DNA of 41,022 bases from Brachyspira murdochii (GTDB lineage Bacteria; Spirochaetota; JAAYUW01). The stretch covers positions 76,593-117,614 of the forward strand of contig DYJT01000004.1 in assembly GCA_020722965.1 (NCBI GenBank), written 5' to 3'. The position numbers and the translations under genes were made by a program. Within the stretch, counting starts at the first letter, position 1; every line of letters begins with the position of its first letter. Under the pieces are notes generated by a model. The model searched no databases and was not told the origin of the DNA. It saw nothing but the letters and a program-made list of their open reading frames with translations. This document shows, in pieces, positions 1 through 41,022 of the stretch.

Positions 1-116
1 ATTTTTATTTTATTTTATTTTATTTTTATTTTGTTTTTATTTTTATTTTGTTTTTTAACAAATTTTTTAACTTTTTTTTATTTTATATTTAATTTATATT
101 TTTTTAAGCTATTGAT
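1..116. other. AT-rich low-complexity leader stretch
   Basis: The first 60 bases are almost only T and A, built of repeated ATTTT/ATTTTT units with two TTTTG interruptions. No gene, hairpin or good promoter is visible. It lies directly upstream of the phosphate permease and may include its promoter, but AT-rich sequence here matches promoter consensus too easily to call one. Confidence 0.5.
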
Positions 117-1316
117 ATGAGTTTAATTATTTTATCTATAATTTTCACTTTTTTAATGTTGTTTTACAATGGTTATCAGGATGGTTCTTATCTTCTATTA
201 CCATTATATTCGAATGATATTTTTTTTAAAAATTTTGCCAAAAACAAATCATACCTATTTCTTCCTATAATCGGTGAAATTTTCGGGGCAATTTTTCTTG
301 GTAAAATAGTATTAAATAAAATATTATTTGGTTTTATAGATATTTCCAGTATCCCGATACCAAATTTATCATTATTGTTCCTGGTTATTTTATCGATTAA
401 TCTACTAATATATTTTATTTCCTCTTTTTTACCTTTTCCAGTGTCATTGAGCCACTCTGTAATAGGTGGCTTAATAGGTCTTGCAATTGCATTAAGGTTA
501 AAAATTCAATGGTATAGTTTACTTCTAACGATAACTATTTGGACTCTAACTCCATTAGCCAGCATGATTTTATCCTTTTTAATCTATAATTTAATACAGA
601 TTTTCTTTTATAGATATAATAATTCTATGAAGATCAAAAAACTCCTGCTTTTTATCCTTTTGTTTTTGATATATTCTCTGACAATTTTTTTGGTGTTAAA
701 GTTTTCAAGAATAGCCCTATTTGTTTTGTCTGTCTTCTTTTTTATCTTTTTAATAATCTTTTTTAAGCTGATTTTTAAAAGAGGACTAAAAGAAAAAATA
801 GAAAATTTTAATTACCAAAAAACAGAAGAATTATTTGCATTGTTAGATTTATTTATTTTACCAAATGTTTTTTTATCCCATGGTGCAAATGATGTTGCAA
901 ATTCTATCTCTTTAATTTACTTTTTGTTCTTATCTTTTTTTAATAAATCAGAAACCTATTTATATCTGCTACTTTTTGTTGGTGCGATTGTATTATCATC
1001 AGCAATTATATTAAAAGGTAGCAAAAAATCAGAAAAACTTTCACAATCAATTTTTAAAATCGATTGTTCAAAGTCGTTTAGTTCCTATTTTTCCCTTTTC
1101 ATATCTATAATCCTTTTCTCTATTTTTGGGTTCAGAGTTTCATCTGTCTATACTCTTACAGGATCATATATCGGAATAGGGTATGCAAAGGGGTTTTCAA
1201 TATTTAATTCAAAACTTATCTTTGAGTTATTGATATCATGGATAATAACATTTGGCATTTCGATATTTTTATCTTATTTGACTATTAATTCTATCATTTT
1301 CCTAAATTTAATATAA
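117..1316 (+). CDS. PiT-family inorganic phosphate permease
   Basis: A 399-residue, very hydrophobic protein with about ten predicted membrane spans, fitting an inner-membrane phosphate (or sulfate) symporter of the PiT family. The diagnostic PiT signature is clear in the second half (LSHGANDVANS, around residues 253-263). The family is built from an inverted duplication, and the matching N-terminal motif is degenerate: NGYQDGSYLL near residues 18-27 instead of the usual N-G-x-N-D-x-A-N. A charged cytoplasmic loop (around 215-240) separates the halves as in other members. The ATG at 117 has only a weak ribosome site. The RNA methyltransferase gene follows 39 bases later. Family membership is well supported; substrate and activity are inferred, and the altered first motif makes activity less certain. 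Confidence 0.85.
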   Translation: MSLIILSIIFTFLMLFYNGYQDGSYLLLPLYSNDIFFKNFAKNKSYLFLPIIGEIFGAIFLGKIVLNKILFGFIDISSIPIPNLSLLFLVILSINLLIYFISSFLPFPVSLSHSVIGGLIGLAIALRLKIQWYSLLLTITIWTLTPLASMILSFLIYNLIQIFFYRYNNSMKIKKLLLFILLFLIYSLTIFLVLKFSRIALFVLSVFFFIFLIIFFKLIFKRGLKEKIENFNYQKTEELFALLDLFILPNVFLSHGANDVANSISLIYFLFLSFFNKSETYLYLLLFVGAIVLSSAIILKGSKKSEKLSQSIFKIDCSKSFSSYFSLFISIILFSIFGFRVSSVYTLTGSYIGIGYAKGFSIFNSKLIFELLISWIITFGISIFLSYLTINSIIFLNLI

Positions 1317-1355
1317 TATTTTTAAAGAATTAATGGACAACATTAAGGCAGGATA

Positions 1356-2183
1356 ATGGAAAAAAATTTAATCTCAAAAAAAATAGCAGGTTTAATAAAT
1401 GATTTAAAAAACACTAAAAATAGAAAAGAACTGAATTTAACATTTTCGGAAGGAATAAATATACTTGAATCGTCTATTGAGAATAATGTTGATATAAAAT
1501 ATTTGGTTATAGATAAAAATAAAATTGAACAATTTTCCCAATTTTTTGAAAAGATTGATAATTCAAGAATCTATCTTGCAGATGAACAAATTATTAAGAA
1601 ATTATCATCAACAAAAACATCATATTCATGTATAACGGTATTTTCTATTCCAGATATCATAGAGGAAGTTAAAGATATTAAATTATTTAATAATATATTT
1701 GATTATCTTAAAATAAAATCATATATTACAGGATTATTTCAGATTTCCGATCCTGGAAATTTAGGAACCATAATAAGGAGTTCTATAGGTTTTAATCAAG
1801 ATGAATTAATTATTTTTGCCCCATTTTGTGATATTTTTTCACCTAAGGTTATCAGAAGTACGAGCGGAGCTATTTTTAATTTAAAAAAAGTATATACGAT
1901 ATACGCAGATTCTTATCAATTATTTTTTGAAAATATTAAAAAATTTGATGTAAAGATAGTTATATCCGAAAAGGATAAAACCCTAAATAAACAGATGGAT
2001 AAAAACGATTTCCCATCAATCATAATATTTGGTAATGAAGGCAGAGGTTTTACTTCTGATTTTAAAAAATTTTGTGATTTTTCATTGTCAATCCCTCAAT
2101 CAGATAAGATCGATAGTTTGAATTTAAGTGTTTCACATGGGATCGTTTTATATATTCTGAATAAATTGATTTGTGAGAAGTAA
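1356..2183 (+). CDS. SpoU/TrmH-family RNA 2'-O-methyltransferase
   Basis: A 275-residue protein of the SPOUT class, which transfers a methyl group from S-adenosylmethionine to a ribose 2'-OH in rRNA or tRNA. The C-terminal half shows the three SpoU motifs: SDPGNLGTIIRSS (about 127-139) with the catalytic Arg, then IIIFGNEGRGF (about 222-232), then LNLSVSHGIVLY (about 255-266) forming the trefoil-knot cofactor site. In motif 3 the usual N-V-S-V-A-x-G reads NLSVSHG. The N-terminal 110 residues fit an L30e-like RNA-binding domain. ATG start with GGCAGG upstream. It could be an RlmB- or TsnR-like 23S rRNA enzyme; the target nucleotide cannot be read from sequence. Confidence 0.88.
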   Translation: MEKNLISKKIAGLINDLKNTKNRKELNLTFSEGINILESSIENNVDIKYLVIDKNKIEQFSQFFEKIDNSRIYLADEQIIKKLSSTKTSYSCITVFSIPDIIEEVKDIKLFNNIFDYLKIKSYITGLFQISDPGNLGTIIRSSIGFNQDELIIFAPFCDIFSPKVIRSTSGAIFNLKKVYTIYADSYQLFFENIKKFDVKIVISEKDKTLNKQMDKNDFPSIIIFGNEGRGFTSDFKKFCDFSLSIPQSDKIDSLNLSVSHGIVLYILNKLICEK

Positions 2184-2215
2184 ATTTTAATTATTGAATT
2201 TCCGATATAAAGAAT

Positions 2216-2650
2216 ATGTTTAACAGAATCATATTTATTGTCCTCTGTATGTTTTTTATCATATTTTATTTTTTTCTTTTACCATTGCCTAAAATTATTT
2301 CAGAATATGAGAATTTCAAACAAAAACAAATTGTTCTTCAATCAATAAAAGAAGAAAATCAGCTAATCGAAAAATATCTTTGGGAAATTGATAATCAGAA
2401 TACAGAATCATTAAAATATATTTTATTTAAAAAAGGGGAAAATGAGTTTTTTGTTAAATTTCCTCAAAAACAGGTAAAAATCGAAAAATATTATTTAAAA
2501 AATAAAAATATTTTTATCTTACTCTATTATCTTTTCGGAGTTACAATATTTTCAATAATACTGATAAATTTTATAGCTGCGAATGAATTTTATTACACTA
2601 CATCTGAAAAAAGAAGAAGAAAACATAAATTTTATAATATTGAAAATTAA
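2216..2650 (+). CDS. small coiled-coil membrane protein, possibly FtsB/DivIC-like
   Basis: A 144-residue protein. An N-terminal hydrophobic segment (about 4-25) is followed by a charged helical stretch (about 30-58) with coiled-coil character, then a KKGENEFFVKFP segment. This order (one span, coiled coil, then a KxGExxxxV-type strand) is typical of septum-formation initiators of the FtsB/DivIC family, which bridge FtsL and FtsQ in the divisome. Unlike typical FtsB, a second hydrophobic segment (about 98-122) and a basic tail (KRRRKHK) follow. It lies 32 bases after the methyltransferase, probably in the same transcript. The family call is a structural resemblance only. Confidence 0.5.
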   Translation: MFNRIIFIVLCMFFIIFYFFLLPLPKIISEYENFKQKQIVLQSIKEENQLIEKYLWEIDNQNTESLKYILFKKGENEFFVKFPQKQVKIEKYYLKNKNIFILLYYLFGVTIFSIILINFIAANEFYYTTSEKRRRKHKFYNIEN

Positions 2651-2726
2651 TTGAAAATTGACTTTAAAAAAAAAGAAAAATATAAGATATTAAACATTAA
2701 AAATTAAATAAATAAGTTTTAATAAA

Positions 2727-3581
2727 TTAAAAGATATTTAAATTCAAAATATATTTATTATCAGGGAAAAAGTTGATGGCTGTATTATAAAGAACTTTAG
2801 CTTTATCTTTTAAGGAATTTCGTAAACAAAATTTGATATACTCATAGTAAAATCTCGAATTATTAGATTCTTTATTTTCTAAGTAGATAAAAACATCGTT
2901 AGATTTATGAATGTTTCCCATCTGTTCATAGGTTAAGGCTTTACCTAAATATGCATAAAAATCATACTCTATATTTATTGCTTTTTCATAGAAAGCTATT
3001 GCCTTTTCAAATTCCTTAAGCATTCTGTAGGCATCGCCAATCCGTGTAAGGAAGATCTTGTTTTCAGGTTCAATTTCTGCAAGGTGAAGCCATACTTCTA
3101 AAGCCTTAGAATGTTGATTCATCCCTCTATAACAATCGGCAAGTCCAAATAGTGCGAAGACATTGTTTTTTTCAAGAGTAGTAGCGAGGATATAAAATTT
3201 TTCTGCCTTGGAATAATCTTTTAAATTTCTTAAAATATTACCAATAGCAGTAATCAAGCGGATGTTTGTTGGATCGTTAAACCATGCAAGCTTAAAATAT
3301 GGTAAAGCTTCAGAAAAAAGATTTTTATTGTAATAGACAAATCCAATGCCAATAAGTAAATATGAATTTTCTGGAAAAAATTTTAACCCTTTCTTATATG
3401 CTTCGATAGATTTATCAAAATCAGATTGTTCATATAGTTCTCCCAACATAGAATATAAAACGGGGTTTTCATTGTTTTTGTCAATCTCTTCCTCGGCTAA
3501 TTTAATAGCCAGGTCAATCTTATTTTCTTTAATGAGCTTGTCTATTTCAGTGGTAATAGTGTAAAACTGATTTGTATCCAT
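2727..3581 (-). CDS. tetratricopeptide-repeat protein
   Basis: A 284-residue protein made of about seven 34-residue TPR units, recognisable by repeated A-x-x-x-Y/F-x-x-A-L and P-E-N/D-x-x-x-L patterns (for example PENSYLLIGIGFVYYNKN, KALEVWLHLAEIEPENK, KAIAFYEKAI). No signal peptide or membrane span, so it is probably a cytoplasmic protein-protein interaction scaffold. ATG at 3581 is preceded by AGAGGAGA. It is transcribed towards the upstream cluster and away from the secreted-protein gene. No partner can be named from sequence. Confidence 0.85.
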   Translation of the reverse strand: MDTNQFYTITTEIDKLIKENKIDLAIKLAEEEIDKNNENPVLYSMLGELYEQSDFDKSIEAYKKGLKFFPENSYLLIGIGFVYYNKNLFSEALPYFKLAWFNDPTNIRLITAIGNILRNLKDYSKAEKFYILATTLEKNNVFALFGLADCYRGMNQHSKALEVWLHLAEIEPENKIFLTRIGDAYRMLKEFEKAIAFYEKAINIEYDFYAYLGKALTYEQMGNIHKSNDVFIYLENKESNNSRFYYEYIKFCLRNSLKDKAKVLYNTAINFFPDNKYILNLNIF

Positions 3582-3737
3582 TTCTCCTCTTTATTATTAA
3601 ATAACAAATGAATTTTCAAAAAAAAAGATAATATATTTAAAATTTTTATCAATATTGACCTTTAAAAATCCGAAAGTATAATAAGAAAAATGATTAAAAA
3701 TGTAAAAATAATAAAATATTTAAATGGAGGGTCATAG

Positions 3738-4142
3738 ATGAAAAAATCAATTTCAATTATATTTATTTTTCTTTTTATTTTCAGCTTGAATATATTTAGT
3801 CAGACAATAACCTATAAATCCTCAGATGTAGTGGAAAATTATATTTTTAGATTAAAACTTTGCCAGCTTTCAAGTTATGGTGCAAAAATAGTCTATTATT
3901 CATATACTGGATATCCTAAAATAAGTTATGTTCCATTAAAATTTATAAATGATATCGTTTTTATAAAGGTAGATCCAAATGTTCCATATCCATTTATGCA
4001 GGTAATAATGATAAACAAAAAGATTACAAGAATAGTAATATATTTAACCAATATTATGGTTCCCGAGTATTCTACAGCAGACTTATCGGCTCATGATATT
4101 GAGATGATTCAAAAGACAACAGATATTACAATTAATTTTTAA
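3738..4142 (+). CDS. small secreted protein of unknown function
   Basis: A 134-residue protein with a clear Sec signal peptide: basic MKKS start, hydrophobic core (about 5-17), and a probable cleavage near LNIFSQ/TITY (about 22). The mature part of about 112 residues is rich in Tyr, Ile and Thr and has no Cys, suggesting a small beta-rich periplasmic or exported protein. I do not recognise the family. An excellent ribosome site (GGAGGGT) precedes the ATG at 3738. It is divergent from the TPR gene, so the 156-base gap between them should hold promoters for both. Confidence 0.75.
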   Translation: MKKSISIIFIFLFIFSLNIFSQTITYKSSDVVENYIFRLKLCQLSSYGAKIVYYSYTGYPKISYVPLKFINDIVFIKVDPNVPYPFMQVIMINKKITRIVIYLTNIMVPEYSTADLSAHDIEMIQKTTDITINF

Positions 4143-4269
4143 ATTTATATACCTATCAAATTTTTATTATACTATTGCATTTTAGTCTTTTTCTGATAGT
4201 CTTTTTCAACTAAAAAATTAATAATTTCAGTAATAAACTCAAAGATTTTACTGTTTATTGGGGCTGTCG

Positions 4270-6318
4270 ATGAATATTAATCTTCTGCTCAATGAACTTA
4301 ATGATAAACAAAAAGAAGCGGTAGTTAGAGTAGGGAAGCCTGTTCTTGTTTTAGCACCCGCAGGTTCGGGTAAAACAAAAGTAATCACCTATAAAATAAT
4401 GTATCTTATAGAGCAAATGAAGATAAATCCATCTAAAATTGTAGCTCTTACTTTCACCAACAAGGCTGCAAATGAAATGAAATCTCGAATTATCAATCTG
4501 CTACCCGGCAAAGGTAAATATATAGTTGCTTCTACCTTTCACTCTTATGCGGTAAAATTGCTCAGAAAATATAGTAATCTGATTGGTTTTAAGGAAAATT
4601 TCTCAATCTATGATTCAGATGATTCTATTTCATTGATAAATAGGATAAAAAAAGAAATCTCATCAGATCTCGATCCTAAGATTATACTTTATGCATTTTC
4701 AAATATTAAAAATTCTATTGGCTCTATAGAGGAATATAAGCGAAAAATAGAACAAAATGAATTTAGTAATATTATAAAGCATTATATAGAATACCTAAAA
4801 AGTCATAATGCAATGGATTTTGATGATATTCTTTTAAATTTTTATAATATTTTGGTCTCAAATGATATAGAACTTAGAAAAGCAAGTGAAGAGATAAGGA
4901 AAAATATCGATTATCTTCTTATCGATGAATATCAGGACACAAATAAAATTCAATATCAAATAGTTAAGAATTTGCTTGGTGAATCTGAGAATAAAAACAA
5001 TATTACTATTGTGGGAGATGATGATCAGGGTATCTATTCTTTTAGAGGCTCAACGATTGAAAATATATTGAGATTCGAAAAAGATTTTTCAGGTAGTGAG
5101 ATTATTTGTTTAGAAAAAAATTATAGAAGCAGTGCAATTATTTTAAATGCTGCTAAAAATGTAATAAAAAACAATAGAAACAGAAAAAATAAGGATATGA
5201 AGACAGATAATCCAGCTAAAGAAAAGATTTTACTATTTGAAGCAGAAGATCCAAATCAGGAAGCTTTATTTGTTTATGAAAAGATCAATCAACTTTTATT
5301 TAAAGATGGCATAAGATATAAAGATATCGCTATATTATATAGAAATAATCACCTTGCAAGACCTTTTGAAGAATTATTTATAATAAGAAACTTAAAACAT
5401 AAGGTGTGGGGAGGATACAACTTTTATGCAAGAGAAGAGATTAGAGATATTTCTGCATATTTATTTACAATATTAAACCCCTATGATGAAGTCTCTTTGC
5501 TAAGAATAATTAATATCCCAAAAAGATCGATAGGTCCAAAATTAGTAGAAAAGCTTGTTTTGTCTTCAAGACAAAACAGGGTTCATATATTTGATATTTT
5601 AAAGATAATGTCTGAGGATAAAACTTTTGAAGATAGTGTTTTGAAAAATATTTTTAGCGATAGTGAAAAAGAGAATTTAAAAGAATTTTATAAGATAATT
5701 TTCGAATATAGGGAAAAGATTTTTTCAAAAAATAATGACTTTGCATTTATTTTCAATGAATTAATAGAAAAAATTGGATATAGGGAATATTTGAAGACCC
5801 ATTTTGAGCAGAATACTTATGATAAAAAAATAGGTTATTTAGAAAGCTTTTTATCCTCTTTATATAATTATAGAAACGAGCAGGAAGATACTCAAAATCC
5901 CTATCTGATTGCAGAGAGGATTAGACTTTTGATGAATAATGATGCTAATGAAGAAGATGAAGATGCGGTAAATTTGATGACTATTCATAGTGCCAAAGGA
6001 CTTGAATTTAAAGTTGTTTTCATCGTTGGTACTGAAAATGGAGTAATTCCTTCGGCAAAAATAGTGGATAAAGATCAACTGGAAGAGGAAAGAAGGCTTT
6101 TTTATGTTGCGATGACAAGGGCTAAAGAATATTTATTTATTTCTTATTGTAATCAAAGAACGAAATTTGGTAAAAGATATGACTGTTTTCCTTCTGACTT
6201 TATAGAAGAAATTCCTCAAGAATTTATAAAAATAAATAATGAAAAAATTGATGCGACAATCAATGTCGATGATATCGCATCAATAAAGAATATTCTGTTA
6301 AAGAAGTTAAATAAATGA
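4270..6318 (+). CDS. UvrD/PcrA/Rep-family superfamily 1 DNA helicase
   Basis: A 682-residue 3'-5' DNA helicase, the usual PcrA/UvrD length, acting in repair and replication restart. Motifs in order: Q motif region LNDKQKEAV; Walker A APAGSGKT (about 29-36); LTFTNKAANEM (Ia); LLIDEYQDTN (Walker B, II); ITIVGDDDQGIYSFRGS (III); LEKNYRSS (IV); MTIHSAKGLEFKVVFIVG (V); EERRLFYVAMTRAKEYL (VI). All catalytic residues are present. I chose the ATG at 4270 because GGGG lies six bases upstream; an in-frame TTG at 4258 would add four residues without a ribosome site. PcrA, UvrD and Rep cannot be separated confidently here. The end is convergent with the ABC operon. Confidence 0.93.
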   Translation: MNINLLLNELNDKQKEAVVRVGKPVLVLAPAGSGKTKVITYKIMYLIEQMKINPSKIVALTFTNKAANEMKSRIINLLPGKGKYIVASTFHSYAVKLLRKYSNLIGFKENFSIYDSDDSISLINRIKKEISSDLDPKIILYAFSNIKNSIGSIEEYKRKIEQNEFSNIIKHYIEYLKSHNAMDFDDILLNFYNILVSNDIELRKASEEIRKNIDYLLIDEYQDTNKIQYQIVKNLLGESENKNNITIVGDDDQGIYSFRGSTIENILRFEKDFSGSEIICLEKNYRSSAIILNAAKNVIKNNRNRKNKDMKTDNPAKEKILLFEAEDPNQEALFVYEKINQLLFKDGIRYKDIAILYRNNHLARPFEELFIIRNLKHKVWGGYNFYAREEIRDISAYLFTILNPYDEVSLLRIINIPKRSIGPKLVEKLVLSSRQNRVHIFDILKIMSEDKTFEDSVLKNIFSDSEKENLKEFYKIIFEYREKIFSKNNDFAFIFNELIEKIGYREYLKTHFEQNTYDKKIGYLESFLSSLYNYRNEQEDTQNPYLIAERIRLLMNNDANEEDEDAVNLMTIHSAKGLEFKVVFIVGTENGVIPSAKIVDKDQLEEERRLFYVAMTRAKEYLFISYCNQRTKFGKRYDCFPSDFIEEIPQEFIKINNEKIDATINVDDIASIKNILLKKLNK

Positions 6319-6331
6319 TTAATATTAATCA
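6316..6331. other. perfect 16-bp palindrome between convergent genes
   Basis: TGATTAAT followed by ATTAATCA is a perfect palindrome. Its first three bases are the helicase stop codon, and it lies 7 bases from the end of the convergent ABC ATPase gene. It could form a weak hairpin at the end of both transcripts, but it has no GC core or U-run, so I do not call it an intrinsic terminator. Confidence 0.35.
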
Positions 6332-6337
6332 AAGAAT

Positions 6338-7369
6338 TTAATATTTAAATTTTGGTAAATCTTTATATCTTGAACATGCGTGATAATGGCCATTTCCGGC
6401 ATCAATTAGTTCTGGTTCCGGATTATTGATGCAATCTTCTGTAGCAAAGACGCATCTCGTATGGAATCTACAACCTTTTGGTATTCTTGAGGCACTGGGA
6501 ATTTCACCTTTAATCTGAATATCTTTCATTACCTTAACCTTTCCAGGAAGTGGTTCACATACTGCATTGATTAAGACTCTGGTATAAGGATGAATAGGAT
6601 TATCGACAATATCATCGGCTGATCCTATCTCAATAATTTTACCAAGGTACATTACGGCAATTCTATCGGCGAAATATCTGGCGGTTGAAAGGTCATGGGT
6701 AATATAAATATATGTCAAGCCAAAATCTTTTTTAAGATTATTCATCATCGAAAGAATTTCGGCTCTTGTAGAAAGATCTATCATGGATACAGGTTCATCT
6801 GCAACGATTAGGGTAGGGGATAATGTTATCCCTCTCGCAACGGATACTCTTTGTCTTTGTCCACCTGAAAGCATGTGAGGGAATCTTTCCATAAATTCTG
6901 ATGCAGGAGTAACCTTTACACTTTCAAGAAGTTGCTTTGAGACTTCATCTCTATATTTTCTTGAATTTCCAATGCCATGTATTATAAGAGGTTCTTCCAG
7001 AACTTTTCGTATCTTAAATCTAGGGTTCATAGATGCATATGGGTCCTGAAATATCATTTGAACATTTTTTCTATAGTCTTTTAATTCCTTTCCGCTAATA
7101 TGAGCCACATCACTATCTTTAAATAGAATTCTGCCTTCGGTAGGTTCTAAAAGTCTCATTATAAGCTTACCGGTAGTAGTTTTACCGCATCCAGATTCTC
7201 CAATTATTCCAAAAGTTTCCCCTTTAAAGACCTCAAAGCTAATTCCGTCAACGGCTTTAACATATGTTTTTTCCTTTGAAAATAAAGCCTGTAAGCCATG
7301 TTGTGTGGGAAACCATTTCTTCAAATTTTCTACTTTTAACAATATCTCATTTGAATTTATTTCAGCCAT
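6338..7369 (-). CDS. peptide-type ABC transporter ATP-binding protein (OppF/DppF-like)
   Basis: A 343-residue cytoplasmic ATPase of a peptide/nickel-type importer. Walker [13 protein letters not shown]-loop MIFQDPYASMNPRF, signature LSGGQRQRVSVARG, Walker B LIVADEPVSMID and H-loop YITHDLS are intact. The C-terminal extension (IPKGCRFHTRC...C) is the oligopeptide-ABC tail, with cysteines that in this family can hold a metal centre. The start at 7369 is chosen because GGAGGT lies seven bases upstream. A longer in-frame form starting at 7387 would begin inside the preceding gene. The gene is last in the operon and overlaps its neighbour's transcript with essentially no gap, suggesting coupled translation. 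Confidence 0.92.
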   Translation of the reverse strand: MAEINSNEILLKVENLKKWFPTQHGLQALFSKEKTYVKAVDGISFEVFKGETFGIIGESGCGKTTTGKLIMRLLEPTEGRILFKDSDVAHISGKELKDYRKNVQMIFQDPYASMNPRFKIRKVLEEPLIIHGIGNSRKYRDEVSKQLLESVKVTPASEFMERFPHMLSGGQRQRVSVARGITLSPTLIVADEPVSMIDLSTRAEILSMMNNLKKDFGLTYIYITHDLSTARYFADRIAVMYLGKIIEIGSADDIVDNPIHPYTRVLINAVCEPLPGKVKVMKDIQIKGEIPSASRIPKGCRFHTRCVFATEDCINNPEPELIDAGNGHYHACSRYKDLPKFKY

Positions 7370-7371
7370 AA

Positions 7372-8334
7372 TTAGTACCTCCAGCAAGAAATAAAATGAC
7401 CTGGTTCGATTTCTTTGATAGGTGCTTCTTCTTCTTTACATTTATCCATATGGACATGGCATCTTTCATAGAATCGGCAACCTTTTGGTGGAGCAATAAG
7501 ATCAGGTGGAACACCAGGAATAAATGAGAGTTCATCGACTCTTTTATGAAGTAAAGGGGTTGCTTTTAATAGTTTTTCGGTATATGGATGTAGATTTTTT
7601 TTGCCATATATTATTTCATTTGAACCAATTTCCATTATTTTGCCTGCATACATTACACATATTCTGTCAGATATTTCGGCTTCTGTTGCCAAGTCATGGG
7701 TTATAAAGATAGAAGAGATACTTAAGTTTTGCTTTAATTCTTTTATTAAATTCAAAATTTGTGCTTGAACGACTACATCAAGGCCTGTAGTTGGTTCATC
7801 CAGAATTACAATTTGTGGTTCTAAAAACAATGCAGTAGCTATAACTACTCTTTGTTTCATTCCACCAGATAATTCATGTGGATATCGAGAATAGATATCT
7901 TCTGAAAGTCCAACAAGGTTTAAATATTTAATAATCTGTTTATATATATCCTCTTTGTCTGTATTTGGTCTATGCTGTAAATATGTTTCAGTCATTAGCT
8001 CACCCACCGTATAAACAGGAGTAAGACAGTTCATGGCACCTTGAAAAACCATGGAAATTTTTTCCCACCTTACCTTTTTTCTTAGTTCATTTTCAGAAAA
8101 TCTGACAATATTTTGATTGTCTATAATTATCTGTCCACCAGCTATTCTCCCAGGAGGTGTGGGCATACCTAAAAGTGCAAATCCGGTGGTGGTTTTACCA
8201 CATCCTGATTCACCAACAAGACCTAAGGTTTCACCTTTATTTAAATCGAAGGAGACGTCATCAACTGCTTTTACGATTCCAGCGCTTGTATAGTAATAAA
8301 GTTTTAAATTTTTAACAATAAGAGCTTTTTCCAT
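7372..8334 (-). CDS. peptide-type ABC transporter ATP-binding protein (OppD/DppD-like)
   Basis: A 320-residue ATPase pairing with the downstream OppF-like subunit. It has Walker [13 protein letters not shown]-loop [14 protein letters not shown], signature [12 protein letters not shown], Walker [13 protein letters not shown] and H-loop FITHDLA. The Q-loop reads MVFQGAMN where the OppF-like partner has MIFQDPYASMN, as is usual for the D subunit. The C-terminal tail [11 protein letters not shown]...C...C carries four Cys as in OppD/DppD. ATG at 8334 follows AAGGT. It sits 23 bases after the OppC-like permease in one operon. Substrate cannot be decided: peptides, sugars or other solutes use this family. 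Confidence 0.92.
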
Positions 8335-8357
8335 ATTTTTACCTTGTTTTTAATTTT

Positions 8358-9758
8358 TTATCTTGTTCTAAGTTTTGGGTGAAGAATCTTGTCCATAGCC
8401 CATCCAACAAAGACAAAACTACTTGCTAAAAGCGCCATTATGAGTCCTGGAGGTATGATCCACCACCAGAGTCCATTGATGAATGCACCACCTGTTTGAG
8501 CGTCATGTAAAATTCCTCCCCATGTAACTATAGATGGATCTCCAAGACCGAGAAGACTTAGACCAGCTTCGGTTAATATAGCCCCCGGAACCGAAAATGC
8601 CATGTTTGCAAAGGTTAATGGTAAAATCAATGGCATTATATGTTTAAAAATCAATCTCCAATGATTTGCTCCTAATGCTCTGGATGCTTCAACAAATACC
8701 TCTTCCTTTATCTGTAAGCTAATAGCCCTAACTGTTCTAACAGATCCTGTCCATCCAAACACACAGAGTAATATTATTAGAATCCAAATGTTTATCTTAA
8801 ATACGGCCGATATAGCAATTAATATAGGAAGCATAGGCATATTTATAAAGAATTCATAAATTCTATTCATAACCGAATCGATAAAACCACCAAAATAAGA
8901 GGATGTTACACCCCAAAAAAGACCCACAAAAACCGAGACAATGGCGGTAAGAACACCTATTAAAAGAGCCCATTTTATTCCAGCTACTACACCGGAAAAA
9001 AGATCTCTTTTCAAATTATCTGTTCCCAATAGACCCGAAACTTTACCTGTAACGACAACATAGGGATTTTCAAAAGTAGCAGAAGAATCTAAGAACATGA
9101 CTTTAGCAGATATTTTATAATCGCCTTTTAATGATTGTGGGTTTGTAAGAATTCCCTGTTTTTTAATTCCAAAAATTACAGGCAGAGCTTTTATATCCAT
9201 AGGATCAGTTGTTAAAAGTACCTGCTCATCCTCGACAATTTTAGCGAAATCATATGCGATTCTTCTAGATTCAGTATCGGTTGTAATTCTGAGCTTTTCA
9301 TCAGAAAAGTTTTGCGCAGTCCTAAATATTTCCAAATTTTCACCATCCGGTCTTTCAATAAATATTTGTAAACCCAAGTAACCGTTAACATCTGCATGGA
9401 AAATAATATTTTGTGGTGCCTCAGAATAATTAAATTTATAATCAAAAGTAAATTTTTGAATCTTTATTCCATTTAAATCTTCTTCTTCGATGTTGTTTTC
9501 GTAGATAAATTTTGTAATAGGTTTTTTATCCCTAGAAAAGATTTGAGTCCAGGTAGGTGCAGCATTTGCAGGATTATCTTGCCAGTAAGTTATATTTCTC
9601 CATTGGCTATTAGCCTCTTTATAAACTAAAAGATATGGCTCTAAAATCAAAAGTAATAGGAATAGAAAGATTATGGCTATTCCAATTATACCACTTTTAA
9701 CTTTAACAAATTCTTTAACAAATTCTGATATTTCAGAAAAAATTTCTTTAATTTTCAT
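8358..9758 (-). CDS. peptide-type ABC transporter permease (OppC-like) with a large extracytoplasmic insert
   Basis: A 466-residue inner-membrane permease; OppC proteins are usually near 300. The first span (about 24-46) is followed by about 200 soluble residues (about 47-250) before the five-span permease core. The core holds the EAA loop (EASRALGANHWRLIFKHIMPLILPL) that contacts the ATPases. The insert is rich in Asp, Glu, Thr and beta-type sequence and must lie outside the cytoplasm by topology; it may help dock the equally oversized binding protein. Translation is coupled to the OppB-like gene: its start overlaps that stop as ATGA, with GGAGG just upstream. Confidence 0.9.
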   Translation of the reverse strand: MKIKEIFSEISEFVKEFVKVKSGIIGIAIIFLFLLLLILEPYLLVYKEANSQWRNITYWQDNPANAAPTWTQIFSRDKKPITKFIYENNIEEEDLNGIKIQKFTFDYKFNYSEAPQNIIFHADVNGYLGLQIFIERPDGENLEIFRTAQNFSDEKLRITTDTESRRIAYDFAKIVEDEQVLLTTDPMDIKALPVIFGIKKQGILTNPQSLKGDYKISAKVMFLDSSATFENPYVVVTGKVSGLLGTDNLKRDLFSGVVAGIKWALLIGVLTAIVSVFVGLFWGVTSSYFGGFIDSVMNRIYEFFINMPMLPILIAISAVFKINIWILIILLCVFGWTGSVRTVRAISLQIKEEVFVEASRALGANHWRLIFKHIMPLILPLTFANMAFSVPGAILTEAGLSLLGLGDPSIVTWGGILHDAQTGGAFINGLWWWIIPPGLIMALLASSFVFVGWAMDKILHPKLRTR

Positions 9759-10804
9759 GCTTTTCCTCCAACTTTAATTCGAGGATCGAGTATTCCATAA
9801 ATAAAATCAAGTGTAACCAGCCCCATCATAAAGAGAAAAACATTCAGCGAAACATTCCCCATAACTACGGCAAGATCGTTTTGTTGTAATGCAATCCAGT
9901 ATAAATTACCCATGCCAGGCCAGCTAAATATACCCTCGAAAATAATTGCACCTCCTAAAGATCCAAAAAGACCGAGCAAAACATTTGTTACAATTGGAGG
10001 AGCAGCAGATCTTAAGGTATGTTTATAAAGTATCTTATTTTCAGATAAACCCCTTGCCCTTGCAGACATTATGTAATCTTCATTCATTGTTCCCAGAACA
10101 AGTTGCCTTATAAAATAAGAGCTACCCCAGATACCTGCAATAAATAAAGTAAAAAGAGGAAGTAGCATATGATATATTAAATCGAAAAATTTTTTAATAC
10201 CGGTTGGTGTAGGAACGCTTTGAAGACCACCAGATGGAAATATATTTATAGTATATGCAAAGAAAAATAGTAAAACCATAGCAAGCCACCACAATGGTAA
10301 ACCATTACTTGCTAAAGCAATAAAACTAACCGTTCTATCCAACAACCCACCTGGTTTCCTTGCCATTTTTAATCCTATTAAAATACCAAATAATGTAACA
10401 ATGACAAAATCGGTAGTGAATAATATTGCAGTCTTTGGAAGTGCTTCTATCAAGATCTTCCAGACCTCTCTATCTCCTTTACTTGAACGCATAATCATGG
10501 ATCTGCCATAATTAAAAGTAAATGCTTTAACGGCGTTATAAAGGACTCTTACCAGAAAGGGTCTGTCTAGATAATGTCTATGAATCAATTCGGCTTTTCT
10601 TTTTTCCTTCCATTGTTCTATCTGTTCAACATTATATTTACCGGATTTTAAAACCCTTTGAACTTCTGCTTTAATTTGATCATCAATATCCTGTCTGACG
10701 GTTTTTTCAGCAGTATTATTAAATATAGCCGAGATAGCCAGAAGTATTATAGCATACATTACAATAGCATTGATGAGCCTTTTAATAACATATTTTCTGT
10801 ACAT
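9755..10804 (-). CDS. peptide-type ABC transporter permease (OppB-like)
   Basis: A 349-residue inner-membrane permease. An N-terminal span (about 10-28) precedes a soluble segment (about 30-120, charged, with QVLKSG/EQWKEKRK-like helices), then about five spans. The EAA-type loop is SARARGLSENKILYKHTLRSAAPPI, and the family feature GLPLWWLAMVLL is present. It forms the pore with the OppC-like subunit. ATG at 10804 follows AAGGAA. The 138-base gap to the binding-protein gene upstream contains a terminator, so expression probably depends on readthrough. Confidence 0.9.
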   Translation of the reverse strand: MYRKYVIKRLINAIVMYAIILLAISAIFNNTAEKTVRQDIDDQIKAEVQRVLKSGKYNVEQIEQWKEKRKAELIHRHYLDRPFLVRVLYNAVKAFTFNYGRSMIMRSSKGDREVWKILIEALPKTAILFTTDFVIVTLFGILIGLKMARKPGGLLDRTVSFIALASNGLPLWWLAMVLLFFFAYTINIFPSGGLQSVPTPTGIKKFFDLIYHMLLPLFTLFIAGIWGSSYFIRQLVLGTMNEDYIMSARARGLSENKILYKHTLRSAAPPIVTNVLLGLFGSLGGAIIFEGIFSWPGMGNLYWIALQQNDLAVVMGNVSLNVFLFMMGLVTLDFIYGILDPRIKVGGKA

Positions 10805-10888
10805 CTTTTTTTCCTTATAATATAATTTTTTTTAGCTCATTAATTACAATTATTCATAAAAATTTAAAATTTCAATAATAATTTTTAT

Positions 10889-10919
10889 AAAAAAAAAAGA
10901 GGATGCCAAAGGCACCCCC
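10889..10919 (-). terminator. intrinsic terminator between binding-protein and permease genes
   Basis: On the minus strand GGGGGTGCC, a TTT loop and GGCATCCTC form a nine-pair stem with two G-T wobbles, followed by ten T. This is a textbook Rho-independent terminator 24 bases after the stop of the binding-protein gene. Placed inside the operon, it should make most transcripts end after the binding protein and let a fraction read into the transporter genes, giving the usual excess of binding protein. Confidence 0.9.
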
Positions 10920-10942
10920 TTTTATAGCTAAAAGATAAACTA

Positions 10943-13468
10943 CTAGAAGAAAACAAGATATACAGTTTCAACTGCTGGAGCTTCCGTGCTCAATTGAGAT
11001 TCTATAACAACAAGATAAGCACCAGGAGCTAAATTAGATGTGTCTTTTGCAGGAATAACTATCTGGAATAAGCCGTTTTTTGCAAGTTTTCCCTTGTAAA
11101 CGATCTCTTTTCCATCAGCCAATACCAAAGTAGCCTTGACATTTCCTTTTGAAGCAGCGGCAGCAGTATCTGCAGGATAGTTGATAATAGAAACATTAAC
11201 ATTGATTATGGTATCTTTTGTCTTGTCTGGTGTTGCTGGAGTTTCAACTTTATCGATTCTTGTTCTTTGAGCTACAAATAGATTCTTCCAGTAATAAGGT
11301 GTAAAAGGATAAGTTGGATCTCTAAATGCTTTTAATACCATCTGATTGTTTTTTGGATCGTAGCTTTGCATCCAGAAAGGACCATTAGAAATGAAAGCAT
11401 GTTTCTTCTCTTTTATCCATTTGATTGCAAGATCATAATCTGAAATTACAAGATTTAATTTTTTATATCCAGCAATAGATTGTGGAATATATTTTGCGGC
11501 TTTCATCTCTTCTATCTTTGCTGCGATATCTAAAGCACATGTTTCATCGAGTAAATCAGGTTCTGTAACTTCTTCGCCACTTGGAGTAAAACTATAAACT
11601 CTTTTAGATTTAGCGCCACCCTCTGCTACGAGTTTAGCAAGAGCTTCATAAATTGGCCATGGCGTTAAAGGAGTCCAAGCTGGAACACCTGAAGCAGCAA
11701 CTCTATTCTTATCCATAGGCCAGTTAAAATCAAAATATGATGTAATGGATCCATCTTTATTAAGTACAAAGCCTTTTACAGTATCAAGACCAGGTTTTAC
11801 AACACTTGCAAATGCATCGTCAAAATATTTATCATTATCACCATCTTTTGTTGCCCATTCCATTGAAAATGCAAAAGAGTAGAGTAAGTCTGCCAGAGAT
11901 TCTTTTTGTCCATTGTGATATTTGGAGAATTTAAATGTGTATGTACCAGTTGAGAAGGCTTTTTTCCCTTTGCCAACTCTTTCCCATTTTTTTGTAGCAG
12001 AATTATAGAGAATAGCATTTTCAGGAACATCTATTAAACCAATAACTTCACCTTTATCATTTTTGCTGACTTTCGTCGTGACTTTTTTAAGATTCCAACT
12101 GACTCTCCATGGAGTATCTTCTGCAGAGTAAGGTGATTCGAAGGATGAACCATCTCTCATAGGTTCCATAAGAACACGGCTATAAACATCTGTAAAGCCT
12201 TCAGTACCAATAGGATCCCATGCGCTCATGAAAAGAGCACCTCTAGCAGAGAATTCTGTCAGTCTTAATGTTTTAAGTTTGTCTTTTCCAGGTTTAACAT
12301 CTGCTGTTCTGACTGACCAGTGATTTAATCCATCACCGACACCATAAGCCATTCTACTTAGGAATCTTGATTTATTTGCAACATAATATTGATCCTGAGT
12401 ACAAACCCAAATTCTTACAGCATCTTTAATACCAAGTTCTAGTGCTTTAAGATTCATATCCCAATATTCTTTTTCTGTTACAAACTGACCATTTATTGTC
12501 TTTTGAGTAATTTCATCTATCTCTTTATTTTCATAATTCCAGTTTGCAGGATCTGCACCACCAGCCATGTATCCATACCATGGCGCGTACATCTGAACTA
12601 ATGAAATATCCCACCATCTTCTTGTTGCACCAGCACCCCAACCTTCTGTGTAAAGGTTCCATTGATAATCTGCTGGGTTACTATAGTATGCAGTAATAAT
12701 ACATTTTCTTCTATCAAGTTCCAATCTTTCAACTTTAATACCTGCTTTTTCGAGTTGATCGGCGATATATCTTCCTTCAGGAACTCTACCCTGAGGATCA
12801 TCAACTCTGATTAAAAATTTAATTGAAACATCTTTACCATCAAACTGCCAGAATTTAGGACCTTTTACAAGTCTTCCTTTGTTTTCAGGCAATTCAGCTG
12901 CTTTTTCCATAGCTGCTGTAATATCTGCAATGGCTTTCTTTTCATTACCTGTTGGAGTCATACCAAGTTTTGAGGCAACAAGATTAAATTTATAAACACC
13001 TGGTTGACCTGGAGTCATAGCGGTAAAAGCGACTTCACCATCTCCACCGAGAATTTCGTTAACGATATACTTTCTGTCGATTAACCAGTTTAAAGCATAT
13101 CTTACTTCTTGAATAGCCATTGGGTTGAAAACTTCCACCTCTTTGTCTCCCTCTTTGGTTTTTAAGGTGTAAGGAGCTTTGTTAGGGATTGGGTTAATCA
13201 TAATAGACCAAGAACCAGATGGAATTTTGTAAACATCCAGTTTTTCCCTTACATTGTCAGGGAGAGCTTTAAAAACATTACCCTGAACTCCCCAGAAGAA
13301 TAGATCTGTCTTTCCTTCTGCTGTGTCTTTTAAACCTACATCTTCTTGCATTCGAACATCAACAAGTACCTGGTCAAGGATAGGACCTTTAACCGTCGAA
13401 GCAGCGAAGGCAAAAAGCACTGCGACTAGAATAGCAGAAATAATAAGCAGTGGTGATACCTTTTTCAT
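10943..13468 (-). CDS. family 5 extracellular solute-binding protein
   Basis: An 841-residue exported binding protein, longer than typical OppA/DppA (about 530-600). It has a signal peptide (MKKVSPLLIISAILVAVLFAFAAS, cleavage near 23) with no lipobox Cys, so it is probably periplasmic and soluble, or anchored in another way. SBP_bac_5 features include VRYALNWLIDRKYIV and the lobes around YQWNLYTEGWG. The last 90 residues (from about 750) are beta-rich, look like an Ig-like domain and are separated by a Pro/Thr/Lys linker (VETPATPDKTKDT). GGAGG precedes the ATG. It is the first gene of the ABC operon; substrate unknown, peptides or oligosaccharides being likely. Confidence 0.9.
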   Translation of the reverse strand: MKKVSPLLIISAILVAVLFAFAASTVKGPILDQVLVDVRMQEDVGLKDTAEGKTDLFFWGVQGNVFKALPDNVREKLDVYKIPSGSWSIMINPIPNKAPYTLKTKEGDKEVEVFNPMAIQEVRYALNWLIDRKYIVNEILGGDGEVAFTAMTPGQPGVYKFNLVASKLGMTPTGNEKKAIADITAAMEKAAELPENKGRLVKGPKFWQFDGKDVSIKFLIRVDDPQGRVPEGRYIADQLEKAGIKVERLELDRRKCIITAYYSNPADYQWNLYTEGWGAGATRRWWDISLVQMYAPWYGYMAGGADPANWNYENKEIDEITQKTINGQFVTEKEYWDMNLKALELGIKDAVRIWVCTQDQYYVANKSRFLSRMAYGVGDGLNHWSVRTADVKPGKDKLKTLRLTEFSARGALFMSAWDPIGTEGFTDVYSRVLMEPMRDGSSFESPYSAEDTPWRVSWNLKKVTTKVSKNDKGEVIGLIDVPENAILYNSATKKWERVGKGKKAFSTGTYTFKFSKYHNGQKESLADLLYSFAFSMEWATKDGDNDKYFDDAFASVVKPGLDTVKGFVLNKDGSITSYFDFNWPMDKNRVAASGVPAWTPLTPWPIYEALAKLVAEGGAKSKRVYSFTPSGEEVTEPDLLDETCALDIAAKIEEMKAAKYIPQSIAGYKKLNLVISDYDLAIKWIKEKKHAFISNGPFWMQSYDPKNNQMVLKAFRDPTYPFTPYYWKNLFVAQRTRIDKVETPATPDKTKDTIINVNVSIINYPADTAAAASKGNVKATLVLADGKEIVYKGKLAKNGLFQIVIPAKDTSNLAPGAYLVVIESQLSTEAPAVETVYLVFF

Positions 13469-13497
13469 TAATTCCTCCGTTTACATTATTTTTGGTA

Positions 13498-13554
13498 TTA
13501 CTTTGCAAAAATTTGTAAATTGTTAAAAGGGAGAAAATTTCTTTTGCAAAGTAA
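13498..13554. promoter_or_regulatory. 13-bp perfect inverted repeat in the leader of the ABC operon
   Basis: TTACTTTGCAAAA (13498-13510) and its exact complement TTTTGCAAAGTAA (13542-13554) flank a 31-base spacer. Each arm contains the self-complementary core TTTGCAAA. It sits between the predicted minus 10 element and the ribosome site of the binding-protein gene, so it could be a pair of operator sites or a leader-RNA stem. Confidence 0.6.
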
Positions 13555-13568
13555 AATAATCTATTCTT

Positions 13569-13596
13569 TTTATAGTATATAATTTAAGTATGTCAA
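13569..13596 (-). promoter_or_regulatory. predicted sigma-70 promoter of the ABC operon
   Basis: On the minus strand a perfect TTGACA (13591-13596) and TATAAA (13569-13574) are separated by 16 bases. Transcription would start near 13562, leaving a leader of about 90 bases that contains the 13-bp inverted repeat and the GGAGG ribosome site. Confidence 0.7.
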
Positions 13597-13877
13597 GTTT
13601 AAAATATTAAAAAAACTAAAAATATTTGATAAATTATAAATTATTTCCAATTAAATTGTCAATATTTGTTTATAAAAGGTTAAAGGATGTTTCAATGATA
13701 ATCATACCATTAAAATCATTCGATAATATTTTCCAGTATTGAACCAAAGTAAAAGAATTTTGTTCCGAGAAATCTGACATATATACGATCTTAAGCTTAA
13801 AGGTATTTGAAAAAATAAGATTATATTTGAAAAAATAAGATTAATAGAAAATGATAAAAAAATATCAAATAGCGAAA
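13597..13877. other. gap upstream of the ABC operon, with a short tandem repeat
   Basis: No recognised gene. A 20-base unit containing ATTTGAAAAAATAAGATTA occurs twice in tandem (13805-13823 and 13825-13843). On the minus strand 13670-13780 is open for 36 codons (start MSDFSEQNSF) and reads like protein, but it has no ribosome site and I do not recognise it; it could be a decayed gene fragment or chance. Confidence 0.4.
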
Positions 13878-14891
13878 TTAAATATTAAATAAATTTTTAT
13901 TACATCTCCTATCAGCTTCAAACTGAATCGTAGTATGGCTTATTCCATATTTGTTTAGCAATGTTTTGTTTATTTGTTCTAAGATATTATTTGCCTCTAA
14001 AATTGTGATATTACAAAGCTCGACATGTGCTTCAAAAAAAATTGTCTTTTCATCTGTCAACCAGGTATGAACATGATGAAGTGATTTAACATTAGGAATA
14101 GATTCTATATCGGCTTTTATCATTTCATAATCTAGATCTGCGGAGGATTGCATTAAGATATTTATGGATTTTAAAATTATTTTAAAGCTTTCAAAACCTA
14201 TATATAGAGCTATTAGTAAAGTCATGGCTGCATCTACAAAGTATATTTTGAAAATAGCAATTATTATGGCAGCAATTATAACACCTATTGAAGAGAGTGT
14301 GTCTCCAAGAAGATGTAGGTAACTTGATTTTATATTTAAACTATGATTAGAATCTTTATGAAGAATCAAGATAGAAATTAAGTTGGCTATAAAACCAATA
14401 ATTGCTATTGGGAGCATAATTGAAAAATTGATTACCATAGGATTAATGAATTTCTTAATTGCTTCAACTACCAAAAATATAGAAATAATAAACAAAAATT
14501 GAGAATTTAAAAAAGCAACAATAATTTGAGCTCTTTTGTAACCATAGGTTTTTTTTCTGTCTCTGGATCTTTTGCTTATATTAATCGCAAACCAACTCAA
14601 TATCACTGAAGTTGTATCACCAAAATTATGAAGAGAGTCTGAAAGCAGAGCCAAACTTGAAGATAATATTCCGCCAACAAACTCTGAGATTGTTATAATA
14701 AAATTTAAAATAATAACAAAGAACAATTTCTTTCCACTAATCGCTTTGTCAAGATCAATTATCTGATCATGATGATCATGCTCATGTTCATGTTTATGAT
14801 TCTCGATATTATTATGATTATTAAGAATTTTATTTTGATGATCTTCGAATTGATTATTATCTAGATAATTTATATCCATTTTTTTTGACAT
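13878..14891 (-). CDS. cation diffusion facilitator (CzcD/ZitB-like zinc exporter)
   Basis: A 337-residue CDF-family antiporter exporting Zn(II) or related divalent metals across the inner membrane. The N-terminus carries a His-rich metal-binding stretch (NHKHEHEHDHHD) before six membrane spans. The two metal-site motifs are present: HNFGD in span 2 and HLLGD in span 5. The cytoplasmic C-terminal domain has HHVHTWLTDEKTIFFEAHVEL, the usual dimer metal-sensing fold. I chose the ATG at 14891 because GAGG lies six bases upstream; ATG at 14903 and TTG at 14948 are alternatives. It is divergent from the sensor kinase gene. Metal specificity is inferred. Confidence 0.92.
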   Translation of the reverse strand: MSKKMDINYLDNNQFEDHQNKILNNHNNIENHKHEHEHDHHDQIIDLDKAISGKKLFFVIILNFIITISEFVGGILSSSLALLSDSLHNFGDTTSVILSWFAINISKRSRDRKKTYGYKRAQIIVAFLNSQFLFIISIFLVVEAIKKFINPMVINFSIMLPIAIIGFIANLISILILHKDSNHSLNIKSSYLHLLGDTLSSIGVIIAAIIIAIFKIYFVDAAMTLLIALYIGFESFKIILKSINILMQSSADLDYEMIKADIESIPNVKSLHHVHTWLTDEKTIFFEAHVELCNITILEANNILEQINKTLLNKYGISHTTIQFEADRRCNKNLFNI

Positions 14892-15063
14892 TGATTTCCT
14901 CATCTTCTTAAATTTTTTTTTATTTACTCCATTTAAGGTTATTATCAAGGAAAAGATTATATATTATTTTCCAATTTAAATATTCTAAAAAAGATTTAAA
15001 TATCATAAAAAGCCTAACCTAATTTAAATCGTATTTAAATATTATAAAAAATTATTGCAAAAA

Positions 15064-15094
15064 TTGACATTATTAATTAAGATAATTTTATAAA
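15064..15094 (+). promoter_or_regulatory. predicted promoter of the sensor-kinase gene
   Basis: A perfect TTGACA at 15064-15069 is followed, after 17 to 19 bases, by TTTATAAA, which contains acceptable minus 10 hexamers. It lies about 30 bases upstream of the kinase start codon. The AT-rich context makes the exact minus 10 uncertain. Confidence 0.5.
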
Positions 15095-15121
15095 ATATAA
15101 AGAATTTTTAAGAAGAAAAAA

Positions 15122-17614
15122 ATGAAAACAAATAAAATTAAAATGGTTAAAAAAGTATTATTTATATTTTTAGTAATCCTAACTCTTATTATATTTGTCC
15201 TTATATTGTCTATAAATTTTAAAAAAAATTATTATAAAACTAGACTTACTAAAGATGAGATAAGGTATTTAAAAGAGAAAAAAAACATTACTTTTACTGG
15301 TCAAATAAACTATGCCCCCTTTGAATATTTAGATAAAGATGGGAATTACAATGGGATGATGATAGATCTTTTAAGATGGATATCCTATGAGTTTGGATTT
15401 AATATATCTTTTAAGCCCACCACCTTTTTAGAGGCTCAAAATTTAGTTAAAGATGGGAAAATTGATGGTATTACATCTTTGTTTTATAGTGAAAAAAGAG
15501 AATTGGTATTTGATTTTTCTTCTATCATATTCATGGTTCCTGCTTCAATATTTGTCTATTACAATAGATACGATATCTCAAGTGATAAAGAATCTCATTT
15601 TAAGGGGTTAAATGGCAAAAAAATTGCCATGCAAAAAGGCGATTATGCACAAGAGTTTTTAAAAGAGAATAATGTTGATGCAAATATAGTATATGTCGAT
15701 GATTTTTATCAGGCTATAGATAAAATAATTTCTAATGAAGTAGATGTCGTCATCGGAGATGAACAGGTTGTTTGGTATCATATTTTTTCTAAAAATTATG
15801 TTGATAAGATCAAGGTTATTGGAGATCCTTTATATGTTGGCTTAAATTGTTTCGGTTTACATAAAGGGGATAAAATTCTTAAAAGTATATTAAACAAGGG
15901 TATTCAAAAGGCTAAAGAGGAAGGTATCTTAGATAGGTTAACCAAAAAATGGATTGGGAAATCTTATCAAGTAGTGGAAAAACCTAAAATTAACGAAAAA
16001 TTTTTAATTTTTTTAATCATAATTGTTTTAATTATTATAATCATTTTATCGATTTTTCTTTTTAAGACAATTAATAAAAGTAAAATTTTCAGGGAAACAG
16101 CTACCCAAAGACTTAGAAAGATTATAGATTCATTACCATATATAATATATCTGATAGATGAAAATAGAGATATTGCCGAGTATAATGTTGAATTTGCAAG
16201 ATTTTTTGCTATACCTTTTTTCGAAAAGAAATTAAGCCTTGAATCAATAAATCAATTTATTTCACCTTTACTAAATAAACAATTTGAGCAAATTTCATTT
16301 GATGATATTGATGTTTTAAATAATAATTTAACTATTAAAAGAGAAATAGAGATAATCGATATTAATGGTGAAAAAAGGACCTTTAGTATCCAAAAGATTC
16401 CAATACAGTCTAAACTATATAAACAAAAAGGTGTTTTAACATTATTAAAGGATATTACAGAAGAAAAAAAGTCGGAAGAGGAAATATTAAGGGTTCAAAA
16501 GCTGGAATCAGTTGGATTGTTAGCCGGGAAAATTGCACATGATTTTAATAATATACTTACTGGAATAATCGGTAATTTAAGTTTGGCTTTAGCCTCTTTT
16601 GAAGATAAAGAAGAATTACTTGAACTTATAAAAACCGCAAAAGATGTCGCTCTTCAAGCTAAAAATCTTACATCGCAGCTTCTAGTCTTCTCCAAGGGAG
16701 GAGCGCCTATTAAAGAATTGTTTGATCCACTGGAAGTAATAAAAGTAGTGTTAAATTTTTCGGTAAAAGGAACTTCCTTTGAATATGAATTAAAATTTTT
16801 ATCAGATAAAAAATATTATTTATATGCAGATAAGAATCAGTACTTTCAAGCATTAAATAACTTAGTCTTAAATTCTATTCAAGCAAGTCGGGAAGGGTCT
16901 AAAATTTCTGTGAAATTAGATTATAAAGAGCTTGATCAATTTAATGGTCAAAATATCGATAAAAGATTTTATTGTGTAGTTTCCTTGGAAGACTGGGGAA
17001 CTGGTATTCCAGAAAAAGCTATGGATAAGATATTTAATCCATTTTATACTACAAAACAAAATAGTAGCGGTCTTGGCCTTTCGTCTATAAAGACAATTTG
17101 TAAAAACCACAATGGTTATGTCTTTTTTGAGAATAAAAAAGAAGGTGGAGCTATTTTTTACCTTTTGTTCCCATCTACCTATGAATTAATTACCCTAAAA
17201 GAGAATAAAAACGAAAGTTTTAGGCAATATAATCCTTATTCAATAGTATTGTTAGATGATGATGATGTAGTTATAAATACCGCTAAAAAGGTATTTCGGT
17301 TTTTCAATTGCGATGTCGATGCAACTAAAAATTCTAGTGAATTGCTTAAATTATTCGAACTTGACAAAAAGTATGATATTTGTATTTTAGATTTAATAGT
17401 TCCAGGAAGTGAGGGAGGGGAGGGTTTGATTAAGATCTTAAAATCCAGGTATCCCGATACAATATTTGTAGTATCGAGTGGATATTTCGGAAGTCCTGTT
17501 CTATCAAAACATAAAGAGTATGGTTTCGATTATATGTTGAAAAAACCATATGATTTTGCGGATATTAAATCTCTATTGAAAAATATTGAAGAACAAAAGA
17601 AAAAATTTAAATAA
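15122..17614 (+). CDS. hybrid sensor histidine kinase with periplasmic SBP_bac_3 sensor domain
   Basis: An 830-residue membrane sensor. Order: first span (about 11-32); a periplasmic amino-acid-binding-type domain (about 55-280, with YAPFEYLDKDGNYNGMMIDLL and DGITSLFYSEKRE); second span (about 294-315); PAS domain (about 330-445); HisKA with AHDFNNILTG and phospho-His about 473; HATPase with N-box LNNLVLNSIQAS, EDWGTGIP, FNPFYTTK and SSGLGLSS; and a C-terminal receiver with acidic pocket LLDDDD and phospho-Asp about 757 (CILDLIVP). All key residues are present. It probably senses a small solute such as an amino acid. No separate response regulator or output domain lies next to it. Confidence 0.93.
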   Translation: MKTNKIKMVKKVLFIFLVILTLIIFVLILSINFKKNYYKTRLTKDEIRYLKEKKNITFTGQINYAPFEYLDKDGNYNGMMIDLLRWISYEFGFNISFKPTTFLEAQNLVKDGKIDGITSLFYSEKRELVFDFSSIIFMVPASIFVYYNRYDISSDKESHFKGLNGKKIAMQKGDYAQEFLKENNVDANIVYVDDFYQAIDKIISNEVDVVIGDEQVVWYHIFSKNYVDKIKVIGDPLYVGLNCFGLHKGDKILKSILNKGIQKAKEEGILDRLTKKWIGKSYQVVEKPKINEKFLIFLIIIVLIIIIILSIFLFKTINKSKIFRETATQRLRKIIDSLPYIIYLIDENRDIAEYNVEFARFFAIPFFEKKLSLESINQFISPLLNKQFEQISFDDIDVLNNNLTIKREIEIIDINGEKRTFSIQKIPIQSKLYKQKGVLTLLKDITEEKKSEEEILRVQKLESVGLLAGKIAHDFNNILTGIIGNLSLALASFEDKEELLELIKTAKDVALQAKNLTSQLLVFSKGGAPIKELFDPLEVIKVVLNFSVKGTSFEYELKFLSDKKYYLYADKNQYFQALNNLVLNSIQASREGSKISVKLDYKELDQFNGQNIDKRFYCVVSLEDWGTGIPEKAMDKIFNPFYTTKQNSSGLGLSSIKTICKNHNGYVFFENKKEGGAIFYLLFPSTYELITLKENKNESFRQYNPYSIVLLDDDDVVINTAKKVFRFFNCDVDATKNSSELLKLFELDKKYDICILDLIVPGSEGGEGLIKILKSRYPDTIFVVSSGYFGSPVLSKHKEYGFDYMLKKPYDFADIKSLLKNIEEQKKKFK

Positions 17615-17643
17615 ATTAGAGTTCAAATAAATAAGGAGATTTT

Positions 17644-18678
17644 ATGGCTTTTTATTTTTACCCCAAAGATTATAAACCATTTCTTTCACTTAAAGAAACG
17701 GAAAAAGCAATTTTGGATATTAAGGATTTTTTTCAAACCTATCTTTCTGCGCAATTAAAATTAAGAAGAGTTAGTGCTCCACTTTATTTAAAAGAAAAAA
17801 CAGGGTTAAATGATGATTTAAATGGCATTGAAAAACCTATAAAATTTAAACCAAAGAATCTTGAATCAAGTGTCGAAATAATTCAATCTCTTGCCAAGTG
17901 GAAAAGGATGATGCTTGCTGATTACCAGATAGAAAAGGGTTATGGCTTATACTCCGATATGAACGCAATTCGAGCAGATGAAGAGATAGATAATCTTCAC
18001 TCCTTTTATGTTGATCAATGGGATTGGGAATTGGTAATGAATGAAGAGGATAGGAATTTAAGCTTTCTTAAAAATATTGTCGAGAAAATATATTCAACCC
18101 TTACTGCAACAGAATTTCTGGTTTATGAAAGCTATCCAGAAATCAAGCCAATTTTACCAGAAAAGATAAAATTCATTCATTCAGAAGAGCTTTTAAAAGC
18201 CTATCCCGACAAAACTCCTGTTGAAAGGGAAAATCTCGCAGCAGAAAAATACAAAGCTATATTTGTCATCGGTATAGGTGCTAATCTTTCTGATGGAAAG
18301 CCACATGATGGTAGAGCACCGGATTATGATGATTGGATTACGCGAAATGAAGATGGTTATTATGGTTTAAATGGAGATATTATAGTCTGGCATCCTACGA
18401 TAAAAAGAGGTCTTGAAATTAGTTCGATGGGGATAAGAGTCAATAAAGAGTCTCTATTAAAGCAGCTTGAGATAAAAAATTGTTTAGAGAGAAGGGATCT
18501 TTTTTTTCATAAAAGATTGTTGAATGGAGAGCTTCCTCAAACTATTGGTGGTGGAATTGGGCAATCGAGATTGTGCATGTTCTTTTTACGAAAAGCTCAT
18601 ATAGGAGAAGTTCAGGCAAGTGTTTGGACCGATCAGATCGTCGAAAATTGCATGAAATCCAATATAAAATTGATGTAA
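17644..18678 (+). CDS. asnA: aspartate-ammonia ligase (asparagine synthetase A)
   Basis: A 344-residue cytosolic enzyme making asparagine from aspartate, ammonia and ATP, close to the usual 330 residues of AsnA. It is related to class II aminoacyl-tRNA synthetases: it shows the N-terminal RRVSAPLYLKEKTGLNDDLNG, the VSFKWKR-like LAKWKRMMLADY, the DMNAIRADEEIDNLHSFYVDQWDWE block and the C-terminal motif 3 TIGGGIGQSRLCMFFL. GGAG precedes the ATG. It starts 29 bases after the sensor kinase and may be co-transcribed, which fits an amino-acid-sensing theme by inference. Confidence 0.95.
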   Translation: MAFYFYPKDYKPFLSLKETEKAILDIKDFFQTYLSAQLKLRRVSAPLYLKEKTGLNDDLNGIEKPIKFKPKNLESSVEIIQSLAKWKRMMLADYQIEKGYGLYSDMNAIRADEEIDNLHSFYVDQWDWELVMNEEDRNLSFLKNIVEKIYSTLTATEFLVYESYPEIKPILPEKIKFIHSEELLKAYPDKTPVERENLAAEKYKAIFVIGIGANLSDGKPHDGRAPDYDDWITRNEDGYYGLNGDIIVWHPTIKRGLEISSMGIRVNKESLLKQLEIKNCLERRDLFFHKRLLNGELPQTIGGGIGQSRLCMFFLRKAHIGEVQASVWTDQIVENCMKSNIKLM

Positions 18679-18725
18679 AAAACAATTAAATCGTATTAAC
18701 TTAGATTAAATCGGATTAACTAATA

Positions 18726-18753
18726 TTGAATTTGTTTTTTTAAAAGTTATAAT
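18726..18753 (+). promoter_or_regulatory. predicted promoter of the TAXI-TRAP locus
   Basis: TTGAAT (18726-18731) and a perfect TATAAT (18748-18753) are 16 bases apart, about 55 bases before the ATG at 18809. A 20-base tandem repeat (ATTAAATCGTATTAACTTA at 18685 and ATTAAATCGGATTAACTA at 18705) lies directly upstream and might be a regulator site. Confidence 0.6.
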
Positions 18754-18808
18754 ATAATCTTTAACAGCATTGTTTTTTAATATTTCATAAATTTTGGGAG
18801 GTTACATT

Positions 18809-19748
18809 ATGAAATCAAGAATTATATTTGCACTTTTTTTTAGTCCTTTTATTTTCTATTCTATTTCTTCCTGCAGGTAAGATTTTCCTAAATATTGGTA
18901 CAGGAGGAACTGCCGGAACCTATTACCCTCTTGGTGGAGCTATTGCTGAAATTCTTAATTCCAAACTTTCGAATGTTAATGCCACAGCGGTTTCAACTGG
19001 TGGTTCTGTTGCGAATATAAATATGTTAAAGGAAAATTCTGTTCAGATAGCATTCGTTCAAAATGATGTTGCTTATTATGCATATAACGGGATAGAGTTT
19101 TTCGCTGGCAAAAAATTCACAGGGATGAAAGCTCTTTGTTCATTATATCCCGAAACTGTCCAGATAGTTACCCTAAAAAATAAGGGAATTAAAACTATTT
19201 ATGATTTAAAAGGTAAACGAGTAGCGGTCGGTGCAGCAGGCAGTGGTGTAGAGGTCAACGCCAGACAGATTTTACAGGCTGCCGGTCTTACATATAAAGA
19301 TATTTCTGTTCAATATCTTTCTTTTGCCGATGCAGCAAATGGACTTAGAGATGGTACTTTAGATGTTGCATTTTTGACGGCTGGACTTCCAACAGCAGCT
19401 GTTAGAGATATAGCATCCCAAAAAGAAGTCATGCTTATTAAATTACCAGATGATATAGTTAAAAACTTAATTTCAAAATATCCATTTTATATCAAAACTG
19501 TAATCCCAAAAGACACCTATCCAAATATGGGCGAAGATATTCAATCTCTTGCCTTTCTTGCTATGCTCGTAGTTAGAGATGATATGCCAAATGATCTGGC
19601 ATATTCTATAGTTAAGGCGATTTTCGAAAACCTTCAAAGACTTGAGATGGCTCATCAAATTGGCAAGTTTATAAAGAAAGAGAATGCTTTATTTGGAATT
19701 TCGATTCCTTTACATCCTGGTGCCCAAAATTATTTCAATGGGAAATAA
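18809..19748 (+). pseudogene. TAXI-family TRAP solute-binding protein, frameshifted in the signal peptide
   Basis: Mature sequence is a full TAXI-type periplasmic receptor: NIGTGGTAGTYYPLGGAIAEIL at the start, VSTGGSVANINML, VGAAGSGVEVNARQIL and a complete C-terminus. The natural start is the ATG at 18809 after GGGAGG, encoding MKSRIIFALFF, but this frame stops at 18878. The mature protein lies one frame away. Removing one T from the eight-T run at 18834-18841 restores a perfect signal peptide (MKSRIIFALFLVLLFSILFL, then PAGKIF). A TTG at 18828 could start the long frame but has no ribosome site and lacks the basic N-terminus. So this is a frameshifted gene, a sequencing error, or a slippage-controlled one. 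It pairs with the broken permease downstream. Confidence 0.8.
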
Positions 19749-19760
19749 TCTGGAGGTTTA

Positions 19761-21794
19761 ATGTCGGGCAATGATAATCGAGAATTACAAAAGATTCTTG
19801 AAAAAGTAGATAAAGAATCTACTCATCGAAATCTTACAGGATTTGCCGGGAAAGCAGTTTTTGTTATATGTATAATGCTTAGTCTCTTCCAGATATTAAA
19901 TATTTTTAATATATTTCATATAGATGCTCACCAGACAAGGGCTGTACATCTTGCTTTTATACTCTTACTCGTTTTTTTATTGTATCCTTTTTCCAAAAAA
20001 TCGGATAGGTCGAAAATATCGATAATAGATCTTTTTTTGGGAATACTTGCATTTATTTGTATGTTTTACATTATTGTCTTTTATAAACAGCTGGTTATGA
20101 GAGCAGGGATAACATATACCATAGATCTTATTGTAGGTGGTATCGCTATTTTACTCATATTGGAAGCGGCAAGAAGAATAATTGGACTTCCGATGGTGAT
20201 AATCGCGATTTTATTTATCCTGTATGCCTTCTTTGGCGAGTCTATGCCTGATCTTATATCTCATAGAAACGTAACACTAAAGCAGCTTGTAAATCACCTA
20301 TATTTTACTACAGAGGGTGTTTTCGGAATACCTGTAGGAGTGTCGGCAACATTTTTATTCATGTTTTTGCTTTTTGCAGCTTTTATTGAAAAAACAGGTG
20401 TTGGAAAACTTTTCATAGATATTGGTAATGCTCTTGCCGGATGGGCTTCTGGCGGTCCAACAAAGGTAGCTGTAGTTACAAGTGCTTTTGAAGGGATGGT
20501 TGAAGGCTCCAGCGTTTCAAATGTTGTTGGTTCAGGTAGCTTTACGATTCCAATGATGTAAAAACTGGGGTATAAACCAGAGTTTGCAGGTGCAGTTGAG
20601 GCTACAGCATCTACAGGAGGTCAAATAATGCCTCCTATAATGGGTGCCGCAGCTTTTCTTATGGCTGAATTTTTAGGGATTAAATATACCGAGGTTGTAA
20701 AGGCTGCAATAATTCCGGCAATTCTTTATTTCATGGGAGTTTTTGCGGGAGTTCATTTTGAGGCCAAAAAACTTGGACTTAAAGGTTTACCAAGAAAAGA
20801 ATTACCCAAATTTTCAAATATCTTGTTGAACGAGGGGCATCTATTTTTACCACTTATTGCGATAATTTATCTTTTAGTTTCTGGATTTTCTTTATAGACT
20901 GTTGCCCTGGGGTCAATAGTAATAGCAATACTTGCCTCAATGATAAGGGAATCTACAAGAATCAATGTGAAAGATTTCTTTGAAGCACTTGAAAAAGGAG
21001 CCCGATCAGCTCTTGGAGTTGCAACAGCATGCGCTACAGCAGGCATTATTGTCGGAGTTGTAACCAAAACAGGGATAGGATTGAAACTTGCAAGTGCTTT
21101 AATAGTGGTAGCGAATAATGTCGCAAATAGCTTTGGAAATCTTGTCAAAAATGTTTATGATCTTATGAAATTACAGAATTCGGTAAGTCTTGCCGCATCT
21201 GTTACAAATAGCACGCAGCTTATGTTAACTCTTTTTATGGCTATGCTTACATCGATAATATTAGGGATGGGCGTTCCAACAACGGCAAATTATATCATAA
21301 CTTCTACTGTCGCTGCTCCAGCTCTATTGATGTTATCTGTTAAACCAATAGCTGCTCATTTATTCGTATTTTATTTTGGAATTGTCGCCGATATAACCCC
21401 ACCAGTGGCTTTAGCTGCATATGCTGGTGCGGCTATTGCTAAAGCAAATCCGTTAAAAACTGGAGTTATAGCCACGAGGCTTGCAATAGGAGCCTTTATT
21501 ATTCCCTATATGTTTGTTCTTTCACCTCAATTACTTTTGATTGGTGGTGATTTATTGCATTTAATTTTGGCTATATTTACGGCTATAGTGGGTATGGTTT
21601 CAATTAGTGCAGCATTAAGTAGATATTTAATTAAACCATTGAATAGATTTGAAACCTTGATATTAATCTTTGCAGGTTTAATGTTGATTGATCCTAATAT
21701 AATCACAGATATTATTGGTATCGCGTTAGTTTTTATAATTGGATTCTGGCAAAAAATCGTTGAAAGAACAAAAATAAGCTCGACAAAGAATTAA
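19761..21794 (+). pseudogene. TRAP transporter fused permease (DctQM), two in-frame stops
   Basis: A single reading frame of 677 codons gives a complete fused 4TM/12TM TRAP permease. The small-subunit part covers about residues 35-170. The large subunit has GSFTIPMM, VEATASTGGQIMPPIMGAAAF, LGMGVPTTANYIITSTVAAPAL and FYFGIVADITPPVALAAYAGAAIA. It is interrupted by TAA at 20559-20561, where the family has a Lys or Arg (PMM-stop-KLGYKPEFAGA), and by TAG at 20895-20897 (SGFSL-stop-TVALGS). Both look like single-base changes from AAA and CAG/AAG. Reading-frame integrity elsewhere suggests recent loss. GGAGG precedes the ATG. The segment AFEGMVEGSSVSN also departs from the usual A-F-x-G-x-x-S-G-S-x-V-A-N. 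Confidence 0.85.
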
Positions 21795-21795
21795 T

Positions 21796-21819
21796 AAAAC
21801 AGCCCGAATGGGCGGTTTT
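21796..21819 (+). terminator. probable terminator of the TAXI-TRAP locus
   Basis: AAAAC-A-GCCC, loop GAAT, GGGC-G-GTTTT forms a stem with one A-G mismatch directly after the permease stop codon. The U-rich part is within the 3' arm and only four T long, so it is weaker than the one in the ABC operon. Confidence 0.6.
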
Positions 21820-21836
21820 ACTATAAATTTTGTTAT

Positions 21837-22082
21837 AAATTCTATTATGGATTCTATTATAAAACCTTTATAAAATCTATTAAAAATTCTATTAAAATTG
21901 TACTAAAAATTCTATTTTGGATTCTATTATAAAATCTATTATAAATTCTATAAAATTTTACTGTAAATTCTATTATGGATTCTATTATAAAATCTATTAT
22001 AAATTCTATTAAAATTTTACTAAAAACCCTATTATCAACATTATTATAAACTCTACTATAAGTTTAACTAGAAATTCTAATA
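21837..22082. repeat. AT-rich higher-order tandem repeat upstream of gmk
   Basis: The stretch is built from short units like TTCTATTATAAAA arranged in longer copies, each beginning AAATTCTATT(A/T)TGGATTCTA. Copy A is 21837-21906 (70 bases), copy B 21907-21964 (58), copy C 21965-22022 (58), with a degenerate copy to about 22082. One further unit lies at 22141-22156, just before gmk. No ORF. The short unit recurs every 10 to 12 bases, close to the DNA helical repeat. The rest of this 401-base gap holds a TTGACA at 22158-22163 without a convincing minus 10. Confidence 0.8.
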
Positions 22083-22195
22083 TTGTATCTTAAAAGATTT
22101 TTCGAGTTTGAAAAAATATTTTTTAAATTTATTAAAAACATCTATTATAAAATTTTATTGACATATTCTATATCTTGTGATTTTTAAAAAGGTAG

Positions 22196-22777
22196 ATGAA
22201 TAAAATTTTACCTATAATGATAGTTATATCTGGTCCATCTGGGGCTGGGAAATCGACCCTACGCTCGATGCTTTTAAAAAATCATCCCGAGTTGACTTAT
22301 TCTATCTCTTATACTACAAGAAAACCAAGGGCAAACGAAAAAAATGGTATAGATTATTTTTTCATTTCAAAAAGTGAATTCGAAAAGAAGATAATAGAAA
22401 AAGATTTTCTTGAATATGCTATAGTTTATGGTAATTATTATGGCACGAGTAAATCACAGGTCGAATCTGATTTAAAAAGTGGAAAACCAATTGTGCTAGA
22501 AGTTGATGTACAGGGAGCCGAAAGTATTATAAATATTTTCCCTAATTGTCTTTCCATTTTTATTAAACCACCATCTCTTGAAGTACTTATTGAAAGATTT
22601 TGCGCAAGAGGTACTGAAACAGCCGAAGAAAAAGATGCAAGGATAAATGAGGCAAACAAAGAAATGGGAAAAGAAAATTTGTTTAAATATATTATAATAA
22701 ATGACGACCTAACTTTAGCTTATAAAGATCTTGAAAATGTTATTAATGACTATCAAGAAAAATATATTAAAAAATAG
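22196..22777 (+). CDS. gmk: guanylate kinase
   Basis: A 193-residue cytosolic enzyme phosphorylating GMP to GDP with ATP. It has the P-loop SGPSGAGKST (about 11-20), the GMP-binding block YSISYTTRKPRANEKNGIDYFFIS, GNYYGTSKSQVE, and the lid/Asp region VLEVDVQGAE. Length and residues are standard. AAGGTAG lies right before the ATG. It is followed by rpoZ with 15 bases between, a gene pair common in bacteria. Confidence 0.96.
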   Translation: MNKILPIMIVISGPSGAGKSTLRSMLLKNHPELTYSISYTTRKPRANEKNGIDYFFISKSEFEKKIIEKDFLEYAIVYGNYYGTSKSQVESDLKSGKPIVLEVDVQGAESIINIFPNCLSIFIKPPSLEVLIERFCARGTETAEEKDARINEANKEMGKENLFKYIIINDDLTLAYKDLENVINDYQEKYIKK

Positions 22778-22792
22778 TTGAATGGAGGAAAG

Positions 22793-23047
22793 ATGAAAGA
22801 TAAATTTCCAATATATGAGATTATAAACTATAAAGGGAATAGATACGAACTTGTTAGAGCATGCTCTTTGAGAGCTTTTCACCTTATTTTAAAAAATAAA
22901 GAAGAATTAAAAAATAAGGAGCAAAACTTGTCTTCAGGCAATAAATATAATTTTAATAAAGATATAAAGATTCATGCTGTAGCTATGTCGGATATCTTGA
23001 GAAATAAAATTCATTTTTATAATGCAGATAAGGAAAAGAATCAGTAA
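22793..23047 (+). CDS. rpoZ: RNA polymerase omega subunit
   Basis: An 84-residue protein resembling the omega subunit, which helps RNA polymerase assembly by holding the beta' subunit. It shows P-x-Y-E-x-I-N, then the conserved N-R-Y-E-L-V-R-A-C-S-x-R-A helix near residues 15-28. The start at 22793 is set by GGAGG just upstream; an in-frame upstream TTG is less likely. Position directly after gmk supports the call. The C-terminal half is divergent. Confidence 0.85.
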   Translation: MKDKFPIYEIINYKGNRYELVRACSLRAFHLILKNKEELKNKEQNLSSGNKYNFNKDIKIHAVAMSDILRNKIHFYNADKEKNQ

Positions 23048-23168
23048 TTTTAGTAGAAATATTTTAAATTCAAAATTTTTGAATTAATTTTTTTGCAATT
23101 AATGCAATTAATTTATTTAAAGATTACAGATAAAAAGATAAAATAAAACTTTTTTTTAAGAAAAGGTT

Positions 23169-24251
23169 GTGATTCAGAAAATTATCTATATTGTAGGTCC
23201 TACTGCTTCGGGTAAAACATATATTGCAAATAATTTGGCTATAAATTTTAATTTACCTGTTTTATCGATGGATTCGATGCAGATATATTCTCGGCTTGAC
23301 ATTGGTACATCTAAACCGACTAAAGAAGAATTAGAAAAAATTCAATATTTTGGAATTAATATAATAGACCCAGATTCTTATTATAGTGCTGCTGATTATA
23401 TTAATTATGCAAGGAATATAGTAGAAACCAGAAATGATAAGGCAATTATAATAGTCGGTGGAACTGGATTGTATTATGATGGGCTTACCGAAGGATTCTC
23501 GAAAATACCTCCCCAAAACACTAAAATAAGAAAAGATTTATATAGCATATGTGAAAAAGAAGGTGTTGAAAAATTATATAAAATTCTAGAAGAGATAGAT
23601 AAATCATATTCAGAAAAAATCACAAAAAATGATGCTAAAAGAATTGTTAGAGCATTAGAAGTATATCAGATTACGGGTAAACCTTTTTCTTCATTTCACC
23701 TGAAAAAAGATATTGCTGCAATCTCAGATAAGGCTTTAAAATTCGGAATTATTATGCCCCGATTCAGATTATACGAAAGGATTGATAAAAGAGTGGATTC
23801 CATGTTTCAATCAGGTCTATTAGACGAGACTGAAAGACTTTATATTAAATTTAAAGATGAAAATATTGATCTTCCTTCATTAAAAGCATTAGGCTATCAG
23901 GATATTTTTGACTTTTTTTCTGGTAAAATTTCTCTCGATAAAGCAAAGGAGAATATTAAAAAAAGAACTCGAAATTATGCAAAAAGGCAAATAACATGGT
24001 TTAAAAGGGACAAAGATATAAAATGGCTTTATCTACTAAAAGAAGATGAGCTTGATGTTGCAAAAAATATATCATTTGATAATTTGCAATTAATAAAGAA
24101 AAAAAGAAAAAAAAGTAGACAAAATTACATTAACCTTGAAACAGAACTTGTTGAATTTATCCTTTCTTTTAATAATTTTGAATTTATTGGCGAGAGTAAA
24201 GTTATTGAATACTTAAAAGATATCTTAAATGAATATATAAAAGGGAAATAA
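23169..24251 (+). CDS. miaA: tRNA dimethylallyltransferase
   Basis: A 360-residue enzyme adding the dimethylallyl group to A37 of tRNAs that read codons starting with U. P-loop VGPTASGKT (about 9-17), SMDSMQIYSRLDIGTSKP, GGTGLYYDGLTEG, DAKRIVRALEVYQITGKPFS, ALGYQDIFDF and RTRNYAKRQITWFKRD are all present. It is about 50 residues longer than many MiaA at the lysine-rich C-terminus. The start is GTG with AAAAGG very close upstream; no later in-frame Met precedes the P-loop. The stop is followed by the dxs start two bases later. Confidence 0.95.
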   Translation: MIQKIIYIVGPTASGKTYIANNLAINFNLPVLSMDSMQIYSRLDIGTSKPTKEELEKIQYFGINIIDPDSYYSAADYINYARNIVETRNDKAIIIVGGTGLYYDGLTEGFSKIPPQNTKIRKDLYSICEKEGVEKLYKILEEIDKSYSEKITKNDAKRIVRALEVYQITGKPFSSFHLKKDIAAISDKALKFGIIMPRFRLYERIDKRVDSMFQSGLLDETERLYIKFKDENIDLPSLKALGYQDIFDFFSGKISLDKAKENIKKRTRNYAKRQITWFKRDKDIKWLYLLKEDELDVAKNISFDNLQLIKKKRKKSRQNYINLETELVEFILSFNNFEFIGESKVIEYLKDILNEYIKGK

Positions 24252-24253
24252 TC

Positions 24254-26182
24254 TTGAACAAACTTGATTTATCACTTCTTTGCGATAAAAATTACTTTGA
24301 TTCTCTTTCGATACAAGAGCTTAAACAATATGCGCAATTGATTAGAGATTATCTAATAAAGTTATGCAGTACGAAAAGTTCGCATCTTGCTTCTAATCTT
24401 GGAACAATAGAAATTTTTCTTGCCTTAAAAAAGGTTTTTGATTTTGATAAGGATCTTTTCACATTTGATGTCGGTCATCAAATATATACCTATAAAATTC
24501 TTACAGGAAGATACGAGGCTTTGAATACTCTTAGAGAGTTCAATGGACTTTCAGGGTTTCCAGATCCTGAAGAATCAAAATATGATCTTTTTAAGGTTGG
24601 GCATGTTGGTTGCGCCTTACCTCTTGCCCTGGGTCTTAGCGAAGCGATGAAGGTTTCCAATAAAAACGATAAACAGATTGTTACATTGATAGGAGATGGC
24701 TCTTTGACAAATGGAGCAACATTAGAGGCATTAAATTATATCTCTAACAGAAAAGACGGAAAAATAATTATTATCCTAAATGACAATGGCATGTCTATCT
24801 CCAAAACTATTCCCTCTATAACGAAAAAACTTTCACTTTTTGCGACAAAACTGAATATTAGAGGGATTTTAGAAAGCAGAATGAATAAAAAGGGTTATTC
24901 CACTTCAATCCAAAATCTTGTCAGGTTATTTCAATGGCTTAAAAGTATTATTTTACCAAAACAAATTTTTGAAGATTTTGGAATTAGATATATCGGACCA
25001 ATAGATGGGCATAATATTAAAGAACTTATAGATTATTTTACATTTGCCAAAAAATTTAATAAAACAATTTTAATTCATGTCAAAACGGTCAAAGGTAAAG
25101 GTTTTGCCCCTGCAGAAAATAATCCTGAGCTTTTTCATTCCGCACCACCTTTTGATCCTATAACTGGAGAAGTAAAACAGTCATCAAATACATTTACCTC
25201 ATATTTTGGTAAGCTGTTAGTCGATAAGGCAAAGGAGAATAAAGATATCTATGCTATAACTGCTGCGATGAAGAATGGATGCGGACTTGATCAGTTTGAA
25301 ATAGAATTTCCCGATAGATTTATTGATGCTGGGATAGCAGAGAGTCTCGCAGTTTCACTTGGGGCAGGGCTTGCAAAATCAGGTAAATTACCCGTTGTAG
25401 CAATGTATTCTATTTTTTTACAAAGGGCAGCAGATCAGGTTTTTCATGATGTAGTATTAAATCATCTTCCTGTATTTTTTGCTATAGATAGAGCAGGACT
25501 TGTTGGAATAGATGGTCCTACACATCATGGCCTTTATATTTATCCCTTTCTTTTTTCTTTACCTGATTCATACCTTATTTCTTGTGGTATTATAGATGAT
25601 ATAGAATATGGCCTTTCTTTGATCGGGAAGATTAAACTTCCAGTCTTTATGCAATATCCGAAAGAAAAGGCATTTTATTTTAAGGATATTGTAAAAGAGA
25701 TTGAATCTAGTGTTAATTTATCCTTAAATTCGCAATATAAAAAAGATGGTATTTCGACAATTTCTGATAGGTCAAAGGAAAAATATCTTTGTATCCTTTC
25801 GATAGGCAGTTCTATTAATATTTGTAAGAAGGCTTTTATAGAATCATTAAATAATGATTTAATGGTTGATTTTTACTATTTGTCTTTGATAAAACCTTTA
25901 AATATTGAAAGGTTTACAGATTTATTAACAAAATATGAAAATATCATTGTAGTTGAAGAATCTGCTTCTTCCTCATACATTTATCAGAAGATGAATGAAA
26001 TTGCATCAGAACTCAAAATTAAAGGGGAAAAAAGTTCGACTATGTTTTCTTTTACTCTTGTAGATAAGATAATTACACATGGGTCAAGGGAGCAATTATT
26101 TTCAAGTATAGGGTTTTCCTCAGATCGCATTTATGATTTAATTAAAGAAATTTATTTGAAAAAAATTAATCAAAAAAATTAG
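24254..26182 (+). CDS. dxs: 1-deoxy-D-xylulose-5-phosphate synthase
   Basis: A 642-residue thiamine-diphosphate enzyme making DXP from pyruvate and glyceraldehyde-3-phosphate, first step of the MEP isoprenoid pathway. Catalytic His about 44 (SSHLASNLG), DVGHQ (about 72-76), KILTGR, the thiamine-binding GDGSLTNG...NDNG (about 147-179), the transketolase-type DRAGLVG and GPTHHG loops are intact. The usual G-H-S-S-T-S motif reads GHVGCA here (about 116-121), a clear deviation. Start is TTG with AAAGGG upstream, two bases after miaA, so translation is probably coupled; both genes feed isoprenoid metabolism (miaA uses DMAPP). Confidence 0.93.
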   Translation: MNKLDLSLLCDKNYFDSLSIQELKQYAQLIRDYLIKLCSTKSSHLASNLGTIEIFLALKKVFDFDKDLFTFDVGHQIYTYKILTGRYEALNTLREFNGLSGFPDPEESKYDLFKVGHVGCALPLALGLSEAMKVSNKNDKQIVTLIGDGSLTNGATLEALNYISNRKDGKIIIILNDNGMSISKTIPSITKKLSLFATKLNIRGILESRMNKKGYSTSIQNLVRLFQWLKSIILPKQIFEDFGIRYIGPIDGHNIKELIDYFTFAKKFNKTILIHVKTVKGKGFAPAENNPELFHSAPPFDPITGEVKQSSNTFTSYFGKLLVDKAKENKDIYAITAAMKNGCGLDQFEIEFPDRFIDAGIAESLAVSLGAGLAKSGKLPVVAMYSIFLQRAADQVFHDVVLNHLPVFFAIDRAGLVGIDGPTHHGLYIYPFLFSLPDSYLISCGIIDDIEYGLSLIGKIKLPVFMQYPKEKAFYFKDIVKEIESSVNLSLNSQYKKDGISTISDRSKEKYLCILSIGSSINICKKAFIESLNNDLMVDFYYLSLIKPLNIERFTDLLTKYENIIVVEESASSSYIYQKMNEIASELKIKGEKSSTMFSFTLVDKIITHGSREQLFSSIGFSSDRIYDLIKEIYLKKINQKN

Positions 26183-26328
26183 AAAAATTAATTAACTATA
26201 AAAATTAAAAGAAAAATAATTAGAAAAATTAATTAAAAAATTTATAAAAAATTAACTATAAAAATTAGAAAAAATTAATTATAAAAATTAAATAAAAATT
26301 TTAATTAGATAAACAATAGGAGAATTTA
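26183..26328. repeat. degenerate AT repeat between dxs and folP
   Basis: Short units such as AATTAACTATAAAAATTA and AGAAAAATTAATTA recur several times, almost without G or C. No gene, hairpin terminator or clear promoter is seen; AGGAGA at the right edge is the folP ribosome site. Confidence 0.5.
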
Positions 26329-27555
26329 ATGATATTCCATGATATTTATGATTTGTCTGATGAAAATATATTTAACTTAAAAGAAGAACTTTTAAATGTA
26401 CAGGTTAGCGAAGAAGTTGTCGATTATTTGGCAACTAAATTTACCTTTAAAAGATTTTATATTAAGAATCTTGATTTTAGAGCGGCTAATATATTAAAAC
26501 AAGAGGCTCTATCACTGAGCCTTGATGCGGCTATATCATATAAGACCTATACTATGTCACCTGAAAAAACAGATGTCTTATTAGCCGGTAATTTAACACA
26601 ATTTTTTAAAATTTCGGAAAAACTAAAAAAGCAACCATTTAAACTTAAAGAATTAGGCAATGATATCGAGTATTTAATCAGTACAAAAGATTTTAACGAG
26701 TTAAATGTAGGTAAAATAATTATAAAACCAGATAAAAGCTGTAAAATCATGGCAATTTTGAATATTACACCCGATTCTTTTTATTGTGGTTCTCGGGTTG
26801 ATATGAAAACTCTGGAAGATAGAGTTATTGATCTTATCAATGCAAAGGTAGACATAATAGATATAGGTGGGGAGTCTACAAGACCCAATTCCGATCCTGT
26901 CAGTGAAGAAGAAGAGATAAAAAGGGTAATACCAGCCATTGAATTAATTAGGAAGATGACAGATATCCCTGTTTCTATAGATACATATAAATCAAGAGTT
27001 GCCGAGCTTGCAATCGAAAAAGGAGCGGATTTAATCAACGATATTTCTGCATTAACGATGGATAAAAACATGGTCAAGGTTGTTAAACAAAGCAATAAAC
27101 CAGTTATTTTGATGCATATGAAAGGGACACCTAAAAATATGCAACAAAATCCCTCATATGATAATTTGATAGATGAAGTTTATAGATATTTTAAGGAAAG
27201 AATTCAATATTGTGTTGAAAATGAAGTAGATGAGGGGAAAATCATAATAGATCCAGGTATAGGTTTTGGTAAAAGATATAAGGATAATTTGGTATTAACA
27301 AAATATCTTGGTTTATTTAAAACCTTAAAAAAGCCAATTTTATATGGGGCATCAAGGAAAAGCTTCATAGGCATAGCTCTTGGTAAAGATAATAATCCTT
27401 TGCCACCCGAACAAAGATTATATGGATCACTTGCGGTACATTTTTATGCTTCAAATGTTGCATCTATTATAAGAGTACATGATTACAATGAAACATTACA
27501 AATGGAAAGACTTAGAAAAAAAGTCAACGAGGTAGATCGCTTTGAACATACTTAA
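26329..27555 (+). CDS. folP: dihydropteroate synthase with N-terminal extension
   Basis: A 408-residue enzyme joining p-aminobenzoate to the pterin pyrophosphate in folate synthesis. The TIM-barrel DHPS domain begins near residue 139: NITPDSF (145-151), DIGGESTRPNSDPV, VSIDTYKS, INDISAL, VILMHMKGTP, IIDPGIGFGK and GASRKSFIG give all binding loops. Residues 1-135 are an extra domain of alpha/beta type that I do not recognise confidently; longer DHPS proteins of this kind exist in other bacteria. ATG follows AGGAGA. The 3' end overlaps cdaA by 14 bases. Confidence 0.93.
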   Translation: MIFHDIYDLSDENIFNLKEELLNVQVSEEVVDYLATKFTFKRFYIKNLDFRAANILKQEALSLSLDAAISYKTYTMSPEKTDVLLAGNLTQFFKISEKLKKQPFKLKELGNDIEYLISTKDFNELNVGKIIIKPDKSCKIMAILNITPDSFYCGSRVDMKTLEDRVIDLINAKVDIIDIGGESTRPNSDPVSEEEEIKRVIPAIELIRKMTDIPVSIDTYKSRVAELAIEKGADLINDISALTMDKNMVKVVKQSNKPVILMHMKGTPKNMQQNPSYDNLIDEVYRYFKERIQYCVENEVDEGKIIIDPGIGFGKRYKDNLVLTKYLGLFKTLKKPILYGASRKSFIGIALGKDNNPLPPEQRLYGSLAVHFYASNVASIIRVHDYNETLQMERLRKKVNEVDRFEHT

Positions 27556-28387
27556 AACAGTAAGTCTAATATTTAAAAATTATTTTATCCCTTTTTTGGA
27601 TATAGCCACGATGACCTTTGTTATCTTTTATATCTATCTATTTATACAGAAAACAAAGGCTGTAGATCTTGCAAAAGGCTTGTTTATAATACTTGTAGTA
27701 TTTTTCATAATGGAAATGATAGGTTTTCCAGTTATTTCGTGGCTTTTTGAAAAATTACTTTATAACATTTTAATTTTAATAATTATCCTTTTCTCACCTG
27801 AAATTAGAGTAATTCTTATGAATGTTGGTAAAGATACATCGAAAATCCTTAGCTCAAAAAAGGATGAAGATGCACTTCAAAAGATAGTATCGAGTATTAT
27901 AAAATTAGCTTCACGAAGAGATGGTGCAATATTTGTTTTCGCGCGTAAGGAAAATCTTTTTGATATTATATCTTCATATGTAACATGGGATGCAGAGGTT
28001 TCCGAGGATGTAATACTTTTTCTTTTTGACAAAAGGTCGATTTTCCACGATGGAGCTATAATAATAGATAAAGACTTTAGAATAAAAGCAATTGCGGCAA
28101 TACTACCTTTGACCGATGCTCCAGTTGATTCTAATATTTTAGAAAAACATATTGGAACCAGACACAGAGCTGGACTTGGAATATCTGAAAAATCAGATGC
28201 TATAGCCGTTGTAGTATCGGAGGAGACAGGACATATTTCTATATTCGATGAGGGGAAGCCTTATTTGAGTATTCCAGTTGAAAATTTTAAGGCAATTCTT
28301 GTAGAGCATCTTTATAGGGAAAAGGAAGAAGAAATAGAAATTGATGAAGAACAAGAAGATGAGGCAAAAAATGAAGATGATAAGTGA
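27542..28387 (+). CDS. cdaA: diadenylate cyclase, membrane form (c-di-AMP synthase)
   Basis: A 281-residue membrane enzyme making cyclic di-AMP from two ATP. Three membrane spans lie within about 12-88. The DAC domain (about 105-255) carries both catalytic motifs: DGA (170-172, in FHDGAI) and RHR (207-209, in GTRHRAG). The C-terminal 25 residues are very acidic (EKEEEIEIDEEQEDE). Start is TTG inside the end of folP, with GAGG nine bases upstream. It is followed by a YbbR-domain gene, the usual regulator partner. The C-terminus overlaps that gene. Confidence 0.94.
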   Translation: MNILKTVSLIFKNYFIPFLDIATMTFVIFYIYLFIQKTKAVDLAKGLFIILVVFFIMEMIGFPVISWLFEKLLYNILILIIILFSPEIRVILMNVGKDTSKILSSKKDEDALQKIVSSIIKLASRRDGAIFVFARKENLFDIISSYVTWDAEVSEDVILFLFDKRSIFHDGAIIIDKDFRIKAIAAILPLTDAPVDSNILEKHIGTRHRAGLGISEKSDAIAVVVSEETGHISIFDEGKPYLSIPVENFKAILVEHLYREKEEEIEIDEEQEDEAKNEDDK

Positions 28388-29330
28388 ATTTATCTCTCGC
28401 TTGTTTAATGATATAAAAGAACATCCTTTGCCATTTTTGATTTCTTTAATTCTTTCAATAATGCTATTTTATTATATCACCAATATTGGTGTTGAAAGTC
28501 TTTTGACGGTTGGTGATTTACACTATAATTTAATGTTAAATGATTTATTCGTTATAAATAAACAGAATATCAAGGTTAAAGTAACATTAAGAGGGAAGCC
28601 ACAAGACTTAAAACTTGTTAACGAAGATATAATAAAGCCTTACTTGAATATTACCGCAAATAAGCCTGGTGATTATACATATAAAGTCAATATAGATCAG
28701 GCTTATTTACCAGAGAATGTCAGAATTGTTAAAATTGATCCCTCAAGTGTCAGTGTATCTTTAGATAAGATTTTTAAAAAAAAGGTTAAACTTGAAGCCA
28801 ATATTGCTGGAAAGCCTCAGACTGGTTATTCTGTATCAAAGGTTTCTTTTACAAAATCGGAATATGTTGTTGTAGAAGGGCCATATTCGATTCTTTCGAA
28901 AGTCGAAAGTGTAAAAACAAATGAAATATCGATAGATGGGATTAATTTCCCTTTGGTATTACCCATAAAACTTGAAAATGAATCATTAAAAATAATTTCT
29001 CCTTCAGATAACCAGGTAATAATTGATATAAAACCATTGAAAATTTTAAAAGTAATAAAAGATATTCCAATTTTATTATCTAATAAAAATAATAAATTCA
29101 ATTATTCCTTATCGCAAAACAAGTTTGAAATAAGTCTTCTTACGACACAAGATCTTGCAGACAAAATATCTTCATCGGATTTTATCTTTGTTATAGATTG
29201 TTCATATTTTCAAAATTACGGGGTTTATACCATTAAGATAATACCTAAATTTATCGATTCAATTACAATAATTTCTACATCTCCAGAATTTGTGGAATTG
29301 ACAATTAATACTATTGAAGTAGTTAATTAA
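28371..29330 (+). CDS. YbbR-domain protein (CdaR-like partner of the diadenylate cyclase)
   Basis: A 319-residue protein with a short cytoplasmic start, one membrane span (about 20-36) and an extracytoplasmic part with about three YbbR-type repeats; each has a strand pair with V-x-V-x-x-x-G-x-P patterns (KVKVTLRGKPQDLK, KVKLEANIAGKPQTGYSVSKV, SKSEYVVVEGPYSIL-like). CdaR proteins bind and tune CdaA. I chose the ATG at 28371 because GAGG lies six bases upstream; it overlaps the cdaA stop. A start at 28341 is possible but lacks a site. Confidence 0.88.
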   Translation: MKMISEFISRLFNDIKEHPLPFLISLILSIMLFYYITNIGVESLLTVGDLHYNLMLNDLFVINKQNIKVKVTLRGKPQDLKLVNEDIIKPYLNITANKPGDYTYKVNIDQAYLPENVRIVKIDPSSVSVSLDKIFKKKVKLEANIAGKPQTGYSVSKVSFTKSEYVVVEGPYSILSKVESVKTNEISIDGINFPLVLPIKLENESLKIISPSDNQVIIDIKPLKILKVIKDIPILLSNKNNKFNYSLSQNKFEISLLTTQDLADKISSSDFIFVIDCSYFQNYGVYTIKIIPKFIDSITIISTSPEFVELTINTIEVVN

Positions 29331-29385
29331 ATTATTAATTAAATCGAGAAATATTAAAAAAGGATAAAAGTTAAAGGAGGTTTAA

Positions 29386-30132
29386 TTGGACCTGATAGTA
29401 CCACTTAGACTCGGTGTAAATATTGACCATTTTGCTACACTTAGAAATGCCAGAAAAGAAGGATTCCCTTCAATCGCACAAGCCGCAACGACCGCAATTT
29501 CTGCTGGTGCTGACATGGTTGTCTGTCATTTAAGAGAAGACAGAAGACATATAAATGAAGAGGACCTTTATATTTTAAAAAAAATTGTAAACAAGGATCT
29601 AGATTTAGAGATGGCACTGAGTGATGATGTCATAAAAATATCATTAGATGTTAAACCAGATAAGGTTACAATAGTACCAGAAAGAAGGGAAGAGGTTACC
29701 ACAGAAGGCGGACTTGATGTTAAAAGACATTTTGATAAATTAAAAGATCTTGTGAATGAATATAAAAAAAGCAAAATAGAAACTTTTTTATTTGTCGAGC
29801 CTGATATTGAGATTATTGAACTATCTGCAAAACTTGGTGTTGATGGTGTTGAACTTCACACAGGAAGATATAGCAGGGCAAAAGGTAAAGATCAGATCCA
29901 TGAATATAAGAGAATAAAGATTGCAAGCGAAAAAGGGAAAGAATCGGGACTTCTTGTTGCAGCAGGGCATGGACTTGATTATCAGAACACACCATTAATA
30001 GTAACAATCCCTGAAATTTTTGAGCTTAATATCGGTTTTTCAATTATCAGTTATTCGTTATTTGTTGGTTTCGAAAATGCGATAAAGCAGATGAGACAGA
30101 TAATGATGATCAATAGATTTTGCAAGCAATAA
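29386..30132 (+). CDS. pdxJ: pyridoxine 5'-phosphate synthase
   Basis: A 248-residue TIM-barrel enzyme making pyridoxine 5'-phosphate from 1-deoxyxylulose 5-phosphate and 3-amino-2-oxopropyl phosphate. Motifs NIDHFATLRNAR (about 13-24), HLREDRRHI, EMALSDD-type strand, VVPERREEVTTEGGLDV, VELHTGRYS and AAGHGLDYQN match PdxJ closely. Start is TTG with a perfect AAAGGAGG five bases upstream. Dxs upstream in the same region makes its substrate DXP, a functional link. Confidence 0.96.
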   Translation: MDLIVPLRLGVNIDHFATLRNARKEGFPSIAQAATTAISAGADMVVCHLREDRRHINEEDLYILKKIVNKDLDLEMALSDDVIKISLDVKPDKVTIVPERREEVTTEGGLDVKRHFDKLKDLVNEYKKSKIETFLFVEPDIEIIELSAKLGVDGVELHTGRYSRAKGKDQIHEYKRIKIASEKGKESGLLVAAGHGLDYQNTPLIVTIPEIFELNIGFSIISYSLFVGFENAIKQMRQIMMINRFCKQ

Positions 30133-30183
30133 GTTGCTATTGACATTATATTTATTTTTGTTAATATCTTATCAGTCTTTAAT

Positions 30184-30254
30184 TGCGGGCTAGTGTAATG
30201 GCAGCACGACAGACTCTGGCTCTGTTTGTGAGGGTTCAAATCCTTCGCCCGCAG
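30184..30254 (+). tRNA. tRNA-Gln (anticodon CUG)
   Basis: The acceptor TGCGGGC (30184-30190) pairs fully with GCCCGCA (30247-30253), followed by discriminator G. The anticodon stem ACAGA/TCTGT encloses loop CTCTGGC with anticodon CTG; the T arm is GAGGG-TTCAAAT-CCTTC with one G-T pair. A 5' U-starting acceptor is typical of bacterial tRNA-Gln. CCA is not encoded. It lies 51 bases after pdxJ. Confidence 0.93.
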
Positions 30255-30525
30255 TTTATTTTTATTTTCCAAATATTTTATTTTCCAACTAGCTGAAAAC
30301 TAATCTATCGGGTTATCGATAAATCTTTATTAAAAGATCTTTATAAAATTTGTTGTAAAATAATTATTTAATTTTTTTTTGTTAAAGCTTAGAAAAAGCT
30401 TAGAAAAGTTTAAGGCTTTTGCTAAAGTTTGCTAAAGATTTATATTGCAAGACATTGAATAAAGCTTCTAAAAATTTGAGGATTTACTAAAGATTTATAG
30501 AAAAATTTTAAAAAGGGGATTTATT

Positions 30526-30843
30526 ATGTTGATTTCCACGACTCCAAACATCGAAGGGAAAAAAATTGTAAAATATCTTGGTATTGTATCTGGCGAGGCT
30601 ATTTTAGGAGCAAATATTTTCAGAGATTTTTTCGCAAATATTACAGATATTATTGGCGGAAGAGCTTCATCTTATGAATCAGAACTTCGAAATGCAAAGG
30701 AAATAGCTATAAATGAGATGACAGCTGATGCATCTTATCTTGGAGCAAATGCCATTGTTGGGGTAGATCTGGATTACGAAACAATAGGTCAGAGCATGCT
30801 TATGGTCAGTGTCAGTGGAACAGCTGTGATTTATGAAGAATAA
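30526..30843 (+). CDS. YbjQ/UPF0145 family protein
   Basis: A 105-residue protein matching the YbjQ family of small pentameric proteins: [31 protein letters not shown], the R-x-x-x-Y-E-x-E-L-x-x-A core, and [16 protein letters not shown]. Function is not established, though heavy-metal binding has been proposed for the fold. GGGG precedes the ATG. The 271-base gap upstream contains repeated AAGCTTAGAAA and CTAAAGATTTATA units but no gene. Confidence 0.92.
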
Positions 30844-31265
30844 AAAACATAAGATGATCAAAAAATCACCTTACATAAAAATGATTGCCTTTAAGTCCCT
30901 AAAAACAAGATCATGTTGATAGAAAACAAAAATGATATCAGGGCAGAATTTTTGATTTTTCGTTTAACAAAAGTATTTTAATATATTACCTTATATATTA
31001 CCTTAATTATATTGTTAAATTTAGGAATTTGGATATTAGGTTTAAGATTTCAGGCAAATTTTTTATGAATAGAATTTTTATTTTAAGTGTTGGATTTATC
31101 TATACTTTATATACTATTATTTTAATCTTTGTTAGTAAGTCGGCAAGAAAAAGAAAATTACTTTCAAATCAGCAAGAAAATATAAATCCCTTCTAATTTT
31201 ATTCCTTTAAACTCTACAATTAGGTAGCCTTTTGACAATATTTCGAATAAATACTTTTTAATTCT
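30844..31265. other. gene-poor stretch before the phosphatase remnant
   Basis: After the YbjQ gene an imperfect hairpin TAAG-A-TGAT/ATCA-C-CTTA (30850-30873) has no U-run. A 43-codon frame (31065-31196, MNRIFILSVGF... with one hydrophobic segment and a basic tail) is the only open plus-strand frame I noted; it lacks a good ribosome site and is not recognised. Confidence 0.35.
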
Positions 31266-31589
31266 TTACTTTAATGAATCGATTAAATCTCTTGAAACAT
31301 AGAAAGTTTTACCATTATATACATTAATCGTTTTTGTAAAAATCTTTTTCCCATTAAGGAAGAAGTAATCTTTTTGAGCAGGTATTTCGATTTTTGTTGA
31401 ACCTTTAAAATATATCTTTGTTTATTTGGCCAGATCTACTTGAAATAGGCTTGCCATGTAAAGACCTATCTCTGTATTATCTATAACACCTTTTAATGTT
31501 TGATCTTTTGGATGGTAAATAGAATAAGCGATATCATCGCCAACATGGCTATTTGTAGTCCATCCTATAAAGGCTCTTTTACTTAACAT
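31266..31589 (-). pseudogene. alkaline phosphatase C-terminal remnant with stalk-like domain
   Basis: On the minus strand 108 codons read RAFIGWTTNSHVGDDIAY then GVIDNTEIGLYMASLFQVDLAK. This matches the C-terminal active-site region of alkaline phosphatases (G-W-T-T-x-x-H-x-G, where the His is a metal ligand, then G-V-x-D-N-T-x-I). TAA at 31422-31424 interrupts it. The part after the stop, IPAQKDYFFLNGKKIFTK...NGKTFYVSRDLIDSL, resembles a copper-amine-oxidase-N-like stalk domain. The catalytic N-terminal two thirds are missing: upstream codons soon meet a stop. So it is a truncated and nonsense-mutated gene. Confidence 0.75.
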
Positions 31590-31611
31590 AAATTTTCTTT
31601 TTGAAACTGAA

Positions 31612-31691
31612 ATTATAAAAATTTACAAAACAAAATTCATGATATATAAAAATTATTATAAAAATTTACAAAAACAAAAATTCATGATATA
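31612..31691. repeat. 35/37-bp direct repeat beside the cas locus
   Basis: ATTATAAAAATTTACAAAA followed by CAAAATTCATGATATA at 31612-31646 recurs at 31655-31691 with two extra A. The copies are 8 bases apart and lie between the phosphatase remnant and the WYL regulator. No array-like third copy is present. Confidence 0.75.
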
Positions 31692-31805
31692 ATTAATTAA
31701 CTAATTGTTAAATGCTTTATTTTATCTTGTTTACATACTATTATTTATAAAAATATTAATAAAATTTAGGCATGAAAATGTTAGCAAAATTCAGGGAAAA
31801 AATAG

Positions 31806-32782
31806 ATGGCAAATATCGAAAGGATTTTTTATATCAATGATCAAATAGAAAAAGATGGATGTATTACAATTGACAAAATTGCCAGTAAATTTGAAGTTTC
31901 AGAAAGGCAGATCAAAAGAGACATAGAATTCATGAGATATAGGCTCAATGCTCCAATTTTTTATGACAGGAAAAAAAAGATATATTTTTATGATAAGCCA
32001 TATGATAGTTTAAATTTCCACAATGAAAAAACCCTGTTAACATTCATTTTTTTTAAAAATATCATTAAAAATTCAAATTACCTTCCATGTTATTATGAAA
32101 AAATAAACAATATAATTCTGGAAAATTTACCAGAAAAATTGATGGATATAGCCGAGAATTTTATTTTATATAATACCATCGAAAATGAGGAAATTAATCT
32201 TGATTTTATTCGAAAGATAGTTGAAAGCAAAATTAATAATAATCTTATAAATATTGAATATTGCGATATTAAAATAATCAATCAAATAGATATATAAATC
32301 CACTTAAATTGATAAATTATACAGGAAAATGGTATTTAGTCGCATATGATTTACAAACTAATTCTTTAAGGACATTTTTGATTGCCAGAATTTCGAAAAT
32401 GCAAATTTCCGATAAAATTAAAGGAAACAAATATAATTTTGATAAAAAAATTATTGATAAATATATAACAGGTGGTTTTGGGATTTATAATAGTTTAAAA
32501 AGTAAAAAGGCGATTATAAGGTTTTATGGCAAAGTTGCAACTATGGTAAAAAATCAATTCTGGCATAAGGATCAAAAAATTGAAATAAAATGTGATAAAC
32601 AAAATAAAGAATATGTTGAATTTACTATTCCTTATTCTTTGCCAGATGAACTTTTGGGAAAAGTAATTCGCTATTCTGAATATGCCGAGATTATATCTCC
32701 CAAATCTTTAAGAGATTTATGGCTTATTAAAATTGAAAGAATGTATAAAAAATATATTGTAAATGAATCGAAAAAAATTTAA
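31806..32782 (+). pseudogene. WYL-domain transcriptional regulator, frameshifted
   Basis: The first 163 codons give an N-terminal winged helix-turn-helix (about 1-60; ITIDKIASKFEVSERQIKRDI) and the beginning of a WYL domain (NLINIEYCD), then stop at 32297. The other frame continues it exactly: NRYINPLKLINYTGKWYLVAYD, then LRTFLIARI and a C-terminal wing. One extra A in CAAAT near 32283-32287 would join the two into one protein of about 325 residues. WYL regulators commonly sit by defence loci and cas operons and bind ligands through WYL. It is a one-base frameshift: a broken gene, a sequencing error, or a two-part regulator. AGGGA precedes the ATG. Confidence 0.82.
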
Positions 32783-32805
32783 TAAAAATATTTGAAGGGA
32801 CGTTA

Positions 32806-32828
32806 TATGTCATATTGGATATGATATA
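32806..32828. promoter_or_regulatory. dyad upstream of cas6, candidate cas-operon operator
   Basis: TATGTCATAT, spacer TGG, ATATGATATA form a dyad with nine of ten matching pairs (one G/T mismatch). It lies 24 bases after the WYL gene and 29 bases before the cas6 ATG, in the only gap of the cas region. Minus 10-like ATATAG falls at its right edge, so a bound regulator would block transcription. Confidence 0.6.
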
Positions 32829-32857
32829 GTATTAATGAAAGGCTAAGGGGTAAAAAA

Positions 32858-33700
32858 ATGCGTTTTCAATGTAGAATTTATTTTGAAAAGGGGACAGTTT
32901 TACCTTTTAATTATAGGCAATATTTTCTATCACTGATTAAAGAGGCGATAATGAGTTCAGAAGATGGCCAATTTTTCTATGATAGGTATTATACTAAAAA
33001 CAAAGAAAAACCTTTTACATTTTCTGTTTATCTTGCATCTGAAAAAGTTGAAGATGGCTTAAAGTTGAAATATGATAATGTAAATTTTTATTTTTCGACA
33101 CAAAGTTTTGAATTTATATTCAGGGTTTACAATGGACTTAATAATATCAGTAAAAAAATTAAAGACTCTGAAAAAAAAGAAAAAGATTATAAATTTAGTT
33201 TTGGAGAATATAAAGTCATTTCTATTAGGGATTTTTATTATCATGAAGATAAGGATTTTTCAAAAGATGTTTTATCCTTTAAAACTTTATCCCCTTTTCT
33301 AGTAAGAGATCTTTCGGATGGTGATTATTACATTTATCCTGAAAATGTTAATTTTAATCAACAATTAAAATATGCAAAAAAAGTAAATATTGAAGAATTT
33401 GTGAGGGTTTTAAAAATTAGCCTTACTTCATTAATAAAAAATTTTGATTCTAATTTTGATGAAAATAATATAAAAACTCAGGATATTATTGATATTAAAT
33501 TGAAAGATTTAAAACCAAGTCCTATAATTCATGGCTCAAACAATGAAAATAAAAAAGTTTTTAAAATGACTTTTCCTGCATTAAAAGGATTGTTAAATAT
33601 AACCTCAAAACCAGAATATTTGAAATTGATATATGATTTAGGAATCGGCGCGAGAAGGAGTGAAGGTTTTGGGATGCTGGAGGTGGTGGATGAGGTATAA
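32858..33700 (+). CDS. cas6: CRISPR repeat endonuclease Cas6
   Basis: A 280-residue protein of the RAMP class that cuts CRISPR precursor RNA within the repeat and stays on the 3' hairpin or releases crRNA. The C-terminal glycine-rich loop GIGARRSEGFGMLEV (about 265-279) is diagnostic, and the N-terminal FKR-type ferredoxin fold (MRFQCRIYFEKGTVLPFNY) fits. A His about 35-50 residues from the N-terminus, usual in Cas6 active sites, is not obvious, so the catalytic residue is unclear. AAGGGG precedes the ATG. First gene of the operon; it overlaps cas8b1 by 11 bases. Confidence 0.92.
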   Translation: MRFQCRIYFEKGTVLPFNYRQYFLSLIKEAIMSSEDGQFFYDRYYTKNKEKPFTFSVYLASEKVEDGLKLKYDNVNFYFSTQSFEFIFRVYNGLNNISKKIKDSEKKEKDYKFSFGEYKVISIRDFYYHEDKDFSKDVLSFKTLSPFLVRDLSDGDYYIYPENVNFNQQLKYAKKVNIEEFVRVLKISLTSLIKNFDSNFDENNIKTQDIIDIKLKDLKPSPIIHGSNNENKKVFKMTFPALKGLLNITSKPEYLKLIYDLGIGARRSEGFGMLEVVDEV

Positions 33701-35312
33701 AGTCTATACTAGAGATTGGTATTATAACGCCGGTATTATAGGTTTTTTATTTGTATTAAGTGAAGGTGAAAGGGATATTGAACAAATAATTAAAAATTTT
33801 AATAACCAACTAATTATAGATGAAAATTATATTGAATTTGATTCAAGTTTAGTTGAAAATTATTATCAAAAATATGAGAAATTAGCATTTTCTAAGTTTT
33901 TTGATTTAGATAGTTATAGGGAAAGATTGGTTAAATTAATAGAGGAAATAAAAAAATTAGAAAAAAAAGTTCCTCAAAAAATATTAGCCAAATCTGGATT
34001 AGGCGGAAAGGTTGTAAATATTTTTTTTGAAAATTTTCATGGGATGTCTTTAGAAAACCTATTTGAAAAATTTCAGTATAAAGAAAGTATTTTATCGGAA
34101 GTTACTAAAATAAAAGAAAAACTAGATATATATCGAGATGTTGATGAGCTATATAAATTTATTATTGCAAAAAATCCTGAATTTGTGAGTTATTTTCTGG
34201 ATTTGGAGGTTAATAAAAGAATTTGCAATTTCAATAGCATTGAAAATTACATAAGGTGTTTGCGCAATGGTCTTGTTGAAAATGAAAATAATTCCTGTTT
34301 TATATGTCAAAAATATAAAAAAGAGCATGATTTCAGCAATGCCATAACCCAGGTTATAGGTTTCAACAACGATAATGCAAACTGGATTTGGGGATACAAT
34401 ACTTCTAAAGTGAAAATATGTTCTTTGTGTGCTTTAATCTATGCATCTGCTTTACATGGAATGATCTTTTTAAGAAAAAATATACAAGGTGAGTTAAAAT
34501 CACATTTTTACTTTTTAAATAGAAACATAGATATAAAATCTATGTATTCTTCGTCTATTCTCTTTAAAGAAAAAATTTATGACAAAGAAAATCAAAATAA
34601 ACCTTATTATACAATTATAAAAGAAGTAGTAATGGAGTTAATCAGGAATAATGCACAAAACGTATTAGAAAATATTAATTTTGTAACCATAGAGGAAAAT
34701 GAGTTTGGAGGACAAAGCACAAAAGCCTATAATGTTTATAATTTCAATATTACCCCAGAGCTGGCAAAATTCATTCAGATAATACAAACTAACGATATCC
34801 CCAAAGGATATTATATCATAAAAGAACATTATAATGATATCACAGAAGAAATACTGGAAAAGACTTTAAATATGAGCCTTTCGTATGAAGATTTAAATAA
34901 TTACTTTCAATATTATATACAGGAAAAAAGTTTCTATTCGCTATATCGAGTGACCAGCTATATTTTAAAATATCTATTTTATCTTAATGGAGGTAGAAGA
35001 ATGGACTCTATGAAAAAAATAGTGAAGAAAGCTTTTGCAAATGGCTTTGAAATAAGAAAAAAAATTGAGAGTGACAACAAAATCAAAGGCATTGCTTATC
35101 AATTACTGAATGATTTGAAGATTGGAGACAAGAACGCATTTATAGACAAATATTTACGATTATCAATGTCATATCAGACAGAAGTACGGCTGGGTAGTAA
35201 TAATGAACTTACTGATATTGATAATTTTATGCAGTTTGGTTATGCTTTTATCAATGGGATTTTGTCCCAAGAACAATCTGAAAATAACAATATGGAGGCG
35301 AAAAATGACTAA
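33690..35312 (+). CDS. cas8b1: type I-B Cascade large subunit Cas8b1/Cst1 (CXXC-CXXC family)
   Basis: A 540-residue protein matching the Cst1 family by its two zinc-finger pairs, CFIC (203-206 from this start) and CSLC (244-247), which frame about 37 residues in the middle. It is the large Cascade subunit that recognises the PAM and recruits Cas3. I chose the ATG at 33690 because GGAGG is six bases upstream; an in-frame ATG at 33660 lies inside cas6. It overlaps cas6 at its start and cas7 by 8 bases at its end. The family assignment also follows the neighbour order. Confidence 0.88.
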   Translation: MRYKVYTRDWYYNAGIIGFLFVLSEGERDIEQIIKNFNNQLIIDENYIEFDSSLVENYYQKYEKLAFSKFFDLDSYRERLVKLIEEIKKLEKKVPQKILAKSGLGGKVVNIFFENFHGMSLENLFEKFQYKESILSEVTKIKEKLDIYRDVDELYKFIIAKNPEFVSYFLDLEVNKRICNFNSIENYIRCLRNGLVENENNSCFICQKYKKEHDFSNAITQVIGFNNDNANWIWGYNTSKVKICSLCALIYASALHGMIFLRKNIQGELKSHFYFLNRNIDIKSMYSSSILFKEKIYDKENQNKPYYTIIKEVVMELIRNNAQNVLENINFVTIEENEFGGQSTKAYNVYNFNITPELAKFIQIIQTNDIPKGYYIIKEHYNDITEEILEKTLNMSLSYEDLNNYFQYYIQEKSFYSLYRVTSYILKYLFYLNGGRRMDSMKKIVKKAFANGFEIRKKIESDNKIKGIAYQLLNDLKIGDKNAFIDKYLRLSMSYQTEVRLGSNNELTDIDNFMQFGYAFINGILSQEQSENNNMEAKND

Positions 35313-36219
35313 TCATCTAAGTTTAACAGTTATTTTTAATGGAAGTAATTTAAATTACGGTGAAAGTATTGGTATTATTACAGCTCTAAAAAGAATTTCA
35401 TTTAAAGGAAAAAGCTATTCATATATCAGCAGGCAGGCATTACGATATGATGTTGTAAGAATAATGAATGAGGAATTCCAGATACCATTAACAACTGTTG
35501 GTATCGATGGAAAGGTTGTTCAATTTGATGCTAATGCTAAGATTGATAAATATCCTGAAATTGATTTGTTTGGGTATATGAAAACTTCAGGTATAGGTTC
35601 AAGGGGTAAGATAAGAAAAGCAATTGTACGTTTAAGTGATGCGGTTAGCCTTGAGCCATGGAATAATGACATTGATTATGGTAATAATATGGGTCTTTCG
35701 TCAAGAAATCCTAAATTAGATAATATGATTTTTCAAACAGAAATTCACAAATCCTTTTATTCATATACTGTCACTGTTGATTTAGACAAAGTTGGTATAG
35801 ATAATAATGATGATATCAATTTACCAAATGATGAAAAAAAGAAGAGAATAGAAGTTTTATTAGATTCAATAAATATTCTTTATAGAGATATAAAAGGGAG
35901 AAGAGAGGATTTATCACCATTATTTGTAATTGGTGGTATATATGAAAGCGGAAATCCATTCTTTTATAATAAGATTGAGCTTATTTTTGGACGAGATTCA
36001 GTAAAGATTAAACCTGAACCAATAAATGAAACATTGGAAAAAACATATGTAAATAAAACGAAAGTTAAAGATAAAACTTATCTTGGCTATGTAAAAGGTA
36101 TTTTCAGTAATCTTGATGAAATTGCATGTGATAACAATAATAAAATGAATGTAAATGAATTTTTTGCAAAAATAAAAGATCAATTAAATACAATATACCC
36201 AAAAAAGGGGAAAACATGA
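35305..36219 (+). CDS. cas7: type I-B Cascade backbone Cas7 (Cst2/DevR-like)
   Basis: A 304-residue RAMP protein that polymerises along crRNA to form the Cascade backbone. It starts MTNHLSLTVIFNGSNLNYGES and contains the Cst2/DevR pattern FKGKSYSYISRQALRYDVVR and DLFGYMKT. Start at 35305 is fixed by GGAGG six bases upstream; a longer frame from 35203 would lie in cas8b1. It overlaps cas5 by ATGA (36216-36219). Confidence 0.92.
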   Translation: MTNHLSLTVIFNGSNLNYGESIGIITALKRISFKGKSYSYISRQALRYDVVRIMNEEFQIPLTTVGIDGKVVQFDANAKIDKYPEIDLFGYMKTSGIGSRGKIRKAIVRLSDAVSLEPWNNDIDYGNNMGLSSRNPKLDNMIFQTEIHKSFYSYTVTVDLDKVGIDNNDDINLPNDEKKKRIEVLLDSINILYRDIKGRREDLSPLFVIGGIYESGNPFFYNKIELIFGRDSVKIKPEPINETLEKTYVNKTKVKDKTYLGYVKGIFSNLDEIACDNNNKMNVNEFFAKIKDQLNTIYPKKGKT

Positions 36220-36926
36220 AAACTTTACGATTAAAGTTGTATCAAAATCTTTGTAATTATAGAAAAGAAGGTGGCTTTGGATATATACAAACCTATCCTC
36301 TTCCAACTCCATCAATGGTAAGAGGTATGGTACATTCAGTTTTGGGGCTTACTGAATACAATCCACTGAAGATATCTATTCAGGGTAAAAGTGATGGTGT
36401 AGTCACCAATTTGCAAAGGGTATATAAATTTGATAGAGATCCCAAAAGTCGCCCCCAAAATCCTTATATAGTGTATGTAAAAAAAAGTCAAAAAACAGCA
36501 ACTCATAGTATTTTGTTTTTAGATTTGCAAATAAATGTCAATCTCATTATACATATTAGCTTTAAGAATGAAAGTTTGAACGATAGACTTTTTAATGCGA
36601 TTAATGAGAAAATAATAACCTTGGGAAGAAACGAGGATATAGTACGAGTAGATGAAGCAAAACTTGTTGATATAGCTACACCTACTTCTCGAAGTGTTAT
36701 TACAAAATTGCCAATGTATGTTTTACCCAATTATCTTGGTATGCCTAGCGGAACCAGGTTACGATTACCTTTTTACTATCGGACTGTTGAATCATTTGAA
36801 GAAAATAGGTTCTTCTATTACGTAGATGTTAATTATGTAGGTGAAGGTACTTCATTAATTAAAGAACAATTGCTGGAAGATGAAGAAGGTAATATTGTGT
36901 GTTTTTTAAATTGTAATTATGAATAG
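36216..36926 (+). CDS. cas5: type I-B Cascade subunit Cas5
   Basis: A 236-residue RAMP protein capping the 5' handle of crRNA in Cascade. It begins KTLRLKLYQNLCNYRKEGGFGYIQTYPLPTPSMVRGMVHSVLG, the N-terminal Cas5 signature with P-S-x-x-x-G-M/L. ATG overlaps the cas7 stop and follows AAGGGG. The C-terminal 8 bases overlap cas3. Confidence 0.9.
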   Translation: MKTLRLKLYQNLCNYRKEGGFGYIQTYPLPTPSMVRGMVHSVLGLTEYNPLKISIQGKSDGVVTNLQRVYKFDRDPKSRPQNPYIVYVKKSQKTATHSILFLDLQINVNLIIHISFKNESLNDRLFNAINEKIITLGRNEDIVRVDEAKLVDIATPTSRSVITKLPMYVLPNYLGMPSGTRLRLPFYYRTVESFEENRFFYYVDVNYVGEGTSLIKEQLLEDEEGNIVCFLNCNYE

Positions 36927-39102
36927 TAATAATAAATATATTTTTCTTGCGAAATCGAATAGCGAAACGATTGAAGAACATACTCAGAAGGTCTTGGATT
37001 CATACCAACATATAAAACAATTAGGCTACCTTGATATTGACGAAGATACAGATTTTATTGTAAAAAAACTACTCCACTTTCATGATGAAGGAAAAAGAAA
37101 TCCTTCCTTTCAAAATAGAATGTTGAGGTCACTTAAAAAAGAAACTTTATATAAATGGGAAAATGGTGATGTGCCACATGAATGGTTATCGCCTGCTTTT
37201 ATTGGTGAAGATGATGAACATACAATTAAAAATACTTTAAAAAAATTAGGTTTAAACGAAAATATCTTTTTTGATTTTTTTATTTTTGTTATACTATCTC
37301 ATCACCATAGAGAAAATGCTTTCCCCGATGATCATTTGATCGAAGAGATAATTAAATGGATTAAAGAAAATTATAACTTTAATGTGGATTATTATTACAG
37401 AGTACAAAATTTATTAAATAAATATAATGATACAACCAATCGAGATACATGGAAAATATATTTCCCTTATAGAATAAAATGGCTTGGGCTCCTTTATAAA
37501 TGCGATTATTCAGCTTCAGCAAATATAAATCCCGAAATAGCTTATAATGGTAATTATTATAAAGATCTTAAAGATTGGTTTTTAAAGAATAATTGGCAAT
37601 TAAAGGAATTTCAAAAGGAAGCCATTAAATACTCTGATAAAAGTTGCATTCTTGTCGCTTCAACAGGAATTGGTAAAACAGAATGTGCTATGAACTGGAT
37701 TAACGGTAAAAAAGCTTTTTATCTTTTGGGTATAAGAATTGCAGTAAATGTAATATACAAAAGATTTTTAAAAATTTTTAAAGAAAATGTTGCGTTACTT
37801 CATGGTGAATCCTCTATTTATCTTGCTCACAAAGAAGATAATGAACATGACTATGATATTGAGATCGCAAAGGTAAAACAATTATCATATCCAATCACAA
37901 TAGCTACTGCTGACCAATTAGTAACATCAGTTTTTAAATTTCCAGGATTTGAATTAATGTATTTTACTACATCATATTCAAAAATTGTTGTTGATGAAAT
38001 TCAAAGTTTTGCTCCAGCAGCTATTGCAGCAATTGTTGTGTTTTTAAAAGAAATACATTCAATTGGTGGAAAATTTATGCTTATGACAGCAACTCTTCCA
38101 TCTTTTATTAAAGAAGAATTTGAAAACATTGAAAATGTATATTTTCCCAAACCTATATTATCAGAGTCAAAAAGGCACAAACTGGGTATTTTAAATTATG
38201 TTATTGATTCAGAAAATTTTCTTAGACTTGTTCGACAAGAATGTAAAAATAAAAAAATTCTTATTATATGTAATACAGTTAAAAAAGCTCAAAATTTATA
38301 TGAATTATTAAAAGATTTAAATCCAAACCTTATTCACTCACGGTTTATTTTATCAGATAGAAGAAAGAAAGAAGAACAAATAATGAGTTCAAATTCACCA
38401 TGTATATGGATAACAACGCAGGTAGTTGAAGCTTCTTTAGATATTGATTTTGATATGCTTTTTACAGAAAATGCTTCAGTTGAAGCTTTATTCCAGAGAT
38501 TTGGGAGGTGTTATAGAAAGAGAGAATATGAAGACAAAAAGCCTAATATTTATGTTTTGAAATCTGAACCTTCGAATATCTATGATCCTTATCTTTTTAA
38601 TAAAACTTGGGATGCTATACAATTGTACGATAAAAAGTTATTATCTGAAGAAGATAAACAAGATATTATAGAAGAAATTTTTAAAGATATTGATTCAACA
38701 AATTATTATCAAGAATATAAAAAGCAAAAAGAACTTCTTGAAATAGGTTATAGAACAAGAAATAAGTCAGAAGCCGAATTTGACTTCAGACAAATCACTA
38801 ATAATTATGTTATTATTCCGGATTGTGTTTACACTCAACATGCAAACGAGATAAAAGCTTTACTATCGTTTATCGATAATACAAAGAATGATAGAATTGA
38901 TCGAATAAAAAAACAAGCTGAATTGATGGAATATACTATACCTCTTCAAATTTTCAGGAATCAGATTAATATGTTATCCAAAATAAACTCTAATTATTGT
39001 AAAAAGAAGAACATATGGATATTAAACAATACAAGTTATAATTTTGAAAAAGGTTTGGAAATAAAAGAGGTTTATCAATGTTATGAAGAAAATATTATTT
39101 AA
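36919..39102 (+). CDS. cas3: CRISPR nuclease-helicase Cas3 (HD plus DExD/H domains)
   Basis: A 727-residue protein that unwinds and degrades target DNA after Cascade binding. The N-terminal HD nuclease has H21, HD at 55-56 (HFHDEGK), H90 and H131-133. The helicase has Walker A STGIGKTECA (GIGKT 253-257), motif Ia LGIRIAVN, DEIQ (362-365; usually DEVH/DEIH), LMTATLPS (393-398) and QRFGRCYRK near the C-terminal motif VI. Full length for type I Cas3. It overlaps cas5 by 8 bases; cas4 starts 15 bases after its stop. Confidence 0.94.
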   Translation: MNSNNKYIFLAKSNSETIEEHTQKVLDSYQHIKQLGYLDIDEDTDFIVKKLLHFHDEGKRNPSFQNRMLRSLKKETLYKWENGDVPHEWLSPAFIGEDDEHTIKNTLKKLGLNENIFFDFFIFVILSHHHRENAFPDDHLIEEIIKWIKENYNFNVDYYYRVQNLLNKYNDTTNRDTWKIYFPYRIKWLGLLYKCDYSASANINPEIAYNGNYYKDLKDWFLKNNWQLKEFQKEAIKYSDKSCILVASTGIGKTECAMNWINGKKAFYLLGIRIAVNVIYKRFLKIFKENVALLHGESSIYLAHKEDNEHDYDIEIAKVKQLSYPITIATADQLVTSVFKFPGFELMYFTTSYSKIVVDEIQSFAPAAIAAIVVFLKEIHSIGGKFMLMTATLPSFIKEEFENIENVYFPKPILSESKRHKLGILNYVIDSENFLRLVRQECKNKKILIICNTVKKAQNLYELLKDLNPNLIHSRFILSDRRKKEEQIMSSNSPCIWITTQVVEASLDIDFDMLFTENASVEALFQRFGRCYRKREYEDKKPNIYVLKSEPSNIYDPYLFNKTWDAIQLYDKKLLSEEDKQDIIEEIFKDIDSTNYYQEYKKQKELLEIGYRTRNKSEAEFDFRQITNNYVIIPDCVYTQHANEIKALLSFIDNTKNDRIDRIKKQAELMEYTIPLQIFRNQINMLSKINSNYCKKKNIWILNNTSYNFEKGLEIKEVYQCYEENII

Positions 39103-39117
39103 TTTAGAGATAATATT

Positions 39118-39612
39118 ATGACTTCTCCAGTTATTACTGGTACACAGATTGCTTATTCCATTGTTTGTAAAAGAAAACTCTGGCTGTTTTCCAAAAATAT
39201 TTCTATGGAACATACAAGCGAACTTGTGGAGATTGGCAAACTTATTCATGAAGACTCTTATAATAGAAAAAGAAAAGAGGTAACATTTGATGGTATAAAA
39301 GTTGATCTCATTGAAGCAAAACGTGGTGTTATTCACGAGATAAAGAAATCAAGAGCATTAGATGAGGCTCATATATGGCAATTAAAATATTATCTTTACT
39401 ATTTCAAAAATATTGGTTTAGAGATTGAAGGCATTATTGATTATCCCCGATTGCGACGAAGAGAATTCATAAAACTTTTACCGGATGATTGTCTTATTCT
39501 TGAACATAAATTAAATGATGTTTTTATAACTATAAAATCAGAAAAACCACCATCTGTTATTAATAAACCATACTGCAAAAAATGCAGTTATTATGAGTTT
39601 TGTTATTGTTAA
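39118..39612 (+). CDS. cas4: Cas4 (RecB-type nuclease of the adaptation module)
   Basis: A 164-residue 5'-3' exonuclease that trims prespacers and helps select the PAM with Cas1-Cas2. The RecB core is H44, D63 and E74-I-K76, with Q88 and Y92 of the QxxxY motif. The iron-sulfur cluster ligands are C17 and the C-terminal C153, C156 and C162, with an extra C164 at the very end. ATG at 39118 follows AGAG. Three bases separate it from cas1. Confidence 0.94.
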   Translation: MTSPVITGTQIAYSIVCKRKLWLFSKNISMEHTSELVEIGKLIHEDSYNRKRKEVTFDGIKVDLIEAKRGVIHEIKKSRALDEAHIWQLKYYLYYFKNIGLEIEGIIDYPRLRRREFIKLLPDDCLILEHKLNDVFITIKSEKPPSVINKPYCKKCSYYEFCYC

Positions 39613-39615
39613 ATC

Positions 39616-40593
39616 ATGAAAGACTATTATATATTCAAAAGCGGCCGCATGAGCCGTAAAGACAATTCGCTTGTACTTGAAACCAAAGAAGAAAATATAT
39701 TTATACCAGTAAATGACATTGAAAGTATTTATCTATTCGGGGAAATTGACATCAACACAAAGGCTATAAATTTTTTAGCCCAGCAGAAAATTGTAGTTCA
39801 TTTTTTTAATTATTATGGTTGGTATTCAGGTAGTTTTTATCCAAAAGAAAGTCTTTTATCAGGTTATGTTATAGTTAATCAAGTTCAACATTTTTTAGAA
39901 AAAGAAAAAAGAATGTATCTTGCTAAGCAATTTGTTAAAGCAGCTTTTCACGGGATGATAAGAAATCTTAAGAGGTATGTAGAAGTAGACCCTCTAATTG
40001 TTGAAAAGATTCAAAACTATGAAAATCAGATAGATCAACAAAAGGATATAGCTGCTTTGATGGGAATTGAAGGCAATGGTCATGAAGCTTACTATAACGC
40101 ATTCAAATTTATTTTTTCAGATAAGGTTGAATTTACAAAAAGAGTAAAACATCCCCCAGACAACATGGTCAATGCATTGATTTCATTTGTAAATAGTTTA
40201 ATTTATTCAACAATTATAAAAGAACTGCATAAAACCCAATTAAATCCTACAATAAGTTATTTACATGAACCATTTTATAGAAGATTTTCTCTTGCTCTTG
40301 ATGTTGCTGAAATTTTTAAACCTATTTTTGGAGATAGAATAATATTTGATCTTGTAAACAATGGTACAATTAATGAAAATCATTTTGACAAAAATTTAAA
40401 CTATTGTTACCTTAAAGAATCTGGTAGGAAAATAGTTGTAAAAGAATTTGATGATAAATTGAATACAACTATTCATCATAGAAAATTAAACAGAAAGGTT
40501 AGTTATAAACAAATTATAAGATTAGAATTATATAAGCTTATAAAACATTTAATCAACGAAGAAAATTATAAACCATTTTTAATCTGGTGGTAA
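39616..40593 (+). CDS. cas1: Cas1 spacer integrase
   Basis: A 325-residue integrase of the type I-B group, which inserts spacers into the array with Cas2. It shows the N-terminal beta domain (MKDYYIFKSGRMSRKDNSL) and the catalytic residues Glu152 (GIEGNGHEAYY), His217 (YLHEPF) and Asp229/Glu232 (LALDVAEIFKP) for metal binding. Arg/His-rich DDKLNTTIHHRKLNRK near the end fits the family. Cas2 begins just after its stop. Confidence 0.95.
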   Translation: MKDYYIFKSGRMSRKDNSLVLETKEENIFIPVNDIESIYLFGEIDINTKAINFLAQQKIVVHFFNYYGWYSGSFYPKESLLSGYVIVNQVQHFLEKEKRMYLAKQFVKAAFHGMIRNLKRYVEVDPLIVEKIQNYENQIDQQKDIAALMGIEGNGHEAYYNAFKFIFSDKVEFTKRVKHPPDNMVNALISFVNSLIYSTIIKELHKTQLNPTISYLHEPFYRRFSLALDVAEIFKPIFGDRIIFDLVNNGTINENHFDKNLNYCYLKESGRKIVVKEFDDKLNTTIHHRKLNRKVSYKQIIRLELYKLIKHLINEENYKPFLIWW

Positions 40594-40595
40594 TT

Positions 40596-40877
40596 ATGTA
40601 TACGATTTTAGTATATGATATTGATACAAAAAGCCCGGAAGGTAGAAAAAGATTACCTAAGATTATGAAAAAATGCAGGCAATTTTTACATCATACTCAA
40701 AAATCTGTTTTTGAAGGCGAAATCTCAGAAGCAAGATTATTTAATCTTGTGGCAGAGATTGAAAAAATAATTGATAAAGACGAGGACTATGTAGTTGTAT
40801 ATAATTTGCCAAACAAAAATAATCTTGAAAGAAAAAATATTGGAATTAATTTTGACCCAACATCAAATATATTTTAA
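40596..40877 (+). CDS. cas2: Cas2 (adaptation partner of Cas1)
   Basis: A 93-residue ferredoxin-fold protein. It begins MYTILVYDID with the conserved Asp8 and the GRKRLPKIMKKCRQFLHHTQKSVFEGEI block. The ATG at 40596 follows GGTGG; a GTG at 40587 inside cas1 is less likely. The start is 2 bases after the cas1 stop. Last cas gene in the window. Confidence 0.94.
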   Translation: MYTILVYDIDTKSPEGRKRLPKIMKKCRQFLHHTQKSVFEGEISEARLFNLVAEIEKIIDKDEDYVVVYNLPNKNNLERKNIGINFDPTSNIF

Positions 40878-41022
40878 AATTGCTTTAGATAAAGATACAT
40901 ACAAGTAAAAAATGTTAAATAAAAAATTAAAAAATTACATTATTGAAACCTCGAGATTTTTTTTTTATTTATTTAAAATAATTATGGCACAAATACCTGA
41001 AATTTTTAAGGTTAAAAAATGG
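40878..41022. other. region after cas2, likely leader or array edge
   Basis: 145 AT-rich bases with no gene of useful length. ATTGAAAC at 40942-40949 matches the 3' end of many type I-B repeats, which Cas6 leaves as the 5' handle of crRNA. Only one copy is visible and no second repeat follows in the remaining 73 bases, so an array cannot be shown. The frame MAQIPEIFKVKKW from 40984 may be the start of a gene cut by the window edge. Confidence 0.4.

Follow-up and report, generated by a model that had tools for sequence, protein, structure and literature searches.

Does the gene that adjoins the cas operon in this Brachyspira murdochii genome encode a working regulator, a broken one, or an intact one that was misread in a draft assembly? 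The window, by which we mean the whole analysed stretch of 41,022 nucleotides, carries an HTH-WYL-WCX regulator next to a cas operon and in the same direction, in support of a preliminary description of the sequence. The reading that we favour, and hold to be somewhat probable, is that a net one-base change, located at the first turn of the WYL domain, has put this regulator, which precedes a type I-B cas operon, out of frame. The loss would be recent, as both halves are still free of other stops.

A regulator divided between two reading frames

Frame A (31806–32297, + strand) encodes 163 amino acids before a premature stop and covers the winged-HTH domain, the linker helices and the beginning of the WYL domain (its first helix and strand). 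The remainder of WYL and the WCX domain are encoded by frame B (32273–32782, + strand; 169 codons, stop at 32780–32782). The two frames lie where the preliminary description had placed them. Frame B is 3n+2 out of phase with frame A, closed by a stop at 32270–32272 and open from 32273; its first listed start codon is TTG 32309 and its first ATG is codon 43. Both frames are open in the 22 bases at 32273–32294 (+ strand), the site of the frame change. The chance of an open run at the base composition of the window is P ~3e-7 for 169 codons and ~5e-7 for 163 codons, so the split frames are not a product of chance. Codon usage prefers frame A before ~32256 and frame B after it, and the optimum for the switch is a plateau within 32271–32295 with a score of 71.7, against −18.9 for frame A throughout (both scores include the contribution from in-frame stops).

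Homologues were searched in 60 genomes, the window's own and 59 relatives, and frame A was matched in 18 and frame B in 22 of them (E ≤ 0.001; the window's own genome is included in both counts). Neither frame was matched in the two same-genus genomes, G001 and G002 (89% and 93% complete). The closest full-length relative is a single 319-aa open reading frame (ORF) in G003, a genome of the same order, with 42% identity to frame A over 154 aa and 46% to frame B over 162 aa; G004 and G017, which also have homologues, belong to the same phylum as the window. A scan of genome contigs gave nine loci, five of them titled Spirochaetes, Spirochaetia or Spirochaetota. Among viral contigs, 58 pattern matches included no relative, and a search of plasmids with frame B gave five records, at ≤28% identity.

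All nine full-length homologues that were aligned (L050 and L068–L075) are uninterrupted and have no gap at the junction, a count that omits L054 and L076 (at contig edges), the two halves of the G009 copy (at two contig ends) and more distant matches. The nine are not fully independent, since L070 and L071 are 91% identical. Three further loci, L031, L038 and L043, were considered as broken homologues and rejected because their flagged stops lie only past their own C-terminal stops; likewise, the G009 copy is divided by its two contig ends and not by a frameshift. The comparison with orthologous regulators that the preliminary description had proposed as a check gave one frame in nine of nine aligned homologues against two frames for the window gene. 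By the requirement that all domains of such a regulator lie in one frame, the window gene counts as a broken copy and not as a working member.

These alignments also bear on the size of the change. When the junction of the window protein is filled with four unknown residues, nine of nine full-length homologues align to it there without a gap; a filling of five residues forces a one-residue gap on the homologues. A four-base change would be compatible with the phase and not with the spacing of the homologues. Judged from the alignment, a net loss of one base is the simplest change and the one that fits best, since the nine aligned homologues are uninterrupted and share the same junction spacing.

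The break falls within the WYL domain

Frame A matches Pfam HTH_11 (E 6e-5) with 23.3 bits, just below the cut-off of 25. No Pfam HTH match was obtained at 0.001 for the intact homologue of G003; in a structure model of the intact homologue L070, predicted together with seven others (mean pLDDT 76, pTM 0.47), residues 3–62 form three helices and two short strands. Frame B matches both WYL (PF13280, E 5.4e-10) and WCX (PF25583, E 1.9e-7) over their cut-offs, the former starting at profile position 28 of 70. At E ≤ 0.001, PF13280 was found at a single place in the 2,074,644-base assembly, the window regulator.

The WYL region of the L070 model consists of a helix (131–142) followed by strands at 145–152, 158–171, 174–181, 186–191 and 195–204, and the junction aligns with residues 156–159. 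The model thus places the break inside the WYL domain, at the turn between its first two strands, and not between domains. Of the preliminary claim of a one-base frameshift between the DNA-binding and ligand domains, the net one-base change stands and the position does not. The 163-aa product retains the HTH domain and the linker and, of WYL, one helix and one strand (the first of each); the rest of WYL and the whole of WCX are missing.

Recoding, phase variation or a split protein

Some full-length protein could still be made by programmed −1 frameshifting, transcript slippage or a change in repeat length. A −1 slippage would bridge the phase of the shift, and by eye the overlap contains roughly two and a half copies of a 4-base unit. 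However, no in-frame slippery heptamer (X XXY YYZ) was found in the overlap at 32273–32294, and none of the five in frame A extends past 32129, where the phase of frame B is still closed by stops. The longest homopolymer run near the junction is four bases, and none of the nine aligned full-length homologues needs a shift. With neither a slippery heptamer nor a long homopolymer in the overlap, we regard recoding and classical phase variation as very unlikely.

The two pieces might instead be made separately and assemble into a working regulator, with frame B re-initiated at TTG 32309. From the last base of the frame A stop it is 12 bases to the start of this codon, and conserved residues are kept in frame B. 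Against this, no ribosome-binding site is visible by eye before the TTG, the piece that starts there is missing the greater part of the second WYL strand, and none of the nine aligned homologues is split. A split but functional regulator is accordingly, in our judgement, highly improbable.

Assembly error or gene loss

The evidence for the frameshift comes from one draft assembly of 41 contigs and from one strain, and a base-call or assembly error, with an intact regulator in the living organism, has to be weighed. Such an error would account for two halves that are open and conserved with no further lesion, and a run of four A (32271–32274), straddling the left edge of the shared open stretch, touches the junction interval in DNA of 29% G+C. 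The contig also ends 145 bp past cas2.

Gene breaks were surveyed in this genome (393,568 bases) and in G001 (402,557 bases), using pieces with E ≤ 1e-10 and 80% total coverage, a procedure that misses shifts near gene ends and genes with less than 80% coverage. After the flags had been read, 2 of 53 orthologous genes were broken here, compared with 0 of 55 in G001; one of three flags in this genome was dropped (a stop before the likely start), as were all three in G001 (before the likely start, at the C-terminus, and in an ORF lying antisense to a frame that is longer and open both here and in G001). Single-base frameshifts were absent from the 53 orthologous genes (20,905 aa, ~63 kb), which puts the 95% upper bound on their rate at ~0.05 per kb by the rule of three, shifts near gene ends being missed.

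The two broken genes differ in kind from a homopolymer miscount, consisting of nonsense codons in one case and a longer loss in the other. In the fused TRAP permease (DctM) gene (19761–21794, + strand), in-frame stops lie at 20559–20561 and 20895–20897, and the gene is open in G001 (675 aa) and in a 595-aa part of the G002 copy; these two nonsense codons could themselves be base-call errors. The other gene, named aldehyde-dehydrogenase-like by eye (L105 7115–8573; G000:C14, ~47.1–48.6 kb), lacks ~52 inner codons, changes frame and is open in G001. Closer to the regulator, contig C93 of G001 is collinear with the window from 12000 to 31800, and two remnants between ybjQ and the regulator, at 30853–30972 and 31065–31193, correspond to two genes that are open in that contig and that we take to be cupin-like and ICMT-like. 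The genome thus seems really to be losing genes and to have a low indel error rate, which favours, short of proof, a real mutation. An error in the draft is possible, but we think it rather doubtful.

Two observations were made elsewhere in the window. A readable stretch with internal stops at ~31265–31595 (− strand) is possibly another gene remnant, and positions 6055–6153, inside an ORF at 4258–6318, match Rfam n00280, a family whose description is of an sRNA lying within a helicase gene, with 66.9 bits against a cut-off of 65.2.

The adjoining cas operon and its counterparts

The type I-B operon, cas6-cas8b1-cas7-cas5-cas3-cas4-cas1-cas2, lies entirely on the + strand, and by order and strand its eight Cas genes, all open, form a single operon. 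It comprises cas6 (32858–33700), cas8b1 of the Cst1 type (33690–35312; TIGR01908, 1.3e-22; start chosen by eye, with 33699–35309 used in the scan), cas7 of the Cst2/DevR family (35305–36219; start chosen by eye, scanned from 35203), cas5 (36216–36926; below the TIGR01895 cut-off and above the general Cas5 ones), cas3 (36919–39102), cas4 (39118–39612), type I-B cas1 (39616–40593; TIGR03641, 3.9e-137) and cas2 (40596–40877).

A CRISPR array probably followed cas2 and was lost in the assembly gap, as in G001 an array follows a related pair of cas1 (71% identical) and cas2 (67%), and the stretch after cas2 here (40878–41022) is weakly similar to the leader-like stretch that separates cas2 from the array in G001. 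The G001 repeat itself has no copy in this assembly at ≤3 mismatches, and a general-form CRISPR repeat pattern was rejected, having given three matches, equal to the reversed control. The contig stops at the end of this stretch, about where an array would be expected to start.

The regulator adjoins cas6 in the window. Of the relatives, only G003 and G009 showed a homologue beside a cas gene: in G003 it stands directly before an ORF on the same strand with a Cas6 C-terminal domain, and in G009 the neighbour is Cas12a, on the contig that carries the C-terminal half. The PADLOC 'WYL' CRISPR-associated profiles PDLC01457 and PDLC01652 match all five homologues scanned, in a scan that covered homologues of the window protein and not its broken pieces. 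By blastp, which was insensitive and also missed the G003 Cas6, no ORF like the window Cas proteins was found near the homologues in G004, G032, G017 and G056 or in L068–L075, two lists that overlap in three contigs. A weak cas1 match in L072 proved to be the regulator ORF itself. A family scan of a few other homologue neighbours, beyond those in G003 and G009, showed no cas family.

Further observations concern these loci and the rest of the genome. In G009, the C-terminal half of the homologue lies directly before the Cas12a gene (L056 10205–14452, − strand), and the same contig has repeats spaced like a CRISPR array. After the G003 Cas6 ORF, the stretch at L050 200–240 (− strand) looks by eye like a single CRISPR-type repeat. 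The window's own genome has a second cas locus on contig C27 (L145, G000:C27, 1665–12771) with its own cas1 and two short Cas2-like ORFs; judged by eye from its ORF sequences it looks like a Cmr type III-B system, and an extra 131-aa Cmr1-like ORF may be a broken copy.

Predicted consequences of the frame loss

The preliminary description had suggested that a regulator without its WYL sensor might derepress or lock the cas operon. This presupposes a repressor and a stable truncated product, and it is unsupported as stated, because the solved relatives include activators as well as repressors. Fold matches of the intact-homologue model, all with low TM-scores, are led by DriD, PafBC, BrxR and CapW, and sequence-profile matches in the PDB are led by PafBC, followed by BrxR and CapW chains. 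DriD, the best fold match, and PafBC, the best sequence match, are HTH-WYL-WCX activators (per their PDB titles) of other genes, in the DNA-damage response, and we saw no cas link for them. CapW and BrxR are repressors that share with the window regulator their domain order, profile and fold matches and a position before a defence operon. They differ in being intact, while the window gene is broken and has only a candidate operator, and in fold alignments with the modelled homologue they show 13–16% identity and low TM-scores. BrxR homologues are given as lying near CRISPR-Cas in 21 of 210 defence-associated cases in a passage of PMC9122601. Sll7009 is likewise an HTH-WYL protein linked to a cas locus, likened here by its description and reported in passages of two sources as a negative regulator (PMC4012209, PMC9122601); the window system differs in being of subtype I-B. 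A full-text literature search found nothing that joined WYL, frameshift, CRISPR and pseudogene.

From its position, we infer that the regulator acts on the adjoining cas operon. If the living organism carries the mutation, its 163-aa regulator fragment would be unable to form the usual dimer built on WYL and WCX. In CapW, as a section of PMC9122588 describes, these domains are swapped across the dimer, and by analogy a truncated protein that has lost WCX and the greater part of WYL is more probably inactive than locked on DNA. An inactive product would leave the cas operon without local ligand-responsive control, so that its expression would be constitutive if the regulator was a repressor and basal if it was an activator. 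Effects on the operon may nevertheless be mild, by analogy with BrxR: within PMC9122589, deletion of the gene is described as raising BrxC and being toxic, but both restriction and protein levels changed little with an early stop codon. We think it very improbable that the break is a selected change that freed an intact type I-B operon from ligand control, making immunity constitutive or basal in a genome that also has an apparent type III-B system.

The locus holds either an assembly error or a regulator of a known kind that is broken in an ordinary way. At most, nature has here knocked out a CRISPR-linked WYL regulator in a spirochaete that has been little studied, a case useful for comparison with strains that carry the intact gene, and a broken regulator alone says nothing new on mechanism. 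Automatic annotation would give two unrelated short proteins at this locus.

Candidate regulatory sites

An imperfect palindrome between the regulator and cas6 (32806–32828, + strand) is a weak candidate operator; it was equalled in 66 of 1,000 shuffles and is not significant. The best palindrome in the gap between the regulator and Cas6 in G003 was equalled in 146 of 1,000 shuffles, and those upstream of the regulator in 292 (here) and 121 (G003) of 300. The region has 10 promoter-like consensus sites, where shuffling gave 13.2 on average. One promoter-like site lies upstream of the regulator at 31665–31693 (+ strand), matching 11 of 12 positions with a TG before the second hexamer. The 33-bp stretch at 31659–31691 that contains promoter-like hexamers has a 76% identical copy at 31614–31646, starting 45 bp upstream.
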